Shown in pieces: positions 1 to 64,000 of a stretch of DNA of 64,000 nt. Numbering within the stretch: the first letter of the stretch is position 1; the number at the start of each line of letters is the position of its first letter. Position numbers and translations under genes: made by a program. Origin of the DNA: Paracoccaceae bacterium (GTDB lineage: Bacteria > Pseudomonadota > Alphaproteobacteria > Rhodobacterales > Rhodobacteraceae); the NCBI GenBank assembly GCA_027486345.1, contig JAIXPH010000021.1:1-64000 (forward strand), written 5' to 3'. The notes beneath the pieces were generated by a model. That model worked only from the letters and a program-made list of their open reading frames with translations, was not told the DNA's origin and searched no databases.

Positions 1-13
1 CAGCGGAGGCCGC

Positions 14-976
14 ATGTCCCTGTCCGAACCAGACCACCCGCCTTCCTTGCCCGATGTCTCGGTCCTGATTGCCGCCTTCCGCGCGGCGTCGGTCCTGCCC
101 CGTGCGGTGCACTCCGCCCTGGCGAGCCGTGGGGTCGGGGTCGAGGTGATCGTGGTCGATGATGCCTCCGACGATGCGACATGGACCGTGGCCGAAGGCT
201 TGGCGCAGGCGGACGCGCGGGTGCGGGTGGCGCGACTTGCCCGCAATGGCGGCCCGGCCGTGGCGCGCAACCACGCGCTGGCGCTGGCCTCTGGGCAGTG
301 GGTCGCGGTGCAGGATGCCGATGACGCGATGTGGCCTGACCGGCTGGCGCGGATGATTGCAGTGGCAGAGGGGGCAGAGGTGGTGCTGGGCAATCTGGAC
401 CAGATCGACGCTCGGGGGCACAGCCTTGGCGCCTTTCTGCCGACCGAAGCCTTACCCGGTTCCCTGACGGCGGCCACCTTCATCGGCGGCAACATGCAGC
501 CGACGGGCGCGCGCAGTCTGGGTTACCTCAAGCCGTTGATCCGACGAGACTTCCTGAAGCGGCACGGCATCGGCTATGACCCCGCGCTCCGCAATGGCGA
601 AGATTATCACCTGATCCTGTCCTGCCTGCTGGCCGGGGCGCGGTGCAGGGTCGATCCCGTGCCGGGCTATCTGTACACGCGCGCGGCGGGGTCGGTGTCG
701 CATCGCATCGCGCTGGACCATCTGGCCGCGCTGATCGCGGCAGAGGACCGTATTCGGGCCACCTTGTCGCATCGCCCGGAGCTTGCGGCATTGATCGCGC
801 GGCGGCGGCAGGGCCTTGCGGCGCTGATGACCACGGAAACCGTCCTGCGCGCGTTGAAGGCGCGGCGGGTGGCGCAGGCCGTTGGCGCGCTTGGGGCCCA
901 TCCCTCGGCCCTGCCCATGGTGCTGGGGCAGGCGCTCGAAGGCGGGATGCGGCGGTTGCGTCAGGTCACGCCATAG
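14..976 (+). CDS. Family 2 glycosyltransferase (EPS locus)
   Basis: Probable GT-A fold glycosyltransferase that adds a sugar to a lipid-linked exopolysaccharide intermediate on the cytoplasmic face of the membrane. The N-terminus has the GT2 nucleotide-sugar fold with VVDDASDDATW. A DADDAMW segment supplies the metal-binding DxD motif, and NGEDYHL fits the acceptor-side acidic motif. It is 320 aa and has no clear membrane segment. The ATG follows a GGAGG ribosome site at about base 5. It converges with the next gene and the two ends overlap by 16 bases. The role in EPS is inferred from context; donor and acceptor are unknown. Confidence 0.85.
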   Translation: MSLSEPDHPPSLPDVSVLIAAFRAASVLPRAVHSALASRGVGVEVIVVDDASDDATWTVAEGLAQADARVRVARLARNGGPAVARNHALALASGQWVAVQDADDAMWPDRLARMIAVAEGAEVVLGNLDQIDARGHSLGAFLPTEALPGSLTAATFIGGNMQPTGARSLGYLKPLIRRDFLKRHGIGYDPALRNGEDYHLILSCLLAGARCRVDPVPGYLYTRAAGSVSHRIALDHLAALIAAEDRIRATLSHRPELAALIARRRQGLAALMTTETVLRALKARRVAQAVGALGAHPSALPMVLGQALEGGMRRLRQVTP

Positions 977-1899
977 GCCCGGCGCCGGTGGTGAGGGGCG
1001 ATGGCCCCCGCTGCGACGCCCAGATGGAAGACCCCGCGCAGCGCCCAGCGCGCCGCCATCGGCGGGTGCAGCGCCAAAGGCAGCGCCACGCACAGGCAAA
1101 GCGCCGTCTTGGCCAGCGCCGTTGCCGCCAGCATTACCCGGCCGCGCCCCGACGAGGTGGCGTAATGCCGCCCCTCGGCCAGCCGCCGCTCCGCCAGCCA
1201 GCCTGCGCGCAGGCGGTGCGGGGTGGCGGGTTCGGTCACCTCGGCGGTATCGCAGATCACCATCCGCGCGCCGGACCGACCCAAACGATAGAAGAACTCG
1301 GTATCCTCGCCGCCCGACTGGCCCAGATCGGGACGAAAGCGCAGCCCCTCGGGAATGGCGGCACGGCGGATGAGCGCGTTGCAGGAATGCCCCGTCTCGA
1401 CCCTGCCGTCCCGGCGGTGCGGCCGGTTTGAAAGAAAGTCATTGCGGGAAATCCAGTGGGGTGCGCCGGGCGGGTAGATCGCGATGGAGGGGCCAAAGAC
1501 CGCATCCGCCCCCTCGGCCGTGGCGCAGGTCAGAAGCTGGGCCAGCCAATCGGGCGCGGCTTGCTCGTCATCGTCGATGAAGGCCAGCCAGTCCGCCCGC
1601 GCCGCATCAAGGCAGGCATTGCGCGCGACGGAGATGTTGCGGGCCGGGGCATGTACGTAGGTCATTGACAGATCATGGACAATCGCTGCCTGCGTGACCA
1701 CGTCCCACGCGGTGGGATGGTCGTCGTTATCCGCCACGATCACCCGCATCCGCACCCCCGGCGGCAGGTCCTGCCGCGCCAGCGAGGCGAGCGTCTGGAC
1801 AACCTGCGGTCGGCGGAAGGTGCACAGGCAGACGTCCACCGCCACGATATGGCGATGCAGCGGCAGGGCGGCAGACATAGGTGGGGTGAGGATCGCCAT
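961..1899 (-). CDS. Family 2 glycosyltransferase (EPS locus)
   Basis: Second GT2-type glycosyltransferase of the locus. The N-terminus VDVCLCTFRRPQ is typical of GT2 enzymes. FIDDDEQA gives the DxD metal motif, and GGEDTEFFYRLGR resembles the conserved acidic acceptor motif. A hydrophobic stretch near the C-terminus (ALCLCVALPLAL) may attach the protein to the membrane. The start is uncertain: ATG at 1899 is used, ATG at 1878 and GTG at 1908 are possible, and none has a strong ribosome site. It overlaps the end of the convergent upstream glycosyltransferase. Sugar specificity cannot be read from the sequence. Confidence 0.82.
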   Translation of the reverse strand: MAILTPPMSAALPLHRHIVAVDVCLCTFRRPQVVQTLASLARQDLPPGVRMRVIVADNDDHPTAWDVVTQAAIVHDLSMTYVHAPARNISVARNACLDAARADWLAFIDDDEQAAPDWLAQLLTCATAEGADAVFGPSIAIYPPGAPHWISRNDFLSNRPHRRDGRVETGHSCNALIRRAAIPEGLRFRPDLGQSGGEDTEFFYRLGRSGARMVICDTAEVTEPATPHRLRAGWLAERRLAEGRHYATSSGRGRVMLAATALAKTALCLCVALPLALHPPMAARWALRGVFHLGVAAGAIAPHHRRRAYGVT

Positions 1900-1908
1900 A
1901 ATACACAC

Positions 1909-2203
1909 TTGAGATATTTTGTCGGCTCAACGCGGCGCTGCCTGCCTTGGTTCCCGCCCGGTTCGCCCGCCCGGTTCAAATGGGCGGCATGGTCCGGCTT
2001 TTGCGGCAGTGCGGCATGGCGGCGGAACCGTCCGAGGCCGACGGGGGTTGGCCCTGCAGCGCCACCGCAGGCCGCAGTTGCCGTTTCGCTATGCCCGTTG
2101 CGGTGCGCCCGTTTTCCCTGCCCGAAAGGACCGGCCATGATCGCCACCGCCAGATGCCCCCATCTCTGCCCGCCCGTGACGCGCCTTGCCGGGGGATGTC
2201 GCG
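1909..2203. other. Intergenic region between glycosyltransferase and ABC flippase genes
   Basis: About 295 bases lie between the diverging starts of the minus-strand glycosyltransferase and the plus-strand ABC gene. It must hold both promoters, but I see no convincing -35/-10 pair or operator. Open frames crossing it look like GC-driven shadows. Confidence 0.4.
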
Positions 2204-4003
2204 GTGTTTGACGTTTACGCGCGAATTTTCGACCTGCTCTCCGCCCGCGAAAAGCGCCGCTTCGTGGTGCTGGTGCTTCTGGTCATGGCGATGGGGTTGT
2301 TTGACGTGTTGGGCGTCGCCTCGGTCTTGCCTTTCCTTGCCGTGGTGTCGAACCCTGCGGCGGTGCAGGACAGCGCGTGGCTGTCCTGGTTCTACGATCT
2401 GACCGGCGCGCGGGACACGCGGCAATTCATGATGATCCTCGGCTTTGCGGTCTTTGGCTTTGTGCTGATCACCACCTTGGTGCGGGCGGGGGCCTTCTAT
2501 GCCCTGACCTATTTCACCAAGATGCGGATCATGACGCTGGCGACGCGGTTGATGGAGGTTTACCTGAGCCAGCCCTATGCGTGGTTCTTGCAGCGCAACT
2601 CGGCCGATCTGGGCAAGACCGTGCTGCAAGAGGTGATGCTGGTCGTGAATGGCCCCGTCACGGCGGCGATGCGGCTTCTGGCCAATGGGGTGATGCTGGC
2701 GCTGCTGGTCGGGTTGCTGTTCGTGGTCGAACCGGGGGCGGCGCTGGGGGCGGCGGTGCTGTTTGGCGGGACCTATGGGCTGATCTTCATCGCCACGCGC
2801 CACCAACTGACCCGGATGGGCCGGGGCAGGGTGGACAGCAGCCGCGCGCAGTTCCAGATCGTGCAAGAGGCCTTGGGCGGCATCAAGGCGGTCAAGCTGA
2901 TGGCGTTGGAGCGCAGCTACTTGCGGCGGTTCCAGAAGCCCGCCCATGACGCGGCCCGCCATCAGGCCGGGGTGACGCTGATCGCCGAACTGCCGCGCCA
3001 GTTGCTGGAGGTGATCGCCTTCGGCGGCATGGTGCTGTTCGTGCTTTGGCTGCTGGCCCGGCGCGAGGGGATGATCGCGGATGTGCTGCCCATCCTTGGC
3101 GTCTATGCCTTCGCCGCCGCGCGGATGTTTCCCACGATCCAGTCCGTTTTCGCCTCAATCAGCGAAATCCGCTACGGCAGACCCGCGCTGGATCAGTTGC
3201 ACGCCGAATTGATGCGCCACGTCGCCGACCGCCTGCCCGAGGGCGCCGCCCCCGCGCCGCTGCCGCTGAAGCGTGAGCTTGTGCTGGACCGGGTGACCTT
3301 CGCCTTTCCCGACGCGGACCGTCCCGCCTTGGACGCGCTGTCGCTGACCATTCCCGCCCATTCCATCGTGGGCATCGTGGGATCGACCGGGGCGGGCAAG
3401 ACCACGCTGGTGGACACGATCCTCGGCCTTCTGGTGCCGCAATCGGGGTGCTTGGTGGTGGACGGGCAAGAGATCGGGCCAGACAATGTGCGGCGCTGGC
3501 AGCGGTCCATCGGCTATGTGCCGCAGGACATTTACCTGACCGATGACAGCATCGCCGCCAACATCGCCTTTGGCGTGCCGGTGGCAGAGATCGACATGGC
3601 GGCCGTGATCGCGGCGGCCACGGTGGCGGAACTGCACGATTTCATCATGGAGACCCTGCCCGAGGGCTACGCCACGCCGGTGGGTGAACGCGGCACGCGT
3701 CTGTCAGGCGGGCAGCGCCAGCGCATCGGCATCGCGCGGGCGATCTATTCCAACCCCGACATGCTGGTGTTTGACGAGGCGACGAGTGCGCTCGACAACC
3801 TGACCGAACGCGCCATCATGGATGCCGTGCGCGCCTTGGGCCATTCCAAGACGATCATCCTGATCGCCCACCGCCTGTCCACGGTCCGGCAATGCGACAA
3901 GGTGTTCTTGCTGGAACAGGGCCGGGTTGTGGCGGCGGATCGCTATGACGGGCTGGTGGCCAAGAACGCCCATTTCCGGGCATTGCACGAGGCGACGGCC
4001 TAA
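2204..4003 (+). CDS. ABC transporter, fused permease and ATPase (polysaccharide/lipid flippase)
   Basis: Exporter-type half transporter of about 600 aa, related to MsbA and PglK. Residues 1 to about 310 form a six-helix membrane domain. The ATPase domain follows, with Walker A GSTGAGKTT, signature [15 protein letters not shown] and Walker B MLVFDEATSALD. It probably dimerises and flips a lipid-linked saccharide across the inner membrane; this is inferred from the neighbouring glycosyltransferases. A GTG at 2204 is preferred because GGGGG lies just upstream; a TTG at 2186 would add six residues. Its stop overlaps that of the convergent arsJ gene by 4 bases. Confidence 0.87.
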   Translation: MFDVYARIFDLLSAREKRRFVVLVLLVMAMGLFDVLGVASVLPFLAVVSNPAAVQDSAWLSWFYDLTGARDTRQFMMILGFAVFGFVLITTLVRAGAFYALTYFTKMRIMTLATRLMEVYLSQPYAWFLQRNSADLGKTVLQEVMLVVNGPVTAAMRLLANGVMLALLVGLLFVVEPGAALGAAVLFGGTYGLIFIATRHQLTRMGRGRVDSSRAQFQIVQEALGGIKAVKLMALERSYLRRFQKPAHDAARHQAGVTLIAELPRQLLEVIAFGGMVLFVLWLLARREGMIADVLPILGVYAFAAARMFPTIQSVFASISEIRYGRPALDQLHAELMRHVADRLPEGAAPAPLPLKRELVLDRVTFAFPDADRPALDALSLTIPAHSIVGIVGSTGAGKTTLVDTILGLLVPQSGCLVVDGQEIGPDNVRRWQRSIGYVPQDIYLTDDSIAANIAFGVPVAEIDMAAVIAAATVAELHDFIMETLPEGYATPVGERGTRLSGGQRQRIGIARAIYSNPDMLVFDEATSALDNLTERAIMDAVRALGHSKTIILIAHRLSTVRQCDKVFLLEQGRVVAADRYDGLVAKNAHFRALHEATA

Positions 4004-5244
4004 GCCCTCAGCAACCTCCGGGCGGCCAGCCAACTGGCCGCCGCCATCCCACCCGCGCAGGCAAGGCACAGGGGCAAGCCGCCCACCTGATAGCTGAGGC
4101 CCGACAAGAGCGTGCCCAGAAGCCGCCCCGCCGCATTGGCCATATAGTAAAAACCCACATCCCGCGTGATCCGCTCCGCCTGCCCGAAGGCAAGGATCAG
4201 GTAGGAATGGACCGAGGAGTTGACGGCAAAGACAAAGCCGAACAGCAGCAGCCCCCCGATCAGCAGCGCCGTCAGCCAAGGCGCGGGTTGGCCCGCGATC
4301 AGCACGGCCAAGGCCAGCGCGAAGGGGATGGGCACAAGGGCTGCGGCCCAGTGCACGGCCTTGCGGGTGATCGTGGCTTCCGTCTGCGTCTTGCCGCCAA
4401 GGATGCGGGGGGCCATGGCCTGCACCGCGCCATAGGCGATGATCCACAGCGCCATGAAGCCGCCGACAAGGAAGAACGCCGCGCGGCGGCCATCGGGCGT
4501 GCCATCGGACAGCACCATCTGGAAATAGACCGGAATGCCCACCACGAACCAGACATCCCGCGCGCCGAACAGGAACAGCCGCGCCAAGGACAGCCGATCG
4601 ACGCGCGCATCGCGCGAGCGCCAGCCTGACCAGGCCTCTTCGGCTTTCATCCGTCCGGGCAGGCCCTTGGGCAGGAACAAAAGCACCGCGATCAGGATCA
4701 CGGCCAGCACGGCAGCCATCCCCCAGACCGCCGCCGTGAACCCGGCCAGCCCCAGAAGCGCCGCCCCAAGGAAAAAGCCCAGACCCTTGACCGCATTCTT
4801 CGATCCGGTCAGCCATGCGACCCAGCGGAACAACCCGCCGCCGGCCGGGGCCAAGAGCTTGACGGCGGATTTCGAGGACATCTTGGCCAGATCCTTGGCC
4901 ACGCCCGACACCCCCTGCACCGCCATCACGAAGGTGACCGAAGCGGCGACCGACCACGCCGGATCAAGCTGCGCCAAGGCCGCCAATGCCCCGATCTGCA
5001 AGGTCAATCCTGCATAGAGCGTCGCCGCCAGCCCGAACCTTGCGGCCAGCCACCCGGCAGCAAGGTTGGTCACGATCCCCGCCACCTCATAGAGCAGGAA
5101 CAGCCACGCCAATTGCACGGGGGTGAACCCCAGCGCGTTGAACTGCAACAGGACCAGCATCCGCAAGGCCCCGTCCGACAGCATGAAGGCCCAATAGGCG
5201 GCTGTGACGGCGGCATAGGCGCGGATGGGGTTGGGGTTTGACAT
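4000..5244 (-). CDS. arsJ: ArsJ, organoarsenical efflux MFS transporter
   Basis: 414-aa major facilitator protein with about 12 hydrophobic segments. It follows a GAPDH gene in an operon headed by an ArsR-ArsC fusion. In characterised gap-arsJ pairs, GAPDH forms 1-arseno-3-phosphoglycerate from arsenate and glyceraldehyde 3-phosphate, and ArsJ exports it; the product then breaks down to arsenate outside. The name rests on family resemblance (for example the ARFGLAATLYAGLTLQ and KDLAKMSSKSAVK segments) and on this gene order. The start is ATG at 5244. A hairpin element lies between it and the upstream gap gene. Confidence 0.85.
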   Translation of the reverse strand: MSNPNPIRAYAAVTAAYWAFMLSDGALRMLVLLQFNALGFTPVQLAWLFLLYEVAGIVTNLAAGWLAARFGLAATLYAGLTLQIGALAALAQLDPAWSVAASVTFVMAVQGVSGVAKDLAKMSSKSAVKLLAPAGGGLFRWVAWLTGSKNAVKGLGFFLGAALLGLAGFTAAVWGMAAVLAVILIAVLLFLPKGLPGRMKAEEAWSGWRSRDARVDRLSLARLFLFGARDVWFVVGIPVYFQMVLSDGTPDGRRAAFFLVGGFMALWIIAYGAVQAMAPRILGGKTQTEATITRKAVHWAAALVPIPFALALAVLIAGQPAPWLTALLIGGLLLFGFVFAVNSSVHSYLILAFGQAERITRDVGFYYMANAAGRLLGTLLSGLSYQVGGLPLCLACAGGMAAASWLAARRLLRA

Positions 5245-5270
5245 CTATCGTCCTGTGGTTGCCGACAGGA

Positions 5271-5323
5271 GCGGGGGGCCAGCCCCCCGCACCCCCCGGG
5301 AAATTTAAGCAACTGAGAAGGGG
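5271..5323. repeat. Hairpin plus GGGAAATTTAAG element (copy A)
   Basis: A perfect inverted repeat with 9-base arms and a CA loop (5271-5290) is followed by ACCCCCCGGGAAATTTAAGC and an A/G-rich tail ending at the gap stop codon. Copies B (62993-63041), C (57479-57554) and D (30058-30144, reverse orientation) have the same layout. On the transcribed strand it reads stop codon, then pyrimidine/AT tract, then GC hairpin. It may be a 3'-end or processing signal between gap and arsJ. Confidence 0.65.
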
Positions 5324-6331
5324 TCAGAGGGTTTGGGCGACCATGCGGGTGATGTCGGCAAGGCGGCAGGAATAGCCCCATTCGTTGTCGTACCATGCAT
5401 AGACTTTGACCTGCGTGCCACCGGTGACCATCGTGCTTTGCGCGTCGATGATCGACGAACGGGGATCGTTGGTGAAATCCGATGACACCAAGGGCCGGGA
5501 CTCATAGCCGAGGATGCCTGCCAACGGACCTGCGGCGGCGGCGGCGAAGAGGGCGTTGACCTCTTCGACTGTCGTCGCGCGCTCAACCTCGAACACGCAG
5601 TCGGTGAGCGAGCCGTTCAACAGCGGCACCCGCACCGCATGGCCGTTCAGGCGGCCCTTCAGTTCGGGGTAGATCAGCGCAATCGCCGTGGCGCTGCCCG
5701 TGGTGGTGGGGATCAGATTGAGCAAGGCCGAGCGCGCACGCCGCATGTCCTTGGCCGGGCGGTCGACGATGGTTTGCGTATTGGTCACGTCATGGATCGT
5801 GGTGATCGACCCGTGACGGATGCCCAAGGCTTCGTGGATCACCTTGACCACGGGGGCGAGGCAGTTGGTCGTGCAAGAGGCTGCCGTCACAAGGGCTTGC
5901 GTGCCATCGTACAGGTGATGGTTCACGCCGTAGACGATGTTCAGCGCCCCGCCATCCTTGACCGGCGCGCTGACCACGACCTTTTTCACGCCGCTGGCGT
6001 AATAGGGCGCGACCTTGGCCCCGGTCTTGAACACGCCGGTGCAATCGATCACCAGATCGACGCCGAGTTCGGCCAAGGGCAGCGCCTCGATTGTCTTTTC
6101 ATGGCTCAGGCGGATGGTCTGGCCATTCAGCACCAGTGCCCCATCGGAATGGCCGACCGGGGTGCGCCAACGGCCATGGACGGAGTCGAATTCCATCAGC
6201 AATGCGTGCTGTTCCGCGTCCCCTACGGGATCGTTCAACAACACGATCTCACCGCCCGCACCCGTGTCGATCAGGTCGCGCAGGACGAGTTTTCCGATGC
6301 GGCCAAGGCCGTTCAACGCGATCCGGGGCAT
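5324..6331 (-). CDS. Glyceraldehyde-3-phosphate dehydrogenase of the ars operon
   Basis: 335-aa NAD-dependent type I GAPDH. The N-terminal NGLGRIGK is the dinucleotide fold and SCTTNC near the middle holds the catalytic cysteine. [13 protein letters not shown] and [11 protein letters not shown] are family hallmarks. ATG at 6331 is chosen because the fold begins immediately; an upstream ATG would add 14 unrelated residues. It starts 1 base after the stop of the ArsR-ArsC fusion gene, so co-translation is likely. Position before arsJ suggests it uses arsenate in place of phosphate to make 1-arseno-3-phosphoglycerate. A role in central glycolysis cannot be excluded from sequence. Confidence 0.9.
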
Positions 6332-6332
6332 G

Positions 6333-7160
6333 TCAGGCCTTCTCTTCGGTTTGGGCGGCGGTTCCGATGGCATCGACGCGGGCTTGCAGCGACAGGCGGT
6401 TCAGTTCGGCGAAGGGCAGTTCGACAAAGGCCGCGATGCGGCGGCGCAGCGCGGCATAAGTCTGGGCAAAGACCAGCGCCTTTTCCGCCTCGGTCCCGGT
6501 GGCCTTCACGGGGTCGGGCAGGCCCCAATGGCCGGTGATCGGCTGGCCGGGCCAAGGGGGGCACTCCTCACCCGCTGCTGTGTCGCAGACGGTGAAGACG
6601 AAATCCATCACCGGTGCCTCCGGCTGTTGGAAGGCGCTGATATGCTTGGAGCGCAGGTCCTCGACCGCGTGGCCGTTGCGGCGCAGCACCTCGATGGCGA
6701 AAGGGTTCAACGCCGTGCCGGGGCGGGTTCCGGCGGAATGGGCGGTGATCTTGCCCCGTCCCAGATCGCGCAGCAGCGCCTCGGCAAAAATGGAGCGGGC
6801 AGAATTGCCCGAACAGATGAACAGCACATTGAAACCGGTGTCCGGCATCGTCGTCTCCTGCAGCGGGGGGATAAGGTCCGGGCGCGCCCGCCCGACGTCC
6901 AGCGCCAGATAGGCCACCAGACCAGAGGTCACCGTCAGATCGACGGCATAGAACAGCGACCGCCCTTGGCGGGTGACCTGCACCAGACCGGCGGCGGTCA
7001 GGTCGGCCAGATGGTGCGAGAGGGTGTTCTGTTTCAGCCCCAAGCTTTCGGCGATTTCCGTGGGCCGCACGCCTTGCGGGGCAAAACGCATCAACAGGCG
7101 GAACACGGCAAGGCGTCCGGGGTGGCCGAGGGTGGCGAAGGCTTGGGTGGCGGCTAACAT
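6333..7160 (-). CDS. ArsR repressor fused to thioredoxin-type ArsC arsenate reductase
   Basis: One polypeptide of about 275 aa. Residues 1-95 are a winged-helix ArsR domain with recognition region [14 protein letters not shown] and a wing [13 protein letters not shown]. From about residue 109 a low-molecular-weight phosphatase fold begins, with the P-loop CSGNSARS (Cys116). Downstream cysteines in [10 protein letters not shown] (192 and 200) fit the resolving pair of thioredoxin-coupled ArsC. The ArsR half has no cysteine, so it lacks the usual metalloid-binding motif. ATG at 7160 follows AGAAG with 7-base spacing; ATG at 7166 is the alternative. It is the first gene of the arsRC-gap-arsJ operon. 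Confidence 0.9.
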
Positions 7161-7178
7161 TTCCATACTTCTGGAAAT
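7159..7178. promoter_or_regulatory. Putative ArsR operator overlapping the arsRC start
   Basis: A perfect inverted repeat, ATTTCCA-TACTTC-TGGAAAT, has 7-base arms and a 6-base centre. It covers the start codon region of the ArsR-ArsC gene. Its size and AT-rich symmetry suit a winged-helix dimer, so autorepression is likely. Binding itself is inferred. Confidence 0.65.
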
Positions 7179-7318
7179 ATAGAAATGCGCTGCGAAGTCC
7201 AGTGAAGGTTTTGTGACGCGGATCAGCTTAAGGGCGGTGTGGTGAGGAGGGTGCGCGTTCTGGCCGCTTGATTTCAAGGGAAAGGCAGATAGGCTTTCCT
7301 CTCATCCTTTGGGGTTGC

Positions 7319-7810
7319 GTGAGGAGTTGGGATTTGTGGGTTTTCGCGGCAGACACGCCGATGGACGTGGATGACGCCGGCCACGCGCGGTTTGACGATG
7401 ACTTTTCCCCCTCACCGCTTGGCACACAGGATGAGGTGCGCGGCACGCTTTCACGGGTGTTTCCTGCGTTTAATTGGACCGATCCGACATGGGGCCAGTT
7501 GGAAGGCGACGGGTTCTCGATTGAGGTTGCGCTGGATGACGAAGACCCTTGCCGGACCTTGATCCTGTTTGCGCGTGGGAATGCCACCGCAGCAGCTCTG
7601 CGTTTGATCGACGCAACGGGCTGGCGTTTGGTGGTTTCCGGCACTGACGGATGGATGAACCTGTCCGCTGATCCGGATGCTGGGCGGCGGGCGTTCGAAG
7701 CGTATTTGTCCGCCACCATTCGCGCTGCCCGAATGGAGCGGAACGCAGATCAAAGCGCCGCATCCCCCCCGGGCAGGCGGGGCCTGTTCTCACGCCTGTT
7801 TGGCCGGTGA
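7319..7810 (+). CDS. Uncharacterised small protein, first gene of a two-gene unit
   Basis: About 163 aa, soluble and acidic, with no signal peptide or membrane segment. The core runs from WDLWVFAAD through DPTWGQLEGDGFSIEVAL. This resembles a family of small uncharacterised bacterial proteins that begin with M-x-W-D; I cannot name a function. The start is unsure. GTG at 7319 keeps the WD motif. TTG at 7334 has an AGGAG exactly 7 bases upstream. It overlaps the next gene by 4 bases (GTGA), so the two are translationally coupled. It is divergent from the ars operon. Confidence 0.65.
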   Translation: MRSWDLWVFAADTPMDVDDAGHARFDDDFSPSPLGTQDEVRGTLSRVFPAFNWTDPTWGQLEGDGFSIEVALDDEDPCRTLILFARGNATAAALRLIDATGWRLVVSGTDGWMNLSADPDAGRRAFEAYLSATIRAARMERNADQSAASPPGRRGLFSRLFGR

Positions 7811-8547
7811 CGGCCATGTCGACTGCCCGATTTCTGTCGCTGATGCTGCGCCGCCCCTTGCCAGTGCTGTCGCGCCCGAAGCCGGAAACGCCCACGACCG
7901 AGGTGATCGACTGGCTTCCCGCCAAAGCCCGTCTGATTGAACGTGTGGCCGCCGAGATCGGCGCGTTGGGCTTGGAATACCAATCGGCCATGCAGTGGAC
8001 CGAACGCAAGCCGTCAGTTGCCGGCATCCGTCGCATCTTTCGGGTGCATCACGCCGGGGCGCTGCGGCCACTGACAGTCAATTGGGGCTATGCCTTGGAC
8101 TGTGTGCCCCATCGGTCGGTCAAAGAAATAAAGTGGCATCGCACATTTGCAACGGCGCAGGCTGATCTGTCTTTCCTGCCCGAGAGCAGCTACGCGCAGG
8201 GCATTGAGCACATCTACGGCGATATCAGGTTTGACGAGGATCTGGCCCGTGTCTTGGACATCTGCGTTCCGCGGGCGCGTGCCTTTTGGGCCCAGCGGCA
8301 TGACCTCGCCGCGGTGCGCGGTCTACTGGCGCTGGCGAACGTGCCCTATGAGGCGCCCCTTCGCCCTGCGTCAGACGGCTATGCGATGTGGCGGTCGGTG
8401 TTTGCGCTGCCCTTCGTGATGGCAGAACTGGGCGATCATGCGGCCTTGGCAGAGCTTGAGCGGGCCATGATCAGTCGTGACCTTCCGGCGGAGGTGCAGA
8501 AGGTCCTGCGGGAGAAACTGACGCAGAGTTTGGCGCGGATGGGATGA
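7807..8547 (+). CDS. Uncharacterised protein, second gene of a two-gene unit (possibly DUF4304-like)
   Basis: 246 aa, soluble, no signal peptide. Residues 40-170 (a helix, then VAAEIGALGLEYQ, then strands RRIFRVHHAG and TVNWGYALDC) recall DUF4304 proteins, some of which occur near toxin or immunity genes. That is a weak match from memory only. The C-terminal 70 residues look helical. GTG at 7807 overlaps the upstream stop; an ATG at 7816 is also possible. The last 77 bases overlap the end of the convergent polysaccharide-export gene, a long antiparallel overlap. Function unknown. Confidence 0.6.
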   Translation: MTAMSTARFLSLMLRRPLPVLSRPKPETPTTEVIDWLPAKARLIERVAAEIGALGLEYQSAMQWTERKPSVAGIRRIFRVHHAGALRPLTVNWGYALDCVPHRSVKEIKWHRTFATAQADLSFLPESSYAQGIEHIYGDIRFDEDLARVLDICVPRARAFWAQRHDLAAVRGLLALANVPYEAPLRPASDGYAMWRSVFALPFVMAELGDHAALAELERAMISRDLPAEVQKVLREKLTQSLARMG

Positions 8548-9826
8548 CTTTGCTCTGCGTGACTGCCCTGCCACCTCCCCCGACGTCGCCCAAGGGCAAG
8601 CGCACCTCGATCACGTCGCCGGGTTGCAGGGCTGCGGCGCGGTCCACTTCGGCGCGGATCAGGCCACCGGCCGCCTTGCGGGTCAATTCGATCACCGGGG
8701 CGGCCATGCCTTCGGTGGTGACAAAGCCTTCGCCGCTGCTGATCGCCTCGGCATAGAGTGCCGCTTCGGTCTTCATCCGCGCGCGCAGGGCGGCGATTTC
8801 GCCTTCGGCCACGGCCAGCGCGTCAAGGATGTCGCGCTTGCGGGAGTTGAGGATGTCAAGCCGCCGCGCCCCGGCCTCGGTCAGGCGCTGTTCGGCGGTC
8901 AGGCGGGCGGTTTCCAGTTCAAGCAGCCGCACCTCTTGATCCGCCACCAGACTTTGCAGGTCCATCCGGCGGCTGGCGGTGGTCAGGCCGCGTTCGACAA
9001 GGTCCGTGGTATTGGCCAGTCCCGCCTGCGCCAGTTCCAGTTGTTCGCCCCGCAGGGTGATCTGTTTGCCCAGTCGGTCAATCTCGGCGGCCAGCAGCTT
9101 TTCCAGCGCGGCGATCTGGGCCAGTTGCGCGGTCACTTCGCTGTCGCGGGCGGCCTTGATCTCGGCCTCGCGGGCCAAGAGGGCGGGGGCCGCCGGGTCG
9201 TCCTGCAATTCGGCGACCGTCGGGATTGTGTCGGTGCTGGCCAGTTCCGCCTGCAGCCGCGCCATCGTCGCCAATCGGCGCATCAGGTCCAGCCGCAGCA
9301 CCTCATGCGCGCCCAAGGAGGCCAGCGCCGAGCGTTCGCCTTGCAGAAAGGCGGTTTCGGCGCGACGAAACCCCCCGGCCAGACCGATGGCCTCGATCAC
9401 GTTCATGCCGGGCAGATAGGCCACGGCGCCGGGCGTTTGCACCTCGCCCATGACATAGACCGGACGGTATGCGATGATCTCCACGCTGGCGTCGATTTCT
9501 CCGCTGACACCCATGCGGGTTTGCACCTGCGTCAGGATCGCGGTGGACAGTTCCGTCACCGTCAAACCCGCCGCCCGCACCGGCCCGGCCATCGGAATGG
9601 ACACGAGGCCATCGGCCCCCACCCAATATTCGCCGCTGACATCGGGCCAGGCGGTGTAGGTCTGGCTGACCGGGTCCCATTGCCCGATGCGGATGAACAG
9701 CTTTTCGCGCGGTCCGAGGTGGTAGTCCTGCACCGTGACGGGCGGCGCCGGGTCGGTTTGCGCGGGTGACCCCGTCGCCAGCCCTCCCGACAGGACCAAG
9801 GCCCAGAGCAGCCATGGGTTACGCAT
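8471..9826 (-). CDS. Polysaccharide export outer-membrane protein with long coiled coil (ExoF/Wza-like)
   Basis: About 451 aa. A signal peptide (MRNPWLLWALVLSGG to about residue 23) is followed by a polysaccharide export domain (YHLGPREKLFIRIGQWDP) and a SLBB-like segment (VYVMGEVQTPGAVAYLPG). Residues about 200-370 are an Ala/Glu/Leu-rich coiled coil that could span the periplasm. No lipobox cysteine is evident, so it resembles ExoF more than lipoprotein Wza. It overlaps the chain-length gene by 8 bases at its start and is the last gene of the minus-strand EPS operon. The likely role is the exit conduit or its periplasmic connector. Confidence 0.82.
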   Translation of the reverse strand: MRNPWLLWALVLSGGLATGSPAQTDPAPPVTVQDYHLGPREKLFIRIGQWDPVSQTYTAWPDVSGEYWVGADGLVSIPMAGPVRAAGLTVTELSTAILTQVQTRMGVSGEIDASVEIIAYRPVYVMGEVQTPGAVAYLPGMNVIEAIGLAGGFRRAETAFLQGERSALASLGAHEVLRLDLMRRLATMARLQAELASTDTIPTVAELQDDPAAPALLAREAEIKAARDSEVTAQLAQIAALEKLLAAEIDRLGKQITLRGEQLELAQAGLANTTDLVERGLTTASRRMDLQSLVADQEVRLLELETARLTAEQRLTEAGARRLDILNSRKRDILDALAVAEGEIAALRARMKTEAALYAEAISSGEGFVTTEGMAAPVIELTRKAAGGLIRAEVDRAAALQPGDVIEVRLPLGDVGGGGRAVTQSKVIPSAPNSASVSPAGPSAPPPEGHD

Positions 9827-11984
9827 GCAGCACCCGCTCTTCATAATCGCCGCGCCGCATGTACAGCCGCGCCTGCGCCAGATCGGCCCCGGTCAACACG
9901 GTGGTGATAACGGGGCGCAGCGCGGCCCCCTGTGCCGCCACGGCCTCGCGCAGCAGGTCGGGGGTGACACGGCCCCAGGGCACCAGCAGCACCGATCCAT
10001 CCGCGATGGACGCAAGCGCCACCGGGAAGCCGGGCGCGATCAGAGGCGGCAGGCAAAGCAGGATATGGCGATAGGTCGCGCGCAGGTCGGCGGTCTGGGC
10101 GGAATCGCGACCGCTGCGGCTTTGGGGCAGGATGCGGTGCAGGTCGGCGGGTTTCCACATCTCGACCTGCGGCAGCGCGCCAAGCCGTTGAGCCACCCCC
10201 TGACCCAATCCCCCGGCATTGATGACCAGCACCCGCTCCTCCGCGCTGGCCAAGGATTCGACCAAGGCGGGCAGGGCCTCGACTTCGCCCGCCTCGACCG
10301 GGACCATGGCGATGATGCGGCCAGACTGCCCGGCGGCAAAACGGGATACCTCCGCCCGCACCTGCGGCAAGGTCCGGTTCAGGGCCAGCGCGTCCTGTGC
10401 CGTCTCGGCTGCCTTGCCCTTGCGCGTTCGGGCGGGCATCAGCCCGGCGCAGGGCAGTCCCAGACGGTCGCGCAGATCCTTTTGCGTCCGCAACAGGGGG
10501 GGACCCATTTCGCGGCGGGCGGCGATGACCAGCCCCACCAGACCGCCCAGGATCAGCCCCAGCGCCAGCATCACCTTGCGCTGCGGGCTGGAGGGCGCTT
10601 TGGGCACCTCGGCGGGCGAAATGATGCTGACCGAGGCCATGGGAAAATTCTGTTGCTGCGTCGCGATTTCGTAGCGTTCCAGATATTGGCGGTAGACAGT
10701 GGTGTAGGTCTCTGCCATCGCCTCAAGCTGCGCGAGTTGGCCCATCACGCGCACATCGCCGGTGCTGCCCTTGGCAAAGGCGCGCAGGTCGTCCTGCAAC
10801 GAGGCGACGCGACTGGTGGCGATGTTGTAATTGGCCTCGATCGCTCCGGCGGCACGGTTCAGTTCCTCGGCGATCGCGCGTTCGGTCAGGTCCATCTCGG
10901 CCTTCAGCTTGGTGGCCTGCGGATGGTCCGGCCCCGCGCTTTCCGAAATCGCCAGCCAGCGACGGCGGTTGTCCAGATACTCTGTCCGCATCGTCAGCAC
11001 GGCGGCATCCGCCGGGGTCAGGGTTTCCAGCGCTGAGACCGCGATCACATCGCCCGAGGCCAGCAGCGTGCGGAAATTGTCAAGCCGGGCCTTCACCTCG
11101 GCCACTTCGGCCGAGGCGGTGACCAAGGCGCTGGCCAGTTCGGATTGCTGCTGATCCGACAGGAGAACGCCTTGGAAATGCACCAGATTGTGCCGCGCGC
11201 GGAAGTCTTGCACGGCGCTCGTCGCCTCCAGCGTCTGTCGGGCCAGTTGGGACAGGCGGTCGCTGATCCATTTGCCCGCATTGGCCGAGACTTCCGAGGT
11301 CGAGGACAATTGGAAGGCCACATAGGCCTGCCCATAGGCGCGTGCCACGGTGGCGGCACGGACCGGGTCGGGATCGGAAAACCCGACCTCAAGCACGAAA
11401 CTGCGGCCGATCCGGGTGACCGTTACCTCTTCGCGCAGCCGCGCCGCCGCCGCGTCCCGTGCCGCGCGGTCCGGATCGACAAGGCCCTCGCCCGGGTCCG
11501 CGTCACCGGAGACCAGCCCCATCACTGCCTGCAAGACCGCCGCCGCCTGTCCGGTCAACCCGCGTGGCGGGTCCATGAAGGCCGCGTCCTTGTGCAGTTG
11601 CAGCCGGTCCACTACGGCCAAAGCCAGAAGTTGCGAGCCCAGAATCTCGATCTCGGATTGCACGGCGGCATCGGTGCGCTGGGCATTGGGCATGGCGGAG
11701 ACCTGATTGAGCAGGTCCGAGCGTTCCTCGTCCAGCAGCACGGTTTCGGACGCGCTGTAGCGCGGCACCGACCCGAGGATCAGCACCAGCGCCGCCGCGG
11801 CACCGATCCCGGCGGATCGGGCCACCAGACCCGCCTGCCGCCGTGCCGCCCGCGCCAATTGGTCGGTGTCGATCACCGGAGCCGCAAGCGGGGCCGCAAT
11901 CGGGGCGGCGGCAGGCTGCGGCGCGGCGGGGGCCGGACCGCGCGCATAGGGGGGCAAGCCGGGATCGGGCAAAGGGCTGTTCAT
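9819..11984 (-). CDS. Polysaccharide co-polymerase / chain-length determinant with degenerate kinase domain
   Basis: 721 aa inner-membrane protein of the Wzz/ExoP type. A Pro/Ala-rich N-terminus (1-40) precedes a first membrane helix (about 55-75). A large periplasmic coiled-coil domain follows, then SSPQRKVMLALGLILGG, the Pro-rich motif and second helix. The cytoplasmic end resembles a BY-kinase domain, but where Walker A (GxxxxGKT/S) should be there is MVPVEAGEVEALPALVES. No tyrosine cluster ends the protein. It is therefore probably not an active autokinase. It overlaps galU by 4 bases and probably sets chain length with the polymerase and export protein. Confidence 0.82.
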   Translation of the reverse strand: MNSPLPDPGLPPYARGPAPAAPQPAAAPIAAPLAAPVIDTDQLARAARRQAGLVARSAGIGAAAALVLILGSVPRYSASETVLLDEERSDLLNQVSAMPNAQRTDAAVQSEIEILGSQLLALAVVDRLQLHKDAAFMDPPRGLTGQAAAVLQAVMGLVSGDADPGEGLVDPDRAARDAAAARLREEVTVTRIGRSFVLEVGFSDPDPVRAATVARAYGQAYVAFQLSSTSEVSANAGKWISDRLSQLARQTLEATSAVQDFRARHNLVHFQGVLLSDQQQSELASALVTASAEVAEVKARLDNFRTLLASGDVIAVSALETLTPADAAVLTMRTEYLDNRRRWLAISESAGPDHPQATKLKAEMDLTERAIAEELNRAAGAIEANYNIATSRVASLQDDLRAFAKGSTGDVRVMGQLAQLEAMAETYTTVYRQYLERYEIATQQQNFPMASVSIISPAEVPKAPSSPQRKVMLALGLILGGLVGLVIAARREMGPPLLRTQKDLRDRLGLPCAGLMPARTRKGKAAETAQDALALNRTLPQVRAEVSRFAAGQSGRIIAMVPVEAGEVEALPALVESLASAEERVLVINAGGLGQGVAQRLGALPQVEMWKPADLHRILPQSRSGRDSAQTADLRATYRHILLCLPPLIAPGFPVALASIADGSVLLVPWGRVTPDLLREAVAAQGAALRPVITTVLTGADLAQARLYMRRGDYEERVLHA

Positions 11985-12907
11985 TCCGCCGCCTTTTGCT
12001 GGGCCAGAACGCCCGACAGGAACTGGGCGAAATCGTCGCGGAGTTCGGGATTGGCCAGCGCATAGGACACGGTGGCCTGCAAAAATCCCTGCTTGGAGCC
12101 GCAGTCAAACCGCATCCCGCTGAAGCGATGGGCAAAGACATGACCGCCCGCCGCGATCTCGGCGGCGATGGCGTCCGTCAACTGGATTTCCCCGCCCGAG
12201 CCGCGCGACTGCGCCGACAGATGCCCGAAGATCGTGGGTTGCAGGATGTAGCGGCCGATCACGGCAAGGTTCGAGGGCGCGGTTCCGGTTCTTGGCTTCT
12301 CGACGATGCCGCGCACCGGCGCGGTCGCTCCGGGTCCCGACATGACATCAAGGATGCCATAGGCCTGGGCCTGTTCGGGTGCCACCTCCATGGCGGCGAT
12401 CACGCTGCCCCCGGTTTCGGCCTGCACCTCGACCATCTGGCGCAGACAGGGGGTGTCGGCACTGACCACGTCATCGGGCAGGATCACGGCAAAGGGTTCA
12501 TCGCCGATCAGATGGCGCGCGCACCAGACCGCATGGCCCAGTCCCAGCGGGCGATGCTGCCGCACGGTGGACACCTGCCCGCACTCCAGCGTCGCATCGC
12601 GCACGGCCTGCAACAGCGCCAGTTTGCCCGCGCGCTCCAGACTGCGCTCCAGCTCCGGGGCCGCGTCGAAATGGTCCTCGATGTTGGTCTTTCCGCGCGC
12701 CGTGACGAAAATGAATTGCTCGATCCCGGCGGCGCGCGCCTCGTCGACGGCGTATTGGATGAGCGGGCGGTCCACCAGCGTCAGGGTCTCTTTCGGCAGG
12801 GCCTTGGTCGCCGGCAGAAAGCGGGTGCCCAGTCCGGCGACCGGAAAGATCGCCTTGCGGACGCGTGAGGCGGAGGTGGGCGCGGCACGGGATGTCGCGA
12901 TACGCAT
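11981..12907 (-). CDS. galU: UTP-glucose-1-phosphate uridylyltransferase
   Basis: 308 aa enzyme making UDP-glucose from UTP and glucose 1-phosphate, the donor for EPS glycosyltransferases. The nucleotidyltransferase signature AIFPVAGLGTRFLPATKALPK is at residues 19-39. FVTARGKTNIEDHFD, HRPLGLGHAVWCA, ILPDDV and GIVEKP are all as in GalU/ExoN. ATG at 12907 follows AAAGGAGA at ideal spacing, so the longer upstream frame is rejected. It lies between the polymerase gene and the chain-length gene, so precursor supply is probably co-regulated with polymerisation. Confidence 0.93.
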   Translation of the reverse strand: MRIATSRAAPTSASRVRKAIFPVAGLGTRFLPATKALPKETLTLVDRPLIQYAVDEARAAGIEQFIFVTARGKTNIEDHFDAAPELERSLERAGKLALLQAVRDATLECGQVSTVRQHRPLGLGHAVWCARHLIGDEPFAVILPDDVVSADTPCLRQMVEVQAETGGSVIAAMEVAPEQAQAYGILDVMSGPGATAPVRGIVEKPRTGTAPSNLAVIGRYILQPTIFGHLSAQSRGSGGEIQLTDAIAAEIAAGGHVFAHRFSGMRFDCGSKQGFLQATVSYALANPELRDDFAQFLSGVLAQQKAAE

Positions 12908-13091
12908 CGAAGTCTCCTTTGGCAGCATGGATTTCGGCACAGGAAGGTCAGGGGGGCGGACGTCCGCAGGGCAGGCGTCCAGAAGCGCGGGGCCGCAGGA
13001 CAGGCGGCAGGCACGGGAAAAAGGGGCAAGGGACGGCAGGACGCATCCTGTGTCCGAGGGGTCCGGCCCAAGGGGCCACGGGATCACGGCA

Positions 13092-14462
13092 TCAAGGCGG
13101 CGCGGCCAGTCCGCCGCCGTCTCTGGCGGGAAAAGCCGGATCAGGGGCAAAAGGTTCCCGACGATGCTGCGATGCAGCAAGAACGTGCAGGCTTTGCCGC
13201 CGCCGCCCCGCATCGCCCACCCGGTCCGCCATCGACAACAGCAGGAAAGGCACGAGGAAGCTGCCCGCAGTGTAGGGGGAAAAGAAATCGATCTCGACAA
13301 AGGCGCGGATCGCGAACAGCACCGCCATCGCCGCAAAGACCGCCCCAGCCCCCCGGGCATCGCGCAAGGCGTCGGGGTTGTTGGGCAACTCCGTCGATCT
13401 GCCCGCCAGCAGACACCAGACCGCCAAGGCCGGCAGACCCAGCGTCCATGAGGCCAGCAGCGCCACACCGGCGGTTCCGAGGCCGACATAGCCCTCGATC
13501 AGGGTGTTGTGGAAATGAAAGCCGGTGAAGGTGTCGATGTGGAACTCCAGCCAGAGCTCCTCGGCCAGACCGCGGCCTTCGACCCAGAAGGCATTGTAGC
13601 CAAGACCCCAGGGCGCGGCATCCTGTCCGACCTCGATCCCGCGCGACCACAGGTAGGTGCGGCCCGTCAGGGTGCTGTCCTTGCCGAAGACGCCCAGAAC
13701 GGTATCCAGCGCCCCCCCTTGCAGCGCGGCGACCGTCCCGGCGACGAAGAGGATGACCAGAAGACCGACCGCGCCCAGGCGGAACCGGTCATCAAAGCGC
13801 ATCAACAGCGCCGCCGCCGCCATCACGATCAGCGCCAGCGCGACGGTGATCATGGCGGTGGCGCTTTCGGTCAGAACCACCGTCCACAGCGAGAACGCCG
13901 CGATCCCCACAGCCGGAACCGCCCAAGCAAGCGCATGCCGGTCCAGCATCGCCACACCCAGCGCACCGATCAGCGTGAGCGAGGCGAAAAGGCCAAGTTG
14001 GTTCTTCGACGAGAACGCCCCGGAAAAGGCATAGCTGCCATCGACCACGTCATAGGCGTAGCCTCCGACCGCGTGGGAATAGATCAGCACCACCGTGCCA
14101 CCCAGCATCACGCCCCGCACGAAGGTGGCCATGGTCAGGCAGCGCGCGGCGACCAGTCCCAGAAGCACCGTGCTGCCATATTGCACCGCCGCCCGCAGCG
14201 TCACCTCGGGCCGGTCGGACCAAAGCACCGACGCCAGTGCAAGCATCGGCAGCGCCAAAAGCACCGCGGGCCGCTGAAGGCGCGACCACAGGTGGCGATA
14301 GGGCAGGGCCAGCATGGGCAGCCAGACCGCGTAGAAGGCCAGCACTGGCGGTTTTCCAAAGCGCGAGGAATAGGCGAAGACGAACATCGACACTGCCATG
14401 GCCAGCGTGGCAAAGACCCCGTTCCGGTGGGGATCGGCCACAAGGCGGGTGTCGAGGTGCAT
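13092..14462 (-). CDS. O-antigen ligase/EPS polymerase-type membrane protein (Wzy/ExoQ-like)
   Basis: 456 aa with about ten to twelve hydrophobic helices. A periplasmic loop carries GRTYLWSRGIEV and HFHNTLIEGYVGLG, the residues typical of the Wzy_C/O-antigen ligase family. In an EPS locus this is most likely the repeat-unit polymerase, acting on undecaprenyl-linked units in the periplasm. ATG at 14462 follows AGGAG by 6 bases. It is the first gene of the operon with galU, the chain-length gene and the export gene, and it diverges from the exoY-type gene. Ligase versus polymerase cannot be settled by sequence alone. Confidence 0.83.
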   Translation of the reverse strand: MHLDTRLVADPHRNGVFATLAMAVSMFVFAYSSRFGKPPVLAFYAVWLPMLALPYRHLWSRLQRPAVLLALPMLALASVLWSDRPEVTLRAAVQYGSTVLLGLVAARCLTMATFVRGVMLGGTVVLIYSHAVGGYAYDVVDGSYAFSGAFSSKNQLGLFASLTLIGALGVAMLDRHALAWAVPAVGIAAFSLWTVVLTESATAMITVALALIVMAAAALLMRFDDRFRLGAVGLLVILFVAGTVAALQGGALDTVLGVFGKDSTLTGRTYLWSRGIEVGQDAAPWGLGYNAFWVEGRGLAEELWLEFHIDTFTGFHFHNTLIEGYVGLGTAGVALLASWTLGLPALAVWCLLAGRSTELPNNPDALRDARGAGAVFAAMAVLFAIRAFVEIDFFSPYTAGSFLVPFLLLSMADRVGDAGRRRQSLHVLAASQHRREPFAPDPAFPARDGGGLAAPP

Positions 14463-14773
14463 GGCATCTCCTGACGCGGACTGAAGCGGAACATGGGTCG
14501 CGACCGGCCAGCGGTCGCCCGTGTCAGCGCCGTTCCGCCCTGTCGGTTCCGTCCCGTCCTGCCGGGTCGGAAACTTCCTGACAGGGGGAACCGGGGCGGC
14601 GGTGCAGGCATCCTGTCCCGACGGGGGGCTGAACGGTGACGGGTCATTGGCGGGGCAGAGCCCGGCTGAGGACGGTCGCCGAACGCGATCCCCCTGCGGT
14701 GTGGCGGGACGCGGCGATGGGTCTGCCATCGGTCGGCCCACCCCGCCGCGACAGAAAAAACGGAGTGGGACAG
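14463..14773. other. Divergent intergenic region of the EPS locus
   Basis: 311 bases separate the polymerase-type gene and the exoY-type gene, so both EPS promoters must lie here. I see a short inverted repeat (GCGACC / GGTCGC, about 14496-14516) and a short A run before the exoY-type ribosome site, but no convincing promoter pair. Open frames crossing it have no recognisable protein. Confidence 0.4.
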
Positions 14774-15640
14774 ATGGACGATATCAGCACGCGCCGCGCC
14801 TCGACCGGACATGAGCGTGACGAGGCCCGATGGCCTGCCTTGGCCGAAGGGCTGGGCAACAGCCTTGCCGCAACCCCGGTGCCGGGACTGGTCCTGCCCG
14901 TCTCCAGCCGCCCCGCCGCCCGCGATGGCCGTGGCGACGGGCGGCTGGATGCCCGCATGGATGCCCGAACGGACGGCCGAACGGACGGGCGTCTTGAGGG
15001 GCGAGCAGAGCACAAACGTCCCACCGCTCTGGGCGACGCGGTCAAGACCGGGTTCGACCGCTCGGCCTCGTTGGCCGGGTTGATCCTGTTGCTGCCGCTG
15101 TTCCTGATGGTGGCCGCCCTGATCTGGCTGCGCGATCCGGGTCCGGTACTCTATGGGCATGTCCGCATCGGCAAGGGCGGGCGTAGTTTTCGCTGCCTGA
15201 AGTTCCGCACCATGGTGCGGGATGGCGACCGCGTGCTCGTGGCGCATCTGGCCGCCGACCCCGAGGCTGCCCGCGAGTGGGAAGCGACGCGCAAGTTGAA
15301 GTCCGACCCGCGCGTCACGCCGATGGGCCGCATGCTGCGCAAGACCAGCCTTGATGAGTTGCCGCAACTGATCAACGTGCTGAAGGGCGACATGAGCCTT
15401 GTCGGCCCCCGCCCCATCGTCGCGGACGAGGCGCGCCATTACGGGGCGGCGATCCGCGATTACATGGCGGTGCGCCCCGGCCTGACCGGATTGTGGCAAA
15501 TCGGCGGGCGCAGTGACACGAGCTATGCCGAACGCGTGCTGCTGGATCAGACCTATGTGCAACGCCGCAGTCTGGCGCTGGACCTGTGGGTCCTGCTGCG
15601 GACCGTCGTGGTCGTCCTGCGCGGTCGCGGCAGCTATTGA
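14774..15640 (+). CDS. exoY: Undecaprenyl-phosphate sugar-1-phosphate transferase (ExoY-like)
   Basis: 288-aa bacterial sugar transferase that starts the repeat unit by moving hexose-1-phosphate to undecaprenyl phosphate. After a variable N-terminus it has one membrane helix (about 95-115). Then come FRCLKFRTMVRDGD, RKTSLDELPQLINVLKGDMS, LVGPRPI and PGLTGLWQI, all PglC/ExoY hallmarks. The N-terminus carries seven 4-residue repeats (x-Asp/Glu-Gly/Ala-Arg, residues 50-77). ATG at 14774 has GGAG 8 bases upstream. It diverges from the polymerase operon. The choice of galactose as in ExoY is not proven. Confidence 0.88.
   Translation: MDDISTRRASTGHERDEARWPALAEGLGNSLAATPVPGLVLPVSSRPAARDGRGDGRLDARMDARTDGRTDGRLEGRAEHKRPTALGDAVKTGFDRSASLAGLILLLPLFLMVAALIWLRDPGPVLYGHVRIGKGGRSFRCLKFRTMVRDGDRVLVAHLAADPEAAREWEATRKLKSDPRVTPMGRMLRKTSLDELPQLINVLKGDMSLVGPRPIVADEARHYGAAIRDYMAVRPGLTGLWQIGGRSDTSYAERVLLDQTYVQRRSLALDLWVLLRTVVVVLRGRGSY
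14921..15004 (+). repeat. Seven 12-bp tandem units encoding xDGR/xDAR
   Basis: Seven consecutive 12-base units inside the sugar transferase gene encode RDGR, GDGR, LDAR, MDAR, TDGR, TDGR and LEGR. The units are diverged at the DNA level but keep frame and charge alternation. They lie in the variable cytoplasmic N-terminus ahead of the membrane helix. Confidence 0.8.
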
Positions 15641-15726
15641 CCGCCACGATCCGCGCGCCGCTGGCCTGCGACGGACGGGCTGTCAGACGGGACCATGCCC
15701 GGACCGGGGGCGCAGGAGGCGGCGGG

Positions 15727-16755
15727 TCAGGACGGGGTGGACCGTCGCCCCGCGCGGCCGGTCCGGGTGGTGCGGGGGGAAAAGCGGCGGCGCAGGAATC
15801 CCACGCCCCAGCCCAGATGCATGGCCATCGCGGCAGGCCCGGACCACAGCACCGCCCACCGTCGCGACCGCAGGGCCAGAAGGCAGCCGAAGCCCAGACA
15901 CAGCACCGCCCAAAGCAGGGCGGGACCGGCCAGCAACAGCCATCCCGCATCGACCGGTGCCAGCACCACGCCCAGCCCCGCCAGACCGACCGCCACCGGC
16001 ACCAGCGCCGGTGCCATCTGGCGCGGCTTCAGGGGCAGCGCGTGTTTCATCACCGTGGTCGCGCGCCCGCGCCCATGGGCAAGGTACTGGCGATACAGCG
16101 CGCCCAGACTGCGCCGGGGCAGATAGCGGATGCGCAGGCGGTCGGTCAGCCAGATCTTGCGCCCCGCACGGCGCAGGCGATGGTCCAACTCGGCATCCTC
16201 ATTGTGGCTTTGGCCGGGGTCATAACCGCCCACGGCGCGGAAATCGGCAAGCCGCATCAGCGCATGGTGGCCATGATCGACAAAGCGCCCGCCGCTGGTG
16301 CCTGACAAGCCGATCCGATGGGCGCTGCCCCCGGTGCCGAGGATACTGTTCTGCGCGGCGGCGACCCCTTGGGTGAAGGCATCGGTGCCCACCGTCTCCA
16401 TCGCCACGGTGACGGAGGCGGCACCGGTGCGGGCCATCTCCTCCAGCAACTGTCCGGCAAAGCGGGGCGGATAGGCGGCATGGGCATCGGCGCGCAACAG
16501 ATGGGTGCGTCGCTCGCCCAGTAGGTCCACCGCCAGATTGATCCCTGCCGACTGCAACCGCTGCGGATTGTGGATGAGGCGCAAGCGCGGCTCCGCCGCC
16601 ATCTGGCGCCGCACGATCTCAGGCGTGCCGTCGGTGCTGCCGCCATCGGCGACGACCAACAGGGTGTCGTCCGGGGCCTCGGCCAGAAGACCCGCGATGA
16701 CGGCGTCGATCTGCGCGGCCTCGTTCAGGGTGGGGATCACGATGAGCAGGCTCAT
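15727..16755 (-). CDS. exoA: Membrane-associated GT2 glycosyltransferase (ExoA-like)
   Basis: 342 aa. The N-terminus LLIVIPTLNEAAQID is the GT2 start, and VVADGGSTDGT and LLRADAHAAYPP carry the metal-binding acidic residues. NEDAELDHRLRRAG and RYLPRRSLGALYRQY match ExoA-type enzymes that add the second sugar of succinoglycan. Two or three hydrophobic segments end the protein. ATG at 16755 is used; the upstream 52 residues of the open frame lack similarity. It lies 10 bases after the next glycosyltransferase, so they form an operon, and it converges with exoY. ExoA naming is by resemblance. Confidence 0.8.
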   Translation of the reverse strand: MSLLIVIPTLNEAAQIDAVIAGLLAEAPDDTLLVVADGGSTDGTPEIVRRQMAAEPRLRLIHNPQRLQSAGINLAVDLLGERRTHLLRADAHAAYPPRFAGQLLEEMARTGAASVTVAMETVGTDAFTQGVAAAQNSILGTGGSAHRIGLSGTSGGRFVDHGHHALMRLADFRAVGGYDPGQSHNEDAELDHRLRRAGRKIWLTDRLRIRYLPRRSLGALYRQYLAHGRGRATTVMKHALPLKPRQMAPALVPVAVGLAGLGVVLAPVDAGWLLLAGPALLWAVLCLGFGCLLALRSRRWAVLWSGPAAMAMHLGWGVGFLRRRFSPRTTRTGRAGRRSTPS

Positions 16756-16765
16756 GGCGCGCCTT

Positions 16766-17941
16766 TCATGGCTGTGCCTCGGGCCAGGGGCTGTCAGGGG
16801 GCGCGGTCCCGAGGATGGCGGCGACAAGGGCGCGGCAATCCTCCGGCCCGCTGCGCCAGAGATCGGGAGGGGCCTCGGCCAAGGCCCGGCGCAATTGGCC
16901 GTGCCGCGCATCGGTCATGGCGGCGAAGAGCGCGACGAGACTGTCCAGATTGCTGCGCTCCACCACCAGCCCAAGGGCATGGGCGCGCAGGAAACGGCCG
17001 GTCTCGACCTCGGCCAGCGCGATGGGCACGGCCAGATGCGCGGCGCTTTCATACAGGCGGTTGGGCAGCAGCCATGCCGAGTTGTGCCCCTCTTCGTAAT
17101 AGTCGATGCACCACGAGAAATGCACATCGGCGTAATGGGCGGGCAGGTCCTCGGCCTGATAGGGGCCCGCATAGCGCAGGTGGGGCGCGCGGGCGACCAT
17201 AGCCGCGAAATCGGGAAAGACGGCGGCCGAGGGGCGGCCGCGCAGGATCACCTCCACCCGTCCCGCCAAACGCGCGGCAAGGCCGGACAGCAGGTCAAAC
17301 GAGCGTCGGCACCGCAGCGCCCCGAACCAGCCAATGCGAAACGGCGGCGCCGGGGGCGACGGTGGCGGATGCGCCGGACGCGGCCCTTCGGTCAGCACCT
17401 TGTTTTCCACCAGAAGGATGCGGTCCGCAAAGGGCATCGTCGCCAGATGCTGCGCGATGAAGGCCGGGGAAGAGGTGAGGACCAGATCGACCGACCGCCC
17501 CAGCCGCGCCTGCACGAGACGCATCGCCTGACCGGCCGGACCGGGGGCGGTCAGGCTCCGGTGCAGGTCGAGGATTTCGTAGACCAGCCGGGGCCGACCG
17601 CCCAGACGGCGCTGCACCGCGCGGGCGATGACCAACATTTCCAGATTGCGCGCGACCAGCGCCTCCACCCCGTCGAACTTGGCCACCAAGGCCGCCATCC
17701 CGCCCCCGAGCACGCGCGCTACGGCCAAGGCCCGCTGTCCCAATCGCGCGTCGGCGGTCTGGCCCAGCACCAGCGGTTCGGGAAGACGCGACGGGGGCAA
17801 GGGGGGACCCCGCAGGAACCCGGCCAGTTCCACCTCGGCCCCGCCAAGCGTCAGCATGCGCAGTCGCCGCGCGATGGCCGGATCGCCAAGGTCATGCGCC
17901 AGATATCCGATCCGTGCCGATGGTGCCAAACCGTCCCCCAA
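16766..17941 (-). CDS. Glycosyltransferase, GT-B fold, EPS locus
   Basis: About 391 aa. The N-terminal half begins IGYLAHDLGDPAIARRLRML. The C-terminal half has RIGWFGALRCRRSF, ILRGRPSA and NRLYESAAHLAVPIALAE, a layout typical of GT-B glycosyltransferases in which E of the last motif contacts the donor. It resembles succinoglycan glycosyltransferases such as ExoL, but the assignment is uncertain. Start codons are weak: TTG at 17941 or TTG at 17929, the latter with GGGGGA just upstream. It precedes the exoA-like gene in a two-gene operon and diverges from the NodT-type lipoprotein. Confidence 0.75.
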   Translation of the reverse strand: MGDGLAPSARIGYLAHDLGDPAIARRLRMLTLGGAEVELAGFLRGPPLPPSRLPEPLVLGQTADARLGQRALAVARVLGGGMAALVAKFDGVEALVARNLEMLVIARAVQRRLGGRPRLVYEILDLHRSLTAPGPAGQAMRLVQARLGRSVDLVLTSSPAFIAQHLATMPFADRILLVENKVLTEGPRPAHPPPSPPAPPFRIGWFGALRCRRSFDLLSGLAARLAGRVEVILRGRPSAAVFPDFAAMVARAPHLRYAGPYQAEDLPAHYADVHFSWCIDYYEEGHNSAWLLPNRLYESAAHLAVPIALAEVETGRFLRAHALGLVVERSNLDSLVALFAAMTDARHGQLRRALAEAPPDLWRSGPEDCRALVAAILGTAPPDSPWPEAQP

Positions 17942-18198
17942 AAACGCCCGTCTTGGCGCCGTGCCGTGAATGTGCCGTGCCTTGACGGTGGTAAGCCTTG
18001 GGGGGCGCTGCGGTTCCCGTTACGATTGCCGATGCCCCGGAGGCAGAGGGAGAGGGAGGGCAGGGGTGCCCGGCCGCGGGGCCAAGCGTCCTTGTGCCAT
18101 GGGAACGAAACGCGCGGGCCGTGGTTGGGGGGCATTCCCTCGGATCGGCTGATCCCGCGCCGCCCTGTCCGTCCCCTTGCGTCCCGGAGACATCGCCC

Positions 18199-19581
18199 AT
18201 GCCCGCCTTTTCGCCGCCCCCTCTGTCCCCGCCGGTGTCCGCCTTGCGCCCGTTGTCCCGGCGTCCTGCGGTCCTGTTGCCTCTGGTCGCGGCCCTGGTG
18301 CTGACCGGCTGCGTGCCGGTGCCGCAGGGCAGGGACTTCGCGCCCGCCGGACCCTCGACCCTGCAACCCGTCACGGGCGCGCAGGCGTGGTGGCGGGCCT
18401 TCGCGGACCCGCAACTGGACGCCCTGATGGCGCGCGGTCTGACCCAGAACCTGTCCCTGCGCGAGGCCGAGGAACGCATCACCGAAGCCGGGGCTGGCAT
18501 CCGCACCGCCAGCGGTCTGGCCTTGGGGGCGGACCTGTCCGCCACCCGCGCGGGCATCGTCGATGCCGCCTATGCCGACAGCCGCGCCGCCGTGCTGTCG
18601 GGGTCGTGGCTTGTTGACCTTTTCGGTCAGAACCGTGCCAGCCGGGCGGCCTCTGTCGCGCTGCGCGATCAGGCGGTGCTGGCGTCGGAGGCCGCGCGTC
18701 TGGCCGTGGCGGGCGAGATTGCCGCCGCCTATATCGACCTGCGCTACACCCAAGAGGTCGTGGCCTTCATCCGCCGCAGCGTGGACAGCCGCCGCCAGAG
18801 CCGGGGCTCCATCGGAGAGCAGTTCGATGCCGGGGCCGCCACCCGTCTGGATGTCCTGCGCGCCGACCAGCGCCTCGCCGTGGCCGAGGCGCAATTGCCC
18901 ACGTTGGAGGTGCAGGCCGACCGGGCCATCTTCCGCCTCGCCACCCTCACCGCGCAAAGCCCCGAGGCGCTGCGACCGCTGTTGAACCGGGGGGGCGCGG
19001 TGCCCGCAGCGCGGTTCAGCGGGGCGCGTGGGATCAGTGCCGATGCGATCCGCCTGCGCCCGGATGTGCAGGCGCAAGAGCGGCTGTTGACGGCGCGGGC
19101 GGCACAGGTCGGGGTGGCGCAGGCGGCGCTCTGGCCCTCGCTGACGCTGGCGGGACGGGTGACGGTGCCGGGGACCGGGTCCACGACATGGGGGTTTGGG
19201 CCGTCGATCAACCTGCCTTTCCTGTCGGGCGGGCAAAACCGCGCAAACCTGACCGCCGCGCAATCCCGCGCGCGGCAGGCGTGGTTCGCGTGGCAGCAAT
19301 CGGTGTTGCAGGCGGCCGAAGAGGTGCAGGGCGCCCTGGCCGCGTGGCGGCGCGATGGCCGCAACGTGGGCGCCCAGCAGCGGTTGGTGGCGATATCGCA
19401 GGAAACGCTGGACCTTGCGCGGTCAAGTTACGATCTGGGCGAGACGGATTTCCTGTCCATCCTCGATGCCGAGGTCGAATTGCTGCAGGCCCGTCAGGCG
19501 CTGGCCGGGGCCGAGCGGGACCGGGCGTTGAACTTCGTGCGCCTTTCGGTGGCCACGGCCGGTCCGGTGGCCGCGCGATGA
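18199..19581 (+). CDS. NodT/TolC-family outer-membrane lipoprotein
   Basis: 460 aa. A signal peptide ends in a lipobox (LVAALVLTGC) at residues about 27-36, giving an acylated cysteine. Two outer-membrane efflux repeats follow, with long helices (LSLREAEERITEAGAGI; AATRLDVLRADQRLAVAEAQL; SYDLGETDFLSILDAEVELLQARQAL). Such proteins form trimeric tunnels for tripartite exporters. No membrane fusion protein or inner-membrane pump is next to it. In this place it might serve polysaccharide or lipid export; that is inference. ATG at 18199 has GGAG about 10 bases upstream. Confidence 0.88.
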   Translation: MPAFSPPPLSPPVSALRPLSRRPAVLLPLVAALVLTGCVPVPQGRDFAPAGPSTLQPVTGAQAWWRAFADPQLDALMARGLTQNLSLREAEERITEAGAGIRTASGLALGADLSATRAGIVDAAYADSRAAVLSGSWLVDLFGQNRASRAASVALRDQAVLASEAARLAVAGEIAAAYIDLRYTQEVVAFIRRSVDSRRQSRGSIGEQFDAGAATRLDVLRADQRLAVAEAQLPTLEVQADRAIFRLATLTAQSPEALRPLLNRGGAVPAARFSGARGISADAIRLRPDVQAQERLLTARAAQVGVAQAALWPSLTLAGRVTVPGTGSTTWGFGPSINLPFLSGGQNRANLTAAQSRARQAWFAWQQSVLQAAEEVQGALAAWRRDGRNVGAQQRLVAISQETLDLARSSYDLGETDFLSILDAEVELLQARQALAGAERDRALNFVRLSVATAGPVAAR

Positions 19582-19847
19582 GCGGGGCCGCGCCGGGGGC
19601 GGCCTTGTCCGGGCGGGCCGGGGTCGATTGGCCGGTCTGGCTGATGCTGGCGGTGGCGCTGTTGCAACTGGCGGTGCTGGTGCAGGTCACCGCCCTGCGC
19701 GACCGCGTCGTCCAGCTTGAGGCGGGAGCGGAGTTCGAGGACTATGCTCAGGGCTGCCTTCGGCCAAAGGCCCCCGCACCTGATCTGGCCCTGCCGGGCA
19801 CGGGTGGGCGCCCCGGCCCGTTGGTCGCAAAGGGGCTGGATGTCTGA
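19578..19847 (+). CDS. Small single-pass membrane protein coupled to NodT-type gene
   Basis: 89 aa, overlapping the upstream stop by 4 bases (ATGA), so translated with it. Residues about 17-37 (WPVWLMLAVALLQLAVLVQV) form one membrane helix. A short amphipathic heptad-like stretch (ALRDRVVQLEAGAEFED) follows, then a Pro/Gly-rich tail. It is not a family I recognise. The topology suggests a small inner-membrane partner of the lipoprotein tunnel. Confidence 0.6.
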   Translation: MSGAAPGAALSGRAGVDWPVWLMLAVALLQLAVLVQVTALRDRVVQLEAGAEFEDYAQGCLRPKAPAPDLALPGTGGRPGPLVAKGLDV

Positions 19848-19852
19848 GCCGG

Positions 19853-20683
19853 TCAGATGCCGTAGAACCCGGCCGCCGTCCCGCCGAAGATGAGCGTGCG
19901 GTCGATCTCGCTCAGTCCGTCGGTCAGGGCCAGTGCGGCGGCGTGCCAATCGGCATATTCCCCGCGCAACCGGCAAACCGGCCAATCCGACCCCCACATC
20001 ACCCGCTCGGCCCCGAAACGGTCAAAGATGTGGTCGGCATAGGGGCACAGGCGGTCCACGCTCCACTCCGGTCGGTCCTCGGTGATCAGGGCCGAGAATT
20101 TCACGCAGGCAAAGCTGTCATCGGCGAGGCGGGACAGGCCGTCGGCCCAGTCCTGAAAGCCTTCCGGATGGCCATGGATCTGCGGCTTCAGGCAATGGTC
20201 CAGCACAACGGGCATGGACGGATAGCGCCGCAGCAGGGTCTGGAACGGCGCGATATGACGCGGGAAGCCCAAGGCATCGAAGCGCAGTCCCAGATCGCAG
20301 AGCGCGCGGAAGGCCCATTGCACATCGTCGCGCAGCATCCAGTCGTCCTGCGGCAGGTCCTGGATCATCGGGCGCAGGCCCTTGAATTTGGGGTGTTTTG
20401 CCAGCCGCTGCATCTCGGCCAGCGATGCGGGGTTTTCGAAATCCACCCAACCCACCACGCCCTTGATCCACGGGGTGCGGTCGGCGATATCGAGCATGTA
20501 ATCGGTTTCCGCCACGGTGGGCGCGGCCTGCACCAGGACCGTCGCGTCAATCCCGGCGGCGCGGAGCTGGGGTTCCAGTTCTTCGGGGGCATAGGCGCGC
20601 GAGAGGACCGGATCATCCTTCGGCATCCAGCCGTAATCCCCGCGCGCCGGGTCCCACAGATGCTGATGAGCGTCGATCCGCAT
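19853..20683 (-). CDS. Amidohydrolase, L-fuconolactonase-like
   Basis: 276 aa TIM-barrel amidohydrolase of the Amidohydro_2 group. IDAHQHLWDP at the N-terminus is the metal-binding HxH motif. VLDHCLKP and MWGSDWPVCRL supply later active-site His and Asp residues. The closest known activities are sugar-lactone hydrolases such as L-fucono-1,5-lactonase; the substrate here is unknown. ATG at 20683 is immediately before the motif. The 3' end lies 5 bases from the end of the small membrane gene. It sits upstream of, and divergent from, the polyol genes, so a sugar-acid lactone role is plausible. Confidence 0.8.
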   Translation of the reverse strand: MRIDAHQHLWDPARGDYGWMPKDDPVLSRAYAPEELEPQLRAAGIDATVLVQAAPTVAETDYMLDIADRTPWIKGVVGWVDFENPASLAEMQRLAKHPKFKGLRPMIQDLPQDDWMLRDDVQWAFRALCDLGLRFDALGFPRHIAPFQTLLRRYPSMPVVLDHCLKPQIHGHPEGFQDWADGLSRLADDSFACVKFSALITEDRPEWSVDRLCPYADHIFDRFGAERVMWGSDWPVCRLRGEYADWHAAALALTDGLSEIDRTLIFGGTAAGFYGI

Positions 20684-20812
20684 GGAGGTGCCTTTCGCTT
20701 TTGCGGTGCAGGCTATGACAAAGGCGGGGGGGATGCCAAGCGGGCAGGGGGATCGGGTTTCTTGCGACCCCAAACGCGCAACAGTTGGTGATGCCCCGAT
20801 GCCCAAAGCATA

Positions 20813-20852
20813 GGGGCGCGCACAGCCCGCCCCAACGGGCTGTGGGCGCCCC
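20813..20852. repeat. 40-base imperfect palindrome
   Basis: Two 17-base arms match at 16 positions around a 6-base CCCCAA loop. It lies in the divergent region between the lactonase-like gene and the HAD phosphatase gene. The surrounding 270 bases show no other clear signal. A hairpin this strong upstream of both genes is unlikely to be an ordinary terminator; it could be a dispersed palindromic repeat. Confidence 0.65.
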
Positions 20853-20955
20853 TTGGCTGGTGTTGGTCGTTGTGCGCATTCATTGCGCACCGTTCGCGTC
20901 CCCCCCCAATCCCACCCGATTTACACCCACCCCACCGCGCGCTTATGGTCGGGGG

Positions 20956-21651
20956 ATGACCAAACCTGCCCTCATCATCTTCGACTGCGACGGCGTCCTC
21001 ATCGACTCCGAGGTCATCAGCGCCCGCCAGTTGATCGCCGAGTTGAAAGGCTACGGCGTCGAGATGGACATGGCCTTTGTCAGCCGCCATTTCCTTGGCC
21101 GCTCCTACCCCGTCGTGCTGCAAGAGGTGCGGGACCGCTGGGGCGTCGCCCTGCCGGACCGGTTCGAGGCCGATTACCGCGCCCGCCTGCTCGCGGCCTT
21201 TGAGACCGACCTGAAAGTGATGCCCGGCATCTTCCAGACCATTGGCGCGCTGCGGCTGCCCTTTTGCCTTGCCACCTCATCCAGCCCCGAACGGATGCGG
21301 CGCAGTCTGGACATCACCGGGCTTGCGCCGTTGTTCGAAGGCCGGGCCTTCACCGCCTCTGAAGTCCAGCGTGGCAAGCCTGCGCCCGACCTCTTCCTGC
21401 ATGCCGCCGCCCGGATGGGAGTGGAGCCCGCCGCCAGCATCGTGATCGAGGACAGCTTGAACGGTGTGCGTGCCGGACTGGCCGCCGGGATGACGGTCTG
21501 GCGCTTTACAGGGGGCAGCCATCTGAAAGGGCTTGACCTGACCCCGCCCGAGGATGCCATTCCTCAGGCCGACTATGCCTCATTTGCCGCCATGCGTGCC
21601 GCGCATCCCGGCCTTTTCGATGAACTGACCGCCCATGACCCTGCCCAGTGA
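20956..21651 (+). CDS. HAD-superfamily sugar-phosphate phosphatase
   Basis: 231 aa of the beta-phosphoglucomutase-like HAD subfamily. FDCDGVLIDSE (residues 9-19) has the nucleophile and acid/base aspartates. ATSSSP supplies the second motif, RGKPAPDLFL the lysine and IEDSLNGV the metal-binding acid. It probably dephosphorylates a sugar or polyol phosphate. ATG at 20956 has GGGGG directly upstream. It overlaps the SorC regulator by 17 bases, which places it with polyol catabolism. Confidence 0.85.
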   Translation: MTKPALIIFDCDGVLIDSEVISARQLIAELKGYGVEMDMAFVSRHFLGRSYPVVLQEVRDRWGVALPDRFEADYRARLLAAFETDLKVMPGIFQTIGALRLPFCLATSSSPERMRRSLDITGLAPLFEGRAFTASEVQRGKPAPDLFLHAAARMGVEPAASIVIEDSLNGVRAGLAAGMTVWRFTGGSHLKGLDLTPPEDAIPQADYASFAAMRAAHPGLFDELTAHDPAQ

Positions 21652-22591
21652 CGCCGATCCCACGCCCAGCGACGATGCCGCCCGTGCGGGCTGGCTCTAT
21701 TATGTCGCGGGCATGACCCAGGACCAGATCGCGCGGGAACTGGGCGTGAGCCGACAGCGTGCACAGCGTCTGGTGTCCAAGGCCGTCGCCGATGGGTTGA
21801 TCCATGTGCGGCTGGAACATCCCATCGCTGCCTGTCTGGACCTTGAACAGGCCCTGACGGACCGGTTCGGCCTGATGCGTTGCCGCATCGCGCCCGATCT
21901 GGGCGGTTCCGACCCCGTCCGCAGCATCGCTCCCGCCGCCGCGCAAGAGCTTGAGCGGTTTCTCAGGATGCCTGATCCCATGGTCATCGCCTTCGGCACC
22001 GGGCGGGCCTTGCGCGGGATGGTGGATGCCATGGTCCGCATGGAATCGCCGCAACATCGGCTGGTCAGCCTGATCGGCAACATCGCGCCAGACGGCTCGG
22101 CCTCGTTCTTTGACGTCATCATGTCGGTGGGGGAGCGCGTGCGCGCCCCGCATTACCCGATGCCCTTGCCGGTGATTTCCTCTACCGGGGCCGAGCGCGA
22201 TGCCTTCCGCGCGCTGGAACCCGTGCGCAAGGTGCGCGAGCTGGCCTCCACCGCGCATGTGATCTTTGTCGGTGTCGGCCAGATGAGCGATGATGCCCCG
22301 CTTTACGCCGACGGCTTTCTGACGCGGGACGAGTTGACCGCGATGCAGGATCAGGGTGCCGTGGGCGAGGTGGCGGGTTGGGTCTTTGATCAGGACGGGC
22401 GCTATCTGGACCTTGGCATCAACACCCGGGTGGGCGGCGTGCGAATCGAGCCCAGCCAGAGTCGCCCGGTGTTCGGTGTGGCGGCAGGGCCGTCCAAGGT
22501 GCAGCCGATCCTTGCGGCGCTGCGCGGGGCGATCATCAACAGTCTGGTGACCGACGAGGCCACCGCCCGCAGCCTGCTTTCGCTGCGGTGA
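21635..22591 (+). CDS. SorC-family sugar-responsive transcription regulator
   Basis: 318 aa. An N-terminal helix-turn-helix (AGMTQDQIARELGVSRQRAQRLVSKAVADGLI) is followed by the sugar-binding SorC effector domain, with GTGRALRGMVDAM, VGVGQMSDDAPLYADGF and GAVGEVAGWVFDQDG. It most probably controls the smo operon that starts 209 bases downstream, sensing a polyol or its phosphate. Its position matches the regulator of the Rhodobacter polyol operon. It overlaps the HAD gene by 17 bases. Activator versus repressor mode is not visible. Confidence 0.88.
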   Translation: MTLPSDADPTPSDDAARAGWLYYVAGMTQDQIARELGVSRQRAQRLVSKAVADGLIHVRLEHPIAACLDLEQALTDRFGLMRCRIAPDLGGSDPVRSIAPAAAQELERFLRMPDPMVIAFGTGRALRGMVDAMVRMESPQHRLVSLIGNIAPDGSASFFDVIMSVGERVRAPHYPMPLPVISSTGAERDAFRALEPVRKVRELASTAHVIFVGVGQMSDDAPLYADGFLTRDELTAMQDQGAVGEVAGWVFDQDGRYLDLGINTRVGGVRIEPSQSRPVFGVAAGPSKVQPILAALRGAIINSLVTDEATARSLLSLR

Positions 22592-22706
22592 AGCATCCTG
22601 CCGAGGGCAGGATTTCCAAAGATTTTTGCCGGTCTCGGGCGCGTTCTTCGCGGTCCGCCCGCTTTTTATGCGGCGCTGCAGCGAGCGAATGCCCGCTTGC
22701 CGAACA

Positions 22707-22777
22707 ATTGCTCAAATCCTGACTTGACGGATCGGGGTGAAGTGTGGGTAATTGCTCAGTAAGCGATGAAATGCTCA
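22707..22777 (+). promoter_or_regulatory. smo promoter/operator region with three TGCTCA repeats
   Basis: ATTGCTCA occurs at 22707-22714 and 22751-22758, and AATGCTCA at 22770-22777, all in one orientation. The first copy is part of the near-palindrome GAACAATTGCTC. A TTGACG at 22724-22729 is a candidate -35 box; the second repeat overlaps the candidate -10 region. This is the likely SorC-regulator binding zone. A strong GGGAGGA ribosome site follows at about 22789. Confidence 0.6.
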
Positions 22778-22799
22778 GTCGCTTGTTAGGGAGGAATTC

Positions 22800-24113
22800 A
22801 TGAAGATGACGCAACGCGCGCTGCTCGGCGCGACGGTTTCGCTTGCCCTCGCGGGGGCCGCGATGGCCGAAACCACCATCACCGTCGCCACCGTGAACAA
22901 CGGCGACATGGTCCGCATGCAGGGCCTGATGGACGATTTTTATGCCAAGCATCCCGACATCAAGGTCGAGTGGGTGACGCTGGAAGAAAACGTCCTGCGC
23001 CAGAACGTGACGACCGACATCGCCACCGGCGGCGGTCAGTATGACGTGATCACCATCGGCACCTATGAAGTTCCGATCTGGGGCAAGCAGGGCTGGCTGG
23101 AAAGCCTGAACGACCTGCCCGCCGACTATGACGTCGATGACCTTCTGCCCGCGATCCGTGGCGGTCTGACGGTCGATGGCAACCTCTATGCCTCGCCCTT
23201 CTACGGTGAATCCTCGTTCCTGAACTATCGCAAGGATCTGGCGGAAAAGGCCGGGATCACGATTTCCGATGCCCCGACCTGGGATGAGATCAAGGCGGCT
23301 GCGGCGGCGATGACCGACACCGAGGCTGGCGTCTATGGCATCTGCCTGCGTGGCAAGGCTGGCTGGGGCGAGAACATGGCCTTCCTGACCACCATGGCCA
23401 ACAGCTATGGCGCGCGCTGGTTCGACGAAAACTGGCAGCCCCAGTTCGACCAGCCGGAATGGAAAGCCGTGATGACGGATTACGTCGAACTGCTGACCAA
23501 ATACGGCCCGCCCGGCGCGTCGAACAACGGCTACAACGAAAACCTGACCCTGTCGCTGCAAGGCAAGTGCGCGATGCGCATGGACGCCACCGTTTCGGCA
23601 GGCGCGCTGACCGACCCGGCCCAGTCCGAATTCGCCGACAAGGTGGGCTTCGCGCTGGCTCCGGACGCTGGCCTTGGCAAGCGGGCGAACTGGCTCTGGG
23701 CTTGGTCGCTGGCGGTTCCGTCGTCGTCGGACGCCAAGGACGCGGCCAAGACCTTCATCAACTGGGCGACCAACAAGGATTACCTTGCGCTCGTCGCGTC
23801 GAAAGAAGGCTGGCGCAACGCCCCTCCGGGCACCCGCACCTCGCTGTATGCGAACCCGGAATATGCGGCGCTGCCGTTCGCCAAGATGACCATCGACTCG
23901 ATCAACGCGGCTGATCCGACCAACCCGACCGTGAAGCCGGTGCCTTATGTCGGCGTGCAGTTCGTGGCGATCCCGGAATTCGCTGGTCTGGCCACCAGCG
24001 TGGGCGAACTCTTCTCGGCCGCTCTGGCCGGTCAGAAGTCGGTGGATGATGCCTTGGCCGAAGCCCAGGCGCTGGCCGTGTCGGAAATGACCGCCGCTGG
24101 CTACATCAAGTAA
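22800..24113 (+). CDS. smoE: Sorbitol/mannitol ABC transporter substrate-binding protein
   Basis: 437-aa periplasmic binding protein (extracellular family 1). A signal peptide (about 1-23, ending GAAMAE) precedes TTITVATVNNGDMVRMQGL. The remainder resembles SmoE/MtlE polyol-binding proteins. Its ATG follows a GGGAGGA ribosome site, which suits the high expression binding proteins need. It is the first gene of smoEFGK, followed by two dehydrogenase genes and mtlK, which together feed sorbitol and mannitol into fructose. Two stem-loops separate it from smoF. Confidence 0.9.
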   Translation: MKMTQRALLGATVSLALAGAAMAETTITVATVNNGDMVRMQGLMDDFYAKHPDIKVEWVTLEENVLRQNVTTDIATGGGQYDVITIGTYEVPIWGKQGWLESLNDLPADYDVDDLLPAIRGGLTVDGNLYASPFYGESSFLNYRKDLAEKAGITISDAPTWDEIKAAAAAMTDTEAGVYGICLRGKAGWGENMAFLTTMANSYGARWFDENWQPQFDQPEWKAVMTDYVELLTKYGPPGASNNGYNENLTLSLQGKCAMRMDATVSAGALTDPAQSEFADKVGFALAPDAGLGKRANWLWAWSLAVPSSSDAKDAAKTFINWATNKDYLALVASKEGWRNAPPGTRTSLYANPEYAALPFAKMTIDSINAADPTNPTVKPVPYVGVQFVAIPEFAGLATSVGELFSAALAGQKSVDDALAEAQALAVSEMTAAGYIK

Positions 24114-24120
24114 CCCTCTT

Positions 24121-24193
24121 CCCCGGGCCGGCTTTCGGCCCGGGGATGCTCCCAGCTTGCGGATCGGTGCGTACGATCCGCAAGCCCTTTTTT
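24121..24193 (+). terminator. Two stacked stem-loops, the second terminator-like, after smoE
   Basis: Hairpin 1 (24121-24145) has 10-base arms and a GCTTT loop. Hairpin 2 (24155-24185) has perfect 12-base arms, loop GTGCGTA, and then CC plus six T (24188-24193), a classic intrinsic terminator. It probably stops most transcripts after smoE and protects the smoE 3' end, leaving less smoF-mtlK message. Confidence 0.8.
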
Positions 24194-24274
24194 CCGCCTG
24201 ATTGATGTGCCGCCCCCGTTGATATCGTCCGGCGGCATCCTCTTCCTCGGCCCTTTGGCCCCGGAGACCTTCCC

Positions 24275-25147
24275 ATGTCCACACAATCCAGCCGTCTTGC
24301 CGCCCGTGTGATGGTGGCGCCCTCGGTTCTCTTGCTTTTCATCTGGATGGTCGTGCCGCTGGCCATGACGCTGTATTATTCGTTCCGGCTGTATCGTCTG
24401 ATCTCGCCGGATCGCACGGGCTGGGTGGGGTTCACGAATTACCTGTGGTTCATCAACGCGCCGGAGTTCTGGCTGGCGATGGGCAATACCTTGGCGCTGG
24501 TGGGTGGCGTTCTGGCGATCACGGTCACGCTGGGCATCCTGATCGCGCTGCTGATCGACCAACCGGTCAAGGGGCAGGGCGTGCTGCGCATCCTTGTCAT
24601 CGCGCCCTTCTTCGTGATGCCGCCGGTGGCCGCCTCGATCCTTGAAAACCTGTTCATGCATCCGCAGAACGGCCTCTTTGCCGCAGTGAGCATGAGCTTT
24701 GGCGCGCAACCCATTCTGTTCCTGCAAGATTATCCCATGTGGTCGGTCATTGCGATCGTGTCCTGGGAATGGCTGCCCTTTGCCACGCTGATCCTGCTGA
24801 CCTCGCTGCAATCGCTGTCCTCCGAACAGCTAGAGGCGGCAGAGATGGACGGCGCATCGGCGCTGAATCGCTTCCGTTTCATCATCCTGCCCCACATGAT
24901 GCGGGCCATCACCGTGGTGATCCTGATCCAGACCATCTTCCTTTTGGGCATCTTCGGCGAGATTTTCACCACCACCCAAGGCGGGCCGGGCTCTGCCTCG
25001 ACCACGCTGCCGTACATGATCTTCAAGCAGGCCATCGCCGCCAAGGACATCGGCCGCGCCGCCGCAGGGGGGATCATCGCGGTGATCCTTGCCAATATCG
25101 TGGCCTATTTCCTGATGCGCGGCATCGGGCGCCATTTGGACACCTGA
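24275..25147 (+). CDS. smoF: Polyol ABC transporter permease
   Basis: 290-aa inner-membrane permease with six predicted helices. The EAA-type loop lies at LEAAEMDGASALNRFRFIILP, where the ATPase SmoK docks. An N-terminal helix (VMVAPSVLLLFIWMVVPLAM) begins the domain. It pairs with SmoG, encoded 9 bases downstream. ATG at 24275 follows a CGGAGA ribosome site. Its distance from smoE and the stem-loops between them suggest lower expression than the binding protein. Confidence 0.9.
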   Translation: MSTQSSRLAARVMVAPSVLLLFIWMVVPLAMTLYYSFRLYRLISPDRTGWVGFTNYLWFINAPEFWLAMGNTLALVGGVLAITVTLGILIALLIDQPVKGQGVLRILVIAPFFVMPPVAASILENLFMHPQNGLFAAVSMSFGAQPILFLQDYPMWSVIAIVSWEWLPFATLILLTSLQSLSSEQLEAAEMDGASALNRFRFIILPHMMRAITVVILIQTIFLLGIFGEIFTTTQGGPGSASTTLPYMIFKQAIAAKDIGRAAAGGIIAVILANIVAYFLMRGIGRHLDT

Positions 25148-25156
25148 GGGAACATC

Positions 25157-25987
25157 ATGGCACGCGCAACCTCCCCACGCCGCAAGGCATTGACGACCCT
25201 CGCAGCCTGGTCTGTGGCACTGGTGATCTTCTTCCCGGTGCTGTGGATGATCCTGACCAGTTTCAAGACCGAACCTTCGGCCGTCGCCATGCCGCCGCAA
25301 CTGTTCACCGCCGACTGGACGCTGGAAAACTACGCCGAGGTCTGGCAGCGGTCGGATTACCCCCGCTTTTTCTGGAATTCGGTGGTGCTGTCGCTTGGCT
25401 CCACCCTGCTGGGGTTGGCGGTCGCCATTCCCGCCGCCTGGGCCATGGCCTTCGTGCCGGGCAAGAAGACCAAGGACCTGCTGATGTGGATGCTCTCCAC
25501 CAAGATGATGCCCGCGGTCGCGGTCATGATCCCGTTGTATCTGGTTTTCCTCAAGCTCGGCCTGATCGACACGCGCATCGGGCTGGTTCTGGCGCTGATG
25601 TTGATGAACCTGCCGATCATCGTCTGGATGCTTTACACCTACTTCAAGGAAATCCCGGCGGAAATCCTTGAGGCCGCGCGGATGGACGGGGCGGGGCTGT
25701 TCAAGGAGATCGTCTATGTCCTGACGCCGATGGCCCTGCCGGGCATCGCCTCGACCCTGCTCTTGAACGTCATCCTTGCTTGGAACGAGGCGTTCTGGAC
25801 CATCATCCTGACCACCACCAAAGCGGCGCCCTTGTCGGCCTTCATCGCCAGCTTCTCTGCGCCGCAGGGGCTGTTCTACGCCAAACTCAGCGCCGCCAGC
25901 ACCATGGCCATCGCGCCGATCCTGATCCTTGGCTGGTTCAGCCAAAAGCAACTCGTCCGTGGCCTGACCTTCGGCGCGGTGAAGTGA
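25157..25987 (+). CDS. smoG: Polyol ABC transporter permease
   Basis: 276-aa partner permease with six helices (first [18 protein letters not shown]). The cytoplasmic loop [22 protein letters not shown] is the EAA motif that contacts SmoK. It forms the transmembrane channel with SmoF. The ATG lies 9 bases after the smoF stop, and smoK begins 7 bases after its own stop. Confidence 0.9.
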
Positions 25988-25994
25988 GGTCCAA

Positions 25995-26993
25995 ATGGGC
26001 AAGATTACCCTCAAGCATGTGAACAAGTCCTTCGGTGACGTCGCGGTCATCCCCGACATCAACCTGACCATCGAGAACGGCGAGTTTGTCGTCTTCGTTG
26101 GCCCCTCAGGCTGCGGGAAATCCACCCTGCTGCGTCTGATCGCGGGGCTGGAGGATGTGTCCGCGGGCCGGATCGAGATTGACGGGACCGATGCCACCCA
26201 TCTGCCCCCCGCCAAGCGCGGCCTTGCGATGGTGTTCCAGTCCTACGCGCTTTACCCGCATATGAGCGTGCGCAAGAACATCGCCTTTCCGCTGAAAATG
26301 GCGGGGATGAGCGAGGCCGAGCAGGAGAAAAAGGTCCAGAACGCCGCGCGCATCCTGAACCTGACCAATTACCTTGACCGCCGCCCCGGCCAGCTTTCCG
26401 GCGGGCAACGCCAGCGCGTCGCCATCGGCCGCGCCATCGTGCGCGAACCGGCGGCGTTCCTGTTCGACGAACCCCTGTCCAACCTTGACGCCGCCCTGCG
26501 CGTCTCGATGCGGCAGGAGATCACCGAACTGCACCAAAGCCTCAAGACCACGATGATCTATGTGACCCATGATCAGGTCGAGGCGATGACCATGGCCGAC
26601 AAGATCGTGGTGCTGAACGCGGGCAATATCGAACAGGTGGGCAGCCCGCTGGAGTTGTACCACCACCCCGCCAATGTCTTTGTCGCGGGCTTCATTGGCA
26701 GCCCGAAGATGAACCTGATCGGCGGGGCCGAGGCGGCAAAGCACAACGCCGCGACCATCGGCGTGCGCCCCGAACATATCGACATCGGTGAGGGTGGCCC
26801 TTGGACGGGCACGGTCGGGTTGTCGGAACATCTGGGGTCCGACACTTTCCTCAAGGTCGAGGTGGACAACATCGGCACCCTGAACGTGCGCGCCAGCGGC
26901 GAGGTCACCCTGCGCCACGGCGACCGCATCACCCTTGCCCCGCAGGCGGGCAGACTTCATCGCTTTGGCGCAGACGGAAAGGCACTGGCATGA
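25995..26993 (+). CDS. smoK: Polyol ABC transporter ATP-binding protein
   Basis: 332-aa sugar-importer ATPase of the MalK type. Walker A is GPSGCGKST, the signature [14 protein letters not shown] and Walker [12 protein letters not shown], and the switch is YVTHDQ. The C-terminal OB-like regulatory domain contains [14 protein letters not shown], as in MalK-like proteins. It powers uptake of sorbitol or mannitol through SmoFG. Its stop overlaps the smoS start by 4 bases (ATGA). Confidence 0.92.
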
Positions 26994-27760
26994 GACTTCA
27001 GGGAAAACGCGCCCTCATCACCGGGGCCGCGCGCGGCATCGGTCTGGAATTCGCCCGTGCCTATATCGCCGAAGGCGCGACCGTCGCGCTGGCCGACATC
27101 AATGCCGATGCTGTGGCGAAAGCGGCCGCATCGCTGGGTCCGCAGGCGGTTGCGGTGCAGATGGACGTCACCCGTCAGGACAGCATCGACGCAGGGATGG
27201 CCGAGGCCGTGGCCAAGATGGGCGGGCTGGACATCCTGATCAACAATGCGGCCCTTTTCACCGCCGCGCCCATCGTCGAGATCACCCGCGCCGATTATGA
27301 CAAGCTCTTCGCCGTCAACGTTGCCGGCACGCTGTTTTGCCTGCAAGCCGCCGCCAAGCTGATGATCGCGCAGGGGCAGGGTGGCAAGATCATCAACATG
27401 GCGTCCCAAGCCGGACGGCGCGGCGAAGGTCTGGTGGGCGTCTATTGCGCCACCAAGGCGGCGGTCATCAGCCTGACGCAATCGGCGGGTCTGAACCTGA
27501 TCCAGCACGGCATCAACGTCAACGCCATCGCCCCCGGCGTGGTGGACGGCGAGCATTGGGACGGCGTGGACGCCTTCTTTGCCAAGTATGAGAACAAACC
27601 CCTCGGCCAAAAGAAACGCGAGGTCGGTGCCGCTGTCCCCTTTGGCCGCATGGGCACCGCCGCCGATCTGACCGGCATGGCGATCTTTCTTGCCACCGAT
27701 GAGGCCCGCTACATCGTCGCCCAGACCTATGGCGTCGATGGCGGCAACTGGATGGCCTGA
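26990..27760 (+). CDS. smoS: Sorbitol (L-iditol 2-) dehydrogenase, SDR
   Basis: 256-aa short-chain dehydrogenase that oxidises D-sorbitol to D-fructose with NAD. The cofactor motif is [12 protein letters not shown] stabilises the fold, and the catalytic set is S(QAGRRG)-Y-C-A-T-K. Length and sequence agree with the characterised Rhodobacter SmoS as I recall it, including the [20 protein letters not shown] loop near the substrate site. It overlaps smoK and is followed 3 bases later by a second SDR gene of clear common origin. Confidence 0.92.
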
Positions 27761-27763
27761 CCG

Positions 27764-28531
27764 ATGGCGCGGCTCTCCGGCAAGACAGCCCTGATCACGG
27801 GCGGCGCGCGCGGCATCGGCGCCGCCATCGCGCGGGCTTACCTGCGCGAAGGGGCGCAGGTGATGGTGGCCGACTTGTCTCAGGCGATGGTGTCAGAGGC
27901 GGCGGCGAAGATGGGCTGCCATGGCGTGCAGATGGACGTCACCCGTCAGGACAGCATCGACGCCGCGATGGCCCATGCCGTGGCCCGGATGGGCGGGATC
28001 GACATTCTCGTGAACAACGCGGGCGTCTATGACCTTGCGCCCATCGTGGACATCACGCGATCCAGTTACGACAAACTCTTCGCCGTCAACGTGGCCGGCA
28101 CCCTGTTCACCCTGCAAGCCGCCGCCCGCCAGATGCTGGCCCAAGGCCGCGGCGGGCGGATCATCAACCTCGCCTCCCAAGCCGGACGGCGCGGCGAGCC
28201 TTTGGGCGCTGTCTATTGCGCCACCAAGGCTGCCGTTATCAGCCTGACCCAATCCGCCGGGCTGAACCTGATCCGCGACGGCATCTCCGTGAACGCCATC
28301 GCGCCGGGCGTGATCGAAAGCGACATGTGGGACCATGTCGACGCGCTCTTCGCCGCCGCCGAAGGCCTGCCAGTGGGCGAGAAAAAGCGCCGCGTCGGGG
28401 CCGCCGTCCCCTTTGGCCGCTTCGGCACGGCGGATGAGGTGGCCGGGATGGCCGTCTTCCTCGCCTCGGACGAGGCTGCATACATCACCGCTCAGACCTA
28501 TGGGGTCGATGGCGGCAACTGGATAGCCTGA
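27764..28531 (+). CDS. SmoS-like short-chain polyol dehydrogenase, tandem paralogue
   Basis: 255 aa, similar to SmoS along its whole length, including long identical stretches around the [20 protein letters not shown] active-site helix. TGGARGIG and the catalytic Ser, Tyr and Lys are all kept. The main difference is the substrate-loop region: SmoS has [17 protein letters not shown] where this protein has ESDMWDHVDALFAAAEG. It is probably an NAD-linked polyol dehydrogenase with altered preference (for example xylitol, galactitol or L-iditol). It starts 3 bases after smoS. Confidence 0.88.
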   Translation: MARLSGKTALITGGARGIGAAIARAYLREGAQVMVADLSQAMVSEAAAKMGCHGVQMDVTRQDSIDAAMAHAVARMGGIDILVNNAGVYDLAPIVDITRSSYDKLFAVNVAGTLFTLQAAARQMLAQGRGGRIINLASQAGRRGEPLGAVYCATKAAVISLTQSAGLNLIRDGISVNAIAPGVIESDMWDHVDALFAAAEGLPVGEKKRRVGAAVPFGRFGTADEVAGMAVFLASDEAAYITAQTYGVDGGNWIA

Positions 28532-28597
28532 CCTCTCAGGCCGATGACACACGGCCAAGGCGGTCCCCGCCTTGGCACCACCGGAAGGACCAAGACA

Positions 28598-30037
28598 ATG
28601 AGCCAGACCGTCCAGACCCCCGCCTATGACCGCAGCCGCCTGACACCGGGCATCGTCCACATCGGTCTGGGCAATTTCCACCGCGCGCATATGGCGGTCT
28701 ATCTGGACGACCTTTTTGCCAAGGGTCTGGGCCATGACTGGGCGATCCTCGGGGCTGGGGTGCGTGCGCCTGACGCCCGGATGCGCGACGCGCTGAAGGC
28801 GCAGGACTGCCTCTCGACGGTGATCGAGCTGGACCCCAAGGGCAAGACGGCCCGGCGGGTGGGGGCGATGATCGACTTCCTGCCGGTTGAGGCCGACAAT
28901 GCCGCCTTGATCGCCGCCATGTCACAGCCCCATATCCGCATCGTGTCGCTGACCGTGACCGAGGGCGGCTACTACGTTGATCCCGCCACCGGGCGCTTTG
29001 ATCCCACCCATCCTGACATCGTGGCAGACGGCAAGAACCCCGCCGCGCCTGCCACCGCCTTTGGTGCCATCCTCGCCGCGCTGAAGGCCCGGCGCGCGGC
29101 GGGTGTCCAACCCTTCACCGTCATGTCCTGTGACAACCTGCCCGGCAATGGCCATGTCACACAAGCCGCCGTCGTGGGACTTGCGCGCCTGTCGGACCCT
29201 GCGCTGGCCGATTGGGTGCAGTCCAACGTGGCCTTCCCGAATGGCATGGTGGACCGCATCACCCCCGCCACCGGCCCGCGTGAGCGTGAGATGGCTTCCT
29301 CCTTCGGTCTTGGCGCCGATCCTGTGCCCGTCACCTGCGAACCCTTCCGCCAATGGGTGCTGGAGGACAACTTCCCCGCCGGTCGTCCACCGCTGGAACA
29401 GGTGGGCGTGACCTTCACGCCCGATGTCCACGCCTATGAGGTGATGAAGATCCGCATCCTGAACGGCGGTCATGCGATCATCGCCTATCCCGGCGGGCTT
29501 CTGGATATCGAATATGTGCATGAGGCGATGGCCGATCCGCAGATCCGCGCCTTCCTCGACAAGGTGGAGCGGGAGGAGATCCTGCCCATCGTCCCGCCAG
29601 TGCCCGGCACGAACCTTGACGATTACTTCACCCTGATCATCGACCGCTTTGCCAACCCGGAAGTCGCCGACACCGAGCGCCGCCTCTGCCTCGACGGCTC
29701 CAACCGCCAGCCGAAGTTCATCATCCCCTCTATCGCCGACAATCTGGCGCGGAGCGTGGTGCCGCGCGGGCTGATCCTCGAATCCGCGCTGTGGTGCCGC
29801 TACTGCATGGGCGTCAGCGATGCGGGCAGGGTGATCGAACCGAACGACCCGAACTGGGACCGCCTGCACGCCACCGCCCGCGCCGCCGCGAGCGATCCGG
29901 CAGAGTGGCTGGCGATGGAGGATATCTACGGCCCCGTGGGCAAAGACCCCGCCGTCATCGCCTGTTTCGCCGGGTTCCTGCAAGACCTGGGCACCCGCGG
30001 CACCCGCGCCGTGCTGGCCGATTACATCAAGGGCTAG
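28598..30037 (+). CDS. mtlK: Mannitol 2-dehydrogenase
   Basis: 479-aa long-chain polyol dehydrogenase that converts D-mannitol to D-fructose with NAD. GIVHIGLGNFHRAHMAVYLDD is the N-terminal nucleotide-binding segment. SCDNLPGNGHV, VDRITPATG and the KIRILNGGHA helix (catalytic Lys, Asn and His) define the family. ATG at 28598 with AAGGAC upstream matches the size of Rhodobacter MtlK. It is the last recognised gene of the smo operon; no fructokinase or xylulokinase gene follows. Confidence 0.93.
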   Translation: MSQTVQTPAYDRSRLTPGIVHIGLGNFHRAHMAVYLDDLFAKGLGHDWAILGAGVRAPDARMRDALKAQDCLSTVIELDPKGKTARRVGAMIDFLPVEADNAALIAAMSQPHIRIVSLTVTEGGYYVDPATGRFDPTHPDIVADGKNPAAPATAFGAILAALKARRAAGVQPFTVMSCDNLPGNGHVTQAAVVGLARLSDPALADWVQSNVAFPNGMVDRITPATGPREREMASSFGLGADPVPVTCEPFRQWVLEDNFPAGRPPLEQVGVTFTPDVHAYEVMKIRILNGGHAIIAYPGGLLDIEYVHEAMADPQIRAFLDKVEREEILPIVPPVPGTNLDDYFTLIIDRFANPEVADTERRLCLDGSNRQPKFIIPSIADNLARSVVPRGLILESALWCRYCMGVSDAGRVIEPNDPNWDRLHATARAAASDPAEWLAMEDIYGPVGKDPAVIACFAGFLQDLGTRGTRAVLADYIKG

Positions 30038-30057
30038 ACTGCCTCTGCCCCGGTTTT

Positions 30058-30144
30058 CTCTGTTCAAGTATCCCACGGGGGGGCGTCCATCGGATTCGCC
30101 ATCGGTCCGAGAACCGATGGACAACGGGGGGGTGAAACCCCCCG
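30058..30144. repeat. Hairpin plus GGGATACTTGAAC element (copy D) at convergent gene ends
   Basis: Read on the minus strand it contains a GGGGGG-TTTCA-CCCCCC hairpin, a second perfect stem with 8-base arms (CCATCGGT/ACCGATGG), a C run, and then GTGGGATACTTGAACAGAG. This is the layout of copies A-C with an extra stem. It lies between the converging mtlK and glycosyltransferase genes and probably ends one or both transcripts. Confidence 0.6.
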
Positions 30145-30172
30145 CTTCTGTCCGGTCCACCCACGCAGCGCT

Positions 30173-31312
30173 TCAGGCCGCGTCCGCCGTTTCCCCCGCA
30201 GCGCCCAAGGTCGCCTGCGCTGCCAACAGTGCCGCCTTCATCGCGCTGAGTTCTGGCTGGGCCAAAGCCTCGGCCAGTTTCTTTTGCCGCCAGGCCATGG
30301 CCACCGCCTGCAACCGCGCCAGTACCGGGTCGGCGAGCAGGCGGTCATATTCGGCCCGCACCTCGGCCCGGTGGCGCAGGACCGACTCATCCCGGCAATG
30401 GTTGAAATCCCGCGCCTCAAGATAGTCCTGCGGGCTTTCCATTTGCCGTTCCACTGCAAATCCGCGCGCGAATTTCAGCAAGAGCATGTCCATCGACTGG
30501 ACAGAGTAATGGTTGATCTGGGCATGGCTGTAATTGCCATGCCGTGAGACCGCGCCCCAACTACGCGGGATGGTCTGGCCCGAGGCGGTGGCATAGACCC
30601 GCTCGCCGCCGCCCACGGGATTGGCGGGGCGGTGGATGTTGGGCTTGGAAAACCGATCCGGCCGGAAGATCGACTTCGGGGCCAACGCATGGCTGCGCGA
30701 CACGCGTTCGGGGTCCGCGCCGTGCAGGAATTGCTCGGTCACGAACCCGGGGGCGAAATCCTGCACGCCGGACGATCCGAACAGTCGCCAGTTTATCATG
30801 AAGCAATCGGCGTCCCGGTTCTGCGCCAGAAGGTCATCGACCCGGCCCGCGCCCGCATGGATGTTCAGGAATTCATCCGCATCCAGCATCATCACCCATT
30901 CGGCGGACGTATAGGCGGGATGGGTCATGGCGCGGATCAGGCCGCGCACCTGCGGCTTGTGCCGCCCAAGGCGCCGCTTGGCAGCGTTGTCCTGAAAGCT
31001 GGCCAGACCCATCTGATCCAGCCGTTTCCAGATCAGGTCGGTGCCATCCTCGCAGTCATTGGTGTAGATCAGGAAATGGTCAAAGCCGATCACCCGGTGA
31101 TAGGCGACCCATTCCAGAACGGTGGCCCCTTCGTTCTTCATGCAGGACAAAAGCAACCGTTTCGGCTGCACGGTCGCGGCCGTATCGCCCGTGCGGGTGG
31201 CGCGGCGTTCGTTGCGGGTCAGGCGGCGGCTGATCATCGCCAGCTCGTGATCCACCTCGGACAGGGATTGCGGCGCGGCAGTGGGGGCCGTCGGGTCTTC
31301 CTCTGCTGTCAT
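30173..31312 (-). CDS. Glycosyltransferase, Glyco_tranf_2_4 type
   Basis: 379 aa. LLLSCMKNEGATVLEWVAYHRVIGFDHFLIYTNDCEDGT opens a glycosyltransferase fold common in Rhodobacteraceae capsule and surface loci. MLDADEFLNI is the metal-binding DxD motif. HYSVQSMDMLLLKFARG and a basic helical tail follow. ATG at 31312 has AGGAA 6 bases upstream; a GTG 21 bases earlier is less likely. It is not adjacent to other glycan genes, so its product is unknown. It converges with mtlK. Confidence 0.8.
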   Translation of the reverse strand: MTAEEDPTAPTAAPQSLSEVDHELAMISRRLTRNERRATRTGDTAATVQPKRLLLSCMKNEGATVLEWVAYHRVIGFDHFLIYTNDCEDGTDLIWKRLDQMGLASFQDNAAKRRLGRHKPQVRGLIRAMTHPAYTSAEWVMMLDADEFLNIHAGAGRVDDLLAQNRDADCFMINWRLFGSSGVQDFAPGFVTEQFLHGADPERVSRSHALAPKSIFRPDRFSKPNIHRPANPVGGGERVYATASGQTIPRSWGAVSRHGNYSHAQINHYSVQSMDMLLLKFARGFAVERQMESPQDYLEARDFNHCRDESVLRHRAEVRAEYDRLLADPVLARLQAVAMAWRQKKLAEALAQPELSAMKAALLAAQATLGAAGETADAA

Positions 31313-31489
31313 CCGTCGCTGTTCCTCGCACACACACCTGATGCGGAATGGTCGCAGCCAATGCCCGTTTCCGCAAGAGGGGCAATGCGACAGGCGTCGG
31401 GCGGGGAAAGCCTTTGCAGCCGCGCGGCGGTCTGGCTATCAACGCCCGATGCGCCGGGCAGGACGGGCATTTGCAGGGGGCGGATCGGG

Positions 31490-32629
31490 ATGGACAGCGG
31501 CACAAATACGGCGGCGACACGGGCGGCGACGCGGCTCTCGTTTCTGGTCGCGGGCTTTGTCATGGCCTGCTGGGCGCCGCTGATCCCCTTTGCCAAGGCG
31601 CGGTCCGGTGTGGATGAGGGGCAATTGGGCCTGCTGCTCTTGTGTCTTGGCATCGGGTCGCTGATCGCCATGCCGACGGCGGGGTTCATCAGTGCGCGCA
31701 CCGGGGCCAAGCCCATGATCCTGCTGGGAGGCGCGGGCCTGTGCCTGTTGTTGCCGGTCTTGGCGGTGGTCAGCGCGCCTTGGGCGCTGGCGGCGGGGGT
31801 GCTGCTGTTCGGGGCCTCGCTCGGCACCATCGACGTGGCGATGAACGTCCATTCCGTCGAGGTGGAAAAGGATTCGAAAATCCCCTTGATGTCTGGCTTT
31901 CACGCCATGTTCAGTCTGGGCGGTTTTGCTGGGGCAGGGGGCATGACGCTGCTGCTGTCGAACGGCGTGACCCCCTTGGTTTCGGCGCTGGTCGCGGTGG
32001 CGCTGGCCTGTGTCGCGCTGGTCATCGCCGCCCCGCGCCTGTTGCGTGCGGCGGGGGGCACGCCCCCGGCTTTCGCCCTGCCGCGCGGCATCGTGCTGCT
32101 TCTGGCCTTCCTGACGGCGGTGATCTTTCTGGTCGAAGGCGCGGTGCTGGACTGGGGCGCGCTCTTGCTGGTGGACCGCGGGATTTCGGCGGTGGAGCAG
32201 GCGGGGCTGGGCTACATGATGTTTTCCGTCGCCATGACGCTGGGCCGTCTGACCGGCGACCGGATCGTCGCGGCGTTGGGGCCGTTCAAGGTGCTGGTCT
32301 TTGGCGGTCTGCTGACCTTTGCCGGTTTTGCGCTGGTGCTGACGGTGGATTGGAAGCCGGGCACCATGGCGGGGTTTGTGCTGATCGGCCTTGGCGCGGC
32401 GAACCTCGTGCCGGTGCTGTTTTCCGCCACGGGCCGTCAAAAGGTCATGCCCGCGGGCATGGCCATCGCGGCGGTCACGACGACGGGCTATGCAGGGATT
32501 CTGGCGGGGCCGGCGCTGATCGGCCTTGCCGCCCATGCCACCAGCCTGACGACGGCCTTCTGGATGCTGGGCATCATGGTGCTGCTCTTGCCCGCCTGCG
32601 CGCGGATCGTGGTCGGCGCGGGGCGGTAA
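31490..32629 (+). CDS. MFS transporter
   Basis: 379-aa protein with about 12 hydrophobic helices. The first is LSFLVAGFVMACWAPLIPF. GFISARTGAKP is the MFS loop 2-3 motif. The sequence resembles sugar or drug MFS carriers of the YbjJ type; the substrate is unknown. ATG at 31490 is a reasonable start, with no strong ribosome site. It ends 3 bases from the end of the convergent AraC-type regulator gene. Confidence 0.82.
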   Translation: MDSGTNTAATRAATRLSFLVAGFVMACWAPLIPFAKARSGVDEGQLGLLLLCLGIGSLIAMPTAGFISARTGAKPMILLGGAGLCLLLPVLAVVSAPWALAAGVLLFGASLGTIDVAMNVHSVEVEKDSKIPLMSGFHAMFSLGGFAGAGGMTLLLSNGVTPLVSALVAVALACVALVIAAPRLLRAAGGTPPAFALPRGIVLLLAFLTAVIFLVEGAVLDWGALLLVDRGISAVEQAGLGYMMFSVAMTLGRLTGDRIVAALGPFKVLVFGGLLTFAGFALVLTVDWKPGTMAGFVLIGLGAANLVPVLFSATGRQKVMPAGMAIAAVTTTGYAGILAGPALIGLAAHATSLTTAFWMLGIMVLLLPACARIVVGAGR

Positions 32630-32632
32630 GCG

Positions 32633-33550
32633 TTAGCCCGGAAAATCCAGATAGTTCTTGCGCATCATGGCGGGGGAGGTGCCGTAGCCCGCCTTGAACT
32701 GTGCGTAGAACTGGCTCATGGAATTGAAGCCCGCCGCCTCGGCCACCGATGATATCGCCATCGTGCTTTCCACCAAAAGCGCCCGCGCCCGCATCAGGCG
32801 CATGCGGGTGACGAACTGCGTCATCGGCACCTGCATCACCCGGGTGAAGATCGACTGGGCATAGGTTTCATGCAGACCCGTCACCGCCGCGATGTCGCGG
32901 TTGCGCAGGGGCTGTTCCAGATGTTCAAGGATATGGCGCACCATCGCCACGACGTGCCGGATATGCGCCGAACTCAGCGCGCGATCCGCCCCCATTTCAT
33001 GCTGCGGCAGGCGCAGGAAATCGAATGGCTCCAGTGCGGCGCGGCGGAAGAGGGCGTTCAACTCCATCTTCACCACCTCGGTCCGTTCGAAATCGCCGCT
33101 GCGGTAATCGGCATACCAGCGCCGCACCTGATCCTGCGAGCAGAGCGATTCCGGCAAGGCCACCATGCCGCGCCCGATCAGCGCCACCTGCAGCGCCATG
33201 ATGTAAGGCATCACCATGAAGGCATCGAGGGGCAGGTAGATGTTGCACAGCTTGTTCGGCCCCGGTCCGGTGGGGGTGACTTGGGTCAACTGGTGCGGCA
33301 CCCCGGCCCAGAAGATCACCAGCCGGTTCGCGGGCAGTCGGACGATCCCGCCGTCGAAATCATAGGTCATTTCGAAATCGACGGCGAAGTTGGCCTCGAT
33401 ATGCCCGTGCCAATGCGGCTGGGTCATCGTCACCGGTTCAAAGATGCGGATGCCGAAGCGGCCAAAGGCCTTTTGCTGCGAATAGAATCGCCGGTCATGG
33501 CCCGGCACCGGAACCCGGGCGCGAGGGGTGGCTTCAGCTCTCGATTCCAT
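32633..33550 (-). CDS. AraC-family regulator of the alpha-galactoside locus (AgpT/MelR-like)
   Basis: 305 aa. The N-terminal cupin sensor domain includes PVTMTQPHWHGHIEANFAVD, in which histidines line the sugar pocket. The C-terminal two helix-turn-helix domain has RDIAAVTGLHETYAQSIFTR and SSVAEAAGFNSMSQFYAQFKAGYGTSP. It diverges from the oligosaccharide importer gene 178 bases away and is its likely activator, as AgpT and MelR are for alpha-galactoside genes. ATG at 33550 is preferred to a TTG at 33595. Confidence 0.87.
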   Translation of the reverse strand: MESRAEATPRARVPVPGHDRRFYSQQKAFGRFGIRIFEPVTMTQPHWHGHIEANFAVDFEMTYDFDGGIVRLPANRLVIFWAGVPHQLTQVTPTGPGPNKLCNIYLPLDAFMVMPYIMALQVALIGRGMVALPESLCSQDQVRRWYADYRSGDFERTEVVKMELNALFRRAALEPFDFLRLPQHEMGADRALSSAHIRHVVAMVRHILEHLEQPLRNRDIAAVTGLHETYAQSIFTRVMQVPMTQFVTRMRLMRARALLVESTMAISSVAEAAGFNSMSQFYAQFKAGYGTSPAMMRKNYLDFPG

Positions 33551-33727
33551 GGTCGTTGCGCCCCGATCTGAGGATTCCGGAAAAGAAGGTGGCAATCTGA
33601 TATTGTCGCCCCGGCACCCCCTGACGCAAGGTTAATTTGCCGAGGGTGGAGGAGACTCGAAGCGCCAGACCCCGGCCACGACAAGAAAAAGGGAAACCCG
33701 GCCGCGCCTGCGGCCAAGGGAGGAGAC

Positions 33728-35800
33728 ATGACGATGCATGCCCGACGCGCTGCTGTTGCAGCGCTATTGTTGAGTGTATCCGCAAGCGCCGTGTGGGCCG
33801 AAATGGCCGCACCCACCGCGCCGCCGGAAGCGCCGAAGTTTGATGCCCAGACCGAACCGCTCTATGTCGCCCGGTCCGACATCTTCGAATACAAGGCCCT
33901 GCCGTCCTATTCCGAACCGGCTTGGGTCACGGCATTTGTGGATGCCGGAAAACTGCCTCCCGTGGCGGAACGCCTGCCCAAGGAACCCTTGGTCTACAAG
34001 ACCGCCAACATGCCCGACGGTCCCGGCGTTTACGGTGACGTGATGCGCCATGTGATCGGCGGCCGTCCTGAAGGCTGGAACTTCTGGGCCGGTCAGTCCT
34101 ATGGCTGGGGCGGGATCGATATCGGTCTGGTGGAATGTCTGACCCGCACTGGGCCGCTCTTCACCGTCAAGGCCGAAGACCTGCAACCGATGCCGAACCT
34201 TGCCAAGTCCTGGGAATGGTCCGAGGACGGCAAGACCCTGACCGTGCACTTGATCGAAGGCGCGAAATGGTCTGACGGCGATCCCTTCGACACCGAGGAC
34301 ATCGACTTCTACTGGAACGACGTGATCCTCGATCCCGAAGTGACCCCGCTGATGGGCGCGGCAGAGGCGACCTACAACAACGCCAAGCTGGAAATCACTG
34401 ACGCCTATACGTTCAAGCTGACCTTCGACACGGCCTTCCCCGAGTCGGTGCTTTACAACATGGCCTATGGGAACTTCTGCCCCGGCCCGAGCCATATCCT
34501 CAAGGCCAAGCATCCCAAGCATGGCGGCGAAAGCTATGAGGCGTTCCAGAAAGCCTTCCCGTCCGACATGATGAACTTCCCCGTCATGGGCGCCTGGGCC
34601 GTGGTGGAGCATCGCCCCGATGACATCGTGGTGCTGCGCCGCAATCCCTATTACTGGAAGGTGGACGAAACCGGCCAGCAACTGCCCTATCTGGACGAGA
34701 TGCACTATCGCCTGTCCACATGGGGGGATCGTGACGTTCAGGCCGTGGCGGGGACGGGGGACTTCTCCAACCTCGAGCAGGCGGAAAACTACGTCGAAAG
34801 CCTGAAGAAGGCCGCCGATCCTGCCAGCCCGGCGCGTCTGGCCTTTGGTCCGCGCACCATCGGCTACACGATGTATCCCAACCTGTCCGGTAACGGTTGG
34901 GGGGAACCCGATGCCCGTGGGCAGGCCGTGCGCGAGTTGAACCGCAACCTCGATTTCCGCAAGGCGATCAGCTATGCGGTGGACCGTCAGCGGTTGGGCG
35001 AAAGCCTTGTGAAGGGTCCGTTCACCACGCAGTATCCGGGCGGCATCTATGCAGGCACGCCCTACTATGATGCGGCCTCGACCGTGTTCTATCCCTACTC
35101 GGTGGACAGCGCGAAAGAGGCGCTGAAGGCGGCTGGGCTGGAAGACAGCGACGGCAACGGCTTTGTCAACCTGCCGGGCAGCGAGGATCTGAACGTCACC
35201 TTGCTGACCCAATCGGACTACACCACCGACAAGAACCTTGCCGAAGGTGTAGTGGCGATGATGGCTGACGCCGGGGTGAAGGTCACGCTGAACGCACTGA
35301 CCGGCAAGGACTTCGACAACGCCCGCGACAGCGGCAAGTTCGACTGGATCATCATCCGCAACGGCACCGAGCTGATCACCGTGGTGCAAAACACCGCCGC
35401 ACTGGCCCCGACCGGTCCGTCGACGGATGTGAACCACCGCGCCAACGGTGCCGGAGAGATGGACCTACTGCCCTATGAGGAAGAGATGGTGAAAACCGTC
35501 AACGCCTTCATCGGGTCGCGCGATCCGGCAGAGCGGCTGGCGCTGATGAAAACCTATCAGAAGCTCTATACCGAAAACCTCGACGGGATTGGTCTGACGG
35601 CCTATCCGGGCGCGCTGATCGTGAACAAGCGCTTTGCCAACATCCCGGCGGGTGCGCCCATCTTCATGTACAACTGGGCCGAGGACAACATCATCCGCGA
35701 ACGTGTCTTCGTTCCGGCTGACAAGCAGATCGGCGCAGAACTGCACCCGAACACGCTGCCCGGCGAATTGGGCGGTGCGGGTCCGGTCTCGGTGAACTGA
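33728..35800 (+). CDS. Oligosaccharide ABC transporter substrate-binding protein (AgpA-like)
   Basis: 690-aa periplasmic family 5 binding protein. A signal peptide (1-24, ending SAVWAE) precedes the binding domains. Family 5 marks are LAKSWEWSEDGKTLTVHLIEGAKWSDGDPFD and FRKAISYAVDRQRL. Family 5 proteins bind peptides or oligosaccharides; melA downstream points to alpha-galactosides such as melibiose or raffinose, as for rhizobial AgpA. ATG at 33728 follows GGGAGGAG. A stem-loop (35823-35846) separates it from the permease genes. Confidence 0.85.
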   Translation: MTMHARRAAVAALLLSVSASAVWAEMAAPTAPPEAPKFDAQTEPLYVARSDIFEYKALPSYSEPAWVTAFVDAGKLPPVAERLPKEPLVYKTANMPDGPGVYGDVMRHVIGGRPEGWNFWAGQSYGWGGIDIGLVECLTRTGPLFTVKAEDLQPMPNLAKSWEWSEDGKTLTVHLIEGAKWSDGDPFDTEDIDFYWNDVILDPEVTPLMGAAEATYNNAKLEITDAYTFKLTFDTAFPESVLYNMAYGNFCPGPSHILKAKHPKHGGESYEAFQKAFPSDMMNFPVMGAWAVVEHRPDDIVVLRRNPYYWKVDETGQQLPYLDEMHYRLSTWGDRDVQAVAGTGDFSNLEQAENYVESLKKAADPASPARLAFGPRTIGYTMYPNLSGNGWGEPDARGQAVRELNRNLDFRKAISYAVDRQRLGESLVKGPFTTQYPGGIYAGTPYYDAASTVFYPYSVDSAKEALKAAGLEDSDGNGFVNLPGSEDLNVTLLTQSDYTTDKNLAEGVVAMMADAGVKVTLNALTGKDFDNARDSGKFDWIIIRNGTELITVVQNTAALAPTGPSTDVNHRANGAGEMDLLPYEEEMVKTVNAFIGSRDPAERLALMKTYQKLYTENLDGIGLTAYPGALIVNKRFANIPAGAPIFMYNWAEDNIIRERVFVPADKQIGAELHPNTLPGELGGAGPVSVN

Positions 35801-35822
35801 ACGGGTTTCCTCCCGAAGCGGG

Positions 35823-35846
35823 GGGGCGGCAGACCATCGCCGCCCC
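35823..35846 (+). terminator. Stem-loop after the binding-protein gene
   Basis: A perfect 8-base stem GGGGCGGC/GCCGCCCC with an 8-base loop lies 23 bases past the stop, with no long T run. It resembles the smoE arrangement and probably limits expression of the following permease genes or protects the upstream message. Confidence 0.55.
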
Positions 35847-35898
35847 TTCGCACCCCTTCCGCGCCTGATGCGCCTTTCCCCAAACTCACGGGTTTCCG

Positions 35899-36927
35899 AT
35901 GCTGCAATTCCTCGGCATTCGTCTGATGCAGGCCATCCCGGTGCTTCTGGTGATGAGCATCATCACCTTCATCATCATCCAAGCCCCGCCCGGCGACTAC
36001 GGTGACTTCATCCGCACCAACATGATCGTGCAGGGCAACGCCACGACCGAAGCCGCCAACCGCGCCGCCGAGGCCTACCGTGAGGCGAATGGCCTGAATG
36101 ACCCCTTGGTGCTGCAATATTTCCGTTGGATCTGGGGGATCGTGACCCGCGCCGATTTCGGCCAGTCCTATGCCTATAACAAGCCCGTGCTGGATGTGGT
36201 GCTGCAACGCCTGCCGCCGACCATCGCCATCGCCTTGACCTGCCACCTCTTGGCCACGCTGATCGGTGTGACTTTCGGCATCATCGCCGCGACCCGGCAA
36301 TACACCTGGATCGACACGGTGCTGTCCTTCGTCGCCTTTCTGGGCATGACCATCCCGCGGTTTCTGCTGGCTTTGGTCATCCTGTACCTGCTGGCCTACA
36401 AGCTGAACGTGCAGGAGATCGGGTCGTTCTATTCCTCGCGCTATGGCGGGCAGCCCTATTGGGAAGGCTTCCTTGATTTCAACTGGGGCAAGCTCTGGAA
36501 CCTGATCCAGCATGTCTGGCCCGTGGTCGCCGTCGCCACCATCGGCGGTTTGGCCTATAACATGCGGGTGATGCGGGCGAACCTCTTGGACACGCTGAAC
36601 GCGCAATACGTGGAAACCGCCCGCGCCAAGGGGCTATCCGAGGGCGCCGTGGTGATGCGACACGCCGTGCCCAATGCGCTGCATCCCTTGGTGGCCTATC
36701 AGGGCGTGGTCCTGCCTTATATGCTGACCGGTGAGATCGAGGTGGCCATCGTCTTTGGCCTTGCCACCATCGGCCCGGCCATCGTGGGGTCGATGAACAT
36801 CGGCGATGTCTATGTGACCGCGACCCTTTTGCTGGTGCTGGGGGCCACGCTGATCATCGGCAATATCATCGCCGACGTTCTTTTGGTGCTGCTTGATCCG
36901 CGCATCCGGGTGGGGGGCAACGCATGA
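35899..36927 (+). CDS. Oligosaccharide/peptide ABC transporter permease (AgpB-like)
   Basis: 342-aa DppB-type permease with six helices. The first is IRLMQAIPVLLVMSIITFIII, and the periplasmic segment DYGDFIRTN follows. The EAA-type loop YVETARAKGLSEGAVVMRHAVPNALHPL docks the ATPase. Its stop overlaps the next permease start by 4 bases (ATGA). It forms the inner-membrane channel for the family 5 binding protein encoded upstream. Confidence 0.88.
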   Translation: MLQFLGIRLMQAIPVLLVMSIITFIIIQAPPGDYGDFIRTNMIVQGNATTEAANRAAEAYREANGLNDPLVLQYFRWIWGIVTRADFGQSYAYNKPVLDVVLQRLPPTIAIALTCHLLATLIGVTFGIIAATRQYTWIDTVLSFVAFLGMTIPRFLLALVILYLLAYKLNVQEIGSFYSSRYGGQPYWEGFLDFNWGKLWNLIQHVWPVVAVATIGGLAYNMRVMRANLLDTLNAQYVETARAKGLSEGAVVMRHAVPNALHPLVAYQGVVLPYMLTGEIEVAIVFGLATIGPAIVGSMNIGDVYVTATLLLVLGATLIIGNIIADVLLVLLDPRIRVGGNA

Positions 36928-38051
36928 GCCTGTCGCAACACGAAGGCGAGGTCGCCGATACCCGCCTCTCTGCCGCCAACAGCCACAGCCAAAGCTACCC
37001 CGCGCTGGTCTGGCGCAGGTTCCGCAAATCGGTTCCGGGGATGCTGGGGCTGATCCTTGTCGGCACGCTGTTGGTGGTGTCGGTCTTTGCCGATTTCGTG
37101 GCCCCTGTGGACCCCAACGACGCCAGCACCGCCTTTGCGCCGCCGGATCGGATTTCCTTCTTTACGCCCGATGGGTTCACCCTCTGGCCTGTCGCCTATC
37201 CCATCGTGGAAACCGAAGAGTTAGACCCCATCACCTTCCAACCGCTGATCGGCCCGGATTTCGCCAACCCCCGCCCGCTGGCCCTGTTTGCCAAGAGTGA
37301 GCCTTATGAGATGTGGGGCTTTATCCCGATGGAGCGGCGGTTGATCGGCACGGCGGATGGCACGACGCTGCACATCCTCGGCACCGACAAGCTGGGCCGC
37401 GATATCCTGTCGCGCGGAATTCACGGCAGCCGGATCACGCTGATCATCGCCCTAACCTCGATCACGCTGATCACCATCGCGGGGACCTTGCTGGGCATCG
37501 CCTCGGGTTATCTGGGCGGCAAGTTTGACCTGTGGTTTCAGCGGCTTGTCGAGATCATCCTCGCCTTTCCACAATTGCCGCTTTACCTGACACTGACCAC
37601 GCTGATCCCGGTGACGGCGCCATCTTCGGTGTTCATCGCCTTTGTGATCCTTGTGATTTCGGGCCTTGGTTGGGCGCAACTCAGCCGAGAGGTGCGCTCC
37701 AAGACCATGTCGATGGCGCGGATCGAATATGTGCGCGCCGCGATGGCGGTGGGGGCAGGGGATGGGCGGATCATCACCCGCCACATCCTGCCCAATGTGC
37801 TGTCCCATGTGATCGTCTCGATCACCTTGGGCATCCCGGCGATTGTGCTGCTGGAAAGTTTCCTTGGTTATCTGGGCTTTGCCGTGAAACCGCCGCTGAT
37901 TTCCTGGGGGTTGATGCTGCAAGACGCGGGGACCTTCAGCGTGATCGGCTCTTATCCGTGGATCATGTCGCCGGTCGGTTTCGTTCTTCTGGCCGTGTTC
38001 GCATTCAACGCGTTGGGCGATGGCCTGCGCGATGCCGTTGACCCCTATTGA
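36924..38051 (+). CDS. Oligosaccharide/peptide ABC transporter permease (AgpC-like)
   Basis: 375-aa DppC-type permease. After a cytoplasmic leader (1-30) comes the first helix (GMLGLILVGTLLVVSVFADFVAP). An unusually long periplasmic insert follows (about 65-145), then GTDKLGRDILSRGIHGSRITLIIAL, typical of the family. The EAA loop is YVRAAMAVGAGDGRIITRHILPNVL. It pairs with the preceding permease and is followed 7 bases later by the ATPase gene. Confidence 0.88.
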   Translation: MSLSQHEGEVADTRLSAANSHSQSYPALVWRRFRKSVPGMLGLILVGTLLVVSVFADFVAPVDPNDASTAFAPPDRISFFTPDGFTLWPVAYPIVETEELDPITFQPLIGPDFANPRPLALFAKSEPYEMWGFIPMERRLIGTADGTTLHILGTDKLGRDILSRGIHGSRITLIIALTSITLITIAGTLLGIASGYLGGKFDLWFQRLVEIILAFPQLPLYLTLTTLIPVTAPSSVFIAFVILVISGLGWAQLSREVRSKTMSMARIEYVRAAMAVGAGDGRIITRHILPNVLSHVIVSITLGIPAIVLLESFLGYLGFAVKPPLISWGLMLQDAGTFSVIGSYPWIMSPVGFVLLAVFAFNALGDGLRDAVDPY

Positions 38052-38058
38052 GGCTGCC

Positions 38059-39672
38059 ATGACCCAGGATTTCGTCATTCAGGCCAAGAACATCGGGGTG
38101 TCGTTCAAAGTGGACGGCGGCACGATCGAGGCTGTCCGCGATGTGTCGTTCACCCTGCTCAAGGGCCAGACCATCGCCTTGGTCGGCGAAAGCGGCAGCG
38201 GAAAGTCCGTGACCGCCCGCGCCATCATGCGGCTGTTGTCCAAACGCGCTGTCGTGTCGGACCGCACGGAAATCCTCTATGGTGGCAAGAACATGGCCCG
38301 GTTGGGCGATGCCGAAATGCGCCGCCTGCGCGGCAACCGGCTGACGATGATCTTTCAGGAACCGATGTCGTCCTTGAACCCGGTCTATACCGTCGGCACG
38401 CAGATCGCGGAAATCCTGCGGATTCATCAGAAGATCACCCGCAAGGCCGCCCTAGCCCGCGCGGTGGAATTGCTGCGCGAGGTGCAGATACCGGACCCCG
38501 AGTCCCGCGTGAACCAATATCCGCACCAGCTTTCCGGTGGGCAGCGCCAGCGCGTGATGATCGCGATGGCCTTGGCCAATAACCCCGATGTGCTGATCGC
38601 GGATGAACCCACCACGGCGCTGGATGTGACGGTGCAGGCGGAAATCCTGAACCTGATCAAGGCGCTGAAGGAAAAGACCGGGATGGCCGTCATCCTGATC
38701 ACCCATGATCTGACCGTGGTGCGCCAGTTCGCCGACCATGTTTACGTCATGCAACACGGCGAGGTGCGCGAAGAAGGCCCGACCGAGGAATTGTTCACCA
38801 ATCCGCAGCACCCCTACACCAAGCGCCTGCTGGGGTCAGAACCTAAGGGCCGCGCGGACCCCGCGCAGGTGGGCGATGAAACCGTCCTTGCAGGCCGCGA
38901 TGTGCGTGTGACCTTCACCCTGCGCAAGGGCGGGGCGTTCCGCGGCAGTTACCATGACCTGCAAGCAGTGGATGGCCTGTCGCTCTCGGTCAAACGCGGC
39001 GAGACTTTGGGTCTGGTCGGCGAATCCGGCAGCGGCAAAACCACCTTTGGGCAGGCGCTTCTACGGCTGAACAAACTGAACGGCGGGCAGGTGGATTTTC
39101 TGGGCCAGCGCATTGACGGGCTGGACCGCAAGGGGATGAAACCCTTCCGCCAGCGCATGCAGATCGTGTTTCAAGACCCGTTCTCTAGCCTGAACCCCCG
39201 CATGTCGGTGCGCCAGATCATCGAAGAAGGCATGATCGTCAACGGCATCGGCGCCACCCGCGAAGACCGGTTGGAGCGTGTCCGCCAAGCCCTGCGCGAT
39301 GCCGGCATGCCCGACACCATCCTGTCGCGCTTCCCGCATGAGTTTTCCGGCGGCCAGCGCCAGCGCCTTGCCATCGCACGCGCCATCGCGTTGGAGCCAG
39401 AGTTCATCCTGCTGGATGAACCCACCAGCGCCTTGGATTTGTCCGTGCAGGCCCAGATCATCGAACTGCTGCGCAAGTTGCAGCGCGAAAAGGGCCTGAG
39501 TTACCTGTTCATCAGCCATGACCTCAAGGTCGTCCGTGCCCTGTGCCACCGCGTCATCGTCATGCAAAATGGCAAGATCGTCGAGCAAGGCCCGGTCGAA
39601 GAGGTGCTTGGCGCCCCCGCCACCGATTACACCCGCCGCCTCGTGAAGGCGGCTTTCGATATCGCCGTTTAG
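38059..39672 (+). CDS. ABC transporter ATPase with two fused nucleotide-binding domains
   Basis: 537 aa with two DppD/DppF-like ATPase domains in one chain. Domain 1 has Walker A GESGSGKSV, signature [14 protein letters not shown] and Walker B VLIADEPTTALD. Domain 2, from about residue 275, has GESGSGKTT, FSGGQRQRLAIARA and FILLDEPTSALD. Each has the oligopeptide C-terminal extension. It energises import through both permeases. ATG at 38059 follows GAGG. The melA gene starts 16 bases later in the same operon. Confidence 0.9.
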   Translation: MTQDFVIQAKNIGVSFKVDGGTIEAVRDVSFTLLKGQTIALVGESGSGKSVTARAIMRLLSKRAVVSDRTEILYGGKNMARLGDAEMRRLRGNRLTMIFQEPMSSLNPVYTVGTQIAEILRIHQKITRKAALARAVELLREVQIPDPESRVNQYPHQLSGGQRQRVMIAMALANNPDVLIADEPTTALDVTVQAEILNLIKALKEKTGMAVILITHDLTVVRQFADHVYVMQHGEVREEGPTEELFTNPQHPYTKRLLGSEPKGRADPAQVGDETVLAGRDVRVTFTLRKGGAFRGSYHDLQAVDGLSLSVKRGETLGLVGESGSGKTTFGQALLRLNKLNGGQVDFLGQRIDGLDRKGMKPFRQRMQIVFQDPFSSLNPRMSVRQIIEEGMIVNGIGATREDRLERVRQALRDAGMPDTILSRFPHEFSGGQRQRLAIARAIALEPEFILLDEPTSALDLSVQAQIIELLRKLQREKGLSYLFISHDLKVVRALCHRVIVMQNGKIVEQGPVEEVLGAPATDYTRRLVKAAFDIAV

Positions 39673-39688
39673 AAGCTTGGAGCCAGCC

Positions 39689-41056
39689 ATGGGCAAAACC
39701 GTCATCACCTTCATCGGCGCAGGGTCCGCCGTTTTCACCAAGAACATCGCCGGGGACATCCTGTCGCGCCCCGCGCTTGCCAATGCCGAAATCCGGCTGA
39801 TGGACATCAACCCCGAACGGCTGCGCGAATCCGAGGTGATCGTCGGCAAACTGGCGCAAACCCTTGGCGGCAAGGCCTCGGTCACCACCTATACCGATCA
39901 GCGCCGCGCCTTGACCGGGGCGAATTTTGTGGTCTGCTGCTTTCAGGTTGGCGGCTATGACCCCTGCACCATCACGGATTTTGAGGTGCCAAAGGCCTAC
40001 GGCCTGCGCCAGACCATCGCCGACACGCTCGGCATCGGCGGCATCATGCGCGGCATCCGCACCGTCCCGCATCTGTGGAGCATCTGCGAAGACCTGACCC
40101 AGGTCGCCCCAAACGCCATCATGCTGCAATACGTCAACCCGATGGCGATCAACACCTGGGCCATCGCGGCGAAGTATCCCAAAATCCGGCAAGTGGGCCT
40201 GTGCCATTCCGTCCAAGGCACGGCTTGGGAACTCGCCCGTGATCTGGATATCCCGGTTGAGGATATTCGCTACCGCGCGGCGGGCATCAACCACATGGCG
40301 TTCTACCTGACGTTTGAGCACAAACAGCCCGACGGCAGCTTCCGCAACCTCTATCCCGACCTTGTGAAAGGCTACCGCGAAGGCCGCTTCCCCAAGCCCA
40401 GCCACTGGAACCCGCGCTGCCCGAATAAGGTGCGCTATGAGATGCTGACCCGGCTTGGCCATTTCGTCACCGAAAGCTCTGAGCATTTCGCCGAATACAC
40501 CCCGTGGTTCATCAAGCGCGACCGTCCCGACCTGATTGAAAAATTCGGCATCCCGCTGGATGAATATCCCAAGCGCTGCGTCGAACAGATCGCCCGCTGG
40601 AAGAAAGAGGCCGAAAAGCTCGCCTCCGCCAATGAGGTGGAGGTGAAAGAAAGCCATGAATACGCCAGCCAGATTGTCAACTCGGTCGTGACCGGCGAGC
40701 CTTCGGTCATTTACGGCAACATCGGCAACCGTGGCTATATCCCGCAACTGCCCGATGGCTGCGCGGTTGAGGTGCCGGTTCTGGTTGATCACATGGGCCT
40801 GCAACCGACCGTGGTGCATGACATCCCGCCGCAACTGATTGCGCTGATGCGGACCAACATCAACGTGCAGGATTTGACGGTGCAGGCGCTGCTGACCGAA
40901 AACCCCGAACACATCTACCACGCGGCCATGCTGGACCCGCATACCGGCGCGGAACTCGACCTTGATCAGATTTGGTCGCTCACGCATGACCTTCTAGCCG
41001 CGCATGGCGATTGGCTGCCGGAATGGGCGCGCATTCCGCAGCGCAAGGCGGGCTAA
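39689..41056 (+). CDS. melA: Alpha-galactosidase, glycoside hydrolase family 4
   Basis: 455 aa closely resembling E. coli MelA over its whole length. It is a cytoplasmic NAD- and Mn-dependent enzyme that cleaves alpha-galactosides such as melibiose. FIGAGSAVFTKN is the NAD fold; ADTLGIGGIMRGIRT, VGLCHSVQGTA (metal cysteine) and AGINHMAFYL (metal histidine) follow. EHFAEYTPWFIK and CVEQIARWKKE are also kept. ATG at 39689 has GGAG 6 bases upstream. It follows the importer genes and is 4 bases from the halogenase-type gene. Confidence 0.93.
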   Translation: MGKTVITFIGAGSAVFTKNIAGDILSRPALANAEIRLMDINPERLRESEVIVGKLAQTLGGKASVTTYTDQRRALTGANFVVCCFQVGGYDPCTITDFEVPKAYGLRQTIADTLGIGGIMRGIRTVPHLWSICEDLTQVAPNAIMLQYVNPMAINTWAIAAKYPKIRQVGLCHSVQGTAWELARDLDIPVEDIRYRAAGINHMAFYLTFEHKQPDGSFRNLYPDLVKGYREGRFPKPSHWNPRCPNKVRYEMLTRLGHFVTESSEHFAEYTPWFIKRDRPDLIEKFGIPLDEYPKRCVEQIARWKKEAEKLASANEVEVKESHEYASQIVNSVVTGEPSVIYGNIGNRGYIPQLPDGCAVEVPVLVDHMGLQPTVVHDIPPQLIALMRTNINVQDLTVQALLTENPEHIYHAAMLDPHTGAELDLDQIWSLTHDLLAAHGDWLPEWARIPQRKAG

Positions 41057-41060
41057 GACC

Positions 41061-42566
41061 ATGTGGCCGCGGCGGATTTGCGTTGTTGGGGGCGGCACGG
41101 CGGGATGGCTCGCCGCGATGATGCTGGGCGACTCTGCCCGTCGCGGCGGTCACCCGTGCGAGGTCACGGTGATTGAAAGCAGCAAGATCGGCACCATCGG
41201 CGTGGGCGAAGGCACCACGGCGGTGTTCCGGCAGATGTTGCAGCACTTCGGTCTGGATGAGATGGATTTTCTGGCCGAAACCGGGGCCACCATCAAATTC
41301 GGCATCCGCCACCGCGATTGGCGGCGCTTGGGGCATTCCTATGACGGGCCGATTGACGATCCCCACCGCGTGACGGGGTTTGAGGTCAACGCGCTGGACG
41401 TCTATCAGGTCTCACGCGGGGAAAGCGTGGGGCAGGTGCATCTGTTCCAGCACCTGCTCTCCCGCAACAAAAGCCCCTTCGCCGATGTTGAGGGGCGTCA
41501 TGTCGCCGTGGGGCCGTTCCATCACGCCTATCACTTTGACCAAGCCTTGGCCGGGAAATGGCTGCGATCCAAGGCCAAAGCCATCGCCACCATCGACGAT
41601 CAGGTCTTGCGGGTGGAACGCCACGCGGAGTCTGGCGACATCACAGCCCTGCACCTTGAGGGCGGCACGCGGGTGGAAGCTGACCTCTTCGTCGATTGCA
41701 CCGGCTTTCGCCGCGCCTTGATCGGGCCGATGGGGGGCGAATGGGTCAGCTACCGCGACATGCTGCCCGTCAACCGCGCGATCCCATTTTGGTTGGACAT
41801 CCCCGAAGGCGAAGAGATTGACCCCTGCACGCTGGCTTGGGCGCAAGGGTCGGGCTGGATGTGGAAAATCCCGACGCAAAGCCGCTATGGCTGCGGCTAT
41901 GTGTTTTCCGACGCCCATATCACCGCCGATCAGGCCAAGGATGAGATTGAGCGTGTCCTTGGCCATCCCATCCATGTCCGCAACGACATCCGCATTGATG
42001 CCGGGCGCTTGGATCGGCAATGGATCGGCAATTGCGTGGCCTTGGGGCTGTCGTCGTCCTTCCTAGAGCCATTGGAGGCGACCTCGATCCACGGGACGGT
42101 GGTGCAGTTGATGCTGCTGGCCTCCGTCCTGCCCAACCCGGATGACCGCGCACGTCTTGCGTTCAATGCCGCATCGGCGCGGCAGGTGGATGATTTCCGC
42201 GATTTCATCCGGCTGCACTATGTCAGCGAACGCCGCGATACCCCGTTCTGGCGCGATGTGGCGGGCAACCTGCCGCCACATCTGGCCGATCGTTTGGCCG
42301 CATGGGGCGGCCGCGTGCCGGGTGCTGCGGATTTCGCGCCCTTCCCGATGGGCCTGCCGCATACCGATCATCACCTGCATGTGCCGGTCTTGGATGGCTT
42401 GGGTCTGTTGGACCCCGCCAAAGCCAAGGCATGGCTGGCGGCGCATCCCAAACTGCGCGCCCAGGCGCGGGCCGAGGCCGCAAAACTGACGGGCGAATAC
42501 AAGCGCGCGGCGGGGCGGGCGATGGGGCATCGGGCGTTTCTGGATGGGCTCAGCGTACCAGCCTAA
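41061..42566 (+). CDS. Flavin-dependent tryptophan halogenase-family protein
   Basis: 501-aa FAD-binding protein of the PrnA/RebH family, which chlorinate or brominate indoles using reduced flavin. VVGGGTAGW (residues 8-16) is the FAD fold. Lys79 in GATIKFGIRHRDW is where the catalytic lysine of PrnA lies. WMWKIP (266-271) is the family WxWxIP motif. FLEPLE (334-339) contains the conserved glutamate. All key residues for halogenation are kept. It starts 4 bases after melA, in one transcript with sugar genes. No flavin reductase gene is adjacent. The substrate is unknown; a role in carbohydrate use is possible but unproven. Confidence 0.85.
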   Translation: MWPRRICVVGGGTAGWLAAMMLGDSARRGGHPCEVTVIESSKIGTIGVGEGTTAVFRQMLQHFGLDEMDFLAETGATIKFGIRHRDWRRLGHSYDGPIDDPHRVTGFEVNALDVYQVSRGESVGQVHLFQHLLSRNKSPFADVEGRHVAVGPFHHAYHFDQALAGKWLRSKAKAIATIDDQVLRVERHAESGDITALHLEGGTRVEADLFVDCTGFRRALIGPMGGEWVSYRDMLPVNRAIPFWLDIPEGEEIDPCTLAWAQGSGWMWKIPTQSRYGCGYVFSDAHITADQAKDEIERVLGHPIHVRNDIRIDAGRLDRQWIGNCVALGLSSSFLEPLEATSIHGTVVQLMLLASVLPNPDDRARLAFNAASARQVDDFRDFIRLHYVSERRDTPFWRDVAGNLPPHLADRLAAWGGRVPGAADFAPFPMGLPHTDHHLHVPVLDGLGLLDPAKAKAWLAAHPKLRAQARAEAAKLTGEYKRAAGRAMGHRAFLDGLSVPA

Positions 42567-43423
42567 ACCGCGCCATCCCGCGTGGCGCGGAATTCCAAGG
42601 GCGACAGCCCGCGATGCCGCCTGAACGCCTTGGCCAGATAGTTGGGATCGGCAAATCCCGCCGCCTTTGCGATATCGGCCACCTTCATCTCGGTCGCCAG
42701 CAAAAGCCGCTCCACCCGGTCCATCCGGCGGGCCAGCACATGATCTGACGGAGCTACGCCATAGGCGGCGGCGAAGCGGCGCACGAAATGCGCCCGGCTC
42801 ATCCCCGCCACCCGCGCCAGCGTGTCCACATGCAGATCGGCGGCAAGGTGACGCTCCACATGCGCCAGCACGCGGGCGAGGGCGGGAGAGGGGGCAATGC
42901 CCGCCGCCGCATCGGCAAAGGCCGCGTCATGCAGGGCACAAAGCGCCGCATACCCCGCCGCCGACGCCTCTGCCGCGTTGGGCACGGGCGGGGAGAGCAA
43001 GCGCAGACAAGCCGCCGCCATTCGCTCCACGGCACCCTCCGACGGAGTCAGCACCGGACCCGCCGCCTCAAGGATGGCGCGGGCCATGCGCAGGGCTTCG
43101 CGGCCGGAGATCAGGAACCAGAAATATTCCCAATGCCCGCCGCGTTCCAGCCAATAGCGATGGGCATGGGGCATGGTCACAAGCATGGTTTTCCCCGGTG
43201 TCAGCCGATGCTTGACCCCGGCATGGTCCAGCCGCCCCTCACCCACCAACGTGTGCTGGATCACCAGAAACGGTGTGGTCCCGCGCGTCAGACCATCCCA
43301 GTTATACACCTCATTCCGGCGCTGCTCATAGCCTGCGGCATTGGTCACCACATGCAGGGCCGACGGTGCCGCGCCGGGAAAACTGCGGATGTCAAAGCCA
43401 TGGGACAGCAGGGCGGAAAGCAT
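42563..43423 (-). CDS. AraC-family regulator
   Basis: About 286 aa. The N-terminal AraC-binding domain (LVIQHTLVGEGRLDHAGVKHRLTPGKTMLVTMPHAHRYW) is a cupin. The C-terminal double helix-turn-helix has VDTLARVAGMSRAHFVRRFAAAYGVAPSDHV and VADIAKAAGFADPNYLAKAFRRHRGLSPLEF. It diverges from the second GH4 gene 85 bases away and probably controls it. Its 3' end overlaps the halogenase-type gene by 4 bases. ATG at 43423 is preferred to TTG at 43435. Confidence 0.86.
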   Translation of the reverse strand: MLSALLSHGFDIRSFPGAAPSALHVVTNAAGYEQRRNEVYNWDGLTRGTTPFLVIQHTLVGEGRLDHAGVKHRLTPGKTMLVTMPHAHRYWLERGGHWEYFWFLISGREALRMARAILEAAGPVLTPSEGAVERMAAACLRLLSPPVPNAAEASAAGYAALCALHDAAFADAAAGIAPSPALARVLAHVERHLAADLHVDTLARVAGMSRAHFVRRFAAAYGVAPSDHVLARRMDRVERLLLATEMKVADIAKAAGFADPNYLAKAFRRHRGLSPLEFRATRDGAV

Positions 43424-43508
43424 GAAATCACCCAAAGGATCACACCTTTACCATACACGGGCAACGCCCCTGCGCCTAGCCTGACCACAGGCAAAAGCGG
43501 AGGATGCC

Positions 43509-44990
43509 ATGAGCTTCAAGATCGCAATCATCGGCGCGGGCAGCGTCGGCTTTACCAAGAAACTCTGTTCCGACATCCTGAAAGTCGCGGAATTTGCCCG
43601 AGGCGGGATCGAGATCGCGCTGACCGATATCAACGCCCATAACCTTGATATGGTGGCGCAGATCATCCGCCGCATCGTGGCGGTGAACAACCTGCCCACC
43701 CGCGTCACCGCCACCACCGACCGTCGCGCGGCGCTGACAGGCGCGCGCTACATCATGAATGTCGTCCGCATCGGCGGGCTAGAGGCGTTTCAATCCGACA
43801 TTTCCATCCCGCTGAAATACGGCGTCGATCAATGCGTGGGCGACACCATCTGCGCGGGCGGCATCCTTTACGGTCAGCGCGGCATCGCCGCCATGATGGA
43901 TTTCTGCAAGGATATCCGTGAGGTGGCCGAACCCGATGCGCTTTTGCTCAACTATGCCAACCCGATGGCGATGATGACTTGGGCCGCGATTGAACATGGC
44001 GGCGTCCGCACGGTGGGCCTGTGCCACGGGGTGCAGAACGGCCATCGTCAGATCGCCGCCGCCCTGCGCGTCCCGATGGAAGAGGTGGACATCGTCTGTT
44101 CCGGCATCAACCACCAGACATGGTATCTGGACATCCGCCACAAGGGCGGCGCGATCGGGGGCCGCAGCATCGGGCGGGATGAACTCATCGCCGCCTTTGA
44201 ATCGCATCCGCTGTTTTCCAAACAGGAAAAGGTGCGGATCGACGTGCTGAAACGCTTTGGCTTTTACTCGACTGAGTCGAACGGTCATTTGTCGGAATAC
44301 CTGCCGTGGTATCGCAAGCGCCCGGATCAGATTCTCGATTGGATCAGCATGGATGAATGGATCCACGGCGAAACCGGCGGCTATCTGCGCTACACCACCG
44401 AAAACCGGAACTGGTTTGAAACCGATTTCCCGGTGTTTCTGGAAGAGGCGGGCAAACCCCTGTCCGACTGGCAGCGCACCGATGAACATGCCAGCCATAT
44501 CCTTGAGGCGCTGGAGACCGGGCGCCCCTATCGCGGGCATTTCAATGTGCGCAATGGCGGGACGATCACCAACCTGCCCGAAGATTGCATCATCGAAAGC
44601 CCCGGCTATGTGGACCGTTTCGGCATCAACATGGTCGAAGGCGTGACCCTGCCCTTGGCCTGTGCGGCGACATGCTCAGCCTCGGTCCACGTCCAACGGA
44701 TGAGCGTGCAGGCCGCGATCACCGGGGATGTGGAACTTCTGAAACAGGCGGTGCTGCATGACCCGCTGGTGGGGGCCATCTGCACGCCCGAGGAAGTGTG
44801 GCAAATGGTCGATGAAATGCTGGTCGCCCAAGCCGCTTGGTTGCCGCAATACGCCCATGCCATCCCGGCGGCGGCAGAGCGTCTGAAAGCGCCCAAGGTT
44901 AAGACCCGCGATTGGGCGGGGGCGGCCCGGCTGGACGTCCGCAGCGTCGAGGATTTGCGCGCCACGAAAAAGGCCAAAGCGACGGCTTAA
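43509..44990 (+). CDS. Glycoside hydrolase family 4, alpha-galactosidase/alpha-glucosidase
   Basis: 493-aa second GH4 enzyme, clearly different from MelA. IIGAGSVGFTKKL binds NAD, NYANPMAMMTW and VGLCHGVQNG supply the metal cysteine, and CSGINHQTWYLDIR the histidine. A Lys/Ala-rich tail ends the protein. The family cleaves alpha- or beta-glycosides by redox-assisted elimination; here alpha-galactosides or alpha-glucosides are likely. GGAGGA precedes ATG at 43509. It diverges from the AraC-type regulator and its end overlaps the metallo-hydrolase gene by 4 bases. Confidence 0.9.
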   Translation: MSFKIAIIGAGSVGFTKKLCSDILKVAEFARGGIEIALTDINAHNLDMVAQIIRRIVAVNNLPTRVTATTDRRAALTGARYIMNVVRIGGLEAFQSDISIPLKYGVDQCVGDTICAGGILYGQRGIAAMMDFCKDIREVAEPDALLLNYANPMAMMTWAAIEHGGVRTVGLCHGVQNGHRQIAAALRVPMEEVDIVCSGINHQTWYLDIRHKGGAIGGRSIGRDELIAAFESHPLFSKQEKVRIDVLKRFGFYSTESNGHLSEYLPWYRKRPDQILDWISMDEWIHGETGGYLRYTTENRNWFETDFPVFLEEAGKPLSDWQRTDEHASHILEALETGRPYRGHFNVRNGGTITNLPEDCIIESPGYVDRFGINMVEGVTLPLACAATCSASVHVQRMSVQAAITGDVELLKQAVLHDPLVGAICTPEEVWQMVDEMLVAQAAWLPQYAHAIPAAAERLKAPKVKTRDWAGAARLDVRSVEDLRATKKAKATA

Positions 44991-45712
44991 ACGCCCTTGC
45001 TGGCCAGCCAATCGGTGATCAACTGGCGGTGCCTTTCCCCGGGATAGCTGGGGAAATGCCCGCCATGCACCACCCGCACCGGCAGTTTCAACAGCCGCTC
45101 CATCGATGCGATGTATTGCGCAGCCTCAAGGCCGGTGGTGCCTTCGATCAACTCGCCATCATAGACGATGTCGCCGGAAAACAGGATGCCGGTGGCCGCC
45201 TCCCACAAGGCAATCCCGCCGGGGGAATGGCCGGGGGTGTGGATCACCTCAAACCGCCGATCGCCAAGGTCCACGATATCGCCATCCCAGAGCAGTCGCG
45301 TCGCGGGCGCGGCAGGCACGGCATAGTGGCTTGCGACGTAGGGTTCTGGCGGCAAGGTGGTGAAGATGTCGTCGGTCACATATTTGTCGGCATAGGTGTT
45401 TTCGCGGGTCGGCGCGCGCATCAGATGCGCCTCGGCCCCGTGGCAGAGACGGCAGCCGAATTCATGATGGCAGCCGATATGGTCAAAATGCGTATGACTG
45501 GCAACGGCTTGCAACGGCCGTTCGGTGACCAGGGGCACGTAATCGCGCAAGGAGACAACCCCCATCCCGCTGTCAACCAGCATATCCCCATCCCGCCCAC
45601 GGATGTGCCAGACGTTGCAGCGGTAGAATTCGCGGATATGCGGCTCGTCGATATGGGTGACGCCATCACCCATGGACCGCAGCCGCCACCAGTCTTTCGG
45701 CTCCGCCCTCAT
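44987..45712 (-). CDS. Metallo-beta-lactamase-fold hydrolase in an ABC importer operon
   Basis: 241 aa. HTHFDH (residues 73-78) is the zinc motif, and later ligands are in HTPGHSPGG, FSGDIVYDG and VVHGGHFPS, so both metal sites look complete. Such enzymes hydrolyse lactones, thioesters or phosphoesters. It is the last gene of the polyamine-type importer operon and overlaps the ATPase gene by 4 bases (ATGA), so it probably acts on the imported compound or its product. Substrate unknown. It converges with the second GH4 gene. Confidence 0.85.
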   Translation of the reverse strand: MRAEPKDWWRLRSMGDGVTHIDEPHIREFYRCNVWHIRGRDGDMLVDSGMGVVSLRDYVPLVTERPLQAVASHTHFDHIGCHHEFGCRLCHGAEAHLMRAPTRENTYADKYVTDDIFTTLPPEPYVASHYAVPAAPATRLLWDGDIVDLGDRRFEVIHTPGHSPGGIALWEAATGILFSGDIVYDGELIEGTTGLEAAQYIASMERLLKLPVRVVHGGHFPSYPGERHRQLITDWLASKGV

Positions 45713-46707
45713 GTGCTCAACACTCCCCAAGTTTCCGCGCCAAGGTCCAGGACCTGCCCCGGCGCGGGCATGGCCGATTGCGGCAGATGTACGACCAGCT
45801 TTAGGTCAGGCGCAGAGACAGGCGCAACATGTGCCCGCACATGCGCGCCGAAAAACGCAGCCTCCAGCACGCGACAGGGGCCGATCCTAAGGGGACCGCT
45901 TTCCGTGATCGCCTCGGGCCGCAGGCAGAGCGTGCCATCGGGCAAGGCCACCGGGCCAAAGGGGGCCTGACCGCCTGCGATGGGGATACGGTTGACCTCT
46001 CCCATGAAACTGGCGGTGAACAGGGTCTTGGGGTGCAGATAAACCTCGCGCGGGGGGCCGTGATCCTCGATCCGGCCGGCGTTCATCACCACGATGCGGT
46101 CGGCAATCGCCATCGCCTCTTCTTGGTCATGGGTCACATGCACAAAGGTTGTGCCGATGCGACGCTGAATCGACTTCAACTCATCCTGCATCTGGCGGCG
46201 CAGTTTCAGATCGAGCGCGCCAAGCGGTTCATCCAGCAGCAGAACATCCGGTTCCACCGCCAAAGCCCGCGCCAAGGCGACCCGCTGGCGCTGCCCGCCC
46301 GACAGCTCATGCGGGCGGCGGTCGCCACGGCCTTCAAGGCCCACCAGCGCCAACATCGCATCTGCCTTTTCGCCGCGCTTGGCCTTTGCAACCCCGCGCA
46401 TCCGCAGACCAAAGGCCACGTTGTCGCGCAGGGTCATATGGGGGAACAAGGCATAGTCCTGAAACACCGTGGTTGTCGGTCGGTGCTGGGGGGCCAAGCC
46501 TGCCATATCGCGCCCGCCGATCCGCACCGCCCCGGCGGTCGGTTCGGCAAAGCCACCGATCAGATTGAGCAGCGTGGTCTTGCCGCAGCCCGATGGCCCC
46601 AGCAGCACCACAAACTCGCCCGCCGCAATCTCGAGGCTGACATTGTCCAGCACGGTGCTTGCGCCAAAGCGCTGTGAGACGGCCTGGATTTGCACATCGG
46701 CGGTCAT
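45709..46707 (-). CDS. Spermidine/putrescine-type ABC transporter ATP-binding protein
   Basis: 332 aa. Walker A GPSGCGKTT, signature [14 protein letters not shown], Walker B VLLLDEPLGALD and switch VHVTHDQEEAMAIADR are intact. The C-terminal TOBE-like domain carries LCLRPEAITESGP. It resembles PotA-type ATPases. ATG at 46707 overlaps the upstream permease stop (ATGA), and the metallo-hydrolase gene overlaps its own stop. It powers the two PotB/PotC-like permeases. Confidence 0.88.
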   Translation of the reverse strand: MTADVQIQAVSQRFGASTVLDNVSLEIAAGEFVVLLGPSGCGKTTLLNLIGGFAEPTAGAVRIGGRDMAGLAPQHRPTTTVFQDYALFPHMTLRDNVAFGLRMRGVAKAKRGEKADAMLALVGLEGRGDRRPHELSGGQRQRVALARALAVEPDVLLLDEPLGALDLKLRRQMQDELKSIQRRIGTTFVHVTHDQEEAMAIADRIVVMNAGRIEDHGPPREVYLHPKTLFTASFMGEVNRIPIAGGQAPFGPVALPDGTLCLRPEAITESGPLRIGPCRVLEAAFFGAHVRAHVAPVSAPDLKLVVHLPQSAMPAPGQVLDLGAETWGVLST

Positions 46708-47471
46708 TTCGCCCTCCGGAAGACAAGGATTTCCAACAGGATGACCAAGGTGACCGACACCAGAAACACCAGCGACCCAACGGCATTGGTGGCAGGCGAG
46801 AGGCCCGATTTCAGCATGGACCAAATCTCCACCGGCAGGGTGACGTCAAAACGGGTGAGCAGGAAGGCGATGATGAACTCATCCCAGCTAAAGGTGACCG
46901 ACAGGAAGAACGCCGCCGCCAAAGGCATCGCCAGCATGGGGGCCGAGACCAGCGCCAGCACCTGCCATTCCGCCGCGCCCAGATCGCGCGCGGCGCGTTC
47001 GGCGTTTTTCTGATGGTCCCCCATCGCGGCGTAAAGGATGGCAAAGCACAGGGGCAGGTTGATGACCACATGGCCAATCCCGGCGGTCCAAAGCGACAAG
47101 CGCACCCCGGTCAGGTTAAAGAGGTTCAACAGACCCAAGGCCACGATCAGGTAACTGACCGTCATCGGCGCGATCAGCACCCCGCGCATCAAGGCCGATC
47201 CCGGCAAGGCCACCCGCGCCAGCGCATGCGCGGCCAGAAACCCCAAGACCAGCGCAATCAACGAGGACACCACCGCCACCAAAAAGGAGTGGCCAAGCGC
47301 GGCCATCAAGTCGCCGTCGCCCAGCACCTTTTCATACCAGCGGAACGACACCCCCTTGAACGGCGGCACCGGCAAACGGCCATCCTGAAAGGAAAACGCC
47401 ACCAGCACCGCGACGGGCAGGAAAACAAAGACATAGGCCAGCGCCAGATAAAGCCATGAAAGCACGCGCAC
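46704..47471 (-). CDS. Spermidine/putrescine-type ABC permease (PotC-like)
   Basis: 255-aa inner-membrane permease with six helices (first LYLALAYVFVFLPVAVLVAFSF). The EAA loop is RAARDLGAAEWQVLALVSAPM. It starts with GTG at 47471, 3 bases after the stop of the PotB-like gene. It pairs with that permease to form the channel for the PotD/F-like binding protein. Confidence 0.88.
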   Translation of the reverse strand: MRVLSWLYLALAYVFVFLPVAVLVAFSFQDGRLPVPPFKGVSFRWYEKVLGDGDLMAALGHSFLVAVVSSLIALVLGFLAAHALARVALPGSALMRGVLIAPMTVSYLIVALGLLNLFNLTGVRLSLWTAGIGHVVINLPLCFAILYAAMGDHQKNAERAARDLGAAEWQVLALVSAPMLAMPLAAAFFLSVTFSWDEFIIAFLLTRFDVTLPVEIWSMLKSGLSPATNAVGSLVFLVSVTLVILLEILVFRRAK

Positions 47472-47474
47472 GAT

Positions 47475-48329
47475 CTACACCCGATCCAGCCGCAGCCAGC
47501 GGCCACAGGCGAAATAGGCCAGCGTCACCACGGCCATCAAAACCACCGACAGGGCCGAGGCGAGGGGGAAATTCCCGCTGCGCCCCAGTTGCAGCATGAT
47601 CAGTTGCGGCACGGTCAGTTCCGAATTTCCGCCAAGGATTTGCGGCGTGATGTAATCCCCGATGCACAGCACAAAGGTCAAAAACGCCCCCGTCACCACG
47701 CCCGGCAGCGTGAGCGGCAAGATCACATGGCGAAAGGTCTGCCACCGCCCCGCCCCAAGGTCCGCCGCGGCACGGGCATAGTTGGGTGAAAGCTGGATCA
47801 GGTTGGCGTAAATCGTCAGCGTCAGAAGCATAACGAAGAAATGCACGAAGCCGATCACGGTCGCGGTGCGGGTTGCGGAAATCTCCAACGGCTCCGCTAT
47901 CGCCCCCACGGCCATCAAGCCGCGATTGACCACGCCGTTTTGGCCCAGAACCAGCAGCCACGCATAGGACCGCACCACGTAAGACGTCCAGAACGGCAGC
48001 ACCGCCAGCAAAAGCGCCAGCCGTTGCCACCGCGCAGGCACCCGAAAGGCTATGATCGCGGCCAAAGGCCACGCCAGCACCACCGACAGCGCCGTGACCA
48101 GAACCGTGATTTCCAGACTGTTCAGCAATGCGCCAAACAGGGTGGGGTCGGTCAGAAAGCGCGTGTAATTGCCGGGGTCCAGCGCGGGGACGATCTGCCG
48201 ACCCTCCATCCGCGCGAAGGACAGCGCCAGCATCGCAAGGAAGGGCAGGGCGAAGAATGCCCCCGTCCACAAAAGGGCCGGGGCCACCAGACCCCAGCCA
48301 AGCCGATGCTCGCGTGCCTTGAGGGTCAC
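47475..48329 (-). CDS. Spermidine/putrescine-type ABC permease (PotB-like)
   Basis: 284-aa permease with six helices (first LVAPALLWTGAFFALPFLAMLALSF). The typical PotB segment FWTSYVVRSYAWLLVLGQNGVVN and EAA loop RAAADLGAGRWQTFRHVILPL are present. The start is GTG at 48329, overlapping the binding-protein stop by 4 bases (GTGA). The longer open frame upstream is in the binding-protein gene and is a shadow. Confidence 0.88.
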   Translation of the reverse strand: MTLKAREHRLGWGLVAPALLWTGAFFALPFLAMLALSFARMEGRQIVPALDPGNYTRFLTDPTLFGALLNSLEITVLVTALSVVLAWPLAAIIAFRVPARWQRLALLLAVLPFWTSYVVRSYAWLLVLGQNGVVNRGLMAVGAIAEPLEISATRTATVIGFVHFFVMLLTLTIYANLIQLSPNYARAAADLGAGRWQTFRHVILPLTLPGVVTGAFLTFVLCIGDYITPQILGGNSELTVPQLIMLQLGRSGNFPLASALSVVLMAVVTLAYFACGRWLRLDRV

Positions 48330-49378
48330 TGGTTCAGCATCTCGGTCCACATGTCCTGCATCGCGGTGTCGGTCGCGGCATCCGGGATGGGATACAACTG
48401 CGCGCGCGTCAGGAAGTCGGGCTGTTGGTCCCAACGCAGGACGGTTTTCGCCTCGGCCGACAGGGCATCCCCGGCCTTGGCATTGGCGGGCATCCCCCAA
48501 TAGCAGGACGCCGTGGCCAGACGCGCCTGACCTTCGGGGCTGACAATGTATTTCACAAACTCCAGCGCCAGATCAGGCTGCGTGCTGCCTGCGACCACGC
48601 CGATGGATTGCGCCCAACGCAAGCCGCCTTGCTTCGGGATGGTCCAGTCTAGGTTGGCATTGTCCGCCGCCAAAACCGCCGTCAGCCATTCGCCGCCACC
48701 GACGACGATATCAACCTCACCCGTCGCCAGCGCAGTCTGGGCCGATACGACGTCCGACACCTGCTTGGACGCCTTGCGCAGCGCCATCAGCGGGTCTTTC
48801 AGCTTGGGCAGGGTCTCGGCGTTGATGTCGGCGGTGTTGATGCCCTGACCCAAGGCCACCAGACCCAGCACCGGCAGGTAATAGTCATAGATGCCGATCC
48901 GGCCATCATATTTGCCCGAGGTCAGCGCCGCCATGTCGTCCATATCGGCGGGATCGACCTTGGTCTTGTCATAGGAGATGGTGTTGTAGCCGAATTTCTC
49001 GGTCACGGCATAGGTCTTGCCATTCACAGTATTGTTCGCCGCCATCACCAGTTCGGGAAAGAAATCGGCGGTCGGCAATTGGTCGGCGGGCAGTTCGGCC
49101 AGATACCCGGCCTCCACCGCGCGGCCGACATCGACGGCGTCGATCACCATCACATCCCAATCGCCGGGCTGCGACTGGTCAAGGATCGCCAAACCCGCCG
49201 CCGTGCCCTCATATTCCTTGAGGTTCACTGTGACGCCGAACTTTTCCTCGAACGGCGCAACAAGTTCGGGGTCGGTGTGATCGCACCAGACCAGCGCGTT
49301 CAACTCTTGCGCAAAGGACGGAGAGGTCAGGAACAACAGGGCGAGCGAGGTGGCGGAAAGCCGGGCGGTCAGGGCCAT
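48326..49378 (-). CDS. Spermidine/putrescine-type periplasmic binding protein
   Basis: 350 aa with a signal peptide (1-23, ending SPSFAQ). The mature protein begins ELNALVWCDHTDPELVAPFEEKFGV, as in PotD/PotF-like proteins. VVGGGEWLTAVLAADN and WAQSIGVVAGSTQPDLALEFVKYI are in the second lobe. Family members bind polyamines, but many relatives bind other amines or organic acids. ATG at 49378 has GGAG 8 bases upstream. It is the first gene of the operon and diverges from the TetR regulator. Confidence 0.87.
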   Translation of the reverse strand: MALTARLSATSLALLFLTSPSFAQELNALVWCDHTDPELVAPFEEKFGVTVNLKEYEGTAAGLAILDQSQPGDWDVMVIDAVDVGRAVEAGYLAELPADQLPTADFFPELVMAANNTVNGKTYAVTEKFGYNTISYDKTKVDPADMDDMAALTSGKYDGRIGIYDYYLPVLGLVALGQGINTADINAETLPKLKDPLMALRKASKQVSDVVSAQTALATGEVDIVVGGGEWLTAVLAADNANLDWTIPKQGGLRWAQSIGVVAGSTQPDLALEFVKYIVSPEGQARLATASCYWGMPANAKAGDALSAEAKTVLRWDQQPDFLTRAQLYPIPDAATDTAMQDMWTEMLNQ

Positions 49379-49445
49379 AAGGGTGTCTCCATGTCGGGGG
49401 TGGGGCACCTCTGCCGGGTGCCTTTGGAAAAAGAATTGAGTTCGG

Positions 49446-49473
49446 TCAAATTTGAAGTCAACATCAAATTTCA
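49446..49473. promoter_or_regulatory. Putative TetR operator and importer promoter
   Basis: A perfect palindrome TCAAATTTGA (49446-49455) and a near copy TCAAATTTCA (49464-49473) are 18 bases apart. Between them, on the minus strand, is TTGACT (49461-49456), a good -35 box for the importer operon. The perfect palindrome lies just downstream of it, where a bound repressor would block RNA polymerase. Confidence 0.65.
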
Positions 49474-49520
49474 GGCAAAATGAAAACCATCGCCAAAACA
49501 ACCGCTTGAACAGGCTCGCC

Positions 49521-50138
49521 ATGACCGGACTGCGCGAACAACATAAGGCCGACCGCACCCGCCGCATCTTGCAGGCAGCGTCCGAGATGTTCCGCGACCA
49601 AGGCTATGACGCCGTCCGCATCGAGGACATCGCCCAACGGGCCGAGGTGTCGGCGGGCACCTGTTACAACTACTTTTCCACCAAGGGCGATATCCTTCTG
49701 GCCATCGTATCGATGGAGGTGGAAGAGGTGGTGGAGGCCGGGGGCGCTGTCATCGCCGCCCCGCCCGCGTCGGTGGCAGAGGCTTTGGACCGCCTGATCC
49801 GTCTCTATTACGACCATTCGCTGCATTACCTGTCCAAGGCGATGTGGCGCACCGCGATGGCGTTGTCGATCGCCGCCCCCGACTCGCCGTTCTCGCAACG
49901 CTACACCGCGCTGGACGCCATGCTGGCGCGGCAGGTGTCAGACCTTGTCGCCGCCCTGCAACAGCGCGGCGCGGCGCGGGGGGAGGTCGAGGCCGCCGTG
50001 CTGGGCCAGATGATCTTTCACGACCTGAACCAACGATTCATGGCCTTTGTGACCGATGAGTCCATGCCGCTGACCGCCCTGCACCACGCCAGCCAGACCG
50101 CAACACGAACCTGGGCGCAGATGCTGACCCCAGCATGA
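49521..50138 (+). CDS. TetR-family transcription regulator
   Basis: 205 aa. The N-terminal helix-turn-helix (ADRTRRILQAASEMFRDQGYDAVRIEDIAQRAEVSAGTCYNYFSTKGDIL) is standard TetR. The C-terminal ligand domain is helical and not further identified. It diverges from the PotD/F-like importer operon, with a palindromic operator between them, so it probably represses the operon and itself until its ligand is present. ATG at 49521 gives the usual short leader before the DNA-binding domain. Confidence 0.88.
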   Translation: MTGLREQHKADRTRRILQAASEMFRDQGYDAVRIEDIAQRAEVSAGTCYNYFSTKGDILLAIVSMEVEEVVEAGGAVIAAPPASVAEALDRLIRLYYDHSLHYLSKAMWRTAMALSIAAPDSPFSQRYTALDAMLARQVSDLVAALQQRGAARGEVEAAVLGQMIFHDLNQRFMAFVTDESMPLTALHHASQTATRTWAQMLTPA

Positions 50139-50218
50139 CTGGCCAGCCAGACTGCGACAGCAGCGCACCCCGCAATCCTTTGCAGGACGTGGAGCAGTTG
50201 AACTGGATTTGCTGGAAG

Positions 50219-50294
50219 TGGTGCCGCAGAAGGGACTCGAACCCCCGACCCCATCATTACGAATGACGTGCTCTACCAGCTGAGCTACTGCGGC
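50219..50294 (-). tRNA. tRNA-Thr(CGT)
   Basis: A 76-base cloverleaf on the minus strand. The acceptor stem is GCCGCAG/CTGCGGC. The D arm is GCTCAGCTGGTAGAGC and the anticodon arm CGTCA-TTCGTAA-TGATG with anticodon CGT, reading ACG. The T arm is GGGGGTTCGAGTCCC(C)-like, and an encoded CCA follows the discriminator A. Confidence 0.93.
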
Positions 50295-50430
50295 GTTGGC
50301 GGGGTGATATAACAGGCGGTGGCGGATTCCTAGACCCTAGTGGCGGGTTGCGGCGATTTTTTCCGTGGGGCGCGCTGAGGCAGGGCGTTTCGGAATTGTC
50401 CTTTGATACCAAGCCGCTGCGGCGCGGTGG

Positions 50431-51501
50431 TCAGCCGTTGCGCCACAATTCCTCATAGACTTCGGTCACGGCCTGCGCCTCGCGCTGGATGGAAAACAGT
50501 CGCTGAACGCGGTCGCGGGCGTTGCGGGCCAGCATGGCGAAGCGGTCCGCGTCGGACAGGGTCCAGACCACGGCCTCGGCAATGGCCGCTACGTCGCCCA
50601 CCGGGACGATCACCCCGGCCTGGTCGTCTGATCCGGGGTCGCCCACGGCCTCGGCGAAATGGCCGGTGGCGGTGGCGACGACGGGCAGGCCCGAGGCCAT
50701 GCCTTCCAGCGGCGTCACGCCAAAGGGTTCGTAGCGCGGCGTGGCGCAGAGCAGGCGGCACCCGCGCAGCACGCGCAGCAGGTCATCATCGGGGATCATG
50801 CCGGTGAACAGGATACGGTCGGTCATCCCGGCCTCGGCCACGCGGGCTTTCAGCTTGGCCAAGAACTCCGCTTCCGAAGGTTTGGCCAGACCGATCACCA
50901 GGGCGGTCGCACCGGGCAGGTCGGGCAGGGCCTTGATCATCGCCTCGACGAAGATGTCACTGCCCTTGGACGGGCGGACGCGACCCACGGTGGCGATGCC
51001 ATAGTCGCCCGGAAAGCCGGTAGCCGCCCAATCGGCGCGGCGGTCTTGCGCGGGGTGAAAGCGGTCGGTGTCCACGCCATGCGGCACGACGGCATGATGG
51101 CGGCCGACGCAAGCGGCGGCCTCGTCGCTGGTGGCGATGATGCGGTCCATGCGCGAGATCAGCAGGCGCGGCAGTGCCGAATGCACATGTTTGGCCGCCG
51201 AGGTGAAGACGATCCTGACCGGCAGGCGCAGCACATCACGCGCAAGGATCGCCAGCGCCATTTCGGTGTTGCGCCGCGTGTGCCAGATGGAAAACGGTCG
51301 TCCCGCAGGCTTCACCCGAGACAGGCGCAGCGCCTGCGCCTTGGTGATCGGTGCTGGCAGGCCGGGCAGGGGCACGCCCACCAGTGCCACGCGATGCACG
51401 CCCAGATGCTGCTGCATCACCGCCCGCGCGGTCGAGGACACACCGGTGAAGCGCGTGTTCAGGTTGGGCACAAAGACTTCGGGCGTGTCGGTCGGGGACA
51501 T
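50431..51501 (-). CDS. Glycosyltransferase family 4 (LPS core)
   Basis: 356-aa GT-B glycosyltransferase. The C-terminal half has VGRVRPSKGSDIFVEAM, FTGMIPDDDLLRVLRGC and RYEPFGVTPLEGMASGLPVV, where the EPFGxxxxEGMA segment binds the nucleotide sugar. Neighbouring late acyltransferase and waaA genes suggest an LPS core role in the cytoplasm. ATG at 51501 is preferred; the upstream 24 residues of the open frame look non-homologous. The acceptor is unknown. Confidence 0.85.
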   Translation of the reverse strand: MSPTDTPEVFVPNLNTRFTGVSSTARAVMQQHLGVHRVALVGVPLPGLPAPITKAQALRLSRVKPAGRPFSIWHTRRNTEMALAILARDVLRLPVRIVFTSAAKHVHSALPRLLISRMDRIIATSDEAAACVGRHHAVVPHGVDTDRFHPAQDRRADWAATGFPGDYGIATVGRVRPSKGSDIFVEAMIKALPDLPGATALVIGLAKPSEAEFLAKLKARVAEAGMTDRILFTGMIPDDDLLRVLRGCRLLCATPRYEPFGVTPLEGMASGLPVVATATGHFAEAVGDPGSDDQAGVIVPVGDVAAIAEAVVWTLSDADRFAMLARNARDRVQRLFSIQREAQAVTEVYEELWRNG

Positions 51502-51724
51502 GGCGGCTTCCGCTGGCAGGGTGTGGCGTCGCAGGGCGTGCGGCCATAGACCCCATGGTCGCACATCTGTCAACGAAAGCGGCGCAGCCGTTGCCCTGCG
51601 CGCGGGGGAACGCTGCGGCAGGGGGATGGTGCGGCAACTTGTTCCCCGGCGCGGGCGGGGCTATATGTCGCGCGACGGCCCGATGGCCAGACGCCCCGAA
51701 GTGCCAAAGGAAGTGCCCCGGACC

Positions 51725-52714
51725 ATGTCCGCACCGCTGAACAAAGGTGAGGTTGCCCGTTACTGGCTTGTCGACCGTCTGATCCGTCTGGCGCTCTGGG
51801 TGATGCTGCGCCTGCCTTATCCGGCTCGTCTGGCGCTGTGCGCCTGGCTGATGTCGGCGGTGGTGGCCCCCGCGGCGGGATATCGTGCCCGCATCCGGCG
51901 CAATCTGGCCTTCGTCCTGCCCGACCTGCCGGAGGCCGAGGTCGACCGTCTGGTCCGCGCCGTGCCCGCCAACATGGGCCGCACGCTGGCCGAGATGTAT
52001 TCCGGACCGGAATTCCTGGCCCGCATCGGGGCCGAGACGATCACCGGTCCGGGCCTCCCGGCGCTGGAAGAGGCGCATCGCACGGGCCGACCGGTGCTTC
52101 TGGTGACCGGCCATATCGGCAATTACGATGCGATGCGCGGGGCGCTGATCCTGCGCGGCTACCGGGTCGGCGGTCTTTACCGTGAGATGGGAAATCCCTT
52201 CTTCAACCGCCACTACGTCGCCGCCATCTCGCGCATCGGCACGCCGCTGTTTCCGCGCGGGCGCAAGGGGCTGGCGGAGATGCTGCGCTTTTTGCGGTCG
52301 GGCGGGATGCTGGGTCTGGTCTTGGATCAGCACATGGCGGACGGGGCCAAGCTGGGCTTCATGGGGCGGGACGCGCTGACCTCGCTGTCGGCGGCAGAGA
52401 TGGCGCTGCGCTATGACGCGCTGGTGGTGCCGACCTATGGCATCCGCCGCGCCGATCTGGGGTTCGACCTGATTGTCGAGGCTCCCATCCCCCATGGCGC
52501 GCCCGAGGTGATGACGCAGGCCTTGAATGACAGTCTTGAGGCGCAGGTGCGCGCCCATCCCGACCAGTGGCTGTGGACGCACCAGCGCTGGAAACTCGGT
52601 GGTCTCGATCTGACACCCGATCCGTCACAGGCCGGGCTTGACCCGGCGCAAGTGTCCGACCGGCTGGAGCGTCGCCGTGCGCTGGCAGAGGCGCGGCGCA
52701 AGAGCGGCCAGTAG
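51725..52714 (+). CDS. Lipid A late acyltransferase (LpxL/HtrB-like)
   Basis: 329 aa. The catalytic HxxxxD motif is HIGNYD (His130, Asp135). YREMGNPFFNR and LVLDQHMADGAKLGFMGRDALTS follow, as in the lysophospholipid/lipid A acyltransferases. An N-terminal hydrophobic helix (about 15-45) anchors it to the inner membrane. It probably adds a secondary acyl chain to Kdo-lipid A. ATG at 51725 is preferred; ATG at 51683 is possible. Its stop is 4 bases from the end of the convergent waaA gene. Confidence 0.87.
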   Translation: MSAPLNKGEVARYWLVDRLIRLALWVMLRLPYPARLALCAWLMSAVVAPAAGYRARIRRNLAFVLPDLPEAEVDRLVRAVPANMGRTLAEMYSGPEFLARIGAETITGPGLPALEEAHRTGRPVLLVTGHIGNYDAMRGALILRGYRVGGLYREMGNPFFNRHYVAAISRIGTPLFPRGRKGLAEMLRFLRSGGMLGLVLDQHMADGAKLGFMGRDALTSLSAAEMALRYDALVVPTYGIRRADLGFDLIVEAPIPHGAPEVMTQALNDSLEAQVRAHPDQWLWTHQRWKLGGLDLTPDPSQAGLDPAQVSDRLERRRALAEARRKSGQ

Positions 52715-52718
52715 CCCG

Positions 52719-53984
52719 TCAGGGTTTCAGAAAGGACAGGACCAGGGCGGCCGTCTCTGCCGTGGCATCGCTTTCGGCGCGGATGGCGGACTCGGCAGCT
52801 TCGGTCTGGGCCTTGTGCCGGGCCGGATCGTCCAGCGCGAGGATCGTGTCAGCCAAGGCGCGGGTATCCGGCACCATGACGGCACCTTTGGCCGAGAGCA
52901 GGCTGTCATAGAGGGCGGCAAAGTTAGAGACCTCTGGCCCGGTGATGACGGCGGACCCATGCGCCACCGCCTCATAGGCATTGTGCCCGCCGACCGGCAC
53001 CAATGATCCCCCGATGAAGGCGACGGAGCAGAGATCGAACCAAAGCCCCATCTCGCCCAGCGTATCGGCAAGATAAATCTGGGTGTCCGCCCCAAGCGGG
53101 TCATGGCGTGAGCGTTGCGCGACCCGCAGCCCCCGCGCGGTGATCAGGTCGCGGATCGCGTCTCCCCGCTGCGGATGGCGCGGGGCAAGGATCAGAAGGC
53201 GGTCGTCAAGGCGCTGCTGGGCGTCAAGGATCACCTCCTCCTCGCCGGGGTGGGTCGAGGCGGCGAGCCATGCCTTGCGGTGGCCGATGGCGTCGCGCAG
53301 ACGGGCCAAAGCCTCAGCCTCCACCGGCAAGCGCCCCGTGCCGCGTTTGAGCGAACCCGTCGTGCGGATGCGGGCCGGGTCTGCGCCAAGCTCTGCCAGC
53401 AGGCTGGCCACCCGCGGCTCCGGCGCGGTCAGGGCGGCAAAGCCCGACAGGATCGCCCGCGCCAATCCCGGCACCCGCCGCCAGTTGCGGGCGGATGTGT
53501 CCGAGATGCGGGCATTCACCAGCACCATTGGGATGCCGCGCGCCCGCGTGTCGCGCAAGAGGCGCGGCCAGAATTCGCTTTCGACGAACACGGCCAGATC
53601 GGGCCGCCAATGATCCAGAAACCGCCGCACGGGTCCGGGCAGGTCCAGCGGAAGGAATTGATGCAGGCAGCCCTTGGGCAGACGCTCGGCCAAGAGCCGG
53701 GCCGAGGTGACGGTGGTCGAGGTGACCAGAACCCGCGCGCCACCCGCCACCAGACGGGTCAGCAGCGGCAGGACCGACAGCCCTTCACCCACGCTGACGG
53801 CATGCAGCCAGATCAGCGGCCCTTTTGGCCGGGGCAGGGTGGCATGCCCCAGCTTCTCGCGCCAGCGGGCGGGGTCTTCCTTGCCCTGCGCCAAACGGCG
53901 TTTGAGCAGGAGCGGGGCCAGCGGTTGGATGACCGGGCCAAGGGCGAGGTAGGCAGAGAGGAGGGGCGAGTGAGGGTCGGGCAT
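52719..53984 (-). CDS. waaA: 3-deoxy-D-manno-octulosonic acid transferase
   Basis: 421-aa Kdo transferase that adds Kdo from CMP-Kdo to lipid IVA. An N-terminal helix precedes GPLIWLHAVSVGE, a WaaA hallmark. FVESEFWPRLL, GSLKRG, STHPGEEE and GGSLVPVGGHNAYEAVAHG are the donor and acceptor motifs. The start is ATG at 53984. It is adjacent to the late acyltransferase gene, consistent with the order of lipid A assembly. Confidence 0.93.
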   Translation of the reverse strand: MPDPHSPLLSAYLALGPVIQPLAPLLLKRRLAQGKEDPARWREKLGHATLPRPKGPLIWLHAVSVGEGLSVLPLLTRLVAGGARVLVTSTTVTSARLLAERLPKGCLHQFLPLDLPGPVRRFLDHWRPDLAVFVESEFWPRLLRDTRARGIPMVLVNARISDTSARNWRRVPGLARAILSGFAALTAPEPRVASLLAELGADPARIRTTGSLKRGTGRLPVEAEALARLRDAIGHRKAWLAASTHPGEEEVILDAQQRLDDRLLILAPRHPQRGDAIRDLITARGLRVAQRSRHDPLGADTQIYLADTLGEMGLWFDLCSVAFIGGSLVPVGGHNAYEAVAHGSAVITGPEVSNFAALYDSLLSAKGAVMVPDTRALADTILALDDPARHKAQTEAAESAIRAESDATAETAALVLSFLKP

Positions 53985-54270
53985 CGCAGAGTGCTACACT
54001 GGGCAAGCGTGGCGTTCCAGTCTGAAGCCGGTGGGACGTCTAGTGTGAAGGCGCAACGACAAGGAATGCGGCGACGCCCAAGGCATCGGGGCGCGGTCGT
54101 CCCGACGGCGGTTGATCCGGGCGTTCCCTCTCCCCCCGGGGCCTGTCGCCAAATCCTCTTGCTGTGAGTCACTGGGGTTATCGGCGGGTGGGACGTTGTG
54201 ATGGCTTTGAGGCGTTTGGGCCAGTTGAGGTTTGGGCTAGCTCTGGTTTCCCGGGCGGGAGGGCTTGCCG
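53985..54270. other. Intergenic region upstream of waaA
   Basis: About 286 bases with no recognisable gene. It holds the waaA promoter and the 3' end of the gene downstream of prfC. I see no convincing -35/-10 pair, repeat or terminator. Confidence 0.35.
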
Positions 54271-54897
54271 CTACCAATTCGGACGGTCCACCGTCAGGTC
54301 AAGCACTGGCTGCCATCCCGCCCGCATCACCTGCACCAAGGGCAGTGGGGTCAGCACGGTGACGGGTCCATCCGGGCGCGGCAGGGGCGTGCGATAGCCG
54401 TCGGGGCGATAGGGGCGCAGCCCCGACGCTGCCAGAAGATGCGGCGCGCCCTTCCACAGGATGAAGCAGCCCTCGGGCAGGGTGGCCACCTCGGCCTGAT
54501 GGCGGCGGGGGAGGCGGGTGGCGGGGTCGAGGCGGGCCGCGTGCAGGATGGCATCCATCTCTGCCGCCTTTGGCACCGCGCCAATGGCCCGGCCCCATGC
54601 GGCGCGAAAGTCATTGTAGACCGCACGACGGCATTCGGCGCAGGGGCGGTGTCCTGCGGCGCAGGCCACCGCCTCATCCAGAAAGAACAGGGATGTGTAG
54701 CGCCCCGGCACGGCTTGGGGCACCGCGCCACGCCCCGCCTTTTCGCGCAAGGTGCAGGTGATCCACAGCTTGCCCTGATGCCGGCGGCGGATCACGCCCG
54801 CATCGTCGTGCAGACAGCCCCGATTGCCCATGAAGGCCCCGCGCGCAGGGACGGTGGCGAAAGACCCGTCCGGCTGCACGCGGTTGGCGCGGCTCAC
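54271..54897 (-). CDS. Conserved protein of unknown function with HRPCAECRR motif
   Basis: 208 aa, no signal peptide or membrane segment. After an N-terminal MGNRGCLHDDAGVIRR segment it has HQGKLWITCTL and YTSLFFLDEAVACAAGHRPCAECRR. The CxxC with nearby cysteines resembles a zinc site like that of Ada, but no Ada function is implied. It starts with GTG at 54897, overlapping the prfC stop by 4 bases, so it is translated with release factor 3. I recall similar proteins in other alphaproteobacteria but no assigned function. Confidence 0.75.
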   Translation of the reverse strand: MSRANRVQPDGSFATVPARGAFMGNRGCLHDDAGVIRRRHQGKLWITCTLREKAGRGAVPQAVPGRYTSLFFLDEAVACAAGHRPCAECRRAVYNDFRAAWGRAIGAVPKAAEMDAILHAARLDPATRLPRRHQAEVATLPEGCFILWKGAPHLLAASGLRPYRPDGYRTPLPRPDGPVTVLTPLPLVQVMRAGWQPVLDLTVDRPNW

Positions 54898-56492
54898 ACC
54901 ATCATTTCCTTCGTCGCGGTCAGCTTCAACTCCGGATGGTCGCGCTCGATCCGGTCGATGTCCCACTTGAGGCGGGTGAGGTAGACAAGGTCGCCATCGT
55001 TGTCATAGGCGATGTGGCCCTTGTTGATGTTGACGAATGCCTCCACCGCCGCCTTGGCCCCGTTGACCCAGCGGGCAGAGGTGAAGTGCGACGGTTCGAA
55101 CCGCACGGGCAAGGAGTATTCCTGCTCAATCCGGCTGGCCAGCACCTCGAATTGCAAGGCCCCCACGACGCCCACGATATAGCCCGAGCCGATCATCGGC
55201 TTGAACACCTTGGCGGCCCCTTCCTCGGCGAATTGCATCAGGGCCTTTTCCAGATGCTTGGCCTTCATCGGGTCCAGAGCGCGCACCGATTGCAGAAGTT
55301 CGGGCGCAAAGGACGGGATGCCAGTAAAGCGCAGCGCCTCGCCTTCGGTCAGGGCGTCGCCGATGCGGAGTTGCCCGTGGTTTGGAATGCCGATGATATC
55401 CCCGGCCCAGGCCTCTTCGGCCAGTTCGCGGTCGGCGGCGAGGAACATGACCGGGTTGGCAATCGCCATCGGTTTTTTCGACCGCACATGCAAAAGTTTC
55501 ATGCCGCGTTCGAAATGGCCGGATGCGAGGCGGACAAAGGCCACACGGTCGCGGTGCTTGGCGTCCATGTTGGCCTGCACCTTGAAGACAAAACCGGTGA
55601 CCGGCGTTTCATCCGCCGAAATCTGGCGCTCGGCCGCCTTTTGCGGCTGCGGCGCGGGGCCGTATTCGCCCATGCCGTCCATCAATTCCTTCACCCCGAA
55701 AGAGTTGATGGCCGAGCCGAACCAGATCGGTGTCATGGAGCCGTTCAGAAACGCTTCACGGTCAAATGCGGGCAGCAGCTGCCGCGCCATGTCGATCTCT
55801 TCGCGGAACTTGGCCAGCAGGTCGGCGGGGACATGTTCGGCCAGTTTCGGATCGTCCAACCCGCTGATCTGGATCGATTCCGCCACCCGGTTGCGGTCGG
55901 CGCGGTCCATGATCTCCAGCCGGTCGTGCAGGATGTCATAGGCCCCCACAAACTCGCGTCCCATGCCGATGGGCCAGCTTGCGGGCGTCACGTCGATGGC
56001 AAGGTTTTCCTGAATCTCGTCGATGATCTCGAAGGTGTCGCGGGATTCGCGGTCCATCTTGTTGCAGAAGGTCAGGATCGGCAGATCGCGCAGGCGGCAG
56101 ACCTCGAACAGTTTCTGCGTCTGGGATTCCACACCCTTGGCCCCGTCGATCACCATGATCGCGGCATCCACCGCCGTCAGGGTGCGGTAGGTGTCCTCGG
56201 AAAAGTCGCTGTGGCCGGGGGTGTCCACCAGATTGAAGCGGAAGGCGCGATAGTCGAACGACATGGCCGAGGCCGAAACCGAGATGCCCCGGTCGGCTTC
56301 GATCTTCATGAAGTCCGAGCGCGTGCGCCGTGCCTCGCCCTTGGCGCGGACCTGGCCCGCCATCTGGATCGCGCCCCCGAACAGCAGGAACTTTTCGGTG
56401 AGCGTGGTTTTCCCGGCGTCGGGGTGCGAGATGATCGCAAAGGTCCGGCGGCGGGCGATTTCGGGCGGAAGGGTGGGGCGATTGTCCAGCAT
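54894..56492 (-). CDS. prfC: Peptide chain release factor 3
   Basis: 532-aa translational GTPase that recycles release factors 1 and 2 from the ribosome after termination. G1 is SHPDAGKTT, G3 VDTPGHSDF and G4 CNKMDRE. Domain II and the RF3 C-terminal domain (IGSGYIVGVVGALQFEVLASRI and RWVNGAKAAVEAF) are complete. ATG at 56492 is the natural start. The following unknown gene overlaps its stop (GTGA). Confidence 0.96.
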   Translation of the reverse strand: MLDNRPTLPPEIARRRTFAIISHPDAGKTTLTEKFLLFGGAIQMAGQVRAKGEARRTRSDFMKIEADRGISVSASAMSFDYRAFRFNLVDTPGHSDFSEDTYRTLTAVDAAIMVIDGAKGVESQTQKLFEVCRLRDLPILTFCNKMDRESRDTFEIIDEIQENLAIDVTPASWPIGMGREFVGAYDILHDRLEIMDRADRNRVAESIQISGLDDPKLAEHVPADLLAKFREEIDMARQLLPAFDREAFLNGSMTPIWFGSAINSFGVKELMDGMGEYGPAPQPQKAAERQISADETPVTGFVFKVQANMDAKHRDRVAFVRLASGHFERGMKLLHVRSKKPMAIANPVMFLAADRELAEEAWAGDIIGIPNHGQLRIGDALTEGEALRFTGIPSFAPELLQSVRALDPMKAKHLEKALMQFAEEGAAKVFKPMIGSGYIVGVVGALQFEVLASRIEQEYSLPVRFEPSHFTSARWVNGAKAAVEAFVNINKGHIAYDNDGDLVYLTRLKWDIDRIERDHPELKLTATKEMMV

Positions 56493-56602
56493 GGCGCGGC
56501 TTTAGCCCAAAGCGCGCCCAGCGTCTACAGGCAGGCGGGCATTGGTTGCGGGACGCCAAGGGCCGGGGTAGCCTTTGGGCGCAGCAAGAAGGAGCGCAAG
56601 GG

Positions 56603-57382
56603 ATGGATCTGGGCATTCGCGGAAAACGGGCGCTGGTCTGCGCCTCGTCCAAGGGATTGGGGCGCGGCTGCGCCGAGGCGCTGGCAGAGGCCGGGGTGGA
56701 TCTGGTGCTGAACGCGCGCGGGGCCGAGGCGCTGGAGGCGACGGCGGCGTCGATCCGGGACCGGTTTGGCGTGGCGGTGGTCACGATGGCGGCGGATGTC
56801 ACGACGGATGCGGGCCGCGCGCAGGTGCTGGCGGCGGCGGAGGGGGTGGACATTCTGGTGACAAACGCGGGCGGCCCGCCGCCGGGGCTGTGGTCGGATT
56901 GGACGCGCGACGATTTCATCCGGGCGTTGGACGCCAACATGCTGACCCCCATCGCGTTGATGAAAGCGCTGTTGCCCGGAATGATCGCCAAGGGCTGGGG
57001 CCGGGTGGTCAATATCACCAGCCAGTCGGTCAAGGCGCCAATCCCGCAACTGGGCCTGTCGAATTCGGCCCGGGCAGGGCTGACGGGCTATGTCGCGGGC
57101 ACATCCCGGCAGGTGGCCCCGCATGGGGTGACGATCAACAACCTGCTGCCCGGCATCCATGACACCGACCGCGCCGTGGCCTTGGATGGCGGGGTGGTGA
57201 AGGCCGAAGGCATCACGATGGAAGAAGCCCGCGCCAAGCGCGCCGCCGCCATTCCCGCCCGCCGCTATGGCACGGCGGCCGAGTTCGGTGCAGCCTGCGC
57301 TTTCCTGTGTTCGCAGCAGGCGGGGTTCATCGTAGGGCAAAACATCCTGCTGGACGGCGGGGCGACCAACGCCACGCTGTAA
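56603..57382 (+). CDS. Short-chain dehydrogenase-like protein lacking the catalytic Tyr and Lys
   Basis: 259 aa with a Rossmann fold. ASSKGLGRGCA binds the cofactor, and NAGG and the Ser of NITS (Ser140) are kept. The expected YxxxK is replaced: LSNSARAG has Ser153 and Arg157 at the Tyr and Lys positions. FVGQNILLDGGAT-like residues end the protein. It may be a reductase of an atypical subgroup, or may bind without ordinary catalysis. ATG at 56603 follows AAGGAG by 8 bases. It diverges from prfC. Confidence 0.82.
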   Translation: MDLGIRGKRALVCASSKGLGRGCAEALAEAGVDLVLNARGAEALEATAASIRDRFGVAVVTMAADVTTDAGRAQVLAAAEGVDILVTNAGGPPPGLWSDWTRDDFIRALDANMLTPIALMKALLPGMIAKGWGRVVNITSQSVKAPIPQLGLSNSARAGLTGYVAGTSRQVAPHGVTINNLLPGIHDTDRAVALDGGVVKAEGITMEEARAKRAAAIPARRYGTAAEFGAACAFLCSQQAGFIVGQNILLDGGATNATL

Positions 57383-57478
57383 GGCACGCTGTAAGGAGGG
57401 TGATCTGACGGACAGGCGCGTGCCGCGCCTGACGCGATGAGCACGGCCCTGCGCGGGGCGCGCAGGACCGCGCGGGTC

Positions 57479-57554
57479 AGGGGGCGCTCGCGCCCCCTCT
57501 GGCCGCCGGGGCGGCCATTCACCCCCTGAGGATATTTGCGCAACGGGGAAGGGG
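57479..57554. repeat. Hairpin plus GAGGATATTTGCGC element (copy C) at convergent gene ends
   Basis: Stem-loop AGGGGGCG-CTCG-CGCCCCCT (57479-57498) and perfect stem GGCCGCC-GG-GGCGGCC (57501-57516) are followed by CACCCCCTGAGGATATTTGC and a G/A-rich tail. It is in the same style as copies A, B and D, in the 248-base gap between the converging SDR and trpE genes. Confidence 0.6.
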
Positions 57555-57630
57555 ACGGCGGCCTGGCCTGCGTCCTCTTGGGGCGGAAGACATCCGTGGG
57601 GGGGGCGGATCGCCCCCCCCTGCCGAGGTG

Positions 57631-59139
57631 TCATCGGTTGCCGCGTCCGGCGAAGAGGCCTGCGTCTTCGGCGGCGCGGCGCAGGGCGCGGGATTTGTTG
57701 ACGGTTTCCTGATACTCGGCCTCGGGGTCGCTGTCATAGACGACGCCGCCCCCGGCCTGGATATACAGGGTCTCATCCTTCAGCACCGCTGTGCGCAGCG
57801 CGATGCAGAAGTCCATTTCGCCATTCGCCGCGAAATAGCCCACGCCGCCGCCATAGACGCCGCGCTTTTCGGGTTCGAGTTCGTCGATGATTTCCATCGC
57901 CCGGACCTTGGGGGCACCCGACACCGTGCCCGCGGGCAGACCCGCCAGCAGGGCCGAGAGGGCATCCTGCCCTTCGGCAATCTCGCCGACCACGTTCGAG
58001 ACGATGTGCATCACGTGGGAATAGCGTTCGATGATGAACTGTTCGGTCGGGCGGACGGTGCCGACCTTTGCGACCCGGCCCACATCGTTGCGGCCGAGGT
58101 CCAGAAGCATCAGGTGTTCGGCCAGTTCCTTCTTGTCGGCCAAGAGGTCGGCCTCCAGCGCGCGGTCCTCTTCCGGGGTGGCCCCGCGTTTGCGGGTGCC
58201 GGCGATGGGGCGGATCGTGACTTCGCCGTCGCGCAGGCGCACGAGGATTTCGGGGCTCGCCCCTATGACCTGATAGCCGCCGAAGTTGAAGAAGAACAGG
58301 AAGGGCGAGGGGTTGGTCCTGCGCAACGACCTATAGAGCGCGAAGGGCGGCAGTTCGAAGCGCTGCGCCCAGCGTTGGCTGGGGACGACCTGGAAGATGT
58401 CGCCCGCGCGGATGTAGTCCTTGGCCTTTTCCACGGCGGCCTTGTAGCCGTCATGGCTGAAGTTCGACCGGGCTTCACCCACGGCCGCGACTTCGCCGAG
58501 GTCGCGCTGCGCGGGCGGGGCGCGGTCCAGATCGCGCAGCGCGTCCATCACCCGCTCTGCCGCCTGGGCATAGGCGGCACGGGCCGAGAGGCCCGAGGTC
58601 GCCCAAGCCGGGGCCACCACCGTCACCTCACCCTTCACGCCGTCCAGCACGGCGACGACGGAGGGGCGCATCAGCACGGCATCCGGCAGGCCGATGGGAT
58701 CAGGGTTCACGTCGGGCAGACTTTCCACGAGACGGATCATGTCATAGCCCAGATAGCCGAAGAGCCCCGCCGCGATGGGGGGCAGGTCTTCGGGCATGTC
58801 GATCCGGCTTTCCGCGATCAGCGCGCGCAGGGTGTCCAGCGGGTGGCCGTCCAGCGGCTGGAAGGCCTGCGCGTCAAAGCGGGCCTCGCGGTTGATCTCG
58901 GACCGGGTGCCGTGGCAGCGCCAGATCAGATCGGGCTTCATGCCGACCACAGAGTAGCGGCCCCGCACCTCTCCGCCCGTGACCGATTCAAGGATGAAGG
59001 TGTCCGACCGGGCTTCGGCCAGTTTCAGCATCAAGGAGACCGGCGTGTCCAGATCGGCGGCGAGGCGGGCATGGACCAGTTGGGTCTTGCCCGCCGCCCA
59101 ACCGCGTTCGAACGCCTCAAACGAAGGGCTGAGGTTCAT
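57631..59139 (-). CDS. trpE: Anthranilate synthase component I
   Basis: 502-aa chorismate-utilising enzyme that makes anthranilate, the first step of tryptophan synthesis. FILESVTGGE is the tryptophan feedback site. The catalytic domain has FQVVPSQRW, IAGTRKRG, HLMLLDLGRNDVGRVAK, GTVSGAPKVRAMEIIDELE and YIQAGGGVVYDSDPEAEYQET. ATG at 59139 follows AGGAC. It lies 10 bases after the ppiD-like gene. The glutaminase subunit gene trpG is not in the window. Confidence 0.95.
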   Translation of the reverse strand: MNLSPSFEAFERGWAAGKTQLVHARLAADLDTPVSLMLKLAEARSDTFILESVTGGEVRGRYSVVGMKPDLIWRCHGTRSEINREARFDAQAFQPLDGHPLDTLRALIAESRIDMPEDLPPIAAGLFGYLGYDMIRLVESLPDVNPDPIGLPDAVLMRPSVVAVLDGVKGEVTVVAPAWATSGLSARAAYAQAAERVMDALRDLDRAPPAQRDLGEVAAVGEARSNFSHDGYKAAVEKAKDYIRAGDIFQVVPSQRWAQRFELPPFALYRSLRRTNPSPFLFFFNFGGYQVIGASPEILVRLRDGEVTIRPIAGTRKRGATPEEDRALEADLLADKKELAEHLMLLDLGRNDVGRVAKVGTVRPTEQFIIERYSHVMHIVSNVVGEIAEGQDALSALLAGLPAGTVSGAPKVRAMEIIDELEPEKRGVYGGGVGYFAANGEMDFCIALRTAVLKDETLYIQAGGGVVYDSDPEAEYQETVNKSRALRRAAEDAGLFAGRGNR

Positions 59140-59149
59140 GGACGGGTCC

Positions 59150-61024
59150 TTACTGCATCTGCGCGTTGACAGCGGCGATGACCTGCTGATCCAGACGCAC
59201 GCCAGCCTCTGCTGCCAAGCCTTGCGTGAAGAGGGCGGTGGCATCCTGCGACAGCGCCTGTTCCACTTGCACCGAGATGGCATCGCGCAGCGCTGCGGCG
59301 TCGTCCTGGGGCAGGTCCGACAGCGGGATCACGCGGTCCAGTTGCACGACGGCGACAAAACCGGCCGCGTCGATCACCTGCACCGCGCCGGCGTCCAGTT
59401 TGAACACATCCGCGACCAGGCTAGACGGGGCGTCGGCGACAGACCCATCCCGCCCGATTTCGCGGGTGACGTCGACAATGCCTTGCGACGCGAGCGAGGC
59501 ACCGCCCTTGACGGCGGCCGCAATCTCGGTGGCGCGGGCGGTCAGGGCCTTGGCAAGGGCATCGGCCCGCCACGCGGCTTCGACCTGCGGCTTGGCCTCG
59601 GCGAAGGGGATCGGGGCGGCGGGGACGATTTCATCCAGACGCAGGGCGAAAACGCCGCCTTCATCAAGCAGGATCGCTTCGGGAAAGTCTCCGTCGGCCA
59701 CCTTGTCGGCAGCGGCGCGGAAGCCGGGATAGGCGGCGATGCCTTCGGGTGCGGCGGCATTGGTGACATAGTCGATGGTCGCAACCTCCATCCCCGCCTC
59801 TTTGGCCAGATCTTCCAGAGTGGCCCCGCCAGCCAGTTGGTCGTCGATCTCCTCGACCCGGTCGGCGATGGCGCGCTTGGCGGCTTCGACCTGCATTTGC
59901 GCGGCCAGATCGCCCTTGGCCTGATCGAACGTGGTTTCCTGCGCGGCCAGCACCGCATTCATCCGGAACAGGGCCGGGCCGAGGTCAGTGGGCAAGGGGC
60001 CTACGACACCGGGTTCGGTCAGGGCAAAGACGGCATCGCCCGCGGCACCGAGTTCGGCCTTGCTGACGTCGCCCAGATCGACATCCTCCAGCCGCAGGCC
60101 ACGGTCCGTCACCAGCGTATCAAAGCTGTCGCCTGCATCGAGACGGGCCTTGGCGGCATCGGCGGCGGCCTGGTCGGGATAGACCAGACGTTCGACCAGA
60201 CGCTTTTCCGGCACCATGAATTCGTCGATCCGGTCGTCATAGGCCTTTTTCAGTTCCGCCTCGTCCACCGGCTGTTCGGCGCGGATGGCTTCGGGCAAGA
60301 GCGCGGCATAGGTGATGCGCTTGGCCTCGGGCTTGATGAAGCGGTCGGTGTTCGCGTCATAGAAGGCCTGCAATTCGGCCTCGGTCGGATCAGCGACGGG
60401 GGTGGTCAGGTCGGCCTCGGTCACGCGCAGCAGCGAGAACCCCCGGCGTTCCCCGGCCCAATTGGCCAGCGTGTCGGTCAGCGCCTGCGGTGCCGCATAG
60501 CCGCCCACGACAGCGCCCTGCAACAGGCCCCGCGCAAGGTCGGCACGGATGCGGGTTTCGAATGCGGCTTCGGTCAGGTTGTTCTGTTTCAGCTCGGCGG
60601 AATAGGTCGTGCGGTCAAATTGACCCGCGGTGCCCTGAAAGGCCCGCATCTCGGTGATCTGCTGGGCGACGGTCTGATCGCCGACGGAAATGCCGATGCG
60701 CGCGGCCTCGTTGTCGAGGGCGGCCTGATTGACCAGCGATTGGATGACCTTTTGATCGACCCCGAGGGCGAGTGCCGTGTCCAGCGGAACCTGCGTGCCG
60801 AATTGCGCGCCAAGCGCATCGACTTCTTGACGCAGGGCGCGCGCATAATCCCCTGCGTCGATGTCCTGTTCGCCCACGGTGCCGATGGCGCTGCGGCTGC
60901 CACCGAAATCGGTCATCTGATAGCCGCCAAGACCGGTGATCACCATGGCCAGCAAGACCCAGACCAGAACCGAGCCGGTCTTGCGTTTCTTGCGCGGGGC
61001 GTCGTCGTCGGTCTCTTTGGCCAT
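59150..61024 (-). CDS. ppiD: SurA N-terminal/PpiD-type periplasmic folding factor
   Basis: 624 aa. A basic leader and one membrane helix (about 16-36, SVLVWVLLAMVITGLGGYQM) anchor a large periplasmic region. It contains SurA-like N-terminal helices (IGTVGEQDIDAGDYARALRQEV) and a parvulin-like segment near residues 250-370. The parvulin motifs look degraded, so chaperone rather than isomerase activity is likely. ATG at 61024 is clear. It lies directly upstream of trpE, as in related genomes. Confidence 0.88.
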   Translation of the reverse strand: MAKETDDDAPRKKRKTGSVLVWVLLAMVITGLGGYQMTDFGGSRSAIGTVGEQDIDAGDYARALRQEVDALGAQFGTQVPLDTALALGVDQKVIQSLVNQAALDNEAARIGISVGDQTVAQQITEMRAFQGTAGQFDRTTYSAELKQNNLTEAAFETRIRADLARGLLQGAVVGGYAAPQALTDTLANWAGERRGFSLLRVTEADLTTPVADPTEAELQAFYDANTDRFIKPEAKRITYAALLPEAIRAEQPVDEAELKKAYDDRIDEFMVPEKRLVERLVYPDQAAADAAKARLDAGDSFDTLVTDRGLRLEDVDLGDVSKAELGAAGDAVFALTEPGVVGPLPTDLGPALFRMNAVLAAQETTFDQAKGDLAAQMQVEAAKRAIADRVEEIDDQLAGGATLEDLAKEAGMEVATIDYVTNAAAPEGIAAYPGFRAAADKVADGDFPEAILLDEGGVFALRLDEIVPAAPIPFAEAKPQVEAAWRADALAKALTARATEIAAAVKGGASLASQGIVDVTREIGRDGSVADAPSSLVADVFKLDAGAVQVIDAAGFVAVVQLDRVIPLSDLPQDDAAALRDAISVQVEQALSQDATALFTQGLAAEAGVRLDQQVIAAVNAQMQ

Positions 61025-61127
61025 GATCTCTCGCCTTAGGAATGCAGGTTTTGACCGCCTGTCTAGTGAACTGCCCGCATCGGGGCAAGATGCGAGGGCA
61101 GGCGGGCGGGAATGGATCGCAGGGATG

Positions 61128-62306
61128 TCAGAAGCGCACCTGCGCCAGACGCCGGAACAGCTCTGCGATTCCGGCGGTGTCGATATTGGCAAAGGCGATC
61201 CGCATCTGGCGCTGGCCGTCCGCGCTGCCCTCGGGCTGGAACATGGTGCCGGGCAGCATCAGGATCGAGGAGGAATGGACCAACCGCTTGGCCACCTGAT
61301 CCGAGGGCAGGTCGAACGGGTGTTCGACATAGGCGAAATAGGCCCCGCAGCCAAGCAGCTTCCAATCGGGCAGGGCGGCGAAGCCGTCGACCATGGCCGT
61401 CTTGCGGGCAAGGATTTCCGCGCGTTCGCCCGCCACGTATTGCGCGAGGTTGCGCATGCCCCACAGTGCGCCGATCTGGCCCAACTGGCTGGGGCAAATG
61501 GCGACAGTATCAAGGAATTTCTCGATTTCCGCCAGCCTGCGGGCCGATGCCACCACAGCGCCCACGCGATGGCCGGTCAGGCGGTAGGCCTTTGAAAAGC
61601 TGTAAAGTTGGATGAAGGTATCGGCCCAATCGGGGTCGGTGAAGAGGTCATGCGGACGTCCGGTCCGGCTGTCGAAATCGCGGTAGGTCTCATCCACGAT
61701 CAGCGCGAGGTCATGCGCGCGGGCCAGATCGCGGAAGGCGGCCAGCGTTTCGGCCGGATATTCCGATCCGCCGGGATTGTTCGGGCTGACCAGCACGATG
61801 GCGCGGGTCTTGGGGGTGATCAGCTTTGCGGCTTCTGACGCATCGGGGATCAGGCCCGCGCCGGCAGGCAGGGGGACGGTGGTCACGCCCTGCATGTCCA
61901 GCCACATCTTGTGATTGAAATACCACGGGGTAGGAAGGATCACCTCATCCCCGGCCCCGGCAAGTGTGGACATCACGGCGCAGAACGCCTGATTGCAGCC
62001 TTGGGTGATGGCCACCTGGTCCGGGCTGATCGCGCCGCCATAGGCCGCCGACCATTGGCCGGCAATTTCGGCGCGCAGGTCGGGCAGGCCTAGGACCGGG
62101 CCATAGAGATGCGCCGCCGGGTCGTTGAGCGCGGCCTCGGCCATGGCTTGACGCAGCGCCATGGGCGGTGGTTCGACGGGCGCGGCCTGGCTGACGTTGA
62201 TCAGCGGGCGATCCGCCGGGAAGACCGCATCGGCAAGCCAGCGCCGCGCCTCCATCACCGGGGGGGCAAAGGTGGCGGCCATGGCGGGGTTCAGCGGCAG
62301 GGTCAT
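61128..62306 (-). CDS. Pyridoxal-phosphate aminotransferase, class I/II
   Basis: 392 aa of the aspartate aminotransferase superfamily. The lysine that binds the cofactor is in YSFSKAYRLTGHRVG. SPNNPGG, VDETYRDF and the C-terminal MRIAFANID segment (substrate arginine) are kept. The substrate cannot be told. ATG at 62306 follows AAGGAGACAAAG at good spacing. It lies downstream of gpt with four hairpins between them. Confidence 0.9.
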   Translation of the reverse strand: MTLPLNPAMAATFAPPVMEARRWLADAVFPADRPLINVSQAAPVEPPPMALRQAMAEAALNDPAAHLYGPVLGLPDLRAEIAGQWSAAYGGAISPDQVAITQGCNQAFCAVMSTLAGAGDEVILPTPWYFNHKMWLDMQGVTTVPLPAGAGLIPDASEAAKLITPKTRAIVLVSPNNPGGSEYPAETLAAFRDLARAHDLALIVDETYRDFDSRTGRPHDLFTDPDWADTFIQLYSFSKAYRLTGHRVGAVVASARRLAEIEKFLDTVAICPSQLGQIGALWGMRNLAQYVAGERAEILARKTAMVDGFAALPDWKLLGCGAYFAYVEHPFDLPSDQVAKRLVHSSSILMLPGTMFQPEGSADGQRQMRIAFANIDTAGIAELFRRLAQVRF

Positions 62307-62333
62307 CTTTGTCTCCTTGAGGGCTCTGGGACG

Positions 62334-62444
62334 CCGTTTTCTGACGCAGAAAACGGGGCGGAATTTGACGCAAATTCCGCGTCGCGCCGGTCGGACACCG
62401 TTTCCTGCGTCAGGAAACGGCCCGAAATCCGCGCCGGATTTCGG
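62334..62444. repeat. Two copies of a double-hairpin module
   Basis: Four perfect 23-base palindromes, each with 10-base arms and a 3-base loop, are at 62334-62356, 62358-62380, 62398-62420 and 62422-62444. Hairpins 1 and 3 are alike (CCGTTTTCTG/CCGTTTCCTG), and 2 and 4 both carry a CGGAATTT/CGGATTT arm. Each pair is spaced by 1 base and the modules by 17. All lie in the 144 bases between gpt and the aminotransferase gene. Confidence 0.88.
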
Positions 62445-62450
62445 CGTGGG

Positions 62451-62957
62451 TCAGTCGTTGCCGCGGAAGGGCTGGACGTATTGCAGCGCCATGTCCCAAG
62501 GGAAGAAGATCCAAGTGTCCTGGCTCACCTCGGTGATGTAGCTGTCCACCATCGGCTTGCCCTTGGGTTTGGCATAGACGGTGGCGAAATGCGCCTTGGG
62601 ATAGAGTTTGCGCACCAGTTCCAGCGTCTTGCCCGAGTCGACCAGATCGTCGACCACCAGAATGCCGGTGCCGTCGCCCATCAGGTCATCTTGCGGCGAT
62701 TTGGTCACCTTGGCCTCGGTCTGGGCCTGGTGGTTGTAAGATTTCACACTGATGGTATCGACCACGCGGATGTCCAGCTCACGGCTGACGATCATCGCGG
62801 GCACAAGACCGCCGCGTGTGATGCCGACCACGGCCTTCCACGCCCCGCCTTCGCCCGGTCCCTTGCCGTCCAGCCGCCACGCCAGCGCACGCGAGTCGCG
62901 GTGGATCTGGTCCCAGCTGACATGGAAGCCTTTTTTTTTTTTTTTTTTGTCGTTCAT
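62451..62957 (-). CDS. gpt: Xanthine phosphoribosyltransferase
   Basis: 168-aa purine salvage enzyme that joins xanthine or guanine to [24 protein letters not shown] and the PRPP loop [13 protein letters not shown] are hallmarks. The start [10 protein letters not shown] is unusual: six AAA lysine codons in a row form an 18-A run, after which the ordinary [19 protein letters not shown] begins. ATG at 62957 is the start. Without this stretch the protein would be like its relatives. Confidence 0.92.
62931..62948 (-). repeat. 18-base homopolymer in the gpt start region
   Basis: Eighteen T on the plus strand (A in the gene) begin 9 bases after the gpt start codon. Its length is exactly six codons, so the gene is in frame as given. 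In such GC-rich DNA the run stands out and is prone to slippage or miscounting. Confidence 0.9.
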
Positions 62958-62992
62958 GGCGTGCTCCTGTTGTTGGGGCTTTTGGTGCGGGA

Positions 62993-63041
62993 GCGGGGGC
63001 CAGCCCCCGCACCCCCGGGATATTTAAGAAAAGAAGAAAGG
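62993..63041. repeat. Hairpin plus GGGATATTTAAG element (copy B)
   Basis: A perfect stem GCGGGGGC-CA-GCCCCCGC (62993-63010) is followed by ACCCCCGGGATATTTAAG and an A/G-rich tail that ends near the LysE stop codon. Layout and wording match copy A most closely. It lies between the LysE-type gene and gpt. Confidence 0.7.
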
Positions 63042-63046
63042 GTGGG

Positions 63047-64000
<954 letters not shown>

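Follow-up and report, generated by a model that had tools for sequence, protein, structure and literature searches.

The window, the whole 64,000-nucleotide stretch of Paracoccaceae bacterium DNA that was analysed, contains on one strand a family 5 binding protein gene, two permease genes, a double ATPase gene, a GH4 alpha-galactosidase gene (GH4a) and a flavin-dependent halogenase homologue (HAL), followed by an AraC-type regulator gene on the opposite strand and a second GH4 gene, GH4b (Table 1). The Pfam matches of the neighbouring genes confirmed that HAL lies downstream of a family 5 sugar importer on the same strand, as the original prediction had it. That prediction also placed HAL 4 bases after melA: the 4-nt gap is there, between the end of GH4a (41056) and the start of HAL (41061), but the gene upstream is GH4a, and the melA counterpart is more likely GH4b (43509-44990), since the pSymB gene of GH4b type adjoins a divergent AraC gene, where the available part of PMC4254191 places agpT and melA. 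A longer reading frame for HAL, beginning with an ATG at 41004, would overlap the GH4a gene; the start at 41061 was preferred because the alignment with relatives supports it.

Table 1. Genes of the alpha-galactoside locus in the window, with the evidence for each assignment.
Feature	Coordinates	Strand	Evidence
AraC-type regulator, MelR-like, divergent from importer	32633..33595	-	PF12833; relatives often match at same place
Family 5 solute-binding protein, AgpA-type	33728..35800	+	PF00496, 213.5 bits; 63% identity in pSymB
ABC permease B	35899..36927	+	PF00528; 69% identity in pSymB
ABC permease C	36924..38051	+	PF00528, PF12911; 65% identity in pSymB
Double ABC ATPase	38020..39672	+	PF00005 twice; 71% identity in pSymB
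GH4 alpha-galactosidase a (GH4a), TTG start as listed	39677..41056	+	PF02056, PF11975; 75% identity in pSymB
Flavin-dependent halogenase homologue (HAL)	41061..42566	+	PF04820; motifs; AlphaFold pLDDT 94.3; Foldseek matches to tryptophan halogenases
Second AraC-type regulator, between HAL and GH4b	42563..43435	-	43% to AraC gene beside GH4b in pSymB
GH4 alpha-galactosidase b (GH4b)	43509..44990	+	PF02056, PF11975; PRK15076, 562 bits; 73% identity in pSymB

The best NCBIfam match of the regulator that is divergent from the importer was MelR, with a score (160.7 bits, residues 43-313) under the cut-off of 253. GH4a matched the alpha-galactosidase model PRK15076 with 658 bits (cut-off 486). For the regulator between HAL and GH4b, the AraC-family matches among the 25 matches listed were all under their cut-offs, and the gene can be called AgpT-like by its place. 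An adjoining locus on the minus strand (44987-49567) encodes an ABC importer, whose binding protein is of the SBP_bac_8 type, and a protein with the metallo-beta-lactamase fold; by eye, the importer resembles polyamine importers.

The locus was compared by tblastn with the agp-mel region on pSymB of Sinorhizobium meliloti RU11/001, where the importer and both GH4 genes have counterparts at 63-75% identity and an AraC gene is 43% identical to the second regulator of the window; the pSymB gene names used here were assigned from gene place and the available part of PMC4254191, this stretch of the RU11/001 record being unannotated. The two regions differ in gene order, as GH4b comes first and GH4a last in pSymB, and the window, unlike S. 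meliloti agp-mel, has an additional MelR-like AraC gene. No halogenase match was found by tblastn in the 19 kb fetched of the RU11/001 agp-mel region. The gene set of the Agp/Mel system is complete in the window (family 5 binding protein, two permeases, ATPase, GH4 alpha-galactosidases and AraC regulator), and on sequence grounds the locus is an Agp/Mel-type system for alpha-galactoside uptake and cleavage.

Sequence, fold and active site of HAL

The 501-residue HAL product matched the PF04820 profile with 355 bits (E = 7.8e-106, residues 5-418; cut-off 21) and was the sole PF04820 match in the 4.08-Mb, 97.8% complete assembly. Within the source genus, HAL was found in 3 of 19 genomes, the source genome included. 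Sites read from the sequence were GGGTAG from residue 10 (GxGxxG), Lys79, WMWKIP (266-271) and FLEPLE (334-339). The AlphaFold model (pLDDT 94.3, pTM 0.92) has short strands at 137-143 and 146-149, around the first of the loops that are short in BrvH-like halogenases. A Foldseek search with this model gave 50 listed rows, all of them tryptophan-type halogenases (TMq 0.79-0.89, 26-33% identity), with a Thal variant first by E-value and PyrH, Tar14 and BrvH among the others. HAL fits PF04820 on every sequence test made, the Fx.Px.Sx.G motif excepted, and, judged by profile, motifs and predicted fold, is a real member of this family of flavin-dependent halogenases.

To describe the active site, we compared the 86 aligned members of the HAL clade (see below) with characterized enzymes; the articles cited here and below were available in part. 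In PrnA, Lys79 and Glu346 catalyse the reaction and His101, Phe103 and Trp455 stack the indole (PMC5659210); the K79A exchange abolishes the reaction, and E346Q makes it two orders of magnitude slower (PMC5727139). Lys79 is present in 84 of the 86 clade rows (one Arg, one gap; the L075 sequence is frameshifted at its N-terminus and the L074 sequence is without a match there), while Trp266, Trp268, Ile270, Glu339, Thr341 and Ser342 are each found in all 86 and Pro271 in 85. The columns of PrnA His101 and Phe103, which were read from alignments to SttH, AbeH, Tar14 and Th-Hal and not from PrnA itself, hold Gly96 (86/86) and Ile98 (84/86) in the HAL clade, followed by Asp99 (86/86), so that the His-Pro-Phe of those four enzymes is Gly-Pro-Ile in HAL. 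The Phe-to-Ile exchange is the telling change, because 13 outgroup halogenases keep Phe throughout (13/13) but have His in only 5 cases (Asn in 6). Further positions specific to the clade are His127, Phe129, His154, Gln161, Trp228, Phe243, Trp244, Gly345 and His434. Free tryptophan is an unlikely substrate of HAL because Gly96 and Ile98 replace the indole sandwich and the clade has the other residues of its own.

The tryptophan 5/6-halogenases PyrH, SttH, Tar14, Th-Hal and AbeH are among the nearest solved structures to HAL by both sequence and fold. These enzymes act on tryptophan (Tar14 comes from taromycin biosynthesis), whereas HAL lies in a sugar-uptake locus and the indole sandwich typical of PrnA and PyrH is absent from it. 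Its pocket residues set HAL apart from tryptophan halogenases of the PrnA/PyrH kind. A role as tryptophan halogenase for a secondary metabolite was rejected as a candidate on the same two counts, the sugar locus and the lost pocket residues.

The recognition motif of flavin halogenases is Fx.Px.Sx.G (PMC7336383). HAL keeps the Phe (334) and the Pro (337) of this motif, whereas its Ser is replaced by Ala340 and its Gly by Ser342; across the 86 rows of the clade, Ala (69) or Ser (17) occurs at position 340, and Ser alone at position 342. BrvH and two Xcc halogenases are active despite a Ser for the motif Gly (PMC7336383). The halide site of HAL, Thr341-Ser342 (86/86), corresponds to Thr351-Ser352 of BrvH, an enzyme for which bromide is the preferred halide, whereas RebH has Thr and Gly (PMC5945002). 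HAL is 32-33% identical to BrvH and resembles the BrvH/Xcc4156 type in belonging to PF04820 and in keeping the Lys and Glu; it shares the Ser at the second halide position with BrvH, Xcc4156 having Asn there. Of the residues in contact with the six-membered indole ring, one is substituted in BrvH (PMC5945002), whereas in the HAL clade the His/Phe pair is gone. The motif WxWxIP has been suggested to prevent monooxygenation (PMC5945002).

The original prediction had described HAL as a catalytically complete homologue that keeps Lys79, WMWKIP and FLEPLE as residues needed for halogenation. All three sites are present at the positions claimed, and completeness holds for Lys79, Glu339 and WxWxIP; the description needs a caveat at Ala340 and Ser342, which depart from the motif at two of the four Fx.Px.Sx.G positions.

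Linkage of HAL relatives to alpha-galactoside genes

Relatives of HAL were taken from one pattern scan of genome contigs, and the best 80 of 89 confirmed relatives (48-97% identity), a choice that favours close relatives, were used for comparison of loci; a GH4 or importer gene was scored as present when a tblastn match to the window gene covered at least a quarter of the query. A GH4 gene lay within the fetched stretch at 73 of the 80 loci and within 1.5 kb of HAL at 72, and at L041 a GH4 gene with 52% identity was found 8.8 kb from HAL. The importer binding protein was present in the fetched stretch at 59 loci. GH4a stood immediately 5' of HAL on the same strand at 59/80 loci, and GH4b followed no more than 1.5 kb 3' of HAL on the same strand at 39/80. 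When only loci flanked by 8 kb or more on either side were considered (n = 49; many others are cut by contig ends), 43 had GH4 and 41 had the binding protein. Across these loci HAL was kept through several gene orders.

Seven loci were without GH4: one of these (L065) is cut 186 nt upstream, five belong to one Devosia subclade, and one is the Trueperaceae MAG locus L074. All five Devosia genomes with unlinked HAL carry GH4a (73-74%) and the binding protein (65-66%) elsewhere, with a second GH4 match near GH4a in each; in one genome of this subclade (G412), a stop codon lies inside a match to these Agp/Mel genes. Neither a close GH4a (best 26%) nor a close binding protein (34%) was found in the L074 genome, and in the L048 genome GH4a was present and a close binding protein was not found. 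A distant importer type, with binding protein and permeases at 41-47% identity, occurred in 11 of the 52 complete loci with GH4a and HAL still in place, GH4a being 52% identical in L041 and 62-72% in the rest. The linkage of HAL to one particular importer is weakened, because these 11 loci pair HAL and GH4a with the distant type. In four Devosia-group loci (L052, L053, L056 and L064), a ParE-like toxin and CopG-like gene pair lies at about 9275-9884, directly upstream of HAL and between HAL and GH4b.

To look for partner genes, clusters were built over the 80 loci from a home-made choice of ORFs that excluded those shorter than 90 aa, and the 19 non-core clusters found in at least 4 loci were inspected, 17 by Pfam (C26 remained unmatched) and two (C15 and C17) by eye; 466 clusters found in 3 loci or fewer fell outside this set. 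Recurring genes included GH36 melibiase (6), 2-keto-3-deoxygalactonokinase (9), KDPG/KHG-type aldolase (7), IlvD/Edd-type dehydratase (6), short-chain dehydrogenase (9), GH42 beta-galactosidase (5) and aldose 1-epimerase (4). Several of these clusters are, by their sequence matches, galactoside or galactose breakdown genes, which we take to represent the De Ley-Doudoroff galactose route. Neither a flavin reductase gene nor a TonB receptor gene was found among the window genes searched or among the 19 recurring clusters, and the same clusters held no aromatic-catabolism gene and no peptide-precursor gene (peptides under 90 aa would escape). A TonB-type locus for HAL was rejected for lack of a TonB gene in either set.

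The alpha-galactoside context originally claimed for HAL is right, and the linkage counts make it far stronger than a single locus could show. A search of homologues, proposed with that claim, found HAL relatives mostly beside GH4 and importer genes rather than unlinked to sugar genes. The statement that no flavin reductase gene is nearby likewise agrees with the window genes searched by Pfam.

Halogenases in other loci

Four plasmid regions with halogenases were viewed: two TonB-linked sugar loci of sphingomonads, one region from Sulfitobacter and a nif region from Sinorhizobium. The Sulfitobacter region has the same ABC operon with halogenase as the window. The TonB-linked halogenases of the sphingomonads likewise lie inside an oligosaccharide locus, accompanied in Qipengyuania by two further alpha-amylase-family genes and a GH97 gene and in Sphingomonas by a GH3 gene; they differ from HAL in that uptake is by a TonB receptor, in being ~37% identical to it and in falling outside the HAL clade in the tree. 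These two plasmids bear out the earlier remark that halogenases occur near TonB glycan loci elsewhere in alphaproteobacteria. A coupling of HAL to the GH4 redox mechanism as such was rejected, since the distant sphingomonad halogenases sit with alpha-amylase-family, GH97 or GH3 genes. 'Tryptophan halogenase' is the annotated name of many PF04820 genes, and 28 of the 30 plasmid records listed (of 91) were so named or unannotated.

As a control, GH4 and importer genes were looked for near other PF04820 genes of the same family of bacteria, 34-38% identical to HAL; none of the 9 stretches fetched, each 7-16 kb long, gave a match (0/9).

Co-occurrence, loss and evolution of HAL

We determined the co-occurrence of HAL and GH4a in a sample of 394 genomes of the same family (Rhodobacteraceae), using identity limits of 48% for the HAL clade and 53% for GH4a that were chosen by eye at gaps in the tables; the resulting counts of 92, 19, 39 and 14 were made by hand. 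A near-full-length HAL-clade copy (at least 48% identity) was present in 19 of the 394 genomes, the next full-length group lying at 33-38%, and GH4a (at least 53%) was present in 92. All 19 HAL genomes were within the 92 GH4a genomes (hypergeometric probability 2e-13, kinship not corrected). The 19 exclude three genomes with fragments only, G331, G208 and G133, the last of which has its fragment at a contig end and no GH4a match. Among 39 genomes with a distant PF04820 homologue only, 14 had GH4a at 53% identity or more, compared with 92/394 overall; this association is much weaker than the 19/19 for HAL, yet above background.

The majority of GH4a genomes (73/92) were without near-full-length HAL. 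Two genomes, G112 and G328, have the importer and both GH4 genes and no HAL; in G182, HAL and the alpha-galactoside system are on separate contigs, and in G331 HAL is in pieces. HAL is thus an optional accessory that has been gained and lost, not a core part of the alpha-galactoside system, and an obligatory role in alpha-galactoside use was rejected on the basis of the 73 genomes. In one locus of genome G208 (L098, 6246-8093), the regulator and GH4a (91%) are kept and a 31-residue HAL remnant follows GH4a; no importer match lies between regulator and GH4a, both importer and HAL having been lost.

A quick maximum-likelihood tree was built from 99 proteins, and a branch with an SH-aLRT value of 99 separates the 86 members of the clade from 13 other halogenases; the outgroup branches are long, and SH-aLRT was the sole support measure. 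The dN/dS values of HAL against its two nearest relatives were 0.045 and 0.058, rising to 0.10-0.22 against remoter copies, for which dS nears saturation. HAL is under strong purifying selection. Over the 52 complete loci, pairwise distances of HAL and of the operon genes were correlated with Spearman coefficients of 0.69-0.76, compared with 0.82-0.93 for the operon genes among themselves. In Tabrizicola flagellatus (L037), the importer and GH4a group with Tabrizicola/Rhodobacter loci, while HAL (10001-11488) falls with the copies of Gemmobacter (support 100) and Rubellimicrobium (87); at this locus HAL is 61% identical, the binding protein 80% and GH4a 90%, and by these groupings HAL seems to have been swapped in its slot independently of the rest of the operon. 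Two Deinococcota (Trueperaceae) MAG contigs, L041 and L074, fall inside the Rhodobacteraceae part of the HAL tree, a placement that reflects either inter-phylum transfer or wrong binning.

Discussion

We propose, tentatively and at a probability of about 0.42, that HAL is a halide-oxidising halogenase that serves as a dedicated, optional accessory of the Agp/Mel-type system and acts on a compound derived from alpha-galactosides or belonging to their pathway. FADH2 would be supplied by a general cellular reductase, and reduced flavin and O2 would form a flavin hydroperoxide in HAL. The enzyme would then oxidise a halide by means of its BrvH-like Thr-Ser site, bromide being favoured over chloride because this site is shared with BrvH, and hypohalous acid would be passed to Lys79, with Glu339 aiding attack on an electron-rich group. 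The most likely target would be a small molecule, either imported in the form of an alpha-galactoside or produced by the galactoside pathway, and HAL would act alongside the GH4 enzymes, presumably as a cytoplasmic protein. Free tryptophan is probably not the target. A galactoside-linked aromatic is a possible substrate; it lacks positive support because aromatic-catabolism genes are absent from the 19 recurring clusters and the His/Phe pair is replaced. We regard it as unlikely that the clade is a sugar-dedicated halogenase branch, with its pocket rebuilt for galactosides or their derivatives instead of indoles, that would halogenate, or oxidise through hypohalite, a sugar conjugate in carbohydrate catabolism.

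A lesser but real possibility is that HAL has drifted to a non-halogenating oxidation, in which the Lys/Glu pair would serve the chemistry of a flavin hydroperoxide or of an oxidase, with a sugar or sugar-derived enol of the galactoside pathway as substrate. The aromatic sandwich is lost, with the invariant Gly96 and Asp99 and the near-invariant Ile98 found instead; Asp99, His127, His154, Gln161, Trp228, Trp244 and His434, all specific to the clade, are of kinds that may often be sugar-binding; Ala340 and Ser342 depart from the halogenase motif; and aromatic genes are absent from the recurring clusters. However, the WxWxIP motif suggested to prevent monooxygenation is kept in 85/86 rows, BrvH halogenates with a Ser at the same halide position (PMC5945002 for both), and the retained Lys79 and Glu339 would suit halogenation better. 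It seems improbable that HAL halogenates a target of the cell's own, such as an indole, a peptide or a protein, with alpha-galactosides acting only as a cue, for example of a plant or alga near by. The HAL clade is tied to galactoside genes and not to any single candidate target, and TonB and peptide-precursor genes are absent from the recurring clusters (peptides under 90 aa aside), even though BrvH/Xcc4156-type halogenases, whose sites are open, have been proposed to take peptides (PMC7336383), some distant relatives adjoin TonB receptors or SapC proteins, and HAL of Devosia can be unlinked while the alpha-galactoside system persists.

That the HAL cassette is a mobile hitchhiker, one that often lands in this operon with no functional tie to it, is very improbable. 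Such behaviour might produce the looser tracking of operon distances by HAL, the apparent exchange of HAL alone in L037 and the repeated loss of the gene; it is hard to reconcile with strong purifying selection, a single clade retained through several gene orders, and genome-level co-occurrence with alpha-galactoside genes even where HAL is unlinked.

Among the open-licence papers listed, judged by title and the start of the abstract, none on a link between halogenases and sugar loci was found, a result that argues only weakly for the link being unpublished; the available portion of PMC8269204 does not refer to TonB, sugars or transporters. Within the open-licence literature searched, a halogenase branch that is bound to one defined ABC-type alpha-galactoside system and has its own residue signature is new. 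According to the available part of PMC7336383, it is not known on what BrvH and three Xanthomonas halogenases act in nature. The HAL clade ties one halogenase branch to one defined nutrient class and a characterised transport system, and this linkage makes a halogenase role outside secondary metabolism testable by growth on common substrates such as melibiose and raffinose and by deleting genes in strains of Devosia or Rhodobacteraceae that can be cultured. As a catalyst, too, a halogenase whose pocket has been rebuilt could be of use.

Additional observations

Three individual halogenase genes were also noted in the course of the comparison. The L074 contig contains a 1014-aa ORF (8237-11281) in which residues 589-918 match PF04820 positions 74-415 and the N-terminal part of the profile is unmatched; it may represent a fusion, a frameshift or an assembly error, and a GH42-type gene lies ~4 kb off. 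On a Sinorhizobium garamanticum plasmid, a distant halogenase (L118, 8980-10500) is located 3' of nif/fdxB and 5' of an ACC deaminase gene. In another member of the source's family (L111, 5047-8358), a distant halogenase (35%) directly follows genes for a SapC protein and a radical SAM protein, a group that is possibly a peptide-modifying cluster.
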